Source: a virus. From it: a DNA stretch of 39,046 nt. The position numbers were made by a program, and so were the translations under genes. Position 1 is the stretch's first letter. The number at the start of each line of letters is the position of its first letter. Where the stretch lies: positions 1-39,046 of the IMG/VR virus record IMGVR_UViG_3300042549_010698; one strand, 5' to 3'. Shown here piece by piece: positions 1-39,046 of the stretch. Under the pieces are notes generated by a model. That model was not told the origin of the DNA. It saw only the letters and a program-made list of their open reading frames with translations, and made no database searches.

Positions 1-66
1 ACTGCAGAAAACAATGACTGTCGCAGCACAATCCTAAATATCAACGAACTATTAGAACATCGATAA
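1..66 (+). CDS. C-terminal fragment of an upstream gene
   Basis: The first frame is open from the window edge to a TAA at 64-66 and encodes 21 residues ending in NINELLEHR. The next gene starts 3 bases later, which is the tight spacing used by the other genes of this leftward block. The rest of the gene is outside the window, so no function can be given. Confidence 0.45.
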   Translation, partial: TAENNDCRSTILNINELLEHR

Positions 67-69
67 ATT

Positions 70-363
70 ATGTCAAAAAAAATAAAAGTAAATCAAACAA
101 TTATATTAACTCTTGGAGAATCTGAGTATGTCTTGTCGATTGATGATGCACGACATGTCTTTGAATCTCTTCGTGAAATCTTTGAGCCGAGTCCTAAGAT
201 CCAAACATTGGAGGAGGATACGCAATCTAATGATAAGTATGAGTGGTGGGAACAGTTCCGACAAAGGATTAATGAAGAGCAGAAAAACGATTTGATTAAG
301 ATTCCGACTCAGAATCCAAAAGACACTAAGTTTCCAAAATTAGTCTGGTACATTAAGCGATAA
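70..363 (+). CDS. hypothetical protein, 97 aa
   Basis: A small charged protein I do not recognise. It opens with a beta-strand-like stretch (residues 7-22), followed by an acidic helix (about 25-50) and a WWEQF aromatic patch near residue 59. No membrane segment, signal peptide or catalytic motif is visible. It lies 3 bases after the upstream gene and 9 bases before the ATP-grasp gene, so the three are probably co-transcribed. Confidence 0.75.
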   Translation: MSKKIKVNQTIILTLGESEYVLSIDDARHVFESLREIFEPSPKIQTLEEDTQSNDKYEWWEQFRQRINEEQKNDLIKIPTQNPKDTKFPKLVWYIKR

Positions 364-372
364 ACCAAAACT

Positions 373-1119
373 ATGATTTTACTAAACAGTTATTTTGAAA
401 ATGAAAGAGAACTCTGGGGTGAGCATATCTTTTGTGATGATCTCGTGAGAGACGAAGACTTTACACATTTTAAGTTTTCTCCAGTAATTGCTAGAGGCAG
501 CATTGCTTTTAACAATAGTGTGGGATTTTCATTAAAGACACTTGGCTATCCAGACTTGCGCTGGCCGTTTAACAATGATCCAAAATTTTACAACTATGGC
601 TCATGGCGACACTTGCCAAATATGCTAAATGATGATGCTATTCTTTATAACTCACATCATACTCTTGCTGCTTTTCACTTTCACGAAAAACTTTGGATTC
701 GTTGTGCAGGTGGTAACAAGCTTTTTACTGGAGGTGTTTTTACACGCGAAGAGTTTGAGCACGAGCTGACATATCTAGAGCAAGTCAATTGTCATGATAT
801 CTCCTTTGCTGTTGCTTCGCCTAAGAAAGTACACAAAGAATATCGATGTGTCTTTGTTGATGGCAAGGTCGTTGGACATAGTCTCTATATGATTGATGGC
901 GAGCCATGTCAGAATGAGAAGACTCCGCAAAATTTGATTAATGGCGTGCAAGCTTGGTATGATAGCCAGAACTTTTTGCCTAGACATGTTGTGGTTGACA
1001 TCACTGATACTGGCAAAATTATTGAGATTAATAGTCTGCTTACAAGTGGCTGGTATGCATGTGATCTTGAAAGAATCATAGGCAGCATATTTGAGGTCTA
1101 TAACGGCATTCTGAGATAA
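373..1119 (+). CDS. ATP-grasp domain protein
   Basis: This 248-aa protein resembles the short ATP-grasp enzymes common in large phages. The visible signature is the C-terminal half of the fold: EYRCVFVDGKVVGHS (about 157-171) followed by VVDITDTGKIIEINS (about 208-222), where the acidic residues and the E-I-N triad are the usual Mg-ATP ligands. Family members ligate a carboxylate to an amine or thiol using ATP, but the substrate here cannot be read from sequence. It is the last gene of its block; a small hairpin with a T-run follows 3 bases after the stop. Family assignment is fairly secure, precise reaction unknown. Confidence 0.75.
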   Translation: MILLNSYFENERELWGEHIFCDDLVRDEDFTHFKFSPVIARGSIAFNNSVGFSLKTLGYPDLRWPFNNDPKFYNYGSWRHLPNMLNDDAILYNSHHTLAAFHFHEKLWIRCAGGNKLFTGGVFTREEFEHELTYLEQVNCHDISFAVASPKKVHKEYRCVFVDGKVVGHSLYMIDGEPCQNEKTPQNLINGVQAWYDSQNFLPRHVVVDITDTGKIIEINSLLTSGWYACDLERIIGSIFEVYNGILR

Positions 1120-1122
1120 TAT

Positions 1123-1142
1123 TCTCATTTTGAGAGTTTTTT
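1123..1142 (+). terminator. intrinsic terminator after the ATP-grasp gene
   Basis: TCTCA-TTT-TGAGA forms a 5-bp hairpin followed by GTTTTTT. It is short but well placed, 3 bases after the stop codon. Confidence 0.5.
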
Positions 1143-1150
1143 GGACTTAT

Positions 1151-1175
1151 GGGGAGGGGGCCAGGACCCCTCCCC
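1151..1175. other. GC-rich hairpin between two transcription units
   Basis: GGGGAGGGG pairs perfectly with CCCCTCCCC across an 7-base loop in an otherwise AT-rich sequence. No T-run follows on either strand, so it is not a standard intrinsic terminator. It may be an RNA 3'-end protecting structure. Confidence 0.5.
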
Positions 1176-1206
1176 TAAAAAAGTGAAAAAAATATGCATT
1201 TTTAGG

Positions 1207-1235
1207 TGTACAAATCGCGCGATTTGTGGTACTAT
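1207..1235 (+). promoter_or_regulatory. sigma70-like promoter
   Basis: TGTACA, 17-bp spacer, TACTAT with TGG directly before the -10 (extended -10). It follows a T/A-rich tract, as do the other promoters of this type in the window, and drives the gene starting at 1266. Confidence 0.65.
1210..1227. promoter_or_regulatory. 18-bp palindrome inside the promoter, probable operator
   Basis: ACAAATCGCGCGATTTGT is its own reverse complement over all 18 bases and overlaps the end of the -35 and most of the spacer. A dimeric repressor bound here would block RNA polymerase. No candidate regulator is identified in the window. Confidence 0.55.
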
Positions 1236-1265
1236 TTCCTTGTAAGCAACCTCCAATACCACAAT

Positions 1266-1454
1266 ATGACTCAACCGATTAACTATGCCTATCTCACCGG
1301 TGCCCTTGAAGGGGGCATGAATATAATCCTACAGGACCTCGTAAAAGCAGGTCTACTTCAATACAATGATCTCGCAAAAGCCGAGGAGATTGTTGAAACA
1401 ATGAAAAAACGCTGTCAAGAACGTGAGCGTGAATATTCAAAAATTACAAAATAA
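1266..1454 (+). CDS. hypothetical protein, 62 aa
   Basis: I start this gene at the ATG at 1266, because an upstream in-frame ATG at 1206 lies inside the promoter. The product (MTQPINYAYL... ) is a small helical protein with a charged coiled-coil-like C-terminus (KAEEIVETMKKRCQERERE). It is the first gene of a transcription unit running to about 3.67 kb. No family recognised. Confidence 0.65.
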   Translation: MTQPINYAYLTGALEGGMNIILQDLVKAGLLQYNDLAKAEEIVETMKKRCQEREREYSKITK

Positions 1455-1459
1455 AACTT

Positions 1460-1693
1460 ATGAAGATTATATTTGAAAAAGAAGATCAGAACAGCAAGCA
1501 TTTGACGTTCAATGATGTAGAAATGAATCAATTCTTTGTATGCGCCGATGGCCATCTGTGCCAAAAGGTCAGTAGGAATCTCTACAATACCATCGCTGAC
1601 GAGCATGGCGAGCTAAGTGGTGATAGGTTTTCATGCAGCACTGATTATGTTATTAGACGCATCATTCAGAATATCGCGAAGATTGAATTTTGA
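1460..1693 (+). CDS. hypothetical protein, 77 aa
   Basis: Small soluble protein beginning MKIIFEKEDQ. It contains a CADGHLC segment (two cysteines and a histidine, about residues 28-34), but the spacing does not match a recognised zinc site. It lies 5 bases after the previous stop and 4 bases before the next gene start, so it is part of the same operon. Confidence 0.65.
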   Translation: MKIIFEKEDQNSKHLTFNDVEMNQFFVCADGHLCQKVSRNLYNTIADEHGELSGDRFSCSTDYVIRRIIQNIAKIEF

Positions 1694-1697
1694 GACT

Positions 1698-2027
1698 ATG
1701 AGCATATACACCGCACGCGATCTTATTGATCTTGGATTTGATCCTAATGATCCGGACTTCAAGAATGATCTAGCAATTGCCAAGAAAGCAAACTGCAATC
1801 GTAAAGAGCTTGTTGATGTTATCTTTGAAGCACGGCGCACTGCAGTTGAGCAACCTGATCAGCCTCGCACTTATAGCTTTGATGAAGCTGTTGCTTATCT
1901 TAGAGGCTGGCTCGGAACTGAGTCAAATCTAGAAGCGCTAACTTACGACGAAGTTTGTGCAATGTTTAAGAATGCTGCAGCGTGTGTTGAATGCGCAAAT
2001 GATGGAATAGGAAATCGACCAACTTAA
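1698..2027 (+). CDS. hypothetical protein, 109 aa
   Basis: The start ATG at 1698 follows the previous stop by 4 bases; a longer reading from 1617 would overlap the upstream gene out of frame and is less likely. The protein (MSIYTARDLIDLGFDP...) is acidic and helical, with a C-terminal ACVECAND cysteine pair. No family recognised. Confidence 0.65.
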   Translation: MSIYTARDLIDLGFDPNDPDFKNDLAIAKKANCNRKELVDVIFEARRTAVEQPDQPRTYSFDEAVAYLRGWLGTESNLEALTYDEVCAMFKNAAACVECANDGIGNRPT

Positions 2028-2045
2028 CTAACAAAAAATAAAATT

Positions 2046-2432
2046 ATGGGACTTGATATGTATTTAACTTCACGATCAGAACTTGATCGTACTAAAGCAA
2101 ATGATTATGCCGATTGGGCAGAACTCGCCTATTGGCGCAAATTCAATGCATTGCATGCTTGGTTTGTTCGCAATGTACAAGACTGTGTTGATGACTGCGG
2201 CGGTTATGTCGTATCACAAACTAAATTAAGCGAGCTTGTAGAAGTTCTCAAGAAGCTGCAGCAGACAAAAGATACAAGCTTGCTGCCAACACAAAGTGGC
2301 TTCTTTTTTGGTAGCACTGAGTATGATGAATGGTATTGGAATAGAGTTAACTCTACTATTGATATTCTATCAGAAATTCTAGCAACCTTTGACTTTGAAA
2401 ATGAAGAACTTCTTTATACTTCAAGCTGGTAA
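2046..2432 (+). CDS. conserved phage protein of unknown function, 128 aa
   Basis: The protein starts MGLDMYLTSR and contains AYWRKFNALHAWFVRNVQD (about residues 30-48), the phrase LLPTQSGFFFGSTEYDEWYW (about 82-101) and ends with SSW. I recognise this as a widespread phage/bacterial family that begins MGLDMYL and has the GFFFGSTEYDEWY block; its function is not known to me. The 3' end of the gene lies in a 45-bp direct repeat that recurs at 2967. Confidence 0.8.
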   Translation: MGLDMYLTSRSELDRTKANDYADWAELAYWRKFNALHAWFVRNVQDCVDDCGGYVVSQTKLSELVEVLKKLQQTKDTSLLPTQSGFFFGSTEYDEWYWNRVNSTIDILSEILATFDFENEELLYTSSW

Positions 2433-2450
2433 TCCAACTATGGACAATCA
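2406..2450 (+). repeat. 45-bp direct repeat, copy 1
   Basis: Matches 2967-3011 at 43 of 45 positions. This copy spans the stop codon of the 128-aa gene and a downstream ATGGACAATCA. Confidence 0.8.
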
Positions 2451-2456
2451 AATAAT

Positions 2457-2765
2457 ATGCAACCAATCGAAGAACGAAAAAGACTCTACGGAAAGAATCG
2501 CCGCCCAATGAATGGCGACTTCTCTGATTATGAAGTTCGCTGTATGGTAGCAAGCTATTGCCGCGACATTACAGTGGGAATGATAGGTTGGGGCGTTCCG
2601 TTCACGGTGTGGGTGGAATTCAAAGGTCTTGCTAAATTTGAGAAAGGTTCTCTCTACAAGCTAGATAAACCTAGTTGTGAATGTGAAATATGTGATGGAA
2701 GCAGAGCAGCACATGAAGAACTGGAAGAATGTGTTGACAATGATAAAAATGGTGATAATATTTGA
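2457..2765 (+). CDS. hypothetical protein with a cysteine cluster, 102 aa
   Basis: The sequence includes DYEVRCMVASYCRD (about residues 24-37) and a CECEIC cluster (about 74-79), which could bind a metal, although no standard zinc-ribbon spacing is present. The C-terminus is strongly acidic (ELEECVDNDKNGDN). The gene overlaps nothing; its stop abuts the next start. Function unknown. Confidence 0.65.
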   Translation: MQPIEERKRLYGKNRRPMNGDFSDYEVRCMVASYCRDITVGMIGWGVPFTVWVEFKGLAKFEKGSLYKLDKPSCECEICDGSRAAHEELEECVDNDKNGDNI

Positions 2766-2767
2766 TT

Positions 2768-2953
2768 ATGAATATCGAAGATGAAAAGGAACGTATTGAA
2801 GCACTCGCTAAAAATCTCATCCCATGTCGTGCGCAAGCATATACATTTGGCTCTCAACTCAAAATAGTATTCAATAGTAATCGCTACTGGGACTTATTCA
2901 GTTTTTATCAGAACAACTGGCATTATATTGTGACATTAAAGCAAAACATCTAA
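2768..2953 (+). CDS. hypothetical protein, 61 aa
   Basis: I choose the ATG at 2768; an in-frame TTG at 2762 would overlap the upstream stop and add two residues. The product (MNIEDEKERIEALAKNLIP...) is a small alpha/beta protein with an aromatic C-terminal half (YWDLFSFYQNNWHY). No function can be assigned. Confidence 0.6.
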   Translation: MNIEDEKERIEALAKNLIPCRAQAYTFGSQLKIVFNSNRYWDLFSFYQNNWHYIVTLKQNI

Positions 2954-2966
2954 TTTTAAAAACAAT

Positions 2967-3011
2967 GAACTTATTTATACTTCAAGCTGGTAACCCAACT
3001 ATGGACAATCA
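2967..3011 (+). repeat. 45-bp direct repeat, copy 2
   Basis: Matches 2406-2450 with two substitutions. This copy supplies the 5' flank and start codon (ATG at 3001) of the following membrane-protein gene. Confidence 0.8.
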
Positions 3012-3204
3012 TACTGCTGCGATTGTTTTTCTGTGCAGTGTTGTGTTGGTTGCAACGCACATACTTTCCTATGCAGCTGGTGCTAATGCTGAGAATGGTG
3101 GTGGTGATGCACCAATAATGCTGCCTTTTGTATTAACTATGTTTGCTACAATCGCTTCAGCTTTAGGCTCTCTTATTATTATCTTAGTAAACATCTTAAG
3201 CTAA
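3001..3204 (+). CDS. two-helix membrane protein, 67 aa
   Basis: Two hydrophobic segments are visible: AAIVFLCSVVLVATHILSYA and, after a glycine-rich loop with NGGGDAP, LPFVLTMFATIASALGSLII. The start at 3001 is preferred over an in-frame ATG at 2965 because the upstream part is duplicated non-coding or 3'-end sequence (see the repeats). It is probably an inner-membrane protein; a role such as superinfection immunity or holin-like activity would be a guess. Confidence 0.6.
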   Translation: MDNHTAAIVFLCSVVLVATHILSYAAGANAENGGGDAPIMLPFVLTMFATIASALGSLIIILVNILS

Positions 3205-3208
3205 CACT

Positions 3209-3673
3209 ATGAACAACAAAGATCAAATTAATCAGTTAATCAACGGCGTTGCTCTCTTCGATAAGTCGGTTATCAGAGAGAAATGCCTACAAGCTAGAGA
3301 TGCGATTGCGAATGCGAGAGCGGCAAAATTAGAAAAGTTTTATGCTGAGCAAAAAGTAGAAGCTGATAAGATTCGAGAGAAGTATCAGAAATCATTTTGG
3401 TATAGGTTCAAATTGAAACGTGGAAAGATTAAGGATGTGAATCAATGGTCTAACAAGGATGTGATCATGACGTATAAAAAAGACATAAGAAGTACTGACT
3501 TCGGAGAATGTTTACGTTTGATTGATTTCGCATTTGGTGACGAAGACATCGCTGCATACAAAAGAGATACTATGAAATTATGCAATGAATTGCTGTCAGT
3601 CTGCGACGCACTGAAAGGCGATGAAATTTGGATTTCGTCTCAAGCGTGGAGCAAACTTAACGAAAATATTTAA
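3209..3673 (+). CDS. hypothetical helical protein, 154 aa
   Basis: Predominantly helical and strongly charged, with a basic region (YRFKLKRGKIKD, about residues 71-82) and coiled-coil-like heptads around residues 25-60. It starts 4 bases after the membrane-protein gene and ends the unit that begins at 1266. No recognisable domain. Confidence 0.7.
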   Translation: MNNKDQINQLINGVALFDKSVIREKCLQARDAIANARAAKLEKFYAEQKVEADKIREKYQKSFWYRFKLKRGKIKDVNQWSNKDVIMTYKKDIRSTDFGECLRLIDFAFGDEDIAAYKRDTMKLCNELLSVCDALKGDEIWISSQAWSKLNENI

Positions 3674-3699
3674 AAAATGAAAAAAATATAATTTTTTTG

Positions 3700-3728
3700 T
3701 TTACATTTCTAAGAAACTAGGGTATAAT
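3700..3728 (+). promoter_or_regulatory. sigma70-like promoter giving a leaderless transcript
   Basis: TTTACA, 17-bp spacer, TATAAT with GGG immediately before the -10; an A/T-rich tract with a run of seven T lies upstream. Only 6 bases separate the -10 from the ATG at 3735, so the A of the ATG falls at the expected +1. Confidence 0.75.
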
Positions 3729-3734
3729 TGACAC

Positions 3735-4283
3735 ATGACAAGAGAACACGCGATTGAAATTGCAACTGCAGCACACGCTGGACAAAAGCGTAAAAATAGT
3801 GGCGAAGATTATATCACGCATCCTTTAAAGGTTGCTGAGAACGCAGAACGAATTTTTCGGGAAGAATACGCTGGTGATTCCTTCCCCGATGATGTAGAAG
3901 TACTTGCAAGAAAAATCTATATTGTGGGTGTCCTTCATGATGTAATTGAAGACACTGCTGTTACGATGGAAACCTTATCTAAGGAATTTCCTGATATTCA
4001 TATTCTTCAAGCATTATATAAACTTACTCGTCGTAAAGGTCAGACTTATTTTGATTTCATCAAGGAAGTTATCGACGACAGCAGCATCATTGCTAAGACT
4101 GTAAAAATTGCAGATATTCAACACAATATGAGTGACTTGCAAGAAGGTTCACTAAAAGACAAATATCGCTTCGCTTTGGATAAACTAACGAATTCTTCAG
4201 AAGAACGTAAAGAACTATTGCGAAAAATACAAGAATTAGAAGGCGAAATTGATGATATGCATTATCAGTCGTACATGAATTAA
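3735..4283 (+). CDS. SpoT/MESH1-like (p)ppGpp hydrolase, HD domain only
   Basis: The 182-aa protein has the ordered motifs of the Rel/SpoT hydrolase domain: H14 in AAHAGQKRK, H29 in YITHPLKVA, the H68-D69 pair in LHDVIEDT, a KLTRRKG motif (96-102) and D127 in VKIADIQHNM. These are the Mn-binding and guanosine-binding elements that remove the 3'-pyrophosphate from (p)ppGpp. There is no synthetase, TGS or ACT domain, so it is a small alarmone hydrolase of the MESH1 type. Removing host ppGpp would keep rRNA and tRNA transcription and translation running during infection; that role is inferred. It has its own promoter and is followed 23 bases later by a HAD phosphatase gene. Confidence 0.85.
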   Translation: MTREHAIEIATAAHAGQKRKNSGEDYITHPLKVAENAERIFREEYAGDSFPDDVEVLARKIYIVGVLHDVIEDTAVTMETLSKEFPDIHILQALYKLTRRKGQTYFDFIKEVIDDSSIIAKTVKIADIQHNMSDLQEGSLKDKYRFALDKLTNSSEERKELLRKIQELEGEIDDMHYQSYMN

Positions 4284-4306
4284 TAACGGAAACTACTATA
4301 ACTACT

Positions 4307-4843
4307 ATGAAAATTTTTTGGGACATTGACGAGACGCTGATTCACTCTCGTCTTTATATTAACGATAAGCATAAGCACACGTTCGTCGTTGACGTTTATG
4401 ATGAACTCTACTACACATGCGTGCGACCCTGCTCCAATGACTTGATTAACTATAGTCGAGAATTGGTTGGAGCTGATAATGTTTACATCTTAACTGCGGC
4501 TGCTGAATTATATGCACAGCGCATTAGTAAGAAAGCTGATTGGGGTTTTGCTGAGGATCATATCATTGGTCGCGAAACAATTGAGCGCTATAGCATTAAT
4601 ATACCAAGTTTGTATGGCAGCAGCACTTATGTATCAGAGCATCCATTAGCTCATCCTGATAATGTCTTGATTGACAACTTGATGCCAGAGTGGAACAATG
4701 AAAAGACATCGTTGATGCGCATTAATCCTAAGACAAACTATTATAAAGTTGATGATTATATAGGCTATAATTTAGAAGAAGATATTTTTAGAGATAATAT
4801 TAAACACTTTTTGAAAACGAGATATGAGAACAAAACAATTTGA
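4307..4843 (+). CDS. HAD-superfamily phosphatase
   Basis: The N-terminus FWDIDETL carries HAD motif I (D6 nucleophile, D8 acid/base). Motif II is T63 in ILTAA and motif IV is D123 in VLIDNL. The 178-aa length and the small insertion between motifs I and II fit a compact soluble HAD hydrolase acting on a phosphorylated small molecule or nucleotide; the substrate is not predictable. It lies downstream of the ppGpp hydrolase in the same orientation and overlaps the next gene by 20 bases. Confidence 0.8.
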   Translation: MKIFWDIDETLIHSRLYINDKHKHTFVVDVYDELYYTCVRPCSNDLINYSRELVGADNVYILTAAAELYAQRISKKADWGFAEDHIIGRETIERYSINIPSLYGSSTYVSEHPLAHPDNVLIDNLMPEWNNEKTSLMRINPKTNYYKVDDYIGYNLEEDIFRDNIKHFLKTRYENKTI

Positions 4844-5123
4844 TTTAGAACGTAACAACAGCGTTGCTTATGGCGAGTCGATCGAGGAGTTAATTAAAAC
4901 GCTTGAGAGCCTTAACCAAAAAGCAAAGGAGCAAGGAGCAATTAGCACATCTGTAGAGTTTTTTCGAGGAGAGGATGGGTATCTTGATATTAACGCAACT
5001 AGATATATGACAGCTGAAGAGTCTGCACAAGCCGAGAAAGATGAAGCAATCAGAGATCAAAAACAACTTGACTACGAGCGCAAACAATATGAAGCATTGA
5101 GAGCAAAATTTGAAAAGCAATGA
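4824..5123 (+). CDS. hypothetical protein with C-terminal coiled coil, 99 aa
   Basis: Starts within the end of the HAD gene. The first 55 residues look like a mixed alpha/beta domain and residues 60-99 form a long charged helix (EEFAQ-type heptads, DYERKQYEALRAKFEKQ). No family recognised. It is probably translated from the same mRNA as the HAD protein. Confidence 0.65.
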   Translation: MRTKQFDLERNNSVAYGESIEELIKTLESLNQKAKEQGAISTSVEFFRGEDGYLDINATRYMTAEESAQAEKDEAIRDQKQLDYERKQYEALRAKFEKQ

Positions 5124-5143
5124 ATATAATTAAAACAACACAC

Positions 5144-5299
5144 ATGAAATTACTACAAAAAATTAAAAACCTATTCACCCGCCGTCAATCAGTCTATGGA
5201 GCTAAGATCTTCACGCAACGCTCTTGGCTCGACCGTCAAGTAGACGATGCAATCTATAAGCGTGAGATGATGCGCGGCATTGGACCATCTATCAAATAA
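5144..5299 (+). CDS. small basic protein, 51 aa
   Basis: Read directly from the sequence: MKLLQKIKNLFTRRQS at the N-terminus, then SWLDRQVDDAIYKREMMRG. It has a basic amphipathic N-terminal helix. The intergenic spacing (20 and 7 bases) and the ACACATG/AACTATG start contexts match the neighbours. No function assigned. Confidence 0.6.
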   Translation: MKLLQKIKNLFTRRQSVYGAKIFTQRSWLDRQVDDAIYKREMMRGIGPSIK

Positions 5300-5306
5300 C
5301 AAAACT

Positions 5307-5408
5307 ATGCTAGCAGAAACAATAACAAACATTTATGATTGCGTTATTGCAGTCGCTTCAATGGTCCTTTACGCATGGATCTTTTGGGTTATCTTTAAGA
5401 ATCTATAA
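5307..5408 (+). CDS. 33-aa single-span membrane microprotein
   Basis: MLAETITNIYDCVIAVASMV leads into LYAWIFWVIFKNL. Nearly the whole peptide from residue 9 to 31 is hydrophobic, one membrane span with a short lysine-containing tail. It sits 7 bases after the 51-aa gene and 8 bases before the next membrane protein, so it looks like a real member of the operon. Confidence 0.5.
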   Translation: MLAETITNIYDCVIAVASMVLYAWIFWVIFKNL

Positions 5409-5416
5409 TTAAACAT

Positions 5417-5761
5417 ATGAAAAACAACATACACAACATCATCATTTTTGGTATTAGCATTGTAATTCACTATTGCGGATTTGTTGAAGATATTTTTCTT
5501 TTTCGATGCTGGGCTTATATTAACATCGCACTTGCCCTTCTTGGCTTGCTAAGTGCTGGCATTCGCGAAGATATTGTAAAAGCATATGCTGCTCAGAATT
5601 TTTGGCAATGGTTAATTGGATCATCTACTCTTTGCACCAATCTCTATTTGGCACAAGAATATCGCGAGTATTTCTATGCATATATAATTTGCAATCTAAT
5701 TGCTTATGCCGTTATTTTTAGCGACATGATTAGTCCGAAAAAAGTCGAGGATAATAAATGA
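5417..5761 (+). CDS. multi-span membrane protein, 114 aa
   Basis: About three to four hydrophobic segments are visible (residues 7-22, 32-47, 63-80 and 88-103), separated by short charged loops (GIREDIVKAYA, AQEYREY). It is an inner-membrane protein of unknown role, next to the 33-aa membrane microprotein. Confidence 0.7.
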   Translation: MKNNIHNIIIFGISIVIHYCGFVEDIFLFRCWAYINIALALLGLLSAGIREDIVKAYAAQNFWQWLIGSSTLCTNLYLAQEYREYFYAYIICNLIAYAVIFSDMISPKKVEDNK

Positions 5762-5768
5762 AAATAAC

Positions 5769-5972
5769 ATGACTGACGAAGAATATGATCAATTTGTAAA
5801 GGATAGCGCTGGCTATCTCTGTGGATTTAGCTGCGGCACTGCTGTTGACGTTATCATAGAATATACCACACGACCTGATATTAGCTTGTATCAATTCAAT
5901 AGATTGGTCAAGGAGTTAAACACTTACCACGAACTTTGGAATAAAAATGAAAAAAATATATTACCTGATTGA
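5769..5972 (+). CDS. hypothetical protein, 67 aa
   Basis: Acidic small protein beginning MTDEEYDQFVKD with a GYLCGFSCGTA glycine/cysteine patch (about 15-25). It overlaps the next gene by 26 bases in another frame. No family recognised. Confidence 0.55.
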   Translation: MTDEEYDQFVKDSAGYLCGFSCGTAVDVIIEYTTRPDISLYQFNRLVKELNTYHELWNKNEKNILPD

Positions 5973-6144
5973 TACCTCTAATTGGATCTGTGCTGAAACA
6001 AGCTCAGTCATGTCAGAGTCGGACGTAGCAGCGAAAAATGCTGGCTATATGCACAACAATAGTTCTCTTCGTTGGTATGCGCGAGAGGAATTAGAGCGCA
6101 GTTCTAAGTCTTTGCCGATTGTATGGGAAATTAAAGGAAAATAA
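5947..6144 (+). CDS. hypothetical protein, 65 aa
   Basis: Starts inside the preceding gene. MKKIYYLIDTSNWICAE is followed by a serine-rich middle and a WYAREELERSSKSLPIVWEI C-terminus. It is the last gene before a strong terminator at 6186, which supports it as the end of the operon. Function unknown. Confidence 0.55.
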   Translation: MKKIYYLIDTSNWICAETSSVMSESDVAAKNAGYMHNNSSLRWYAREELERSSKSLPIVWEIKGK

Positions 6145-6185
6145 GGTCTGTGTAGTCTACGACTAAGTCCACGGCGCTGAGGCAG

Positions 6186-6215
6186 ACTCAGGAAGCACTG
6201 CTTCCTGAGTTTTTT
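6186..6215 (+). terminator. strong intrinsic terminator
   Basis: ACTCAGGAAGC pairs perfectly with GCTTCCTGAGT around an ACT loop, followed by TTTTT. Confidence 0.85.
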
Positions 6216-6269
6216 AGGCTCCCTAGGCCAGGCCCCCTTAAAATATTTTCACTTTTTTTCACTTTTTTG

Positions 6270-6298
6270 TTTACTTTTCGGGATTTTTGTGGTATAAT
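6270..6298 (+). promoter_or_regulatory. sigma70-like promoter with T-rich upstream element
   Basis: TTTACT, 17-bp spacer, TATAAT preceded by TGG. Upstream is a repeated TTTTCAC/T-tract (6245-6269) like those before the promoters at 15698 and 15841. Confidence 0.75.
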
Positions 6299-6340
6299 GA
6301 CCTTGTCAACGAAAGCCCAATAATTCAAGCTCTCCACATT

Positions 6341-6508
6341 ATGATCGAATCTCTTACTAACCGCAATCGCCAATATTCAACGCGCAATATCAAACGCCTT
6401 AGCCCTAAAATGAAAGAACTTCGGGCTGACTTTTTCAGCATCATCGGCACCTGCGCCACAGCCTATGTCGTTGGTCAGATTATTGTTTCGGCATGGTGCA
6501 ACGCATAA
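6341..6508 (+). CDS. small protein with one membrane segment, 55 aa
   Basis: I use the ATG at 6341; an upstream in-frame ATG at 6287 overlaps the -10 box. The product has a basic N-terminal half (NRNRQYSTRNIKRLSPKMKE) and a hydrophobic C-terminal segment (FFSIIGTCATAYVVGQIIVS) typical of a tail-anchored or single-span membrane protein. The leader of about 40 bases is one of the few real 5' UTRs in this region. Confidence 0.55.
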   Translation: MIESLTNRNRQYSTRNIKRLSPKMKELRADFFSIIGTCATAYVVGQIIVSAWCNA

Positions 6509-6512
6509 TTTT

Positions 6513-6689
6513 ATGGCAAAGAAAAAACAAAACAACGATGCACAAGAACTACAAAAGATCCTTGACGAAATGCTTGACAAATCAAGTCGTCGCTATAGGA
6601 TGTTGCGTGCTGCTGGCACTCACATGTCCACTGCAGTTGCTACAATCAAGCGATTGCTCGCCGAAGTAAAAGCAGCGAAAAAAAGATAA
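6513..6689 (+). CDS. small lysine-rich protein, 58 aa
   Basis: Starts at ATG 6513, 4 bases after the previous stop. MAKKKQNNDAQELQKILDEM is followed by a basic helix ending KRLLAEVKAAKKR. It could bind nucleic acid because of the charge, but no motif supports a specific role. Confidence 0.55.
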   Translation: MAKKKQNNDAQELQKILDEMLDKSSRRYRMLRAAGTHMSTAVATIKRLLAEVKAAKKR

Positions 6690-6696
6690 AAAAACA

Positions 6697-6724
6697 TTTA
6701 CAAATCTCTCCCATACTGTATACT
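6697..6724 (+). promoter_or_regulatory. sigma70-like promoter
   Basis: TTTACA, 16-bp spacer, TATACT, 14 bases before the ATG at 6739. Confidence 0.65.
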
Positions 6725-6738
6725 AATCTCATCACCTT

Positions 6739-6948
6739 ATGAATCACAACATTATCAAATATCCTACCGCAACCAGCACCGCATCCTCAAACGACTGGAA
6801 AGTCAGCTTCGGCAGTGTCAAAAGTGTCGACGTGTCAGACGTTCACTTCAAGCCAAAAGCCAAAGCAAATCCTTATATTCGAGGCAAACGCTATCAAAAA
6901 CTGCCTGGCATTAGCACTCGCGGCATGAGCGCATCAGAAGCTTACTAA
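6739..6948 (+). CDS. hypothetical protein, 69 aa
   Basis: A small Ser/Lys-rich protein, probably beta-rich or disordered (SNDWKVSFGSVKSVDVSDVH, then KPKAKANPYIRGKRYQKLPG). It has its own promoter at 6697. No family recognised. Confidence 0.6.
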   Translation: MNHNIIKYPTATSTASSNDWKVSFGSVKSVDVSDVHFKPKAKANPYIRGKRYQKLPGISTRGMSASEAY

Positions 6949-6949
6949 C

Positions 6950-7024
6950 ATGATTGCAATCATACTAATTTTCGTATTAATCTTTATTCTTCGCGATGAA
7001 GAAAACTCTCGTAAACACAAATAA
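6950..7024 (+). CDS. 24-aa membrane microprotein
   Basis: MIAIILIFVLIFILRDEENS followed by RKHK. Fourteen consecutive hydrophobic residues form a single span with a charged tail. It starts 2 bases after the upstream stop and ends 8 bases before the DUF6745-like gene, so its position is gene-like, but a 24-codon frame can occur by chance. Confidence 0.4.
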   Translation: MIAIILIFVLIFILRDEENSRKHK

Positions 7025-7031
7025 TCACACT

Positions 7032-8006
7032 ATGAAAGAAAAAATTACACACATCACTGATGAGCAAAAAGCAAAGATGCCACAATACGTGGACAAATGG
7101 ATCAAGACTGGCACCAACACTGATCGACTCGATCCAGTGCGAACAGCAAAGACGATTGAAAATTATCGTAAATTGATTGGCAAGCCAGTTGATGTGCCTC
7201 TCATTATTCTTGACAATCCTCTTGAGGCCTGGGCTGCGTGCCATCTCTTGAGTAACTTTGGTGTAAGCTTTGAAAATTTGAATGCAGAGCTTGCAGATGT
7301 TTTCGCTGGCAATCCTAAAGGCTATGAAATTCCTCGCGCGCGACTGCCATGGCAGTGCGGCAGCTTCTTTGTATCGACCTTCAGCTTCTATGATTATATG
7401 TTTGAAGAGTTGGGTGTTGACATTGATGCAGAGCTTTATGCAAAATATAAAGTCTGGGAATCAACAAGTGAGCTTGGATGCATCTATCCTTTGGATGAAT
7501 ATACCATCGTCTCTCAAAAACCGATTGAGATTCATTTGAATCAAGCTCGTGTATTGCATCGCGATGGTGGACCTGCTATTAGCTATGCTGGTATGGGTAA
7601 CTTACAGATCTATTGCTTGAATGGTGTTACTGTTCCAGAATATATCGCAGTCACTCCTGAAGAAAAACTCGATCTTGAATACTACAAGACTATTCAGAAT
7701 GCCGACGTCAAAGCTGAGTTTGTTCGCAAAGCTGGCATTGAACGTTTCAAAGAACTTGGCAAATTAGTTGATGACTATACCAAATACACTGGACCCGAAT
7801 ATGATCTCTGGCAAAAGAGTCAATATGAAATCTGGGATATGAGTTCTATCTTCGATGGTCTTGACTATGCTCCTTATTTGAGTATGGTTAATCAAACAAC
7901 TGGAATTTTCCACTTCGAGGGTGTAAGTCCCGAATGTCGTACTCTCAAAGACGCGATTAAAGAACGCCTTGGCGGTCGCGATCTAATCATCAAAGCAATT
8001 GCATAA
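7032..8006 (+). CDS. DUF6745-like protein, 324 aa
   Basis: The start is set at ATG 7032; an ATG at 6996 in frame overlaps the microprotein. The C-terminal half contains HRDGGPAISYAG (about residues 177-188) and YCLNGVTVPEYIAVTPEE (about 195-212), which I recognise from the DUF6745 family found in bacteria and phages, often in long hypothetical proteins. The N-terminal part (PLIILDNPLEAWAACHLL) is also typical. Function is unknown. It is followed by a 114-aa protein that often accompanies this family. Confidence 0.7.
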   Translation: MKEKITHITDEQKAKMPQYVDKWIKTGTNTDRLDPVRTAKTIENYRKLIGKPVDVPLIILDNPLEAWAACHLLSNFGVSFENLNAELADVFAGNPKGYEIPRARLPWQCGSFFVSTFSFYDYMFEELGVDIDAELYAKYKVWESTSELGCIYPLDEYTIVSQKPIEIHLNQARVLHRDGGPAISYAGMGNLQIYCLNGVTVPEYIAVTPEEKLDLEYYKTIQNADVKAEFVRKAGIERFKELGKLVDDYTKYTGPEYDLWQKSQYEIWDMSSIFDGLDYAPYLSMVNQTTGIFHFEGVSPECRTLKDAIKERLGGRDLIIKAIA

Positions 8007-8022
8007 CCAAAACAACTAACTC

Positions 8023-8030
8023 TATAAATA
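8023..8030 (+). promoter_or_regulatory. T4-type late promoter octamer TATAAATA
   Basis: Perfect TATAAATA, 7 bases before the ATG at 8038, allowing almost no 5' leader. Confidence 0.6.
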
Positions 8031-8037
8031 AAACAAT

Positions 8038-8382
8038 ATGAAACTAAATCAAAATGAATGTGTGCTTCATGGTGAAGCAATGATCTTGCCTGCCACTCTG
8101 CCAGCTGACGCAGTGGAAATTAAAACAAGCAACGATGGCTATCACATTATCGCTGATAGTGAAACAACTGGAAACCATCACGTTATTGATGCAGTGCCTG
8201 GCACCCGCTTTTGGCGCAGCGGTGAGAAAACCTTTATGACCAATGATCGCGAAACTCGAGTGCGTTGTGTTCATCCTGCTCGACACAATCCAATCACCTT
8301 GAGTCCTGGTGTTTATGAGGTCGGTGAAGCTCAGGTTGAGTATGATCACTTTGCACAAAACCTACGCAAGGTTCGTGACTAA
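8038..8382 (+). CDS. conserved DUF6745-associated protein, 114 aa
   Basis: The central phrase YHIIADSETTGNHHVID (about residues 38-54) and the C-terminal QVEYDHFAQNLRKVRD are the parts I recognise from small proteins encoded beside DUF6745 genes. The histidine pair (HH) and conserved acidic residues might form a metal site, but no activity is known. A TATAAATA octamer lies just upstream, so it may be transcribed late in addition to read-through from 7032. Confidence 0.65.
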   Translation: MKLNQNECVLHGEAMILPATLPADAVEIKTSNDGYHIIADSETTGNHHVIDAVPGTRFWRSGEKTFMTNDRETRVRCVHPARHNPITLSPGVYEVGEAQVEYDHFAQNLRKVRD

Positions 8383-8407
8383 AAAAATTTAAATGTGTGG
8401 TGAGTTA

Positions 8408-8440
8408 GGGGAGGGTCGCAAGGCTCTCCCCTTTAATTTT
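8408..8440 (+). terminator. intrinsic terminator
   Basis: GGGGAGGG pairs with CTCTCCCC (one G-U pair) around TCGCAAGG, followed by TTTAATTTT. Confidence 0.7.
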
Positions 8441-8449
8441 GTCAAAATT

Positions 8450-8671
8450 ATGCAAGAAGAAACGTTAGAATCAAAAATACGCGGCATAGGTGGAGCTAGT
8501 ATTTTGTCGAGTAAGATTATGTTAGCCACTCTTCGGACAGACAATGAATGGCATGAAAATGTCTTGAGTGAAATGGTCGAAGGAATAACTCAATATACGC
8601 GGCTAGCAGGAAGCGACCTACAAAATCATATAGCGCAGACATTGCAAAATTATTGCGAATATGACAAATAG
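8450..8671 (+). CDS. hypothetical protein, 73 aa
   Basis: Start placed at ATG 8450 because the longer in-frame reading from 8393 would translate through the terminator hairpin. MQEETLESKIRGIGGASILS is followed by a helical region with EWHENVLSEMVEGI. No family recognised. It overlaps the next small gene by 11 bases. Confidence 0.55.
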   Translation: MQEETLESKIRGIGGASILSSKIMLATLRTDNEWHENVLSEMVEGITQYTRLAGSDLQNHIAQTLQNYCEYDK

Positions 8672-8792
8672 AGATCAATTGAAAGATGTATATGAAATGT
8701 CTCAGCTTGAAGCTAGTGTCTATGCTGTCACTGGTGGAATAGCATGGGAGACAAATGCTGTATGTGATAAACAACTAGAATTAAATATATAG
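8661..8792 (+). CDS. hypothetical protein, 43 aa
   Basis: Read directly from the sequence: MTNRDQLKDVYEMSQLEASV then YAVTGGIAWETNAVCDKQL. It overlaps the 73-aa gene and ends 4 bases before the glycosyltransferase. Small alpha-helical protein of unknown role. Confidence 0.5.
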   Translation: MTNRDQLKDVYEMSQLEASVYAVTGGIAWETNAVCDKQLELNI

Positions 8793-8796
8793 TAAT

Positions 8797-9966
8797 ATGG
8801 ATCTAGATACTTTGCTTCAATCACTAAAAAAACATGGAAAAATCGACAGTTTGTTTGCGTTGACTGATCAAACAAAATCTCGACTTAAAAAATATGAGAT
8901 AACTCATAATGCAATTGACATTAACAATATAAGTCTAACGCGCGGTTCTAAGACACTAATCGTTGATTTTAATCCCTCTTCATTTTTTATTATTAAAGAT
9001 AATTTATTAAAAATTTCTAAATTTTATAAAAAGATAATTATTATTGGTTTTCGTATAAATTATTATGAGGCCTCGCAATATGTCGAAGCATTGTCATGTT
9101 TGCCAAAAAATTATATACTTGAAGCTACTGATGTTGATAGCTATAATATTTCGCAAGCATGTGGATCTCATACGACATTGCTATCTCCAAATCCAATATC
9201 ATATCAAATAAAACCTAGTAATATTAATGTTGATGGAAAGATCAGTGTCATATGTGCATGCATGAATCGCATGGAGATTCTTAAAGTCAATATTATGTCA
9301 TGGTTGAATTTCTCAGAAATTGGAGAGATTGTTATTGTAGATTGGAATAGCAAACAACCACTATATGATCTGCTTAAGCTTGACAAGCGCATAAAAATAG
9401 TACGTGTTGAAGATCAAAAATACTTTAATATTTCACAGGCATTTAATCTAGCTCTTGACAATTCGACCCTAGAATATGTCTTAAAACTTGATACTGATTA
9501 TTTTCTAAATCCGTATTATAATTTTTTTAAATCTCATCCAGTTCAAAATGATTCTTTTTATACTGGATGTTGGTCATATTGTGAAGAAAATAATGATATT
9601 CCAAAACCAATTTTTCAACATTTAAGCGGACTATGCTATGCGCGAAGAGAATATCTAATCGCAGTTAAAGGTTATAATGAACATTTCAATGGCTATGGTT
9701 ATGATGATACTGATTTACATAATCGTATATTAGCTAGCGGTAAAAGAAAAATAATCATAAATCATGATTATAGTGTCATGCATATACCACACTCCACAAC
9801 TGAGCGTTTAGCAAACTATGAGCCAAATAGTTGGAATGATAAGAGAAATAAAGAGCTATCACTTTCAATGGGATTAGCTCCAGATCGAGTAAAATCGTGG
9901 AGTATAATTAAAAGCTACACACCTAACCTTTATTTTGCATATGAAACTAGTAATGATATACAATAG
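8797..9966 (+). CDS. GT-A fold glycosyltransferase (family 2/7 type), 389 aa
   Basis: Residues about 148-310 carry a nucleotide-sugar transferase domain. VICACMNRMEILKVNI opens the Rossmann-like fold, a metal-binding DxD lies in KLDTDYF (D232/D234), and GYNEHFNGYGYDDTDL (about 294-309) resembles the acceptor/catalytic segment of beta-1,4-galactosyltransferase and chondroitin-polymerase-type enzymes. Residues 1-140 form an extra domain I do not recognise. The enzyme would transfer a sugar from a nucleotide donor to a virion or host-surface acceptor. The thioredoxin-like gene overlaps its end by 26 bases. Confidence 0.8.
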   Translation: MDLDTLLQSLKKHGKIDSLFALTDQTKSRLKKYEITHNAIDINNISLTRGSKTLIVDFNPSSFFIIKDNLLKISKFYKKIIIIGFRINYYEASQYVEALSCLPKNYILEATDVDSYNISQACGSHTTLLSPNPISYQIKPSNINVDGKISVICACMNRMEILKVNIMSWLNFSEIGEIVIVDWNSKQPLYDLLKLDKRIKIVRVEDQKYFNISQAFNLALDNSTLEYVLKLDTDYFLNPYYNFFKSHPVQNDSFYTGCWSYCEENNDIPKPIFQHLSGLCYARREYLIAVKGYNEHFNGYGYDDTDLHNRILASGKRKIIINHDYSVMHIPHSTTERLANYEPNSWNDKRNKELSLSMGLAPDRVKSWSIIKSYTPNLYFAYETSNDIQ

Positions 9967-10228
9967 CAGCTGTGCGACATGTCTGCCATATGTTCAAAGT
10001 GTAAAGGACTCAGCGGTCTCATATGATATATCATATCAAAGCTTTGATATAAATGAGGATATTTTTAGCAGCATACACCATATTGTTAATTGTCGCATTT
10101 GTATTGATCGCAATATCAATGAGATGCCGCTACTAATCATCTTTAAAAATGACACGCCATGCGAAGCAATTGTTGGTGTTCATGATGCGGCATCAATAGA
10201 CGATAAACTCAAAGGTGTCTTTTTATAA
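9941..10228 (+). CDS. thioredoxin-fold protein with CxxC motif, 95 aa
   Basis: The first strand MKLVMIYNSS is followed by C11-A-T-C14, the redox-active CxxC of thioredoxin/glutaredoxin proteins, and a cis-proline-like MPLLIIFKND (about 68-77) lies where the family has its substrate-binding loop. An ATG two codons upstream (9935) is also possible. T4 encodes a comparable glutaredoxin (NrdC) that feeds ribonucleotide reductase; whether this protein does the same is inference. The gene overlaps the end of the glycosyltransferase gene. Confidence 0.65.
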   Translation: MKLVMIYNSSCATCLPYVQSVKDSAVSYDISYQSFDINEDIFSSIHHIVNCRICIDRNINEMPLLIIFKNDTPCEAIVGVHDAASIDDKLKGVFL

Positions 10229-10231
10229 ATA
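10224..10231 (+). promoter_or_regulatory. late promoter TATAAATA before the lysis cassette
   Basis: Perfect octamer overlapping the end of the thioredoxin-like gene. A nine-codon mini-ORF (10235-10261, MEIIPLTK) begins 3 bases later and ends 5 bases before the putative holin, suggesting translational coupling. Confidence 0.65.
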
Positions 10232-10266
10232 TAAATGGAAATAATTCCATTAACAAAATAAAAGAT

Positions 10267-10461
10267 ATGATCGAAGAACTATTAAAATTGGTTGAACAAT
10301 ATCCTTGGTTTGTTGTAGTTACAAGTGCAATCAGCCTCGCAAGTGCGATTGCTAGTGTAACACCAACACCTAAACCAGGCAGCACTCTCGCCAAAGTCTA
10401 TGGCATTATTGATTTTCTAGCATTGAATATTGGTAAAGCAAAAGACAAAGGCACTAAGTGA
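10267..10461 (+). CDS. small membrane protein of a lysis cassette (holin candidate), 64 aa
   Basis: One hydrophobic segment (residues about 12-31, PWFVVVTSAISLASAIAS) is followed by TPTPKPGSTLAKVYGIIDFL and a lysine-rich tail. The VTPTPKPGS...LAKVYGIIDFLALNIGKAK phrase is familiar from small membrane proteins encoded near spanins in many phages. Its late promoter, the directly overlapping spanin genes (GTGA overlap) and the terminator at 10809 make a lysis unit likely. Holin function itself is inferred; no endolysin is seen in the window. Confidence 0.6.
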   Translation: MIEELLKLVEQYPWFVVVTSAISLASAIASVTPTPKPGSTLAKVYGIIDFLALNIGKAKDKGTK

Positions 10462-10685
10462 TCTCTCAACTATTAACCGCCGTTATTGAAGCATGCAGAG
10501 CATATTGTCTCTATGTGCAGCTAAAACGGGAATCAAGAATCGATGAAATTGAAGATGAAATTGATCGTATCTCTGCTATTGGTGATGCAACTAGTAAGCT
10601 GCAAACTCGTAGACTGTTGCTTCGAAAACAGAGATACATTGAACAACTCGGCACTATACGATCCACCACAGATACATCTAATTGA
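10458..10685 (+). CDS. inner-membrane spanin-like protein (Rz-like), 75 aa
   Basis: Starts with a GTG that overlaps the stop of the upstream gene (GTGA). The N-terminus MISQLLTAVIEACRAYCLYV could be a short membrane anchor, followed by a long charged coiled-coil (residues about 22-65, RESRIDEIEDEIDRI and RRLLLRKQRYIEQL). This is the layout of i-spanins. A lipoprotein-encoding frame nested inside the gene (10543) is the strongest argument. It is shorter than lambda Rz (153 aa). Confidence 0.55.
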   Translation: MISQLLTAVIEACRAYCLYVQLKRESRIDEIEDEIDRISAIGDATSKLQTRRLLLRKQRYIEQLGTIRSTTDTSN

Positions 10686-10782
10686 GGGCAAAAGCTATCA
10701 ATTCAAAGAAGGTGTATTAGAGGGTCGAGGCCAGCGTTTTCATAGCGACTATGAATATCGTAGAATGATCATCGAACAATAA
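10543..10782 (+). CDS. outer-membrane lipoprotein spanin-like (Rz1-like), 79 aa
   Basis: Begins in another frame within the i-spanin-like gene. Residues 1-20 form a lipoprotein signal peptide: basic MKLKMK, hydrophobic LIVSLLLVMQ, then lipobox LVSC with C20 as the lipidated residue. The mature part includes GKSYQFKEGVLEGRGQRFHS. An out-of-frame lipoprotein overlapping a coiled-coil membrane protein is the typical Rz/Rz1 arrangement, in which the two proteins span the periplasm and fuse the membranes after cell-wall breakage. This implies a Gram-negative host. Confidence 0.65.
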   Translation: MKLKMKLIVSLLLVMQLVSCKLVDCCFENRDTLNNSALYDPPQIHLIEGKSYQFKEGVLEGRGQRFHSDYEYRRMIIEQ

Positions 10783-10808
10783 GTCATGCTAAACAACTCT
10801 AACAAGCA

Positions 10809-10843
10809 GGCCAGATTGAACACGTTTCAGTCTGGCCTTTTTT
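10809..10843 (+). terminator. intrinsic terminator after the lysis cassette
   Basis: GGCCAGA pairs with TCTGGCC around a 15-base loop, with some further pairing inside (TTGAA with TTCAG), followed by a run of T. Confidence 0.85.
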
Positions 10844-10849
10844 ACGTCT

Positions 10850-11596
10850 ATGCCAGCAAGAAAACAAACAACACGCAAATCAAAAACAACATCGGAGCCA
10901 CACAACGCTATTGAAAAATCATTGAGCTTCAATTGGAGCACAGATTTTACAATTAAAAATAGCTTTCATCTTAATCCTCTTCATAAAGAATTTAAGGATT
11001 GCTGTATGGCTGATCAAACAAAAATAGCCTTTGTCGATGGCCCAGCGGGCACTGCAAAAAGTTATTTGGCTGTTCTTAGCGCATTGCAATGCCTAAAGGA
11101 ACAAAAGGTCGATAGCATCATTTATATTCGTAGCGTTATTGAAAGTGCTAGTCGCAGTATTGGTGCATTGCCTGGAGAAATTGATGATAAATTTGGTCCC
11201 TATGCAATGCCACTTATGGAAAAGGTAACTGAGATTTGTGGTGATAATGTTGCTGCTATTTTAAAAAGTCATGATGTACTTAGTGCTGTGCCTGTAAACT
11301 TCGTAAGAGGACTAACATTCAATCGAGCATTTGTTATTGTTGACGAAGCGCAAAATCTAACAAAGAGCGAGCTTGTGACAATCCTAACTCGGTTTGGCAA
11401 GGACACTCGATATGCTATTTGCGGAGACAAGGCTCAGAGCGATATTGGCAAGCTTAGTGGATTTACTGAGATCTTTGATGCATTTGCTGGTCGTGGTGAT
11501 GCGAATAGTCAAGGCATATATAATTTCAAGTTTGGTCAAAATGAAATTGTTCGCAGCAAGATCTTAAGATATATTGTTCAAGTACTTGGAGCTTAA
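10850..11596 (+). CDS. phoH: PhoH-like P-loop ATPase
   Basis: The 248-aa protein has a Walker A GPAGTAKS (64-71), a Walker B FVIVDEAQN (161-169) and a sensor-like TRYAICGDKAQSD, all characteristic of PhoH. The LPGEIDDKFGPYAMPL stretch is also a family signature. PhoH proteins are RNA-associated ATPases (related to the helicase core) and are very common in myoviruses; the phage role is uncertain. The N-terminal 35 residues are basic and probably disordered. The gene starts 7 bases after the lysis-cassette terminator, so its promoter must be upstream or within it. Confidence 0.9.
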   Translation: MPARKQTTRKSKTTSEPHNAIEKSLSFNWSTDFTIKNSFHLNPLHKEFKDCCMADQTKIAFVDGPAGTAKSYLAVLSALQCLKEQKVDSIIYIRSVIESASRSIGALPGEIDDKFGPYAMPLMEKVTEICGDNVAAILKSHDVLSAVPVNFVRGLTFNRAFVIVDEAQNLTKSELVTILTRFGKDTRYAICGDKAQSDIGKLSGFTEIFDAFAGRGDANSQGIYNFKFGQNEIVRSKILRYIVQVLGA

Positions 11597-11614
11597 AAAT
11601 ATTTCATTTTTTGG

Positions 11615-11643
11615 TTTACAAACTATTATTCCGTTGGTAGAAT
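11615..11643 (+). promoter_or_regulatory. sigma70-like promoter
   Basis: TTTACA, 17-bp spacer, TAGAAT with TGG before the -10. A hairpin (GTGTAA-CTTGC-TTACAC, 11648-11664) sits at the predicted transcript start. Confidence 0.65.
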
Positions 11644-11693
11644 ACAAGTGTAACTTGCTTACACTGACGGAATATGAAATATTACGTCTAGCT

Positions 11694-11903
11694 ATGCACA
11701 TCTATCGCTATATAATTAAAAATAATTTGATCTATATACACTATGATCCAAAAGATGATGATATAATTAAAAAAATATCATCGTATGAAATATTGCCTGA
11801 TGATACAATAAGTGAGATAAAGCAGAGCTATGATATGGATGATATGCCCTATAGTCTCTACATAAACAGCCTTGTAACACTAAGTAAACTCAATCTGTTT
11901 TGA
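11694..11903 (+). CDS. hypothetical protein, about 69 aa (start uncertain)
   Basis: The frame is open from an ATG at 11574, but that start lies upstream of the promoter at 11615, so a later start is likely. I use the ATG at 11694; an in-frame TTG at 11655 (giving LLTLTEYEILRLAMHIY) is equally plausible because that segment looks like an intact helix. The C-terminal part is acidic (YDPKDDDIIKK, SYDMDDMPYSL). No family recognised. Confidence 0.45.
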   Translation: MHIYRYIIKNNLIYIHYDPKDDDIIKKISSYEILPDDTISEIKQSYDMDDMPYSLYINSLVTLSKLNLF

Positions 11904-11920
11904 TAGAAATTTTTAAGAGT

Positions 11921-11928
11921 AATAAATA
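11921..11928 (+). promoter_or_regulatory. late promoter variant AATAAATA
   Basis: One mismatch from TATAAATA, 6 bases before the ATG at 11935, matching the spacing of the perfect late octamers. Confidence 0.4.
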
Positions 11929-11934
11929 AAAAAT

Positions 11935-12654
11935 ATGACATACGACATTTTTTATAGAACATATAGCGGAGATGCGAAGTGGTTGAACTATAGCTTACAA
12001 TCAATTCATAAATTTGTAACGGGATATTCCTCTGTAATCGTAACTGCACCTGAAAGTTCAAGAGAAGTTATTGAGCCTATTGTAAATAAACACGGTTTTA
12101 AATTTATTGAGTGTGAAGCGATACATCCTAGTGATGATTATGTTGGCCAACAGGCAACAAAACTGTTTTCTGATTTATATACCACTTCTGATATTATTGT
12201 TCATGTTGATTCTGATGTGATTTTTACACGAGATATTACATTACAATCATTTCTCAATTCAGATGGCACTAAACCATTAAATTTAAAAAGTGCACATACA
12301 AATATTGAGACTCCTTGGAAATCTATTACTGAAAGAATTGTAAAATTTGAAGTAGATTATGAATATATGCGAAAAATGCCGCTAGTCTATCCAAGAGAAA
12401 TTTATAAACACACGCGCGATTATCTTGAAAGTGTACATGGTGTTTCTTTTCATGAACTAGTTCGTTCTATAGATAATAGAGAAATTTCTGAATTTAATAT
12501 TATCGGTGCTATATGTGAAAAATATTATCCACAGCTTATTGAATGGCAAGATACTCATGGTCCAATTCCTCTGCCTGAATCATGTGTAATTCAATATTGG
12601 AGTTGGGGTGGAATAGATGATAAAGAAGAAGAAATTAAAAAGTTTCTGTCTTAA
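11935..12654 (+). CDS. DUF6492-like GT-A glycosyltransferase, 239 aa
   Basis: The N-terminus MTYDIFYRTYSGDAKWLNYS is the conserved opening of DUF6492 proteins, and a DxD motif is present in HVDSDVIFT (D92/D94). The C-terminal SEFNIIGAICEKYYP and WSWGG segments also fit that family. These are retaining-type glycosyltransferases of the GT-A fold. It faces a convergent minus-strand operon containing two more glycan-related genes, pointing to modification of virion proteins or surface polysaccharide. Confidence 0.75.
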   Translation: MTYDIFYRTYSGDAKWLNYSLQSIHKFVTGYSSVIVTAPESSREVIEPIVNKHGFKFIECEAIHPSDDYVGQQATKLFSDLYTTSDIIVHVDSDVIFTRDITLQSFLNSDGTKPLNLKSAHTNIETPWKSITERIVKFEVDYEYMRKMPLVYPREIYKHTRDYLESVHGVSFHELVRSIDNREISEFNIIGAICEKYYPQLIEWQDTHGPIPLPESCVIQYWSWGGIDDKEEEIKKFLS

Positions 12655-12663
12655 ATGATTTTA

Positions 12664-13251
12664 TTATTTAAAATTTTGCAAACATAAAAATTCCCACAAA
12701 CGTTCTATTGCCCAAGGTGTTCTATATTCATATTCAGTCTCTTGTAAAATTGTATTTGTAGGCCAATTTAAATTTTCCAAAAGAGTATGAGCAAGAGGTT
12801 TAAATTTAATTAAGCATTCACTACTTAATTTAAAATTTGCATATGGACAAAATGACCACCAACTTGGCAATTGAATATTGGCTACTGATGCAACTTCAGC
12901 GCAGGGGAAATTCCACTCTCCGCACCATGGTTTGCCGAATTGATTAGACATATAGCAATAATCGCCAATCCATTCAAATGGACTTTCAGTAAATTTGCAT
13001 AATAAATTTATGTCACTGATATGGTCTAATGGATTACCTTGGGTAAAAACTGTATTTTCTGCATATTCACTTGCATTTACTATATGCCAAAGATAGGTAT
13101 GAGATTCTCTGCCTATATTAGGCAAAACATTATCAAAAGACATATCAGCTCCTTTATGATATACCGTAATTTTATCAAAATTTGAAGACACAGAATTTAA
13201 CCAAGAAAGGTCTTCATTATAATGCGATACTACTAATTCTGAATTTAACAT
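12664..13251 (-). CDS. DUF3431 glycosyltransferase-like protein, 195 aa
   Basis: The opening VVSHYNEDLSWL, then ITVYHKGAD, LPNIGRESHTYLWHIVNASE and VFTQGNPLDH follow the order of conserved blocks in DUF3431 proteins, which are considered glycosyltransferase-like. The start lies 9 bases after the stop of the WcbI-like gene, so both are on one late mRNA. The substrate is unknown. Confidence 0.75.
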   Translation of the reverse strand: MLNSELVVSHYNEDLSWLNSVSSNFDKITVYHKGADMSFDNVLPNIGRESHTYLWHIVNASEYAENTVFTQGNPLDHISDINLLCKFTESPFEWIGDYCYMSNQFGKPWCGEWNFPCAEVASVANIQLPSWWSFCPYANFKLSSECLIKFKPLAHTLLENLNWPTNTILQETEYEYRTPWAIERLWEFLCLQNFK

Positions 13252-13260
13252 ATGATGATA

Positions 13261-14199
13261 TTATTCTCTAAGTAAATTTAATTTTGGTTGTAATATTTGC
13301 AAATCTTTATCGGTAAGCGTTTTAAGCGATTCAATTTGAGTATTTACAAAATCAATGTCTATGAAGGTTGTATATTTTTTGCGTGAAACATTTAAATTTT
13401 TAAAGTTTTCTCTAAACCAACATAAATCCAATGGAAACGGAGAAAAATCAGGTCCAGGTAAATCCATATCATCTTCATTTATATTATAGTATAAATTTTT
13501 ATCTAAAACATTAATCAGTTTTTCATATAACATCTTAAAGTAATATTCATTAGGGTGACTCATATTATAACATATGATATTTTCTTTATATTGATTTAGA
13601 ATATCATCAATGCTTATGAAACATTTGTATTTAGAACGTTCATCTACTTCTCTTTGTTTAAGTTCTTCTAAACAATTATTTACATTATAATCTATTAAGT
13701 TTGCAATTTTCGGATCGTTTTCGTTTTTTAACCAATCCAGTATTTGCGCATTATTTAATCCCTTTTCTAGAAGCCATAGAAAAATATATGGCATTTGTAA
13801 ATTATTTTTGTTATTTTCAGACAAATAGCCAGAAAACCAAAATGATGGAATGCATATCATTTGTTTATTTGTATGATATTTGTCATAGATATAATCTGTA
13901 GTCAATTCGATGCGTCTATCAGCGGACATATTAAAATTTTGAAATACAATAATATCTGCTTCATCAATAATTCTTTCCAACGATTTTATGGTGTTGTCAG
14001 TAGCAAATCCATATTCAGTAGTTGACACATACATAAAGGGAGAAACAACACCAGATTCTTTATTCCATATGGTAGCCAAATCATAATCTGCGGCTTTTAG
14101 TATTTCATATTGTTCATTAAATCGCGGTGTATTAATTTCTAACATTTTACTTAAAACTCCTAATTGGCAATTTCCATAAAACATTATTTTCTTTTTCAT
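13261..14199 (-). CDS. WcbI-like polysaccharide-modifying protein, 312 aa
   Basis: The N-terminal MFYGNCQLGVLSKML contains the GNCQ motif of WcbI, an acyl/acetyl-transferase-like protein of capsular polysaccharide synthesis. I start it at the ATG at 14199 (MKKKIMFYGN), since an upstream ATG at 14247 would lie above the TATAAATA octamer at 14208-14215. SPFMYVSTTEYGFAT and DIIVFQNFNMSADRR fit the family's middle region. It is the first gene of a two-gene minus-strand unit with DUF3431 and probably modifies a glycan with an acyl group; this is inference. Confidence 0.75.
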   Translation of the reverse strand: MKKKIMFYGNCQLGVLSKMLEINTPRFNEQYEILKAADYDLATIWNKESGVVSPFMYVSTTEYGFATDNTIKSLERIIDEADIIVFQNFNMSADRRIELTTDYIYDKYHTNKQMICIPSFWFSGYLSENNKNNLQMPYIFLWLLEKGLNNAQILDWLKNENDPKIANLIDYNVNNCLEELKQREVDERSKYKCFISIDDILNQYKENIICYNMSHPNEYYFKMLYEKLINVLDKNLYYNINEDDMDLPGPDFSPFPLDLCWFRENFKNLNVSRKKYTTFIDIDFVNTQIESLKTLTDKDLQILQPKLNLLRE

Positions 14200-14207
14200 A
14201 GTGAATA

Positions 14208-14215
14208 TATTTATA
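14208..14215 (-). promoter_or_regulatory. late promoter TATAAATA (minus strand)
   Basis: Perfect octamer on the minus strand, 8 bases before the ATG of the WcbI-like gene. Confidence 0.65.
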
Positions 14216-14233
14216 AATCTATGAAAATAGTAG

Positions 14234-14262
14234 TTTACAAACGTCATAAATTATAGTAGTAT
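14234..14262 (+). promoter_or_regulatory. sigma70-like promoter for the dNMP kinase
   Basis: TTTACA, 17-bp spacer, TAGTAT, 8 bases before the ATG at 14271. It is divergent from and close to the late octamer at 14208. Confidence 0.65.
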
Positions 14263-14270
14263 TAACGCAT

Positions 14271-14831
14271 ATGAAAAAAATAATCGCAATTGCTGGACAT
14301 GCACACTCGGGCAAAGATCGCCTTTATAGCATACTTGAAAACTATTATAGTTCTCAAAATCTAAAGACCCAAAGATTTGCCTTTGCTGATGAGCTTAAAC
14401 GTGAAGTTGATGAATTTCTAATCTCTAAGACTGGCATATCGGCGTGGACATCTGATCCTGTACAAAAAGCGGTTATAAGACCCTTTCTTGTTTTTTGGGG
14501 CACAGAGTTTCGCAGAAACAAAAATCAAGATCATTGGATCGAATGTTTGGCTCATAATCCAGCTTGGACAGAATCTGATGCAGATGTGCTTGTAATTACT
14601 GATCTTCGTTTTAGTAATGAATATGAGTGGCTAAAACAAAAAGGTGGATCGAGCATTTACTTATCTCGTCTACAAGACGATGGTTCACCAGTGCCAGCAC
14701 CGAATGAATATGAGCGGGTTAATAATGCATGGTTACGTGATCATGCTGACATTGATTTTGTTTGGCCTACGTGCAAAGATGCGCAAGAACTTGAAACCTT
14801 TACACTTAAAAATCTAATACCACAACTATGA
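14271..14831 (+). CDS. deoxynucleoside monophosphate kinase (T4 gp1-like)
   Basis: The P-loop GHAHSGKD (9-16) at the N-terminus and RFAFADELKREVDEF (about 35-49) match T4 gp1-type kinases that phosphorylate dNMPs, including hydroxymethylated ones in T4. TDLRFSNEYEWLKQKGG (about 106-122) is the conserved arginine-containing segment near the LID. The 186-aa length is shorter than T4 gp1 (241 aa). It overlaps the exonuclease gene by 4 bases (ATGA), so the two are translationally coupled. Together they serve nucleotide supply and DNA processing. Confidence 0.8.
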   Translation: MKKIIAIAGHAHSGKDRLYSILENYYSSQNLKTQRFAFADELKREVDEFLISKTGISAWTSDPVQKAVIRPFLVFWGTEFRRNKNQDHWIECLAHNPAWTESDADVLVITDLRFSNEYEWLKQKGGSSIYLSRLQDDGSPVPAPNEYERVNNAWLRDHADIDFVWPTCKDAQELETFTLKNLIPQL

Positions 14832-15418
14832 ATAGTCCTAAACTCTGCTTTATTGACGTTGAAACAACTGGCGTACATCGCGAACAGCATAACATTTTTC
14901 AGATCAGTGCCCGCATCACTTCGTCTGATGCATCTGAAATCTTGTCAAGCTTTAATGCTACATTCAGACCATTGACACTAACCGTTCAAGAGGATGCACT
15001 CGCGCAACATGGTTATAGTTTAGAAGATCTTGCTAGCTTGCCGACGAGTAGCAGCACTGCATATAGTGAGTTTGTGGCATGGCTCTCAGAGCATGTCAAT
15101 CGTTATGATAAATCAGACAAGCTTCACTTTGTTGCCTATAATGCTAAATTTGATGCCGAGTTTGTAAGATCTTGGTTTGAGAAACATGACGATGCCTATT
15201 TTGGCAGCTATTTTTGGAATCCTCCTATTTGTGTCATGATGGGGGCAGCTTGGTTTACCAAAAGAGTCAGAGGGGCCCTCCCTAATTTCAAACTATCTAC
15301 GCTATGTCAATGCGCTGAGTTAGGCTGGGACGAAGCTCAGGCACACGATGCAAGCTATGACATTGACAAAACCATTGAGCTTTATCGTTATCTTGACACA
15401 AATCTCAGCGCTCTCTAG
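14828..15418 (+). CDS. DnaQ-like DEDDh 3'-5' exonuclease, 196 aa
   Basis: All three exonuclease motifs are present: ExoI CFIDVETTG (D10, E12), ExoII FVAYNAKFDAEF (D109) and ExoIII AHDASYDIDKT (H173, D178). The His four residues before the last Asp places it in the DEDDh class with DnaQ/RNase T. It is a stand-alone nuclease domain, so it could be a proofreading subunit, or act in DNA or tRNA 3'-end trimming. The dense tRNA region starts 700 bases downstream. Confidence 0.85.
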   Translation: MNSPKLCFIDVETTGVHREQHNIFQISARITSSDASEILSSFNATFRPLTLTVQEDALAQHGYSLEDLASLPTSSSTAYSEFVAWLSEHVNRYDKSDKLHFVAYNAKFDAEFVRSWFEKHDDAYFGSYFWNPPICVMMGAAWFTKRVRGALPNFKLSTLCQCAELGWDEAQAHDASYDIDKTIELYRYLDTNLSAL

Positions 15419-15506
15419 GCTGATCCTGGAGCAGAGGGCCCAGCCCGGGGCCAGTCAATGACAGGCTTGGAGCCGAGAAAAAAATGAAAAAAAATGAAAA
15501 AAGATA

Positions 15507-15535
15507 TGTACTTTTCCCCTCCTTTATGGTAAGAT
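15507..15535 (+). promoter_or_regulatory. sigma70-like promoter of RNA unit A
   Basis: TGTACT, 17-bp spacer, TAAGAT with TGG before the -10. It precedes two hairpins (15561-15580 region) and the permuted tRNA-like element. Confidence 0.6.
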
Positions 15536-15587
15536 CTCCTTGCCGCTGAAAAGCAGCAGATCTTAGAGAGAGTCTAAGAGATTGAAT

Positions 15588-15676
15588 CAACTTAAAGTAA
15601 GACGATGGTTCGAATCCATCCCCAGCCGCGCACGCTGGCTAGGTAGTTTATAAGAGGTAAAACATACTTTAAGTTG
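15588..15676 (+). ncRNA. circularly permuted tRNA-like RNA
   Basis: A 12-bp perfect terminal stem (CAACTTAAAGTA, 15588-15599, with TACTTTAAGTTG, 15665-15676) encloses tRNA parts in permuted order. First come a variable AGAC and a canonical T arm GATGG-TTCGAAT-CCATC (15604-15620), then 3' acceptor strand CCCAGCC, a 9-base linker, 5' acceptor strand GGCTAGG (6 of 7 pairs), T8-A9, a D arm GTTT-ATAAGAGGTA-AAAC with G18G19 and A14/A21, and A26. The enclosing stem takes the place of the anticodon arm, so the RNA ends lie where the anticodon should be. No CCA is encoded. Anticodon identity cannot be assigned. Confidence 0.55.
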
Positions 15677-15697
15677 AAAAAAAGTTTCACTTTTTTG

Positions 15698-15726
15698 TTT
15701 ACAATCTCTCAAATTCTTGGTAAGAT
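15698..15726 (+). promoter_or_regulatory. sigma70-like promoter of RNA unit B
   Basis: TTTACA, 17-bp spacer, TAAGAT with TGG; upstream TTTCACTTTTTTG tract. Confidence 0.65.
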
Positions 15727-15739
15727 CTCCTCATCAAAG

Positions 15740-15813
15740 AGATTAAGAATTTTGGCGCTATTGGTTTAAACGCTACCAAACGTTTCAATAGATGAATGCG
15801 AAATTCTTAATCT
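15740..15813 (+). ncRNA. unclassified structured RNA B
   Basis: A 13-bp terminal stem (AGATTAAGAATTT with AAATTCTTAATCT) encloses an internal hairpin (CTATTG with CAATAG, and GTTT with AAAC inside). The 48-base interior is too short to be a tRNA. It follows its own promoter; no long reading frame is present. Confidence 0.5.
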
Positions 15814-15840
15814 TCAGATGAAAAAAAAATCACTTTTTTG

Positions 15841-15868
15841 TTTACTTTTGAAAAAAAGTTGATAAAAT
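15841..15868 (+). promoter_or_regulatory. sigma70-like promoter of RNA unit C
   Basis: TTTACT, 16-bp spacer, TAAAAT, preceded by CACTTTTTTG. Confidence 0.5.
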
Positions 15869-15874
15869 AAGCAA

Positions 15875-16005
15875 TGTAAGACATAAATAACTATCCGATA
15901 GGTTCATGACGAGGGAGCACCTGAAGCGCCCAAGCGAGCACAATTAGGTGTCACTATAAACGAAAGTTTATAGGTAGTGTATAAAAATATTTTCTATGTC
16001 TTACA
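15875..16005 (+). ncRNA. unclassified structured RNA C
   Basis: An 11-bp terminal stem (TGTAAGACATA with TATGTCTTACA) closes a multibranch structure with three hairpins: CTAT-CCG-ATAG, CACCT...AGGTG (with CGC/GCG inside) and CACTATAAAC-GAAA-GTTTATAGgTAGTG. The last has a GNRA-type tetraloop and is a convincing RNA stem. It starts 6 bases after a -10 box. Not a known class to me. Confidence 0.55.
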
Positions 16006-16128
16006 AAAACTATGATGTATAAAGGACAAGCCAAGTCCCATCAGAAACAATCGTCAGTTAGTCATTGGCTGATATTTCATCGATTAAGATGAGGTTGTGG
16101 TAAAAGCCCACACAGTGTATTTTCAAAT
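16006..16128 (+). other. intergenic RNA-like segment before the tRNA array
   Basis: No reading frame or tRNA is seen. Local hairpins are possible (GGAC/GTCC at about 16023, TGTGG-TAAAAG-CCACA near 16096-16112), so it may be a further small RNA or a leader of the array transcript. Confidence 0.3.
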
Positions 16129-16203
16129 AGGCCGTTCGTTCAACGGATAGGACTGAGACCTTCTAAGTCTCCAATGAGTGTTCGATTCACTCACGGCCTA
16201 CCA
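16129..16203 (+). tRNA. tRNA-Arg(UCU)
   Basis: Complete cloverleaf: acceptor AGGCCGT/ACGGCCT, anticodon loop CTTCTAA, T loop TTCGATT, encoded CCA. Confidence 0.93.
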
Positions 16204-16211
16204 AATTTAGC

Positions 16212-16260
16212 GTTAGGTGTAGCCACCTCGGAAGATGACTGTGATACCGTTACAGTTAAC
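16212..16260 (+). other. small two-hairpin RNA between tRNAs
   Basis: GTTA...TAAC encloses GGTG-TAGC-CACC and ACTGT-GATACCGTT-ACAGT. It occupies a tRNA-sized slot between Arg and Glu genes with the same TTTTCAA-type spacers, but has no T arm or CCA. Confidence 0.35.
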
Positions 16261-16271
16261 AATTTTCAAAT

Positions 16272-16346
16272 GCTGCCATCGTCTATCGGTTAGGACAAAT
16301 GGTTTTCAACCATTAGAGCGGGGTTCAACTCCCCGTGGCAGTACCA
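16272..16346 (+). tRNA. tRNA-Glu(UUC)
   Basis: Acceptor GCTGCCA/TGGCAGT, anticodon loop TTTTCAA, T arm CGGGG-TTCAACT-CCCCG, encoded CCA. Confidence 0.93.
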
Positions 16347-16358
16347 ATTTTCTTAATA

Positions 16359-16436
16359 TCCTATTGTAGCTCAGTTGGTCAGAGCACTCGGTTGATAACC
16401 GATAGGTCGCAGGTTCAAATCCTGCCAGTAGGACCA
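16359..16436 (+). tRNA. tRNA-Ile(GAU)
   Basis: Acceptor CCTATTG/CAGTAGG, D arm GCTC...GAGC, anticodon loop TTGATAA, T arm GCAGG-TTCAAAT-CCTGC, encoded CCA. The outermost anticodon-stem pair is a C-U mismatch. Confidence 0.92.
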
Positions 16437-16447
16437 AATTTTTCAAT

Positions 16448-16536
16448 GTACGTGAGGCTACTGTTGGTTGTGTGGCGGCAGACTGTAACCCTGCTCATCA
16501 GAAACACCGTTGGTTCGATTCCAACCGCGTACACCA
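16448..16536 (+). tRNA. tRNA-Tyr(GUA)
   Basis: Acceptor GTACGTG/CGCGTAC, anticodon loop CTGTAAC and a long variable region, as expected for bacterial class II tRNA-Tyr. CCA encoded. Confidence 0.92.
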
Positions 16537-16546
16537 ATTTCAAAAA

Positions 16547-16621
16547 GCACCGTTAGTGTAATGGATAACACGCAAGGCTACGGACTTTGTAATAGAGGTT
16601 CAAGTCCTCTGCGGTGCACCA
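16547..16621 (+). tRNA. tRNA-Arg(ACG)
   Basis: Acceptor GCACCGT/GCGGTGC, anticodon loop CTACGGA. A34 would need deamination to inosine by the host TadA to read all CGU/C/A codons. Confidence 0.92.
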
Positions 16622-16631
16622 ATTTTAATAT

Positions 16632-16706
16632 CGGTATGAAGCTTTAATGGTGAAGCGGCTGTCTGAAGAACAGCATAAGACGATTCAAGCGCGTCCATAC
16701 CGGCCA
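16632..16706 (+). tRNA. tRNA-Phe(GAA)
   Basis: Acceptor CGGTATG/CATACCG, anticodon loop CTGAAGA in a 5-bp stem GCTGT/ACAGC. The inner T-stem pair is an A-G mismatch. CCA encoded. Confidence 0.9.
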
Positions 16707-16715
16707 ATTTTCAAT

Positions 16716-16789
16716 CGCGGGGTAGAGTAGCGGCAACTCAACGGTCTCATAAGCCGTGCACGTGGGTTCGAATCCCACCTCCGCAACCA
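16716..16789 (+). tRNA. initiator-type tRNA-fMet(CAU)
   Basis: The 5' end CGCGGGG opposite CTCCGCA leaves position C1 unpaired with A72, the hallmark of bacterial initiator tRNA that allows formylation. Anticodon loop CTCATAA. The usual three G-C pairs below the anticodon loop are only partly kept (GGT/GCC), which may weaken P-site selectivity. Confidence 0.85.
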
Positions 16790-16796
16790 ATTTCTT

Positions 16797-16871
16797 GGGG
16801 ATGTAGCTCAGAGGAAGAGCGCTAGCCTGTCACGCTAGAGGTCGCGATATCGTAATTCGTCATTCCCGCCA
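16797..16871 (+). tRNA. tRNA-Asp(GUC) with swapped T-loop pair
   Basis: Acceptor GGGGATG/CATTCCC, anticodon loop CTGTCAC, G73, encoded CCA. The T loop reads ATCGTAA, with A54 and U58 exchanged relative to the normal U54-A58. Confidence 0.88.
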
Positions 16872-16879
16872 AATTTTAA

Positions 16880-16972
16880 GGAACGTTGACAGAGTCTGGT
16901 ATTGTGCCGTCCTGCTAAGACGTGGCCAACCCTATAAAGGTTGCATTGGTTCAAATCCAATACGTTCCGCCA
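16880..16972 (+). tRNA. tRNA-Ser(GCU)
   Basis: Acceptor GGAACGT/ACGTTCC, anticodon loop CTGCTAA, long variable arm with AACC-CTATAAA-GGTT, G73 and CCA. Confidence 0.92.
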
Positions 16973-16982
16973 TTTTTTAATA

Positions 16983-17057
16983 CGGATAAAGGCCGACTGG
17001 TGAGGCACTTGCTTTGGGAGCAAGCATAGTTGAGTTCGATTCTCAATTATCCGACCA
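16983..17057 (+). tRNA. tRNA-Pro(UGG)
   Basis: Acceptor CGGATAA/TTATCCG (C1-G72 as in bacterial Pro tRNA), anticodon loop TTTGGGA, T loop TTCGATT, encoded CCA. Confidence 0.92.
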
Positions 17058-17069
17058 ATTTCAAAACAT

Positions 17070-17143
17070 GCGTTGATCGTCTAGTGGCAAGACCTTGGTC
17101 TCCAAAACCAAAGACGTGGGTTCGATTCCTACTCAACGTGCCA
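17070..17143 (+). tRNA. tRNA-Trp(CCA), first copy
   Basis: Acceptor GCGTTGA/TCAACGT, anticodon arm TTGGT-CTCCAAA-ACCAA, G73, encoded CCA. Confidence 0.92.
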
Positions 17144-17145
17144 AA

Positions 17146-17221
17146 CGAGGCGAAGCTTTGATGGCTGAAGCAATCGGTTCTTACCCGATAGAAGCCGGCT
17201 CGAGTCCGGACGCCTTGACCA
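17146..17221 (+). tRNA. tRNA-Lys(CUU)
   Basis: Acceptor CGAGGCG/CGCCTTG, anticodon arm ATCGG-TTCTTAC-CCGAT. The T loop is CTCGAGT (C54). It begins 2 bases after the Trp gene. Confidence 0.88.
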
Positions 17222-17237
17222 TTTTTCAATAAACAAT

Positions 17238-17312
17238 GGGTGCTAAGCTTTAATGGTGAAGCAACGGGCTTTTAACTCGTAGAACTGGGATCGTTACCCA
17301 GAGCACCTACCA
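17238..17312 (+). tRNA. tRNA-Lys(UUU) with swapped T-loop pair
   Basis: Acceptor GGGTGCT/AGCACCT, anticodon loop CTTTTAA, T arm CTGGG-ATCGTTA-CCCAG with A54/U58 in a fully paired stem. Confidence 0.9.
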
Positions 17313-17320
17313 ATTTCAAC

Positions 17321-17395
17321 AGGACTTTCGTATAACGGTTATTACTCTCGGCTTTGACCCGATAGATAGATGTTCAATTCATCTAGGTCCTACCA
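17321..17395 (+). tRNA. tRNA-Gln(UUG)
   Basis: Acceptor AGGACTT/AGGTCCT, anticodon loop CTTTGAC, T arm AGATG-TTCAATT-CATCT, encoded CCA. Confidence 0.91.
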
Positions 17396-17404
17396 ATTTT
17401 CAAA

Positions 17405-17495
17405 TCCCAGCGACCCGAGCAGGCGAACGGGCGTGGCTGTTAACCACTGCACCATGAATAATGGAGGCTAGGATCGTTACCTAGGCTGGGAGCCA
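17405..17495 (+). tRNA. tRNA-Asn(GUU) with a class II-like variable arm
   Basis: Acceptor TCCCAGC/GCTGGGA with G73 as in bacterial Asn tRNA; anticodon loop CTGTTAA. Unlike normal Asn tRNA it has a long variable arm (CACCAT-GAATA-ATGGAG). T arm CTAGG-ATCGTTA-CCTAG again carries A54/U58. Confidence 0.85.
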
Positions 17496-17504
17496 TTTTT
17501 AAAA

Positions 17505-17578
17505 GCGCTATAAGTGTTACGGCAGCACGTGATCCTTCCAAGTTCGAGGCGTGGGTTCGACTCCCACATAGCGTACCA
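17505..17578 (+). tRNA. tRNA-Gly(UCC), first copy
   Basis: Acceptor GCGCTAT/ATAGCGT, D arm GTGT-TACGGCA-GCAC, anticodon loop CTTCCAA, T arm GTGGG-TTCGACT-CCCAC, encoded CCA. One T-T mismatch in the anticodon stem. Confidence 0.88.
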
Positions 17579-17581
17579 ATT

Positions 17582-17740
17582 TTGACACAGACGGTCTAGC
17601 TGATGTAATTTACGAGACCATAAGAGAGGGTGATTGCGAGTGCGAATGCGTAGTAAGTCTTTTGACCGAAACAAAACAATATCTCGACAAGACCGGATAC
17701 TTGAACAAATTTCTGCCTCTCAAACTTCGGCGTGTGTCAA
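17582..17740 (+). ncRNA. unclassified structured RNA D
   Basis: A terminal stem TTGACACA/TGTGTCAA encloses GGTCT...AGACC, GAGAGG...CCTCTC and smaller elements over 159 bases. It breaks the tRNA array and contains no tRNA arm, CCA or long reading frame. Not a class I recognise. Confidence 0.45.
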
Positions 17741-17762
17741 CTCAATTATCCTAAACGGGCTC

Positions 17763-17848
17763 ATGAAACATAGGGACGGGCTCTTCCACTAGCGTAATGG
17801 CTAAAGCTTTCGGGCGAAGAGTATGTATATCTTGCAGAAGTGTTTCAT
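17763..17848 (+). ncRNA. unclassified structured RNA E
   Basis: A terminal stem ATGAAACA/TGTTTCAT encloses a rod-like fold: ACATA/TATGT, CTCTTC/GAAGAG and TAGC/GCTA. The D-loop-like GTAATGG is similar to neighbouring tRNAs, so a decayed tRNA is possible, but no T arm is present. The stretch from here to 17953 shows only a CTAAAG/CTTTAG hairpin (17889-17914). Confidence 0.45.
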
Positions 17849-17953
17849 TTTATTAACCTTAAACAACTACGTTAACTTAAAACGATACTAAAGATTGCGA
17901 AGTGCATGACTTTAGAGAGTGACGGCGGGAGAGAACGACCAACAATTTTCAAT

Positions 17954-18033
17954 GCTCCTATAGCTCAGTCGTGGTCAGAGCACCCGCCTTATAAGTGGGA
18001 GGTCGTGGGTTCAATCCCCCACTAGGAGTACCA
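17954..18033 (+). tRNA. tRNA-Ile(UAU)
   Basis: Acceptor GCTCCTA/TAGGAGT, anticodon arm CCCGC-CTTATAA-GTGGG, CCA encoded. Reads AUA directly with UAU rather than lysidine-modified CAU. The T loop appears to be 8 nt (TTCAATCC) to keep GTGGG/CCCAC paired. Confidence 0.87.
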
Positions 18034-18043
18034 AATTTTCAAT

Positions 18044-18080
18044 GCGCTTGTAGCTCAGTGGTAGAGCAAGGGTCTATGAT
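18044..18080 (+). pseudogene. 5' half of a tRNA, interrupted by a homing-endonuclease gene
   Basis: GCGCTTG-TA-GCTC-AGTGGTA-GAGC-A-AGGGT-CTATGAT is a perfect 5' acceptor strand, D arm and 5' anticodon stem, ending within the anticodon loop where the GIY-YIG gene begins. No matching 3' half with T arm and CCA is found downstream. At 18760-18773 the strings ACCCT and CAAGCG would pair with its stems, but there is no T arm between them. Confidence 0.7.
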
Positions 18081-18083
18081 TTG

Positions 18084-18091
18084 TATAAATA
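18084..18091 (+). promoter_or_regulatory. late promoter TATAAATA before the GIY-YIG gene
   Basis: Perfect octamer 5 bases before the ATG at 18097, inside the disrupted tRNA anticodon region. Confidence 0.6.
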
Positions 18092-18096
18092 TCTTT

Positions 18097-18624
18097 ATGT
18101 TATACACAATCTATAAAATTACCAATAATCTTAATGGAAAGATATATATTGGTAAGCACCAAACATTAGATGCAAATGATTCTTATTACGGTTCTGGTAA
18201 AGCAATAGTAAATGCCATTAAAAAACATGGCAAAGAAAATTTTACTAAGGAAATATTATTCATATTCCAGACTGAAGAAGAAATGAATAATAAAGAAAAG
18301 GAATTAATTACCGAAGAATTTGTATTACGCGAAGATACATATAACTTGGGTGTTGGCGGCGAAGGCGGAGCTCATTTTAAAGGAAAGAAGCATACCATTG
18401 AGGTTCGTAAAAAAATAGCTGAGGCTAATGCGAGTCGTGACAATTCATCATTAAAAGGAAAAATACCATGGAATAAAGGTCATAGAAAAAATCCTAATTC
18501 ATTAGATATGCCTAAAATACCTTGTAAAAGAAAGCGTAATCCTCTTAGTGAAGCAACGAAACAAAAACTTAGAGAAAAACAATTCGAACGTTGGAAAAGA
18601 CAGAAAGAAACTAATAAATTTTAA
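18097..18624 (+). CDS. GIY-YIG homing endonuclease (SegA-like), 175 aa
   Basis: The N-terminal YTIYKITNNLNGKIYIGKHQ contains the spaced Y-I-Y and Y-I-G elements of the GIY-YIG nuclease. A DNA-binding part follows with NUMOD3-like repeats: HFKGKKHTIEVRKKIAEAN (about residues 88-106) and a second copy around LSEATKQKLREKQFE. This is the layout of T4 Seg endonucleases, which cut and copy themselves into related phages and often sit in or next to tRNA genes. I use the ATG at 18097 just after a TATAAATA box; an in-frame ATG at 18076 is within the tRNA loop. It has invaded a tRNA anticodon loop. Confidence 0.9.
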   Translation: MLYTIYKITNNLNGKIYIGKHQTLDANDSYYGSGKAIVNAIKKHGKENFTKEILFIFQTEEEMNNKEKELITEEFVLREDTYNLGVGGEGGAHFKGKKHTIEVRKKIAEANASRDNSSLKGKIPWNKGHRKNPNSLDMPKIPCKRKRNPLSEATKQKLREKQFERWKRQKETNKF

Positions 18625-18626
18625 AT

Positions 18627-18734
18627 ACGCCTGAAGCTTAACGGTCAAGCAGTGGTCTCTTTCGAGCCTTCACGGAAATGAGAAGGCTTAAAATAAACCA
18701 TTGAAAGCAGGTTCAACTCCTGTCGGGCGTACCA
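18627..18734 (+). tRNA. tRNA with a 33-nt insertion in the anticodon loop
   Basis: Acceptor ACGCCTG/CGGGCGT, D arm GCTT-AACGGTC-AAGC, T arm GCAGG-TTCAACT-CCTGT and encoded CCA are all normal. The anticodon stem GTGGT/ACCAT holds a 40-base loop containing a hairpin AGCCTTC...GAAGGCT. Removing 33 bases leaves either CTCATAA (Met) or CTCTTAA (Lys). It starts 2 bases after the endonuclease stop codon. Confidence 0.75.
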
Positions 18735-18744
18735 ATTTCTTGAA

Positions 18745-18878
18745 ACATTAACACGCCACACCCTGATCAAGCGACGTGGTGATTATAGATAGACATACAA
18801 TGTAGAAGGTTCGATTCCTTGACTCTGGTGAGGTCTGTGTAGTATGGAATGGATCGTGAAATCCTATAGTGTTAATGT
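18745..18878 (+). ncRNA. unclassified structured RNA F with an internal T arm
   Basis: A 10-bp terminal stem (ACATTAACAC/GTGTTAATGT) encloses a T-arm-like AAGG-TTCGATT-CCTT (18807-18821 area), a hairpin GGAT-CGTGAA-ATCC and CCAC...GTGG. The T arm inside a long terminal stem recalls the permuted tRNA-like element at 15588, but I cannot complete an acceptor and D arm with confidence. Confidence 0.45.
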
Positions 18879-18885
18879 ATAAATA
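18878..18885 (+). promoter_or_regulatory. late promoter octamer upstream of tRNA-Ala
   Basis: Perfect TATAAATA directly after RNA F and 10 bases before tRNA-Ala; it could allow late transcription of the distal tRNA genes. Confidence 0.4.
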
Positions 18886-18895
18886 ATTTTTTAAT

Positions 18896-18971
18896 GGGGC
18901 TATGGCGCAATTGGTAGCGCAGATCCTTTGCAAGGATAAGGTTCTCGGTTCAAATCCGAGTAGCTCCACCA
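18896..18971 (+). tRNA. tRNA-Ala(UGC)
   Basis: Acceptor GGGGCTA/TAGCTCC, D arm GCGC-AATTGGTA-GCGC, anticodon loop TTTGCAA, A73, encoded CCA. The G3-U70 Ala identity pair is present (third pair G-T). Confidence 0.92.
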
Positions 18972-18981
18972 AATTTCAATC

Positions 18982-19056
18982 CCCGCTGTAGCTTATATGG
19001 TAAAGTCTACGCTTGTGACGCGTACTAACTCGGTTCGATCCCGAGCAGCTGGACCA
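18982..19056 (+). tRNA. tRNA-His(GUG)
   Basis: Acceptor CCCGCTG/CAGCTGG (one mismatch), anticodon arm TACGC-TTGTGAC-GCGTA, T arm CTCGG-TTCGATC-CCGAG. The base before position 1 is C rather than the G-1 usual for bacterial tRNA-His. Confidence 0.87.
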
Positions 19057-19063
19057 ACTTTTG

Positions 19064-19071
19064 TATAAATA
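19064..19071 (+). promoter_or_regulatory. late promoter TATAAATA
   Basis: Perfect octamer 5 bases before the ATG at 19077. Confidence 0.7.
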
Positions 19072-19076
19072 AGAAC

Positions 19077-19277
19077 ATGAAGAAAGACTCCTTGGAGAAT
19101 ATTGCATTACGCGTTTTAACAGAATCAAAACCGAAATCGTGGCATCAGTTGGATTCAGCTACGCAAAAAAAATTAACTACAGTTTATGCGATGTATAGCC
19201 TAGGAAATTTGCAAGCTGAAAGCCAAAAACTGAAAGATGCAATTGCTGAAATTTATCAGCTTGGCCTTTCACAATAA
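19077..19277 (+). CDS. putative capsid-targeted internal protein, 66 aa
   Basis: The N-terminal helix MKKDSLENIALRVLTE ends in LTE|S (14-17), matching the T4 prohead protease (gp21) consensus (L/I)xE|(A/G/S). Six other small genes in the tRNA region have the same N-terminal design. The remaining about 50 residues (KPKSWHQLDSATQKKLTTVY...) would form a small helical domain. It lies between tRNA-His and tRNA-Gly and has its own late promoter. By analogy to T4 internal proteins it would be packed in the head and possibly injected; this is inference, and no sequence similarity beyond the leader is claimed. Confidence 0.65.
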   Translation: MKKDSLENIALRVLTESKPKSWHQLDSATQKKLTTVYAMYSLGNLQAESQKLKDAIAEIYQLGLSQ

Positions 19278-19279
19278 AC

Positions 19280-19353
19280 GCGCTAATAATTTAATGGTAA
19301 AATGTCTGTCTTCCAAGCAGAATTCCTGAGTTAGATTCTCAGTTAGCGTACCA
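19280..19353 (+). tRNA. tRNA-Gly(UCC), second copy
   Basis: Acceptor GCGCTAA/TTAGCGT, anticodon arm TCTGT-CTTCCAA-GCAGA. The T loop TTAGATT has A56 instead of C56, so the G19-C56 tertiary pair is lost; the D stem ATTT/AAAT is weak. Begins 2 bases after a CDS stop. Confidence 0.85.
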
Positions 19354-19492
19354 ATTTAACAACTCTGTAATTCCGTAACATAGTATAGATGATAATGCGC
19401 CCGAAAGGGAGAAGGTGCTTAGACCACATGAGGAAAAAAGAATTCAGAATTTCGGTGATCTGAATTAAAAGAAAACGCCGTACACTTTCAAT
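19354..19492 (+). other. spacer with hairpin, no gene seen
   Basis: About 140 bases between tRNA genes. The clearest element is a hairpin AATTCAGA...TCTGAATT (19441-19466). No reading frame or tRNA arm is recognisable. Confidence 0.35.
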
Positions 19493-19577
19493 GCTGAAGT
19501 AGCCAAGTGGTCGACGGCACTATCCTTGTAAGATAGTAAGAAAAACATCGTGGGTTCGAATCCCACCTTCAGCTCCA
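19493..19577 (+). tRNA. tRNA-Thr(UGU) with class II-like features
   Basis: Acceptor GCTGAAG/CTTCAGC, anticodon arm CTATC-CTTGTAA-GATAG, T arm GTGGG-TTCGAAT-CCCAC, CCA encoded. The D arm (GCCAAGTGGTCGACGGC) and the roughly 13-base variable region resemble Ser/Leu-type tRNAs, and position 73 is U instead of A. Confidence 0.85.
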
Positions 19578-19597
19578 ATTTTTTTTAATAGAATTAT

Positions 19598-19673
19598 ACG
19601 GAGGCATGTCCCAAGGTCGGCGAACGAGACTCCAAATCTTGTTGGGTGAGTGCAACTCTCACTCTCCGTGCCA
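19598..19673 (+). tRNA. divergent second tRNA-Trp(CCA)
   Basis: Acceptor ACGGAGG/TCTCCGT, anticodon arm CGAGA-CTCCAAA-TCTTG, T arm GTGAG-TGCAACT-CTCAC (G55 replaces the near-universal U55), G73 and CCA. The D arm is irregular with a large loop. Confidence 0.78.
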
Positions 19674-19686
19674 AAATTTCAAATCT

Positions 19687-19694
19687 TATAAATA
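19687..19694 (+). promoter_or_regulatory. late promoter TATAAATA
   Basis: Perfect octamer 8 bases before the ATG at 19703. Confidence 0.7.
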
Positions 19695-19702
19695 AAGATA
19701 AC

Positions 19703-20080
19703 ATGAAAGAACAAACATTACTAGAAGCAGCAACTGATATTTTACTTAATAAATCGTCATTAACTGAAGCAAAAGATCCAAAAGCTAAACTCTTTGGTCT
19801 TTTTGCAAAAAGTTTTGGTGGTGATGCATATATTCTTTATGCAATTGGTAACTTTATTCCTAATGATAAAGGCAATCTTAGCAGCGATGATTATAAAACA
19901 TTATGGGCTATAGCCCAGAAAAGGGGTGCAAGTCGTGGAAACGATTGGCATGATAGTCCACAAAATATGGAGCTTAAACCAAGTAAAGTCAAAGAATATA
20001 TTGAAAAATATAAAAAAGAAGTAGAACTTAAAACATCTTTGATAAAGGATTTCGAGAAACAGCTTAAAGCTGCACAATAA
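19703..20080 (+). CDS. putative capsid-targeted internal protein, 125 aa
   Basis: The leader MKEQTLLEAATDILLNKSSL ends at LTE|A (20-23), a perfect prohead-protease-type site. The same TLLEAATD(I/M)LLN phrase recurs in the gene at 24311, so the leaders are homologous. The start is fixed by the TATAAATA box; an upstream in-frame ATG at 19646 lies inside a tRNA gene. The body (KLFGLFAKSFGGDAYILYAI... then a C-terminal coiled-coil-like EYIEKYKKEVELKTSL) is unknown to me. Predicted to be packaged; inference. Confidence 0.7.
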   Translation: MKEQTLLEAATDILLNKSSLTEAKDPKAKLFGLFAKSFGGDAYILYAIGNFIPNDKGNLSSDDYKTLWAIAQKRGASRGNDWHDSPQNMELKPSKVKEYIEKYKKEVELKTSLIKDFEKQLKAAQ

Positions 20081-20101
20081 ATCTTAATAAGAATTTTTAA
20101 T

Positions 20102-20134
20102 AGAAAGAGGCTGCATCTTGCAGCCTCTTTCTTT
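20102..20134 (+). terminator. strong intrinsic terminator
   Basis: AGAAAGAGGCTGCA pairs with TGCAGCCTCTTTCT over 14 bp around TCT, followed by TT. It ends the late transcript of the 125-aa gene. Confidence 0.85.
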
Positions 20135-20147
20135 ATGCACCAATTTT

Positions 20148-20190
20148 GCGAGAGGGTGTCTAAACCGCTTGATCCGTCGGTTGAACTTGC
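20148..20190 (+). other. nested hairpin in a tRNA-like slot
   Basis: GCGAG/CTTGC encloses AACCG/CGGTT. It follows a CACCAATTTT-type spacer as the tRNAs do, but has no T arm or CCA. Confidence 0.3.
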
Positions 20191-20236
20191 ATGTCAATAT
20201 CTCCAAAGTGTTGATGTCAACTGATCTTCAAATTTT

Positions 20237-20244
20237 TATAAATA
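20237..20244 (+). promoter_or_regulatory. late promoter TATAAATA
   Basis: Perfect octamer 5 bases before the ATG at 20250. Confidence 0.7.
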
Positions 20245-20249
20245 ACGTT

Positions 20250-20759
20250 ATGAAACGCGATATTATATCTGAAGCAAAAGCCTTGTTAGCTGAGCTTAAT
20301 GAAGAAGTGACTAAAGTTGGTCATGTTGTTTATCATTGCTCTCCAAAGGCAATTAGTTCTTTAACTCATAAACCATTATGGTTTGCATTGGAAAAAGATC
20401 ATGCAATTGATGGTTGGTTTCAAAATACTCTTGAAAATAATGATTCTGCCTTTCTTTATAGCGCAACTCTTGATAAGCCAGTGAGTCACATCTATGATGA
20501 TAATATCACTTCATTATTTGATGAGATCGGTGTAGATTCCAATGACTGGGTTGAAATGATTATTGGCAATCCTTCTGCCGAAGAAGTACTTAACGATGCT
20601 GGAACAAAAGCATTGATTGCAGCTGGACATATCGGACTTGTTTATAGCGATTATGATCCACGCGATTTTCAAAAAGATCTTGATGCGCTTGTAGTATTTG
20701 ATGCTGCAAAGCATGTAAAAAACTGGAAACTAATAAAACAACTTTGGATTCCAGGTTAA
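20250..20759 (+). CDS. putative capsid-targeted protein with ADP-ribosyltransferase-like features, 169 aa
   Basis: The leader MKRDIISEAKALLAELNEE has candidate protease sites ISE|A (6-9) and LNE|E. The body begins VGHVVYHCSPKAISSL and continues KPLWFALEKDHAIDGW (about 43-58), which resembles the first strands of ADP-ribosyltransferase (ART)-fold enzymes (Y-H-x-S/T, then a W/Y-F-A/S strand). The ending DALVVFDAAKHVKNWKLIKQ fits the last strand of such folds. T4 packages the ART Alt and injects it to modify host RNA polymerase, so a packaged ART would be a functional parallel. The catalytic triad cannot be fixed by eye, so the ART assignment is tentative. Start chosen by the late promoter. Confidence 0.6.
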   Translation: MKRDIISEAKALLAELNEEVTKVGHVVYHCSPKAISSLTHKPLWFALEKDHAIDGWFQNTLENNDSAFLYSATLDKPVSHIYDDNITSLFDEIGVDSNDWVEMIIGNPSAEEVLNDAGTKALIAAGHIGLVYSDYDPRDFQKDLDALVVFDAAKHVKNWKLIKQLWIPG

Positions 20760-20859
20760 TGAGCTTCTGAGGATCGTCGATGACCAATGCTGCTTTGTGG
20801 ACGAGCTCGCTTTACACGCAAGATACGAAAGAGCATTACCTTCATCGGCTACTAAATTT

Positions 20860-20867
20860 TATAAATA
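20860..20867 (+). promoter_or_regulatory. late promoter TATAAATA
   Basis: Perfect octamer 5 bases before the ATG at 20873. The upstream 100 bases (20760-20859) show no gene. Confidence 0.7.
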
Positions 20868-20872
20868 GAAAT

Positions 20873-21142
20873 ATGACAGATAAAAACAATTTAATCACCG
20901 CAGCAAAGGCCTTACTTGAAGGAAAAGTCCTTAATGAAAAAGTTTCTGGATTTAATCATCCAGATGTTACAGAAAACATGCTTGATGCAATTAGTGAGTT
21001 TGATGCAGAAGATGTAGAACGATTGCTACAATGGATGATTGAAGCATGGAGCGATACTGGCTATGAGAACTCTGACACAAGAAAGCTTATTTCAAACTTA
21101 AAGACTACACACCGAATCTGGAAAAACCGTAGCGGTAACTAA
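20873..21142 (+). CDS. putative capsid-targeted internal protein, 89 aa
   Basis: The leader MTDKNNLITAAKALLEGKVL carries LLE|G (14-17) and LNE|K. The body is a small helical domain (TENMLDAISEFDAEDVERLL, then QWMIEAW) ending in a basic tail. An upstream ATG at 20780 in frame precedes the late promoter and is not favoured. It ends 1 base before the next capsid-targeted gene, so the two share a transcript. Confidence 0.65.
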   Translation: MTDKNNLITAAKALLEGKVLNEKVSGFNHPDVTENMLDAISEFDAEDVERLLQWMIEAWSDTGYENSDTRKLISNLKTTHRIWKNRSGN

Positions 21143-21143
21143 T

Positions 21144-21398
21144 ATGAAAACACAAAGTTTATTAGAAGCGGCACGTCATATTCTTGAAGGATCTGAAAAG
21201 GATCCAGGAGAATATGATTATGAAGGCAGCATGGCAAAAAATGCACTTCGTACAATTATTCGCAATGCAAAGGGTTTGCATGATATGCTAGCCGATGATG
21301 AAAATTTACCAGAGCATGTACAAGCAGCAATAGTAAAAGCTGAAGAAGCGATTGTTGGTGCTCGTGATTATATTGAAAGCGAAAAAGAACTAGAATAA
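21144..21398 (+). CDS. conserved myovirus protein with capsid-targeting leader, 84 aa
   Basis: The leader MKTQSLLEAARHILEG contains ILE|G (13-16). The body NALRTIIRNAKGLHDMLADD, then LPEHVQAAIVKAEEAIVGAR is familiar: many T4-like and marine phages encode a short helical protein with a LPEWVQ-KI-KAE core. Its function has not been established to my knowledge. Here that core is joined to the same leader as the neighbouring late genes, which suggests it is a virion or core component. Confidence 0.7.
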   Translation: MKTQSLLEAARHILEGSEKDPGEYDYEGSMAKNALRTIIRNAKGLHDMLADDENLPEHVQAAIVKAEEAIVGARDYIESEKELE

Positions 21399-21408
21399 AT
21401 TTTAAAAA

Positions 21409-21492
21409 GCGCAGGTGGTGGAATGGTATACACGGCAGTCTTAGAAGCTGTTGCCGCGAGGCTTGTGGGTTCGAGTCCCACCCTGCGCACCA
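21409..21492 (+). tRNA. tRNA-Leu(UAG)
   Basis: Acceptor GCGCAGG/CCTGCGC, anticodon loop CTTAGAA, long variable arm, T arm GTGGG-TTCGAGT-CCCAC, A73, encoded CCA. Confidence 0.93.
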
Positions 21493-21497
21493 AATAT

Positions 21498-21586
21498 GGA
21501 AGTCGCCCGGATGGACGAGGACACTGTCTTGAAAACAGCTGGGGCCTATAAAGCCCTCGTGGGTTCGAACCCCACGGCTTCCGCCA
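21498..21586 (+). tRNA. tRNA-Ser(UGA)
   Basis: Acceptor GGAAGTC/GGCTTCC, anticodon loop CTTGAAA, long variable arm GGGGC...GCCC, T arm GTGGG-TTCGAAC-CCCAC, G73, encoded CCA. Confidence 0.93.
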
Positions 21587-21597
21587 AATTTCATAAT

Positions 21598-21673
21598 GCG
21601 CGATTAGCTCAATTGGTAGAGCATATCCTTTACACGGATGAGGTCGGCGGTTCGAGCCCGTCATCGCGTACCA
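21598..21673 (+). tRNA. tRNA-Val(UAC)
   Basis: Acceptor GCGCGAT/ATCGCGT, D arm GCTC-AATTGGTA-GAGC, anticodon loop TTTACAC, encoded CCA. Confidence 0.92.
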
Positions 21674-21676
21674 TTT

Positions 21677-21684
21677 TATAAATA
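21677..21684 (+). promoter_or_regulatory. late promoter TATAAATA
   Basis: Perfect octamer 5 bases before the ATG at 21690, starting 4 bases after tRNA-Val. Confidence 0.7.
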
Positions 21685-21689
21685 GAAAC

Positions 21690-22058
21690 ATGATCTCACT
21701 CTTCGAAAAAGCAGAAAAGCTAATTAGCGATGTTCTATTTCCAGCATTTGTCCGCAAGCGCTATGAAGCTGCAAAGAAACTGGCTGATACAAGTGAAGAT
21801 CGAGGCAAATTTGCCATATTAAGTTTTTATCATTTTGGTGCAAAGCTTAAGCCATATTTGAATGCTAAACGCTGGGAAAAGAAAGACACCGAAACTCGTT
21901 GTGATCTTTTCAAAGAGCGTTATAAAAAAGCTTATGCAAAACTAAAAAATCTTGACAGTTTAAGTCAAAAAGAATTTCAAAGCTTGACTGGCATACTTGA
22001 AGCCTATGGCGAAGTATATCTGCAAAGCAAAAAACCAAAAGACTATTCAAAAGAATAG
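21690..22058 (+). CDS. late basic helical protein, 122 aa
   Basis: Preceded by a late promoter like its neighbours. The N-terminus MISLFEKAEKLISDVLFPAF is amphipathic but lacks a clear xxE|A site. The rest is helical and lysine/arginine-rich (VRKRYEAAKKL, KERYKKAYAKLKNL), suggesting a nucleic-acid-associated or structural protein. It lies between tRNA-Val and tRNA-Cys. No family recognised. Confidence 0.65.
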   Translation: MISLFEKAEKLISDVLFPAFVRKRYEAAKKLADTSEDRGKFAILSFYHFGAKLKPYLNAKRWEKKDTETRCDLFKERYKKAYAKLKNLDSLSQKEFQSLTGILEAYGEVYLQSKKPKDYSKE

Positions 22059-22061
22059 AAT

Positions 22062-22136
22062 GCTCTGATGGGGGAATGGCTACTCGGAGGATTGCAACCC
22101 CTCTTTATGTCGGTTCGAATCCGGCTCAGAGCTCCA
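22062..22136 (+). tRNA. tRNA-Cys(GCA)
   Basis: Acceptor GCTCTGA/TCAGAGC, anticodon arm GAGGA-TTGCAAC-CCCTC and U73, a key Cys identity base. T loop TTCGAAT. It begins 3 bases after a CDS stop. Confidence 0.88.
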
Positions 22137-22138
22137 AA

Positions 22139-22213
22139 GCCACCGTAGTTCAGAGGCAGAACGCGCTGCTCATAACGGCGAGGTCGGGATATCGTAATTC
22201 CCCGGTGGCACCA
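22139..22213 (+). tRNA. elongator tRNA-Met(CAU) with swapped T-loop pair
   Basis: Acceptor GCCACCG/CGGTGGC (fully paired, so not an initiator), anticodon arm CGCTG-CTCATAA-CGGCG. T loop ATCGTAA with A54/U58. It could be Ile2 if C34 were lysidinylated, but a tRNA-Ile(UAU) already exists. Confidence 0.85.
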
Positions 22214-22243
22214 ATTTTAAAAGACATAGAAAATATTTTTATA

Positions 22244-23068
22244 CTAAAATTTAAATTTAGTAATGGGCACATCTCTTAACCATGATGCACTATCACTAAA
22301 GCCTGATCCCCAGCTATGATAGTCATTGGTGAATTGATAGATATGCTGTGAATATTGTATCATAAACCAATCAACAAGCATATCTTGGCTATTACTGTTA
22401 GCATGCATACTATGTGAAGGAATGGTTTCTGTATAGCTTATCTTGTGTTGCTTTTTAAGCAATTCCTTTAGCTTCATGCTATCACTAAACACAAAGATTT
22501 TTCTGCCAACCGCTTGAGACTTTACCTCTTTTATGCTATCGCTAATTTTTTCAGCTAGCTCTTCGGTCGCATTATCATTTTCGGAAAATCCAACCCAATC
22601 ACCTGTGCGTATATGAATACTCACATAATCATTTTTTCGTTGATTTCGAGCGATGATTTTTTCTAGTTGTTCATTGGGCATCATCTGAGATCTCACATAT
22701 TCTTTGCAGTCTTCGGAGAGAGGATAATCTGGAAAACTATTACATAGCATGACATATCTGTGATGAACAGTTGGATTTTGATTTGGATTTTGATTTACTT
22801 TCCAAAAGTGGCGATTGATATATTTTTTTAAATTAGGTTTCCCATAAAGATTAAAGTTTCGGAACAGTTCATCAGGTCTATTGCCTGTTGGAACTTCATG
22901 CCCTACTAAATATTTTCCAATAGCATGATTTGAAAGATCCATACGAAATTGCAAATTCATTTCTTTTGCCGCTTGATAGAGAGCCAAACTGCCTCTAATA
23001 TAGTCACCGAATCCACAACCGCAATTTCCGGGTAAATTTTCTGTATGAGTGAATGCATTAATTAACAT
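22244..23068 (-). CDS. fucosyltransferase-like glycosyltransferase (GT11/GT23 superfamily), 274 aa
   Basis: VSIHIRTGDW (150-158 region) matches the HxRxxD-type peptide motif I of alpha-1,2/alpha-1,6-fucosyltransferases, which binds GDP-fucose. KIFVFSDSMK corresponds to the following strand motif, and the C-terminal DMLVDWFMIQYSQHIYQFTN, then SGFSDSASWL is the D-x2-L-x10-S-x-F-x4-A pattern of the same group. N-terminal CGCGFGDYIRGSLALY fits the first strand and helix. It is on the minus strand with its own late octamer and a convergent position to the tRNA array. It likely transfers a deoxy-hexose to a phage or host glycan. Confidence 0.75.
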   Translation of the reverse strand: MLINAFTHTENLPGNCGCGFGDYIRGSLALYQAAKEMNLQFRMDLSNHAIGKYLVGHEVPTGNRPDELFRNFNLYGKPNLKKYINRHFWKVNQNPNQNPTVHHRYVMLCNSFPDYPLSEDCKEYVRSQMMPNEQLEKIIARNQRKNDYVSIHIRTGDWVGFSENDNATEELAEKISDSIKEVKSQAVGRKIFVFSDSMKLKELLKKQHKISYTETIPSHSMHANSNSQDMLVDWFMIQYSQHIYQFTNDYHSWGSGFSDSASWLRDVPITKFKF

Positions 23069-23075
23069 ATATTTT

Positions 23076-23083
23076 TATTTATA
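23076..23083 (-). promoter_or_regulatory. late promoter TATAAATA (minus strand)
   Basis: Perfect octamer on the minus strand, 7 bases before the glycosyltransferase ATG. Confidence 0.65.
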
Positions 23084-23165
23084 ATATGATTAAGAGTATT
23101 AGATTTGCTACTCCTCGATAACAAATAAAAACTTTAAAGTCTCGTCAGACTAAAACAATAAAAAA

Positions 23166-23173
23166 TATAAATA
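23166..23173 (+). promoter_or_regulatory. late promoter TATAAATA
   Basis: Perfect octamer 9 bases before the ATG at 23183, divergent from the one at 23076. Confidence 0.7.
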
Positions 23174-23182
23174 CTATTACAT

Positions 23183-23938
23183 ATGCAAGACTTAATCAAA
23201 ACAGCAACAGCGTTTCTTCTGAATGAAGATGCGCCAAAACAAGTAGTAGAAGCAGAAGAAAATAATTCTGATCTTTTTGTTTGGACTAAAAAAGGTAAAC
23301 ATAACTATGCGAACTTTCTAAAAGCAAATGCTAATCGCGTTGGCAAACCAATGCTTGACGGTGGAATTAAAGCTAATGCCAAAGAAGAATACACTAAGCG
23401 TAATGGCAAGCCAGTTGAAGGCATGATCTATTGTGGTGAGGGCTGTGTAATCTATAAAAACAAGCGCGACGGCGATTTAGTCTTTGCAAAAATTCCTGAA
23501 GGTCTGGTCAATACTGATGACGGCTCTGGCCAGGGCTGGTCTGGATATAAACACTATAATGATAGTGGCAGTAACACTGATGCACGAGTAACCACAGAAA
23601 ATGCACTACAATTCAAAGAATTTGCAAAAGCAATGGTTGTAGCAGCTAAAAACATTTCAAAAGCAGATTTGGTTGAAGATGCAGCACCAGCTCTAACTGA
23701 GGCCAAGATGAATAACACACAAAACGTAGTCAAAAAGATCACGGATATATTTGACTTTCTTGATGAATTAGTTATGATGAAGAACTCAAGACTTGAAAAA
23801 GCAATGGGTCCTGAGACTAAACAATATGCGACCGAGCTCAAAGAACTTAAAGGTCATTTGATCGCTGCTGAAAAAATATTTCTTTTCGATATTGCTCAAC
23901 CTTTAGATCTTGCCACCATCTTTGACATACCAGATTAA
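23183..23938 (+). CDS. putative capsid-targeted internal protein, 251 aa
   Basis: The leader MQDLIKTATAFLLNEDAPKQ ends at VVE|A (21-24). A second site, LTE|A (171-174), lies in a DAAPALTEAK linker, so cleavage could release two domains: residues about 24-170 (with EGMIYCGEGCVIYKNK and GSGQGWSGYKHY) and a helical C-terminal domain (175-251). Neither domain is recognised. It is the largest member of the leader-bearing late family and is immediately upstream of the tmRNA gene (4 bases). Confidence 0.65.
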   Translation: MQDLIKTATAFLLNEDAPKQVVEAEENNSDLFVWTKKGKHNYANFLKANANRVGKPMLDGGIKANAKEEYTKRNGKPVEGMIYCGEGCVIYKNKRDGDLVFAKIPEGLVNTDDGSGQGWSGYKHYNDSGSNTDARVTTENALQFKEFAKAMVVAAKNISKADLVEDAAPALTEAKMNNTQNVVKKITDIFDFLDELVMMKNSRLEKAMGPETKQYATELKELKGHLIAAEKIFLFDIAQPLDLATIFDIPD

Positions 23939-23942
23939 TTTA

Positions 23943-24269
23943 GGGGATATTTTGGTTTCGACGTAACGTTGAGCTGATATGCTGCAACACATGGGCGCCA
24001 TCCCTTCTGGCACAAAAACAAACGGCGAAAATACACTCGCTCTTGCTGCTTAAGTAAGCATGCTTCTAATGACTCCTATATTTAGATAGCATGACGATAT
24101 AGGATAGATTCAAACTCGAATGTTTGATAGGTTGAACACTTGCCGAGAAATAGTGTTCGGGGCAACCGATATCAGCCTAGATCGCTATGGTCGAGACCAC
24201 ATAGCTAAGTTGTAGAAGGCATAAAGGCAGACGTCGCGGACACGGGTTCGACTCCCGTTATCTCCACCA
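23943..24269 (+). ncRNA. ssrA: tmRNA (one-piece ssrA)
   Basis: The 5' end GGGGATATTTTGGTTTCGAC and 3' end GGGTTCGACTCCCG...TATCTCCACCA form the tRNA-like domain (acceptor GGGGATA/TATCTCC with A73 and CCA). The internal reading frame ends NGENTLALAA followed by TAA at 24052-24054, close to the bacterial tag ending ALAA that ClpXP recognises. The length (327 nt) is normal. tmRNA with SmpB rescues ribosomes stalled on broken mRNAs; no smpB gene is seen in this window, so host SmpB would be needed. Confidence 0.93.
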
Positions 24270-24294
24270 TTTTTATAATTAAGATTAATAAAAG

Positions 24295-24302
24295 TATAAA
24301 TA
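24295..24302 (+). promoter_or_regulatory. late promoter TATAAATA
   Basis: Perfect octamer 8 bases before the ATG at 24311. Confidence 0.7.
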
Positions 24303-24310
24303 AGAATAGC

Positions 24311-24817
24311 ATGAAAAATAAAACATTACTAGAAGCTGCAACTGATATGTTGCTTAACCGTCCAGAATCAGTTGTAGCTGAAGCAGCACCTGCCGTCAAC
24401 TGGGAAAAGCTTGGAGCAAAGGATCTTTTTGATACTATTAGAAAAGCAACATTGGCTCTTTATCATAATTTTTATGATAGTGATATGAATAAATCATTTG
24501 ATGAATTTGACAGAGGATATAGCGCTTTAATCAGTGCCTTTAAAAAAGCTGGATTATATGAAGCTTCTGAGTCAGAAGAAGATGATGAGCAGCATGATCT
24601 TGAAGAAGCCACAGAAGTTGATAACATCGCAGCAAAGGTTGCAGAGCTTGACATTCACGATATTACCAACTTTGGTGTTGTAGTTGCCTTAGGAGGCAAT
24701 AGTGTTACCTTTAAAGCTAAAGATCTTCCAAAGACAACGATCACCTTTAACAAACGAAAAATCGGCAGTAGAGACTATGTTCTTAGCGATCTTCGTCTAA
24801 TTAAAAAGGCTAAATAA
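24311..24817 (+). CDS. putative capsid-targeted internal protein, 168 aa
   Basis: The leader MKNKTLLEAATDMLLNRPES ends at VAE|A (22-25) and is nearly identical in its first 16 residues to that of the 19703 gene. The middle contains FDTIRKATLALYHNFYDSDM (helical) and an acidic linker SESEEDDEQHDLEEA (about 86-100), then a beta-rich C-terminal domain (NFGVVVALGGNSVTFKAKD). The domain order leader, helix, acidic linker, beta domain suggests a modular packaged protein. Function unknown. Confidence 0.7.
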   Translation: MKNKTLLEAATDMLLNRPESVVAEAAPAVNWEKLGAKDLFDTIRKATLALYHNFYDSDMNKSFDEFDRGYSALISAFKKAGLYEASESEEDDEQHDLEEATEVDNIAAKVAELDIHDITNFGVVVALGGNSVTFKAKDLPKTTITFNKRKIGSRDYVLSDLRLIKKAK

Positions 24818-24820
24818 TAT

Positions 24821-25615
24821 ATGAAAGAGCTATTAGACAAACAAATCGAAAGATATAGAGTCGAAGTAAAATTTTTACGTCGACGTACATCTAGTAGTGT
24901 ATCTGCTATTGTTGCTGATACTCTTGAAGGTGTTATTGCTAATCTTGGGGCTCTTGTAACCGAGATTAAGCGCACTGAAAAAGCAGAAGAAAAAGAGACT
25001 AAAGCAAATTCTTCAATTAGTTTGACTGATGCTGCTAGCAAAATCCTAAGAGGTGATAGTCTTGAAGAAGCTCCTGGAGGTTTAGAGGCTTCTGCAGAAA
25101 AAAGCAAATTTGGAGGATATAGAGCTCGCGTAACACGTGGTTCATCAATTGTATTTTTAAGCCAAGAATCTTGGGAAGAAGAAAGCGATGCTGTTGAAGC
25201 TGCACAATATTATATTGATGAAGTTCGACCTATCTATAATACAAGAGCTCGCGATGGCAAATGGTTTAATTATGTTAAAAGCTCTAAAGTTAAATCTGAA
25301 TCTTCTGAACTTGAAGAGGATAGCTCTGAATTCGAAGATTACGAAGACTATAAAGTAGGCACAACCTATAATAGCAATCCTCGTGGTTATCGTCCAACTG
25401 TCTATGAAGATGACAAAGAAGTATTTTCAACAGTCTTTGTTTGGAAAGATCAAGATGATGCAATTGCCGCAGCAAAAGAAATCGTTGATAAAAAGTTCTT
25501 TGAAAAAGTTAAAGATGGCCCGGAATTTGGCCTAATGCGCTTTGTACTTGATGCTTTGAAAAAAGGTGAGCTTACGCACAACAACGAAAAATATTTAAAA
25601 AGTCTTATGCAATAA
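24821..25615 (+). CDS. two-repeat protein with an internal capsid-targeting-like segment, 264 aa
   Basis: The N-terminal 60 residues form a basic coiled-coil-like helix. Residues 66-83 (ISLTDAASKILRGDSLEE) repeat the leader pattern of the neighbouring late proteins, followed by a LEE|A site. Two similar beta-alpha domains follow: KFGGYRARVTRGSSIVFLSQ with a downstream EAAQYYID helix (about 96-135), and NPRGYRPTVYEDDKEVFSTV with IAAAKEIV (about 183-225). They are joined by a Ser/Glu-rich linker. It begins 3 bases after the 24311 gene and is followed by a terminator. Probably a virion-associated protein. Confidence 0.65.
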   Translation: MKELLDKQIERYRVEVKFLRRRTSSSVSAIVADTLEGVIANLGALVTEIKRTEKAEEKETKANSSISLTDAASKILRGDSLEEAPGGLEASAEKSKFGGYRARVTRGSSIVFLSQESWEEESDAVEAAQYYIDEVRPIYNTRARDGKWFNYVKSSKVKSESSELEEDSSEFEDYEDYKVGTTYNSNPRGYRPTVYEDDKEVFSTVFVWKDQDDAIAAAKEIVDKKFFEKVKDGPEFGLMRFVLDALKKGELTHNNEKYLKSLMQ

Positions 25616-25640
25616 GGCTGGACAACTCCCCTGACCCTGA

Positions 25641-25675
25641 GAGCCAGAATTTTTTTAGATTCTGGCTCTTTTTTT
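25641..25675 (+). terminator. strong intrinsic terminator
   Basis: GAGCCAGAAT pairs perfectly with ATTCTGGCTC, followed by seven T. Confidence 0.88.
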
Positions 25676-25676
25676 G

Positions 25677-25705
25677 TGTACAAATCGCTCATTTTATGGT
25701 ATTAT
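25677..25705 (+). promoter_or_regulatory. sigma70-like promoter giving a leaderless transcript
   Basis: TGTACA, 17-bp spacer, TATTAT with TGG before the -10. Six bases separate the -10 from the ATG at 25712. The -35 overlaps the T-run of the preceding terminator. Confidence 0.7.
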
Positions 25706-25711
25706 CAGGCC

Positions 25712-25765
25712 ATGAACGAAGATACTATTATTGATCTCGACGAACTTGACTGGACCTTAGAATGA
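25712..25765 (+). CDS. 17-aa acidic leader peptide coupled to DNA ligase
   Basis: The frame MNEDTIIDLDELDWTLE starts at the predicted transcription start and stops in ATGA overlapping the ligase ATG (25762). This arrangement would load ribosomes on the leaderless 5' end and reinitiate at the ligase gene. It is short, so protein-level function is doubtful, but the geometry is hard to explain by chance. Confidence 0.5.
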   Translation: MNEDTIIDLDELDWTLE

Positions 25766-26880
25766 AACTCGATACACTATACAAAAAAGATAGCCTTAAT
25801 GGCATTCGTCAATGGACAGTTGAAGTTAACGAAACTGGCTATCGCACTCACAGCGGACTAGTTGGTGGCAAGATCGTCACTAGCGAATGGTTTAAAGTCA
25901 TGGCAACAAATGTTGGCAGAGCTAATCACCGAACACTTGATGAGCAAGCAATGTTTGAAGCACAAGCCAAATGGCAAAAAAAGGTTGATAGCGGCTATAA
26001 TCCTAATCAGGAGAGTTGCAACTCATCAGCAGTCAAAATTTCTCCAATGCTTGCTAAAAAGTGGGAAGATCGCCAGGATAAGGTCAGCTTTCCTCTTGCC
26101 TCACAGCCAAAGCTTGATGGCATGCGTTGTTGGATTGATGCAAATGGTGCATGGACTCGAAGCGGTAAACGCTGGATGACAGTTGATTTTTTGACAAAAG
26201 AGTTGAAAGGCTTTTTTGATAGTCATCCTCATGCAATTCTTGATGGTGAGCTTTATAGTCACGAGCTTAAGCATGACTTTAATAAGATTAGCAGTCTAAT
26301 CAAAAAGACAAAGCCCACAGCAGCAGATCTTGACGAGTGTGAATCAAAAATCAAATATCACATCTATGATTGTATAATTGATCCACAAAAGCCAGTGCGA
26401 TTTCTTGCTCGCATGCAAAGTGTCTTTGAAATTGTGCAACGTCTACCACAAAGCTTTGTTGCGGTAGCGACGAGTATTGCTAACAATCAAGCCGAGCTTG
26501 ATGCTCTCTATGGAGAATATCTTGAGGATGGCTTTGAAGGCCAGATGGTTCGTGTGCCTGATAGTCACTATGAATTTAAACGCAGCGCTAATCTTCTCAA
26601 ACGTAAAGAATTTCAAGATGATGAATATGAGATTATAGAGATTGGTGAAGGCAATGGCAATAAGAGTGGCATGGCTGGATTTGCAGTATGTCGCCATCCA
26701 GATGGCCGCACATTCAATAGCAATATCAAAGGCAATCATGAATTTCTCAAAGATTTGCTTGTGAATCGTGAAGCTTATGTTGGATCATTTGCAACCTGCA
26801 CATATTTCAACCTCACGCCTGATGGCATTCCAAGATTTCCATATATAACAAGACTGCGCGATGGTCGTGGCATTGATTGA
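25762..26880 (+). CDS. ATP-dependent DNA ligase
   Basis: The nucleotidyltransferase motifs are all visible: motif I PKLDGMR with the adenylated K117, motif III LDGELY (E163), IIIa YHIYDC (199-204), motif IV DGFEGQMVR (256-264) and motif V LLKRKEF (278-284), then an OB-fold C-terminus. The N-terminal 80 residues form a domain seen in several phage ligases (GYRTHSGLVGGKIVTSEW), probably for DNA binding. At 372 aa it is a minimal phage type. It seals nicks in replication and repair. It is the first full gene of an operon that continues into the putative base-modification genes. Confidence 0.92.
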   Translation: MKLDTLYKKDSLNGIRQWTVEVNETGYRTHSGLVGGKIVTSEWFKVMATNVGRANHRTLDEQAMFEAQAKWQKKVDSGYNPNQESCNSSAVKISPMLAKKWEDRQDKVSFPLASQPKLDGMRCWIDANGAWTRSGKRWMTVDFLTKELKGFFDSHPHAILDGELYSHELKHDFNKISSLIKKTKPTAADLDECESKIKYHIYDCIIDPQKPVRFLARMQSVFEIVQRLPQSFVAVATSIANNQAELDALYGEYLEDGFEGQMVRVPDSHYEFKRSANLLKRKEFQDDEYEIIEIGEGNGNKSGMAGFAVCRHPDGRTFNSNIKGNHEFLKDLLVNREAYVGSFATCTYFNLTPDGIPRFPYITRLRDGRGID

Positions 26881-26881
26881 T

Positions 26882-28027
26882 ATGAAAATAGAAACCACTG
26901 AATATTATGATGAGTTTTTGAGATATTATAGTCTAGCTGAGAAGCAACAAAGACTATGCAATCTTGGAAGTGTGCCCTATGCTCAGAGTGGCGTAGATGA
27001 TACTCTAATGGAAAACGTTGAACTATATGATGTCGTTGAACGAAAATATGCTGGCTTTAGTCAGATCATTAATGATGCATTCTATGGCTGGAGTGAAAGC
27101 CATCCATATTGGAGCAAAATGGATAGTGGAGAAGCGCATGCCTATAGAGTTGCCGTTGCTCAAAACTGGACTGATAAACGACAGAGCTTTGGTTTACCAG
27201 AATGGCTTTATGTCTTTATCTTGCATCGTGTATGTGGCAGTGCTATTAACTATGCTACAAAACCAAGTGGCTATCATAATACACTGCTCTTTAATTTACA
27301 CACTGCTCAGAGTATTGATGACATGACAACTATTGTTAAGAATCATCCAAAGCCATTTTATACAAGTTGTGGCTATCAATTTCCAAGCTTTCCAAAACCT
27401 CCAGCCGGTTATAAACGTGGAGGTGATTATTATCTCTGTGAATATGCACCTAAATTAGCATTTGCTCTTGCACGCTTTCTTGAAGTTGGCGGTCGTCAGA
27501 CACTTCGCGAGATTGGAGATTGGATGCTTGATTGGAATAGTGCGCATGGCTTAAAGCGCTATGCATTTCAATATGCTGCAATTGTGGCTGACATTGCAGA
27601 TTGGCTGCCAGAATTTGTGCATCGAGATAGTCTATTCTATTATGGCACAAACGCTCGTGAATGCATTGGCTATCTTGCAAAGCCAACTGTTAAAATGTCA
27701 AATGATTATTTTCTTGATCAGATTATGATGCGTATCTATGCAGACACTGGTAGTGTGCCATATAACGCAGAGGATGTTTGTTGTGATTTTATTCGCTGGA
27801 TCGAAAATTATATTCGACCAGGCGCAGACTATGATCATCTTGATCTTGACTCAATATGGAGTAGCTGTCGCATCAAGGACCATCCTTATGGCCGACAAAA
27901 GGCTATGTTAGAACATGGTCTAATCAAAACATTCAACGGCATGAAAAATCATCCAAGTGATGACGCTATAATTAAGAGTGCAGGCATGAGCGTGCAACAA
28001 TATAAAGATCTATGCAAAACAGTTTAA
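26882..28027 (+). CDS. aGPT-PPlase-like protein, putative thymidine hypermodification, 381 aa
   Basis: The start is at ATG 26882, 1 base after the ligase stop. The protein is all-helical in appearance, with GLPEWLYVFILHRVCGSAIN, HGLKRYAFQYAAIVADIADW and FIRWIENYIRPGADYDHLD blocks. I recognise this as a phage family resembling the alpha-glutamyl/putrescinyl thymine pyrophosphorylase (aGPT-PPlase) group, which replaces the pyrophosphate on 5-hydroxymethyl-dU diphosphate in DNA with an amine or amino acid. The assignment rests on memory of the family and on its neighbours. The next gene overlaps it by 16 bases. Confidence 0.6.
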   Translation: MKIETTEYYDEFLRYYSLAEKQQRLCNLGSVPYAQSGVDDTLMENVELYDVVERKYAGFSQIINDAFYGWSESHPYWSKMDSGEAHAYRVAVAQNWTDKRQSFGLPEWLYVFILHRVCGSAINYATKPSGYHNTLLFNLHTAQSIDDMTTIVKNHPKPFYTSCGYQFPSFPKPPAGYKRGGDYYLCEYAPKLAFALARFLEVGGRQTLREIGDWMLDWNSAHGLKRYAFQYAAIVADIADWLPEFVHRDSLFYYGTNARECIGYLAKPTVKMSNDYFLDQIMMRIYADTGSVPYNAEDVCCDFIRWIENYIRPGADYDHLDLDSIWSSCRIKDHPYGRQKAMLEHGLIKTFNGMKNHPSDDAIIKSAGMSVQQYKDLCKTV

Positions 28028-29016
28028 GCGAATTTATTGATGAGCCAACAATTGATATTGTTTGGCCAGAACTTGTCGATGTGGCAATGAAGGGCAAAAA
28101 GCCTAAAGATAGTTGGATGAGAGAGCATAGCCTCGATACGCGACTAGAAGCTTTTTTTAATTTTTGTCGAGTCTTTGACGAACGAGATGATCGATTGTTA
28201 CGCGATGACTATCAAATCTTTAGTCATCGATTGCATTGGCATGAACATCCATATTGCTATGAGATGGCAGAGGTAACTGATCCAGTTGATCGATTATTCT
28301 ATACACTTGTATTTAGTTTTAGCAATGAACACTGGGGAACTTTCAAACTATTAAAGGATCATGGCGTTGATGCAACACGCGAACATTTTGCACATAATCG
28401 ACATGCTCGTAATGATCTTTTCCAAATCTATTATCCAAAGGGCACTAATGTAAAAGAGTGGTTGCTTGATGGACCATTAAGAGCTGCTCATGACTTAAAG
28501 GATATTTTTGAAGGTCGCGATAAGCCATATACAATGATGGGCTTTGCTAAAAAGCTTGAGGCCTATTTTAAGAAAGCTCAAAATTTCCGCAGTCCACTCT
28601 ATCCTTGTAAAAATACTGCACGCTATATAGCAATGAGCTATCCACATCTCGTTGATCCTGAAAGTTTACTTTTTGGTGGCACTGGACACTTTGATGGCTT
28701 GCATCAAATCTTTGGTGGTGATAATCTTAATGGCAAAGTCAAATACGATGTTGATGAAGAGGGTGAATTTATACCACTTAACAAACAAGCAGAACTTTGG
28801 CTGCATCAAATGAAAATACTTTGTGAGGATCCACGTAATCCTATGACAAGTCAAAGGATGTTAAATTGTGAAGATAAAACATGCTTCGCATGGAAACATC
28901 TCGCGATTGGTCGAGGTGAGAAACGACCAACTAAACGCATACCATATAACTGGATTTTCCCAGATAGTTTTGATCTAGCAAAGCGAAGTGATAATGTAAA
29001 AATATATCCAAGATGA
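28012..29016 (+). CDS. second aGPT-PPlase/amino acid:DNA transferase-like protein, 334 aa
   Basis: Another mostly helical protein, with MREHSLDTRLEAFFNFCRVF (about 37-56) and PLYPCKNTARYIAMSYPHLV (about 198-217), followed by FGGTGHFDGLHQIFGG. This resembles helical enzymes that act on modified thymine in DNA in phages with hypermodified bases. It overlaps genes on both sides (16 and 4 bases), so all members are translated together. The reaction (amino-acid attachment to activated hydroxymethyl-dU) is inferred from context. Confidence 0.55.
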   Translation: MQNSLSEFIDEPTIDIVWPELVDVAMKGKKPKDSWMREHSLDTRLEAFFNFCRVFDERDDRLLRDDYQIFSHRLHWHEHPYCYEMAEVTDPVDRLFYTLVFSFSNEHWGTFKLLKDHGVDATREHFAHNRHARNDLFQIYYPKGTNVKEWLLDGPLRAAHDLKDIFEGRDKPYTMMGFAKKLEAYFKKAQNFRSPLYPCKNTARYIAMSYPHLVDPESLLFGGTGHFDGLHQIFGGDNLNGKVKYDVDEEGEFIPLNKQAELWLHQMKILCEDPRNPMTSQRMLNCEDKTCFAWKHLAIGRGEKRPTKRIPYNWIFPDSFDLAKRSDNVKIYPR

Positions 29017-30008
29017 CAAACGCAATAATTACAAATCCAATTAGCAATATTCCTCGACTAAAAAATAGTCATGTATTAGGCTGGAGCAGTGTATGGAGTG
29101 ATCAGCTTCAGGCTCCAATTAATCATAACTGTTCTCCAGATATTCTTAACTATGATGTCTGTTATATTGAACATGGTGTCAATTTTGGTGGCACACTTAA
29201 TCTTTTCGGAGGAGCAACAAAGGAAATTTACGATCGCATTAATCGAGTAGCTGCACATCCTAACGTAGTTAGTCTTGATATTGATATGCCTAATTGGGGA
29301 GAACAGCTCTCAAAAAGAATTGGTGCATCAACGACATATCATGCCATAACAAAGGAATGGTGCGATGCTTTAAGTAAAAATCTGCAGAGAGTAAAAAAAC
29401 TAGCTCAGGAGGATTTGCCAAATGTCTTTGCCAATCGATTTGATGGCATAACAATTGGTGATAGTCATAGTCCGAGCTTTAGTCGAAAAAGCGATGCTGT
29501 TTTTCGAGCAAACGGTAAAACGTTATATGGCACTTTAAAACGAGGCTTGAAGCATGAATTTAGAGGCTGTAAGCCCTTTGGCGAAATCTCTTTTTGTCTT
29601 GGCAATATTGATATTCGCCATCATATGTTGCGTCATGATAACTTTAATCTAGATGAGTTACTGCAAGAATATGTCAAACAAGGTGATGCAATTGGCAGTG
29701 AATATGGTTGCAATGTAAGTTACACTGCTCCAGTGCCAGTTGAATATGAAGAGCGAAAGCTGCCAAAAACTGGCTATTATAAAGGCTCTCCATTTTATGG
29801 CACACGAGAGCAGAGACTAGCTCTCACACTGCGTTTTATTGAAACACTAAATAAGTTAACAGACGGAAGAGTTATAGCTCCTCCAAATGAATGGTATAGC
29901 ATGGACGGTGAAAAGTTTGCAAAAACCTATATGGAGAATAGCAGCAGCGTACATCTATCACCAGAATATTACAGAAGAAGGGATTGGGGACAAACATGTT
30001 TAGCATAA
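29013..30008 (+). CDS. SGNH-like protein of the putative base-modification operon, 331 aa
   Basis: ITIGDSHSPSF (about 146-156) provides a GDSH block like the catalytic-serine block I of SGNH hydrolases, and CLGNIDIRHHMLRH (about 195-208) could supply the G-N and D-x-x-H elements. The family is one I associate with phage gene clusters carrying aGPT-PPlase-like genes. The N-terminal third (HVLGWSSVWS, YIEHGVNFGG) is unassigned. It may act as an esterase/acyl-transfer enzyme on the modified base or on a precursor; this is inference. Confidence 0.55.
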   Translation: MTNAIITNPISNIPRLKNSHVLGWSSVWSDQLQAPINHNCSPDILNYDVCYIEHGVNFGGTLNLFGGATKEIYDRINRVAAHPNVVSLDIDMPNWGEQLSKRIGASTTYHAITKEWCDALSKNLQRVKKLAQEDLPNVFANRFDGITIGDSHSPSFSRKSDAVFRANGKTLYGTLKRGLKHEFRGCKPFGEISFCLGNIDIRHHMLRHDNFNLDELLQEYVKQGDAIGSEYGCNVSYTAPVPVEYEERKLPKTGYYKGSPFYGTREQRLALTLRFIETLNKLTDGRVIAPPNEWYSMDGEKFAKTYMENSSSVHLSPEYYRRRDWGQTCLA

Positions 30009-30931
30009 CAGACAGCATTGAAAATAAAGATATACCGATGGGCATGAATCGAGCAGAAGCTCGCAACTATTATCGGGAACTATGGGGAGATTTTAAGAGT
30101 AAAGTCGACGATCCTGTTGTTGAAACAGTTGAAGGTGGCAGACATGTTCTACGTGCAGATCTTGCACTAGGTGGATTAAAGGCATTTGGTGCAGAGCGAG
30201 TAGTTGCTGAAAGTCCATATGATACACTTGTTTATTGTGCTCCTCGACAAGGTCATGCTATGGATGCTATTAGTATGCTTGCTGAGCTCTATAATAAAAA
30301 GGTTGTTTTCTTTTGTCCAAGCAGCAAACGAGTAAGTGATCACCAAGCGGCGCTCTTTGCATATCCTCATGTTGATATGAGATTTGTTCGAATTGCAGCA
30401 ATGCCAGTATTAAACAGCTATGCTAAGCAATGGGCAAGTGAGAATAATGCACAATATCTGCCATTTGGATTAAGCGGCAATAGTATGGTTACTGCTGGTC
30501 TAGTGAGAATGTGTGATAAGATTAGCACTCAATTGGGCTATGAACCAAGTGAGATTTGGTGTGCAGTATCAACAGGCACAATGACTCGCGCATGTCAAAT
30601 CGGTTGGCCAGAAGCAGGTGCATATGGTGTTGCGGTTGCGCGTAATATTCACAAAGGCGAAAAGGGAGATGCAATTGTTGAAACCGCAACAATGCCATTC
30701 TTAAAGCCTCATCCACAAGCAAATAGAGTGCCATTTCCAACTACTGCAGCATATGATGCCAAAGCTTGGCCAGCATTCTTCGAAAAAGCAAATGAGCGGG
30801 CAATCTTCATGAATGTTGGAGCTGATGCTCATATTAATCGTAATCTCTCCAAAGTAGATGTTGACTCAGTGAATAGCTATCGCGAATGGCATGATTTTGG
30901 GGACTTTGAAAAAAATAGAGCCTTTAAGTAA
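29996..30931 (+). CDS. PLP-dependent enzyme (TrpB/ACC-deaminase superfamily), 311 aa
   Basis: RADLALGGLKAFGAERV (53-69) places K62 as the PLP-binding lysine in the fold-type II pattern, and CAVSTGTMTRA (189-199) is the phosphate-binding loop. ESPYDTLVYCAPRQGHAMDA fits the following strand and helix. Fold-type II enzymes do beta-replacements, eliminations and deaminations on amino acids. In phages with aminoethyl-type thymidines a PLP enzyme completes conversion of an amino-acid-substituted base; this position at the operon end fits that scheme. An in-frame ATG at 29984 is also possible. Confidence 0.7.
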   Translation: MFSITDSIENKDIPMGMNRAEARNYYRELWGDFKSKVDDPVVETVEGGRHVLRADLALGGLKAFGAERVVAESPYDTLVYCAPRQGHAMDAISMLAELYNKKVVFFCPSSKRVSDHQAALFAYPHVDMRFVRIAAMPVLNSYAKQWASENNAQYLPFGLSGNSMVTAGLVRMCDKISTQLGYEPSEIWCAVSTGTMTRACQIGWPEAGAYGVAVARNIHKGEKGDAIVETATMPFLKPHPQANRVPFPTTAAYDAKAWPAFFEKANERAIFMNVGADAHINRNLSKVDVDSVNSYREWHDFGDFEKNRAFK

Positions 30932-30939
30932 AAAAGTTA

Positions 30940-30968
30940 TTTACAAATAGCATAATCTGTGGTATAAT
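30940..30968 (+). promoter_or_regulatory. sigma70-like promoter giving a leaderless transcript
   Basis: TTTACA, 17-bp spacer, TATAAT with TGG before the -10; 6 bases to the ATG at 30975. Confidence 0.75.
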
Positions 30969-30974
30969 GTCTGC

Positions 30975-31274
30975 ATGTTAAATGTTGAACATCTACACTA
31001 CTTAACTGAAAGAGCAAAAACTATTATGATGGACAAACAACAACTCTTAGAGAGTTTAAGAAACGGTGTGTGCAATATCACATTCCTTAAAAAGGATGGC
31101 GAGCATCGAGCTATGAGAGCTACTAAAAACCTCTCACTCTTGCCCGAAGATGCAATTCCAAAAAACACAATTACTGAGAACGATGATTCTCCTATTCGAG
31201 TTTACGATCTCGAGAAAAACGGCTGGCGGAGTTTTAAATTTGATAGTCTAATTAGTGCAGATCATGAAAAATAA
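30975..31274 (+). CDS. Sm-like/SH3-fold small protein (DUF2693-type), 99 aa
   Basis: Residues about 19-95 (DKQQLLESLRNGVCNITFLK, then GEHRAMRATKNLSLLPEDAI and VYDLEKNGWRSFKFDSL) match a small beta-barrel family very common in T4-like phages: a helix, KKDG hairpin, then the W-R-S-F-K-x-D-S-L ending. Such proteins are annotated as Sm-like or DUF2693 and may bind RNA or partner proteins. The MMDKQQLL methionines near residue 18 offer an alternative start, but the ATG at 30975 sits at the +1. It overlaps the next gene by 11 bases. Confidence 0.7.
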   Translation: MLNVEHLHYLTERAKTIMMDKQQLLESLRNGVCNITFLKKDGEHRAMRATKNLSLLPEDAIPKNTITENDDSPIRVYDLEKNGWRSFKFDSLISADHEK

Positions 31275-32493
31275 GATACTTGATAAACGCGGCAATGTTG
31301 CTGCCTTTGATGTAAAATATACTGGAGAGGAGCCGTCATGGTCTGATGCCTCCTCTCTTGCTGTTGATGTCTATTATGCAAGACTCACACGAGCTCTTGG
31401 CTTTTATGCATATTATTGTGACAGCGGCAGTTTGCTGCCATTTGTAACAAAGTGGATGGCCGAAAATGGTTATAGTAAAACTGATGTCACAACAATTTCT
31501 AGTGCTCCAAACTATACGCTAACTTCAACTATTGGCAAGCTATGTCGTATGCTGCAACGCGGCATGCCCGATCTTCATCCTGATGCAGCATCACATTGGA
31601 AAAAGTTTGAAACAGAAGAACAATCTCCACAACCTCGATCAGCATCAAACATTATACGCGAAGAGATTGATCGCGTGTTGCCAGATCTAAAATTAGCAAC
31701 AATGCTATCTGCTGTTGAAAAACCAAAAAAAGTAACAGTCAATCCACATGAACGCATGATACGTGCTGTTGAAGGCAATATCTTGCCCGAGCTTGAGTCA
31801 TGGCTTGATGGTCTTTGCGATATCACTAGCGATATCACACCATCAAAAATCAATGGTTGTGACATCGCATCGGTATGTAGAGCTCATAATGTGCCAGCAG
31901 CTGGTCTATCTCCAATCAAAGCTTGGATAGCACGTCACGCTCAAGAATTTCAAGAAGCCTATGACAAAGAGTGTCCACAACTTGTGCAGGCATATAGTTG
32001 GCTATCACGCGCTCAATTGAGAAAAATCATTGAAATCTTTTCAGGCATGAGCGAATCATTGGTTCAATATGGCAAGATCAAAGCTGGCACTCGCAAGCCT
32101 CGAGTTAAAAAGCCAAAAGCAGCAGCTACGCAAGTTAATAAACTAAACTATGCACGTGATAGTAAAGAATATAATATTGCAAGCGTTGATCCAACGCGCA
32201 TACCTTTTGCTCAAAGACTCTATTTGTTTAATACGAAAAACAAACAGCTGCTTGTCTATTATGCACAAAATGCTTCGGGCTTTAGTGTTAAAGGCAGCAC
32301 TCTACTCAACTATGAGCCATCATCAAGCTATGCGATTAGTTGTCGTAAGCCGCAGGATGTGCTGGCAAATGTGATTAGCATGACTGATAAAAAACTTGAT
32401 AAGGCACTTGAAGCTCTAACTACCAAAAAGAAAGCAGTCAATGGTCGAATCAATTCAAATATGATTATAATTAAAACTTCAGAGACTCGATGA
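31264..32493 (+). CDS. conserved T4-like phage protein of unknown function, 409 aa
   Basis: I choose ATG 31264 (MKNKILDKRGNVAAFDVKYT); a GTG at 31255 is in frame. The N-terminal WSDASSLAVDVYYARLTRAL and the C-terminal IPFAQRLYLFNTKNKQLLVY segments look conserved and separated by a helical linker with a basic patch (GTRKPRVKKPKAA, about 280-292). I do not recognise a domain. Its position just upstream of the nuclease/gp33/gp59/gp32 genes suggests a replication or transcription role. Confidence 0.7.
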   Translation: MKNKILDKRGNVAAFDVKYTGEEPSWSDASSLAVDVYYARLTRALGFYAYYCDSGSLLPFVTKWMAENGYSKTDVTTISSAPNYTLTSTIGKLCRMLQRGMPDLHPDAASHWKKFETEEQSPQPRSASNIIREEIDRVLPDLKLATMLSAVEKPKKVTVNPHERMIRAVEGNILPELESWLDGLCDITSDITPSKINGCDIASVCRAHNVPAAGLSPIKAWIARHAQEFQEAYDKECPQLVQAYSWLSRAQLRKIIEIFSGMSESLVQYGKIKAGTRKPRVKKPKAAATQVNKLNYARDSKEYNIASVDPTRIPFAQRLYLFNTKNKQLLVYYAQNASGFSVKGSTLLNYEPSSSYAISCRKPQDVLANVISMTDKKLDKALEALTTKKKAVNGRINSNMIIIKTSETR

Positions 32494-32957
32494 ATCAAGA
32501 CAACCGCAGAACGTTAGGTAAATTAGGAGAAGATCTTTTCGCAAGATTAGAATATTGTGAATTGTCAGAGGATGTTTTTGATAGTGAAAAAGACGGCATT
32601 GATATTAACGGCAAAACTGTTGAAATCAAAACACAATATCGGTTTCATAGTCGAAATCTATTCACGATTCGTGCAGACAAACAAACGAATTTTGAAAAGT
32701 GCATGAAGGTTGATCGATTAATCTTTGTTGAATATGATATTAATGATACTATTAACATTTTTGAATGTACAAATCGAAAAGATTATGTAAAATATACTAC
32801 ATCATATAATGTGCCTATGATTGGTTGGAATGTTGCCGATATGAAAAAACTCCATACAATAGATGACAAAGAACTTGCTAAACAAATGAGAAGTCTTTCT
32901 GGTTCACAAATTTTAAAAAATAATATAGATGAAAAAAATAGAAAAAGAAGTTATTGA
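32490..32957 (+). CDS. PD-(D/E)XK-type nuclease candidate, 155 aa
   Basis: GKLGEDLFARLEY (11-23) followed by DSEKDGIDINGKTVEIKTQY (about 31-50) supplies the E...D...ExK layout of restriction-endonuclease-fold nucleases; the E-I-K is the catalytic half-motif. It takes the place that dsbA has next to gene 33 in T4. It overlaps the 5' upstream gene by 4 bases (ATGA) and gp33 by 29 bases. Substrate unknown; repair or resolution of branched DNA is possible. Confidence 0.65.
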   Translation: MNQDNRRTLGKLGEDLFARLEYCELSEDVFDSEKDGIDINGKTVEIKTQYRFHSRNLFTIRADKQTNFEKCMKVDRLIFVEYDINDTINIFECTNRKDYVKYTTSYNVPMIGWNVADMKKLHTIDDKELAKQMRSLSGSQILKNNIDEKNRKRSY

Positions 32958-33192
32958 CGCATTGGGTTTTGCTATTTCTAAAGAGGAATTTGCTAAGAGA
33001 GTTGGCATACACGTCTTTAGAGATGATATGACATATATTGAAGCTGCGCTGCATATTTGTGAAGAGTTAAAGATTGATCCTGAGGATATTGGGCAATTAG
33101 TTGATAGTTCATTACGCAGCAAATTAGAACAAGAAGCAAAACGATCAAATCTATTGCCGAGAAATAATAACACTGTCGAATTACCAGCCTAA
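32929..33192 (+). CDS. 33: late-transcription coactivator gp33
   Basis: The C-terminal two-thirds align by eye with T4 gp33: MTYIEAALHICEELKIDPED (34-53) against MSYLEATTAFLEENSIPETQ, then SSLRSKLEQEAKRSNLLPR against a segment ending IQSEAIDENLLRP. gp33 bridges the sliding clamp gp45 and RNA polymerase to activate late promoters with gp55. It is shorter than T4 gp33 (112 aa), missing part of the N-terminal RNA-polymerase-binding region. The adjacent gp59 and gp32 genes confirm the assignment. Ends 1 base before gp59. Confidence 0.85.
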   Translation: MKKIEKEVIDALGFAISKEEFAKRVGIHVFRDDMTYIEAALHICEELKIDPEDIGQLVDSSLRSKLEQEAKRSNLLPRNNNTVELPA

Positions 33193-33824
33193 TGCAACTA
33201 TCATCATGCGAAAAATTAAATCCAATTGATGCTTGGAGTATATTTGTTGCATGCAAATTACATTTTACACCAGGCAAAAATTACAATGCCTTTGAGTTTA
33301 ATTTTAAGGGTCCTCGATGCAAACGCGAGACCTTTATGAAAATGGGTCAAAGGCACCATTATGAAAGACTCGCTAAACAATTTCATAATCGAGATAGCGC
33401 AATATATTATGTTGTTGCTAATATTATCAATGGCAAAAGCTGGATTGGTGATATGAATTCTGAAGACTATGAAATATGGCTTGGCAAACTCCAAAACCTT
33501 GATTACAACTTTAGGTCGGATATGTCTAAGGTTCGTGATATTGAGTCAGACTTCGATATCGCGATATGTCCTCAGGACACTACACAAATTCCAACCATAT
33601 ATAGATTATATAGATCGGGTGAAATATCTCTAGAGACTCTAGCTTGTTTAGAATCGCTACTTGGTTTTTCTCGTGATCTAGATAAAAAATTGAGTGATCC
33701 TCTTGAGATATCAAGAAACCTATCACACCTGATAAGAGCCTATAGTCCCTTTTTGAGTTCTCGATTCAATAAGAAAAAATATAGAGAAATTATCGTTTCG
33801 TTATTTACAAAACAACAAAACTAG
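33192..33824 (+). CDS. 59: DNA helicase loader gp59
   Basis: Length (210 aa against 217) and order beside gp33 and gp32 match T4 gp59. Recognisable segments are NYNAFEFNFKGPRCKRETFM (about 35-54, the N-terminal HMG-like part), FHNRDSAIYYVVANIINGKSWIGD (about 65-88, against the T4 LALIFISNLVANQDAWIGD region) and the EIWLGKLQNLDYNFRSDMSK helix. The protein loads the gp41 helicase on gp32-coated forks. The start overlaps the gp33 stop by one base (TAATG). Confidence 0.85.
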   Translation: MQLSSCEKLNPIDAWSIFVACKLHFTPGKNYNAFEFNFKGPRCKRETFMKMGQRHHYERLAKQFHNRDSAIYYVVANIINGKSWIGDMNSEDYEIWLGKLQNLDYNFRSDMSKVRDIESDFDIAICPQDTTQIPTIYRLYRSGEISLETLACLESLLGFSRDLDKKLSDPLEISRNLSHLIRAYSPFLSSRFNKKKYREIIVSLFTKQQN

Positions 33825-33832
33825 TATACAAT
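33804..33832 (+). promoter_or_regulatory. sigma70-like promoter for gene 32
   Basis: TTTACA, 17-bp spacer, TACAAT, overlapping the gp59 stop codon. Confidence 0.65.
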
Positions 33833-33872
33833 AACACAACAAACAAAAACAACAATACAACAACATAAAAAT
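33833..33872 (+). promoter_or_regulatory. G-free CA-rich leader of the gp32 mRNA
   Basis: The 40 bases before the ATG at 33873 contain no G and are built of AACA/ACAA units, so they cannot pair. T4 gp32 represses its own translation by binding an unstructured leader; this may be the equivalent, or a translation enhancer in place of an SD. Confidence 0.5.
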
Positions 33873-34793
33873 ATGAGTTTCGATAAACTAAAAGCAAATC
33901 GTCAAAGCGCTATTGATAAACTCGTCAAAGCTGCTGAAAAAGTAGGTGGAGCAACTAAATCATATGGTGATGATCGCTTCTGGAGTCCAACAGTTGATAA
34001 GAGCGGCAATGGCTATGCAGTCATTCGCTTCTTGCCACAAAAGGATGGAGAAGATCTTCCATGGGTTCGTTACTGGGATCATGGTTTTAAAGGACCAACT
34101 GGCCGTTGGTATATTGAAAACAGCTTGACTAGTATCGGTAAAGAAGATCCATGTGCAGAGATTAATGCTCGCTTGTGGAATAGCGGAATCGAAAGCGATA
34201 AAGAAATTGTACGTGATCGCAAACGTCGTTTGCATTATGTCAGCAACATTCTTGTCGTTGCAGATCCTGGTAATCCAGCAAATGAAGGCAAAGTCATGCT
34301 CTTCAAATATGGTAAAAAGATCTTTGATAAGATCATGGATATCATGCAACCTCAGTTTCAAGATGAAACTCCAGTAAATCCATTTGACTTCTGGGAGGGT
34401 GCAAACTTCAAACTTAAGATTCGTAAGGTTGAAGGCTATCGCAACTATGATAAGAGTGAGTTTGATAGTTCAAGCCAACTTTTCACTGGTGACGAAGATA
34501 TGCTTAAAGAAGCATATGATAGTCTGCATAGTCTTTCTGACTTTGTTGATCCTAAGAATTATAAGAGCTATGAAGAACTTAAGCGCAAGCTTATTGAAGT
34601 TCTCGGCGAAGAAGAAGTTAATGGTGCACGAAGCATCTCTCAAGTTGAGATGATTAACGAGCCAGCGCATGCTGGATTGTCGCGCACTGCAGAAGCTCCT
34701 GCTCCAGCTGTAGCATCAAGTAAGTTTGATGAAGATGATGAAGACGGCGATGATCCTCTTGAATATTTCAAGAAATTGGCCGCACAAGGCTAA
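33873..34793 (+). CDS. 32: single-stranded DNA-binding protein gp32
   Basis: The N-terminal LAST-like basic helix (MSFDKLKANRQSAIDKL), the core with VIRFLPQKDGEDLPWVRYW, GRWYIENSLTSIGKEDPCAE and NPFDFWEGANFKLKIRKVEG, and the very acidic tail DEDDEDGDDPLEYF define T4-type gp32. The 306-aa length is normal (T4: 301). It coats single-stranded DNA and recruits replication and repair proteins through its tail. Of the T4 zinc ligands, C77 is replaced by S and the CPVC pair by CAEI, so the zinc site is not conserved. Confidence 0.93.
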   Translation: MSFDKLKANRQSAIDKLVKAAEKVGGATKSYGDDRFWSPTVDKSGNGYAVIRFLPQKDGEDLPWVRYWDHGFKGPTGRWYIENSLTSIGKEDPCAEINARLWNSGIESDKEIVRDRKRRLHYVSNILVVADPGNPANEGKVMLFKYGKKIFDKIMDIMQPQFQDETPVNPFDFWEGANFKLKIRKVEGYRNYDKSEFDSSSQLFTGDEDMLKEAYDSLHSLSDFVDPKNYKSYEELKRKLIEVLGEEEVNGARSISQVEMINEPAHAGLSRTAEAPAPAVASSKFDEDDEDGDDPLEYFKKLAAQG

Positions 34794-34814
34794 TCGTCAT
34801 ATAAAGATTATCTC

Positions 34815-34845
34815 AAAGGTCAGAGGGCAACCTCTGACCTTTTTT
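34815..34845. terminator. bidirectional terminator between gp32 and the tail genes
   Basis: AAAGGTCAGAGG pairs with CCTCTGACCTTT around GCAA. T-runs on both strands allow it to stop gp32 and the opposing tail-gene transcript. Confidence 0.85.
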
Positions 34846-34848
34846 ATT

Positions 34849-37161
34849 TTAATAACCTTTAGCACTGCCAGTTTCAATACTTGGAGCAACACGAACATTT
34901 CGATTGTTGTTCGATACATTCGTTGTGCTTACATTTCCACCAGTATTTGTAACATTTGTTATAATAACTTGGTTGCCACCTGTCATTGTTGCACCTGTTG
35001 TTTCTAATTTTTGACCATTAAGACTATTAGCATTAAGAACAGGTATGATTTGCAGTGTAGCACCATCTTGTAATTCTTTTGAAATTTCCTTTACTTTATC
35101 CCATGGAAATTCATTAAATCCAGCAAATGATCCGCTTTGTATTTGAGCTAGCATATTCATGCCTTCAGCAAGATCTTTTACTCCCATTCCAACTGCTGAT
35201 AAACCAGTTAATGATGACAATTCTTTAAGTTTTTCAATTATACTTTTTTCTCCTGTGAAAAATCCGATTATACCGCTAAATGCATCAGAAATGCCTACAC
35301 TAAAATTAGATGCAGCAAATGCACTTATAGCGAGACCTAATGTGCCAATCGCTGCACTTAAACCAAGAATTTTACTTATTTCAATTTCTTTTATAAATGA
35401 TTTAAAATCATTGAAAAAGTTAGTAACAGGTTCAAGCTGTAATCCAACTTTAGATAGCGCCATTAAAGTTGCGGCGAGTACTGCCATTGATATTGATAAT
35501 ATACCAACGAATGGTGCAAATGGCACAAGTGGTAATATACTTAGACTCAAACCGAGCATCGATAGAGCCACTAGACCTAATTTTGCTGGATCAACTGCAT
35601 TAAAAATATTTGCAGCTTCACCTAACATTTTCATTGACCAACTTATAGCAGCAATTGCTGCTGTTATTAATCCGAGAGCTAACATAGCCTTTGGATTAGC
35701 TAAGAAAGTTCCTGCTACAGTTAACGATGCAATTAAAGCTACTAATGATGTTCCTACTGCAGCAATTTGTTGCCAACTAACTGCACCAAGTAGTGATAAA
35801 CCATAAGCGAATGGTATCATAGCTGCACCGAATGCAATTAATGCTATACTGCTTTTAGTTGAAAATTTTGATGCTATAGTCAAAGTTCCTATTAATGATA
35901 CTAATGATGCTCCTGCTGCTGCGATTTGTTCCCAACCAATGTCTTTTAATAATGATATACCATACGCGAATGGTATCATAGCTGCACCTAAAACAATAAG
36001 AGCAATACTTGTTTTATTTGCCTTTCCAGCAATTGAACTTGTTAATATAGCAGTCGTAAGAAATACACCAATAGCAATTCCACCTTTAAGTAAAGCTGCT
36101 GTATCAATTTTAGATACAATAATTGCTGCTCCGGCGATTGCTAAAACTCCTGCAGCGATTGCAATTAAACCTAATCCCATTTTTACAAATGAACCCATAA
36201 AATTACTAATTGGTTCTAAAAACTTACCAATACTTTCGCCAATTTTTTCAAATTTTGTTGCTGTTTTTTCATTAACTCTCTCAAATTTACTAATAGCTTT
36301 TATCATACTTGGTATGATAAAAATTGATAAAAGTTTTATTTGGGCCCACGTTTTTACTAATTTTAAGTCTTGAATCGTTTTCAAACTTTCAGCAAGTGAT
36401 TTCATCGCAGTAAATATATCTGAACTATAGTCAAAAACATTTTCAACCTCTTGTTTGTCAGTTGTAATAGTTTGACTATTTCGTCTCAATTTACCGAAGA
36501 AATTTGCTTCATCAAATTTCTTCATGGCATTGGCCATATTGCTAACAATCATTGGCAAGAAAAAACTTGCTTTTAATGCAGGTATAATTTTAATGCCATT
36601 AATAGCACCAATAAACGATCCAAGAGCTTTTGCCACATCATTATATCTTTTAAGTAAAGGTTGTGAACTTTCATTAGTACTAGTACTAGTAGTAGTCGTC
36701 TCAGATTCTTGTGTTGTATTTACTGTTGTGGAGTCGGTTGGGCTTTGTCTTCTATTTATTCTAAAACTACGTAAACCATTATTTGATTTTATAAGATCTT
36801 CAATATTTTTATTAAGCTTTGTATTAATAGCAATTAAATCCTTTGTGCTATCAACCATTTTAAAAAACAATGTTGATAGATTTTGAAGATTAGCCGCTTG
36901 AACTATACCACCGCCCTGATTGCCACCTGAATTATTCTTAATTTCATCACGTATTTCTTCGAGCACTGATTTTGAATCATCAAGAATTTGTTTGTTATCT
37001 TTTGATGATTTTTCAAATTTCTTATTTAAATCAGTTATGCCCTGAGAAATAAGAGAGTCTTGCGAGAGACTATCCCGCAAGACTTTTGAATCTGTTACAC
37101 CTCGTGCGTTAAGATTTTTTATTTCGTTGATTAGACTTTGCAATAGGGTTTTATCGTCCAT
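34849..37161 (-). CDS. tape-measure-like tail protein, 770 aa
   Basis: The N-terminal 110 residues are coiled-coil (LNKKFEKSSKDNKQILDDSK), followed by low-complexity linkers (residues about 140-170, Ser/Thr-rich). The long central part (about 300-560) is strongly hydrophobic with Gly/Ala-rich spans such as LIAIAAGVLAIAGAAIIVSK, typical of tape-measure proteins that are injected through the tail. Two 53-residue repeats (IALIVLGAAMIPFAYG and IALIAFGAAMIPFAYG) lie around 380-485. Position directly after the gp26/gp51 frameshift pair is the canonical place. I do not see T4 gp29 sequence similarity, so the name rests on context. Confidence 0.7.
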   Translation of the reverse strand: MDDKTLLQSLINEIKNLNARGVTDSKVLRDSLSQDSLISQGITDLNKKFEKSSKDNKQILDDSKSVLEEIRDEIKNNSGGNQGGGIVQAANLQNLSTLFFKMVDSTKDLIAINTKLNKNIEDLIKSNNGLRSFRINRRQSPTDSTTVNTTQESETTTTSTSTNESSQPLLKRYNDVAKALGSFIGAINGIKIIPALKASFFLPMIVSNMANAMKKFDEANFFGKLRRNSQTITTDKQEVENVFDYSSDIFTAMKSLAESLKTIQDLKLVKTWAQIKLLSIFIIPSMIKAISKFERVNEKTATKFEKIGESIGKFLEPISNFMGSFVKMGLGLIAIAAGVLAIAGAAIIVSKIDTAALLKGGIAIGVFLTTAILTSSIAGKANKTSIALIVLGAAMIPFAYGISLLKDIGWEQIAAAGASLVSLIGTLTIASKFSTKSSIALIAFGAAMIPFAYGLSLLGAVSWQQIAAVGTSLVALIASLTVAGTFLANPKAMLALGLITAAIAAISWSMKMLGEAANIFNAVDPAKLGLVALSMLGLSLSILPLVPFAPFVGILSISMAVLAATLMALSKVGLQLEPVTNFFNDFKSFIKEIEISKILGLSAAIGTLGLAISAFAASNFSVGISDAFSGIIGFFTGEKSIIEKLKELSSLTGLSAVGMGVKDLAEGMNMLAQIQSGSFAGFNEFPWDKVKEISKELQDGATLQIIPVLNANSLNGQKLETTGATMTGGNQVIITNVTNTGGNVSTTNVSNNNRNVRVAPSIETGSAKGY

Positions 37162-37342
37162 TTGATTTAGATTTTTGTCTTGCTTCTTCTTCCTTTATCC
37201 ATTTAACAAGCAACGAAACATAGATTTCTCTCTCCCAAGGCATCATATTATCAAGTTCCGTCAAACTGTATTTATGATGCTGCATCATTGAAAAATTAGT
37301 CTTATAATGATTTAAAAGACTATCATGGGAGAGAGCTATTCG
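37151..37342 (-). CDS. 51: gp51-like tail assembly chaperone, expressed by -1 frameshift
   Basis: After a -1 slip at 37342-37348 the frame continues 63 codons: RIALSHDSLLNHYKTNF, then MMQHHKYSLTELDNMMPWER and EIYVSLLVKWIKEEEA. The SLTEL-(D/E)-NMMPWER-x-(I/V)-YV core is one I associate with gp51/T-domain proteins of T4-like phages. The conserved part begins before the first ATG (37288), which argues that the normal product is the gp26-gp51 fusion of about 297 aa. A short free form of 45 aa from 37288 is possible. Its stop overlaps the tape-measure start by 11 bases. Confidence 0.75.
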   Translation of the reverse strand, partial: RIALSHDSLLNHYKTNFSMMQHHKYSLTELDNMMPWEREIYVSLLVKWIKEEEARQKSKSNGR

Positions 37343-38043
37343 AAAAAACTCTGTATGCCACTAAGTTTGTGACTATTTTCATGATTACAACTAATACATT
37401 CAAATGTCACATCTTTTTCAAACTTAGGAGAGTTTTGAATAAGCTCTTCAATCTTGCTCAGCTGTTGACGATTAAGACTACTAATAAAGTTATCAACTTC
37501 TTCATAACCAGCTTCTGACATATCATAAACGTTATTTTCATCAAAAATACTAGCGATGCTTGCTGCAATTGTCAACACTAGACTTTTTGCTTTATCATCA
37601 GAGTGTGCACTAATAACTTCAACATCTTTAATTGAAATATATTTTGGCACAATGCCAATTGTATCAGTAAGCATGATTTTCTTTGGCAGCTTTGTTTCAC
37701 CAATCATATCAATCTGTTCAAGATTAATACTGACATGATTTAATGCACCACAGCTATCACACTTTAATCCAACTTCAACATCTTCACCGACACTTTTTGT
37801 ACGAAGTTTAACAAAGATATATTCAAGATCAAAACTTGCAAGTTTTTGTGGATCAACGGCACCAAAGGTACATGCATGAATAATATCAAGCATTGCTCGA
37901 GTCATATCTTCAGGCTTACCACTTTCTTGGGCAAGCATAAGAACTTTTTCTTCTTTAACAAGAAATGGACGATATTCAATAGTCTGACCTGTGCTTGGTA
38001 CTTTAAGAGTATATTTCGGAGTGTTTAATGTAGGTAATTTCAT
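37336..38043 (-). CDS. 26: baseplate hub/assembly protein gp26 (T4_baseplate family), 235 aa
   Basis: The N-terminal YTLKVPSTGQTIEYRPFLVK and the following EEKVLMLAQESGKPEDMTRA match the T4 gp26-type family, in which this block precedes a recognisable zinc-ribbon-like part: LKCDSCGALNHV (about 113-124) and FECISCNHENSH (about 217-228), two CxxC pairs. The central LTDTIGIVPKYISIKDVEVI is also typical. It is required for baseplate hub assembly. Its last codons AGT-TTT-TTC-GAA-TAG contain a T-TTT-TTC slippery heptamer. Confidence 0.85.
   Translation of the reverse strand: MKLPTLNTPKYTLKVPSTGQTIEYRPFLVKEEKVLMLAQESGKPEDMTRAMLDIIHACTFGAVDPQKLASFDLEYIFVKLRTKSVGEDVEVGLKCDSCGALNHVSINLEQIDMIGETKLPKKIMLTDTIGIVPKYISIKDVEVISAHSDDKAKSLVLTIAASIASIFDENNVYDMSEAGYEEVDNFISSLNRQQLSKIEELIQNSPKFEKDVTFECISCNHENSHKLSGIQSFFE
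37342..37348 (-). promoter_or_regulatory. -1 ribosomal frameshift site T_TTT_TTC
   Basis: The heptamer is in the correct phase with gp26 codons (agT TTT TTC). A -1 slip bypasses the TAG seven bases later and enters the gp51-like frame. Confidence 0.7.
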
Positions 38044-38084
38044 AATAAGTTATCTATATGTAAATTTTACTAACTAGTTTAAAA

Positions 38085-38873
38085 TTATTGTCCAATTGAT
38101 GTATTATCTCGTATAGGAGTTAATAATGAATTTACATTTATAGGTCGCGCTAAAGGTGTTGGTTCTTGTACTGGAACAGTTGATTGGTTTCTTATAAAAT
38201 CACTAATAGAAGTTGCATTCTCAATTGGAGATTGAGCTGGAACGAATCCATATGGTATTGATGCCGTTGGAACTGTACCATCACCTAAATCAAGAGGTTC
38301 TTCAAGTTGACGAATATCAGTATTTCTTTTTGGTTTAAAATATTGAACATCGCTAAATGCAAAACCTACATCAAATGTTACATATTCACCCTCTTGTGTG
38401 TTGCTATATTCAATAGAACTGATACTTATTGGATAGGCATCTAGTATCAAAACATTATAATAATTAATGCCAAGATATTTGTCATGCCCCGGTGTTCGTT
38501 CTGATTCTTGAGTAATCCTAAAATTAACAACGTTTTCTTTGCGATAGCTTAATTTATAATCTTCGCGCGGCATGATTTTTTCTATCCAACGATCAAATAT
38601 GCGTTTAACAAACATATTTGTTGGAGCCCTAAATTTCATATTAAAATCTCCGTGTTTATAACCTGTTGCATATGCTATAGGATTACGATATGGACTATAA
38701 TCAACCGTTTCTATATCTTTACTTGGTATATTAACATCTTCTAAAAAATATTCAAGATCACGCCAGTTGGAAGAATAAGCGCTCATGACACTAAAATCAA
38801 CTTTAAAACGATTGGTGCGTGCGAGGCTGCCGTGTTTTTTAATTGCAGCCTTTAAATCATTGAGCATAGACAT
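38085..38873 (-). CDS. tail-tube/baseplate-tube family protein (gp19/gp54 type), 262 aa
   Basis: RTNRFKVDFSVMS (about 19-31), DLEYFLEDVNIPSKDIETVD (about 38-57) and YKHGDFNMKFRAPTNMFVKR, then IFDRWIEKIM follow the pattern of the T4 gp19/gp54 tail-tube family. The about 60-residue proline-rich C-terminal extension (from about 200) is more like gp54 or gp48 than tube gp19. Its position before gp26/gp51 and the tape protein fits the tube-chaperone-tape order of tailed phages. A CATAAATA octamer precedes the ATG by 5 bases. Confidence 0.7.
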   Translation of the reverse strand: MSMLNDLKAAIKKHGSLARTNRFKVDFSVMSAYSSNWRDLEYFLEDVNIPSKDIETVDYSPYRNPIAYATGYKHGDFNMKFRAPTNMFVKRIFDRWIEKIMPREDYKLSYRKENVVNFRITQESERTPGHDKYLGINYYNVLILDAYPISISSIEYSNTQEGEYVTFDVGFAFSDVQYFKPKRNTDIRQLEEPLDLGDGTVPTASIPYGFVPAQSPIENATSISDFIRNQSTVPVQEPTPLARPINVNSLLTPIRDNTSIGQ

Positions 38874-38878
38874 AATAG

Positions 38879-38886
38879 TATTTATG
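38879..38886 (-). promoter_or_regulatory. late promoter variant CATAAATA (minus strand)
   Basis: One mismatch from TATAAATA, 5 bases before the tail-tube-family ATG; it overlaps the 3' end of the upstream gene. Confidence 0.5.
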
Positions 38887-39046
38887 TTAGTAGCTTGATG
38901 CCAAGAGCCTTCAATGTATCTTCGTGCCAGACTTCAAAGGTTATGCCTCGATCTTCACAATAACTTTGTGCTGCTTCCCATTTTGATAGGTTTTTAGCAT
39001 ATGTCATTACCTCAGTTAGATACTTTTTTGTTTTGATTTTTTTAGG
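38882..39046 (-). CDS. C-terminus of a probable head-completion nuclease (gp4-like)
   Basis: The minus-strand frame is open from the window end to a TAA at 38882-38884 and encodes 54 residues including LSKWEAAQSYCEDRGITFEV and WHEDTLKALGIKLL. The (K)W-x-A-x-x-(Y/F)C-x-x-(R/K)G-x-x-F-x-(V/I) ending followed by an E-(D/N)-x-L-x-x-L-G-I tail resembles the C-terminus of TnsA-fold nucleases and T4 head-completion nuclease gp4. Only a fragment is visible, so this is tentative. Confidence 0.5.
   Translation of the reverse strand, partial: PKKIKTKKYLTEVMTYAKNLSKWEAAQSYCEDRGITFEVWHEDTLKALGIKLLT

Follow-up and report, generated by a model that had tools for sequence, protein, structure and literature searches.

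Candidate packaged cargo proteins encoded inside the tRNA array of an uncultured T4-superfamily phage

What is a family of small late genes doing in the middle of a viral tRNA array? In the window, by which we mean the whole stretch of 39,046 nucleotides analysed here (IMG/VR record IMGVR_UViG_3300042549_010698), a preliminary description had singled out seven genes that place one kind of short amphipathic leader before mutually unrelated bodies. T4 internal proteins inhibit restriction enzymes, and cargo of this type is hard to find outside close T4 relatives because the bodies are unrelated. IPI, IPII and IPIII of T4 carry capsid targeting sequences, as Repoila (1994) and Mullaney & Black (1996) reportedly described. 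These proteins and their targeting sequences are covered in PMC3012670, PMC9026906 and PMC12373910. Judging from sequence, we consider it highly probable that the products of these window genes are packaged as cargo by a phage of the T4 superfamily, with a leader that would direct them into the head and then be removed.

Late genes among tRNAs

The locus is an array of 24 tRNAs and a tmRNA (16129-24269, + strand, as are all window features below) and, as first described, the cargo genes are interspersed in it. The tmRNA, with tag GENTLALAA, occupies 23943-24269, and a dNMP kinase gene resembling T4 gene 1 lies upstream of the array at 14271-14831. In T4, ipI is likewise a neighbour of both gene 1 and the tRNA cluster, which makes the interspersed window genes an extreme case of an arrangement already known.

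All seven open reading frames were confirmed at the coordinates first given to them. Six stand behind the octamer TATAAATA, the ATG following after 5, 8, 5, 5, 9 and 8 nt, within the 5-9 first stated: 19077-19277 (66 aa; octamer at 19064-19071), 19703-20080 (125 aa; 19687-19694), 20250-20759 (169 aa; 20237-20244), 20873-21142 (89 aa; 20860-20867), 23183-23938 (251 aa; 23166-23173) and 24311-24817 (168 aa; 24295-24302). The seventh, 21144-21398, does start 1 base past the stop of 20873 as the second gene of that unit; leader genes without an octamer sit directly behind another leader gene. Where 0.85 instances of TATAAATA-N3-12-ATG would be expected, the window has 13, a number reached in 0 of 100 shuffles. 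On these octamer statistics, together with conservation in relatives, spurious reading frames were rejected as an explanation. An eighth octamer-led gene between 19077 and 25615, at 21690-22058 (octamer at 21677-21684), has no recognisable leader and a weak relative in Flavobacterium phage immuto. Another gene, 24821-25615 (264 aa), starts 3 nt downstream of 24311, is conserved in the related contig G003 and contains an internal leader-like stretch, SLTDAASKILRGDSLEE↓A, at about residues 67-83 (profile score 9.3, weak; arrows mark predicted cuts).

A leader that can be searched for

Do the seven genes really share a leader? A 12-column leader profile sets the leader proteins clearly apart, with scores higher than those of about 1,250 other ORFs. 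Their bodies are unrelated: an all-against-all BLASTP returned 0 window-versus-window matches of at least 35 aa at E<=1e-3. The leaders are MKKDSLENIALRVLTE↓S (19077), MKEQTLLEAATDILLNKSSLTE↓A (19703), MKRDIISEAKALLAE (20250), MTDKNNLITAAKALLEGKVLNE↓K (20873), MKTQSLLEAARHILE↓G (21144), MQDLIKTATAFLLNEDAPKQVVE↓A (23183) and MKNKTLLEAATDMLLNRPESVVAE↓A (24311). Leave-one-out scores were 14.5-26.5 for five of them, with weak values for 20250 (6.7) and, weakest of all, 19077 (-0.3), whose membership is backed by leaders of similar kind in contig G004 (MNSLENSALACLSES, MDLLKASMAVLSES), by its own octamer and by its LTE↓S site. The literal pattern first proposed, MK-x3-LLEAA-x2-(I/M)LL, fits 19703 and 24311 only, with 21144 close, and fails for the remaining members; the common feature is a looser core, h-h-x-A-A-x-x-h-h. 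Leaders with this core show no detectable similarity to the T4 capsid targeting sequence (MKTYQEFIAE).

The suggestion that the leader could serve as a search tool bore fruit: the profile and leader DNA patterns brought up late genes with such leaders elsewhere, in several more contigs of uncultured phages and mostly amid tRNA or tmRNA genes. The repertoire differs among close relatives (G003, G005 and the window). The profile did not find the leader in phage C48C1 (1-150 kb), no T4 internal protein was among its matches when the stretch from 50 to 150 kb of T4 was searched, and the TATAAATA-led genes examined from Pelagibacter phages HTVC008M and Melnitz lack this leader.

Predicted cuts at leader ends and domain junctions

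The longer contig G001 is the same virus (99.97% identical to the window) and belongs to the T4 superfamily. It encodes a gp21-type (S77) protease (PF03420, E 9e-44; phrog_207, E 3e-76), gp22, gp23 and the late sigma factor gp55. The site recognised by T4 gp21 is L/I-x-E, with the cut following the Glu, and an Asp in the P1 position of the IPIII leader prevents processing (PMC9026906). When the leader ends were compared with the phage's own apparent sites, as the preliminary description had suggested, YLTE↓T in gp23 and FLTE↓G and FLTE↓I in gp21 matched them. Of the end rule first given, (L/I/V)xE↓(A/G/S), the [LIV]xE part stood; the P1' part did not hold at later sites in 20250 (LAE↓L, LNE↓E) and 20873 (LNE↓K). 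All 24 distinct leaders have a [LIV]xE end at residues 9-35, followed by A/G/S in 18, versus 89 of 246 control genes with the motif (36%; Fisher p 1.7e-10), a contrast to be read knowing that [LIVM]xE is a short motif and that the leaders were partly selected with a profile ending near it. [LIV]xD is depleted in the leaders (3 seen versus 9.3 expected). In the LLEAA leaders the protease motif is also matched at residue 8 (LLE↓A), so that the first cut could fall at that position.

The strongest evidence, and it is new, is the recurrence of the same motif at domain boundaries. Four cargo domains (A, B, D and E) recur in 24 contexts, near-identical pairs included, and [LIVM]xE stands just before the domain in 24 of 24, both after a leader and after another domain; at the domain A boundary, the E-A may be inherited together with the domain. 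In 23183, leader, domain A and domain B follow one another, with ALTE↓A after residue 173 (23701/23702) between the two domains, and in 24311, DLEE↓A after residue 99 leads into domain D (TNFGVVVALGG...). With the motif always just before the recurring domains, 23183 and 24311 have the look of polyproteins that would be split by gp21. In marine relatives such strings of domains have many predicted cuts, with 12 [LIVM]xE↓[AGS] sites in one protein of 584 aa (L057); these marine polyproteins had no match in the cultured-phage collection. We lean towards a wider view, in which widespread uncultured T4-superfamily phages encode and deliver cargo as strings, a capsid-targeting leader followed by exchangeable domains with prohead-protease sites between them, the packaged chain being cut in the head into several separate proteins.

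Could the leader instead be some other signal, for membrane, tail, degradation or the RNA level, with the xxE motifs a by-product of an acidic, amphipathic helix? Different kinds of amphipathic helix look much the same, the E sites lie partly within the helix, and targeting by the leader is itself read from sequence. We nonetheless hold this to be very unlikely: P1 is enriched for Glu and not Asp, the motif also stands between domains inside the chain, where a leader helix would have no part to play, and the phage's own apparent gp23 and gp21 sites agree with it. Chance xxE motifs were rejected on the same Glu/Asp contrast and on the coincidence with domain junctions.

Swapping of leaders and bodies

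The claim of modularity was upheld, with the same leader on several bodies and the same body behind several leaders. The leader MQDLIKTA(T/K)AFLL sits on four different bodies; domain A is found behind six upstream sequences, and domains B, D and E (the last of the 20873 type) also vary in what precedes them. The 20873 body recurs in G003 behind another upstream sequence, and there domain B of 23183 carries its own leader (L014, 12154-11858). The body domain of 21144 is also present in Kyanoviridae phages, behind a different N-terminus (MKTFKQLREE). Leaders and bodies are freely swapped between phages. Promoter and leader DNA at 19687-19749 and 24295-24357 is 86% identical, a cassette duplicated at the DNA level.

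Such common promoter and leader DNA could act as recombination homology, and the same arrays hold GIY-YIG and other homing-endonuclease-like genes behind the same promoter, one of them a GIY-YIG/NUMOD3 gene within the tRNA array (18097-18624; TATAAATA-led, feature 18084-18624). The region might then chiefly be a place where selfish cassettes, namely homing endonucleases and tRNAs, insert, with the leader genes carried along and playing no role in the virion. That is the least probable of the explanations we weighed: it leaves protein-level leader conservation, protease sites and module boundaries unexplained, and the GIY-YIG gene has no leader. It can hold for the locus while the proteins are packaged cargo.

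What the cargo might be

The window bodies gave no informative match in Pfam, PHROGs, NCBIfam or PADLOC, so effector roles are guesswork. By eye, the 20250 body has motifs like those of ADP-ribosyltransferases (ART; VYHCSP.., LWFALEKDHA.., LVVFDAAKHV). It has a 94% identical relative in G003, no Pfam match, no PDB match by sequence search and no relative when used as a query against the genome contigs; L059:1204 has similar motifs, but at E 0.49. AlphaFold2 models of 20250 (pLDDT 41, from 2 sequences) and of domain A of 23183 (pLDDT 49, from 6) were too poor for fold search. Some cargo of more distant relatives has a T4-like N-terminus followed by a phosphoribosyltransferase domain (E 3.6e-11), and some a DUF5856/starvation-inducible-type domain (E 5e-8).

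Packaged and processed proteins need not be injected effectors; they could be core or scaffold helpers like T4 gp67 and gp68, or like IPIII in its morphogenetic role. The prohead core protein gp67 was the best profile match in the part of T4 searched (score 9.6), IPIII mutants have head assembly defects (PMC9026906), and some modules are short and acidic. We regard helpers as unlikely, given a repertoire that varies between the close relatives and the enzyme-like or DNA-binding-like domains in some of the more distant cargo.

A variant of the T4 internal-protein system

In our best reading, the leader genes are a variant of the T4 internal-protein system, working alike, with no claim that the leader is homologous. 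Late transcription would start from the T4-type TATAAATA promoters, presumably used by the gp55-type sigma that the virus encodes. The amphipathic leader may then bind a gp22-type prohead core and so bring the protein inside the head during assembly, as the T4 targeting sequence does, where the gp21-type protease would cut after [L/I/V]-x-E, freeing leader and fused domains. Mature cargo would remain with the DNA and probably enter the next cell. A variable tRNA locus resembling the T4 tRNA-ipI-gene 1 region is where leaders, promoters and domains are swapped as cassettes, giving the rapid turnover of the repertoire that one would expect of anti-defence or take-over proteins. With the leader rule and the protease-site junctions, candidates for packaging and possible injection can be listed in uncultured phages from sequence only, with predicted mature N-termini that mass spectrometry can check. 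Leader and junctions also suggest a use of the head protease in delivering polyprotein cargo.

Like the window genes, T4 IPI-III have a short N-terminal propeptide before unrelated small bodies and a variable repertoire, and the ipI propeptide ends TITE↓A, an L/I-x-E end as in the window leaders. The window set differs in having more members, interspersed with tRNAs and tmRNA, in the late octamer 5-9 nt from the ATG of nearly every unit, and in its fused multi-domain proteins. It is larger than the set of T4 itself (IPI-III, Alt), as had been claimed, but relatives of T4 are reported to have at least 10 internal proteins (PMC12373910). To Alt, the packaged, gp21-cut ADP-ribosyltransferase of T4, 20250 bears a likeness in motifs seen by eye only, without detectable homology. 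In the giant phages phiKZ and SPN3US, which are only distantly related, the prohead protease removes N-terminal propeptides from several packaged head proteins, mostly long (111-254 aa), with two of 20 and 24 aa (PMC10052503); the likeness of their head ejection proteins lies in protease-removed propeptides, predicted here. Polyvalent proteins are also multi-domain, delivered and thought to be processed into functional units (Iyer 2017, PMC5512222). They are thought to use their own fused peptidase domains, whereas the cargo proteins scanned here had no peptidase match and the predicted cutter is the separate prohead protease, acting at the xxE junctions that join the modules.

The phage and its putative late promoter

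The window is an IMG/VR virus fragment of 39,046 bases, and genes for gp32, the tail tube and the baseplate hub assign the phage to the T4 superfamily. The phage is also represented by a longer contig (G001, IMGVR_UViG_3300042868_013845, 82,876 bases), which the related-locus scan found to be 99.9-100% identical across window positions 8,964-39,046. G001 provides head genes absent from the window, namely gp23 (major head protein), gp21 (prohead protease) and a long gp22 (scaffold), as well as a gp55-type late sigma factor. Judged by gp32 and gp23, the phage is nearest to Kyanoviridae-type phages, for instance C48C1, Melnitz and HTVC008M (54-59% identity).

Re-examination of the window bore out the preliminary description of seven leader-bearing genes (starting at 19077, 19703, 20250, 20873, 21144, 23183 and 24311) and of their TATAAATA octamers. 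The window holds 13 octamer-ATG pairs against 0.85 expected, a number reached in 0 of 100 shuffles. Because several structural genes of G001 likewise carry TATAAATA directly before the ATG, the data support this octamer as the putative late promoter of the phage. For most late genes (window 8023-24302 and contigs G001-G004), only 4-10 nt separate the octamer end from the ATG; this spacing is mostly 13-32 in T4, mostly 20-29 in C48C1 and often 5 in HTVC008M. If transcription begins, as in T4, roughly one helical turn away from the box, many late mRNAs would have little or no 5' untranslated leader.

A general leader family with exchangeable bodies

The suggestion that the leader could be used to find further members proved correct: DNA patterns combining octamer, ATG and leader codons retrieved further contigs: G003 and G005 (each a close relative), G004 (with 42 tRNAs and a tmRNA) and L043. 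Another contig, G002, was retrieved via the 23183 body. With a 12-column leader-core profile, leader genes score 15-29 bits and other ORFs about 12 or below. [N]ATAAATA lies 4-9 nt in front of almost every leader gene, the exceptions sitting directly behind another leader gene. Judged from these sequences, the family is real and general.

Sequence comparison also reveals that leader and body modules are swapped between genes and phages. The leader MQDLIKTATAFLL (or MQDLIKTAKAFLL) precedes the 23183 body in the window and three further bodies in G003; 19703 and 24311 share 63 nt of promoter-leader DNA at 86% identity in front of unrelated bodies; and homology links the 21144 body to the end of a cyanophage protein whose N-terminus differs (MKTFKQLREE).

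Candidate cargo activities in relatives include a phosphoribosyltransferase domain that follows a T4-like N-terminus (L059:460, E 3.6e-11), a DUF5856/starvation-inducible-type domain (G004) and a weak ParB-like match (L043:2117). The resemblance of 20250 to ART consists of motifs recognised by eye, the fold not being confirmed by structure prediction.

Protease sites and predicted polyproteins

T4 gp21 cuts after L/I-x-E, and Asp at P1 of the IPIII leader blocks processing (PMC9026906). An [LIV]xE ending at residues 9-35 is present in all 24 distinct leaders versus 89 of 246 control genes (p 1.7e-10), and is followed by A/G/S in 18 of 24 versus 23 of 246 (p 3e-12); these p-values depend partly on selection because the leader profile takes in positions near the site. 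Across the 24 leaders, [LIV]xE occurs 38 times (9 expected) and [LIV]xD 3 times (9.3 expected). The motif matches the phage's own apparent sites in G001: ...EQAQYLTE|TDVS in gp23, KFLTE|G close to the start of gp21 and DFLTE|I close to its end. The G001 gp22 (L004 10051-11814, minus strand) is extended at the N-terminus by about 240 residues, which contain xxE|A sites of their own, and its PHROG scaffold match spans residues 242-582 only.

The strongest evidence, independent of the leader profile, is the coincidence of such sites with domain junctions. Domain A of 23183 starts directly after VVE|A (window), IAE|A (G005), INE|A (G002), LHE|A (L045), MLE|A (L043) or LEE|A (L051), and the sequence upstream mostly differs among these 6 contexts. 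Domain B follows ALTE|A in the window, with domain A upstream, and SITE|V in G003, with a leader directly upstream. Domain D of 24311 is preceded in 10 contexts by DLEE, ELEE, DLDE, ELEE, VLVNE, MLAE, MLTE, EMGE and ELDE (the last in two contigs), and the 20873-type domain in 6 contexts by LNE, IEE, IDE, LNE, LHE and LSE. Since this rule holds in 24 of 24 contexts, some of them mutually close relatives (window/G003, L062/L063, L057/L058), the best reading of 23183 and 24311 is as predicted polyproteins that would be separated into their domains within the prohead. L057 and L058 hold many such junctions within one chain of about 600 residues. In these long marine polyproteins (L057 from 6891, 584 aa; L058 from 962, 601 aa), repeated modules lie between ELDEA/ELEEA/SVNEA junctions.

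Locus layout

Leader-gene arrays also hold tRNAs, tmRNAs and homing-endonuclease-like genes. tmRNA genes recur (window 23943-24269, L010, L026, L045, L051) with differing tag peptides (GENTLALAA, AQQQKALIT, AKTQKAKIP, GKNTLALAA, GKNNVVDSGLALAA). Two anticodon-CTA tRNAs (L026 10058-10132, L055 4435-4509), tRNA-Pyl per ARAGORN, are possible amber suppressors. A tRNA-like sequence with anticodon CCA (window 19594-19673) received no ARAGORN call in the window; its G005 counterpart (L029 1227-1302) seemingly did. A Glycosyltransferase 11 gene with its own TATAAATA lies inside the array (22247-23068, minus strand); the window also carries a galactosyltransferase-like gene (8797-9963) and a WcbI-like gene (13264-14247, minus strand).

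Comparison with T4 internal proteins

In T4, a tRNA cluster containing a GIY-YIG endonuclease gene is followed by ipI, 57B, 57A and gene 1. The window arrangement resembles this region: a gene 1-type kinase (14271-14831) directly precedes the tRNA array holding a GIY-YIG gene and the cargo genes. The kinase gene lies just before the array in G005 and about 8 kb past its other end in G002.

A literature search limited to open-access papers turned up neither an account of this leader family nor one of cargo strings cut by the prohead protease in T4-superfamily phages. The sequences establish the shared leader, the late-promoter octamers, the protease gene, the matching sites, the module exchange and the junction rule; the cargo would then bind the core, be packaged, be cut and be injected. 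In leader profile comparison, the T4 capsid targeting sequence has no recognisable similarity to window-type leaders. Except for this, the window system shares the sequence-testable features of the T4 internal-protein system, and we envision that it works like it.
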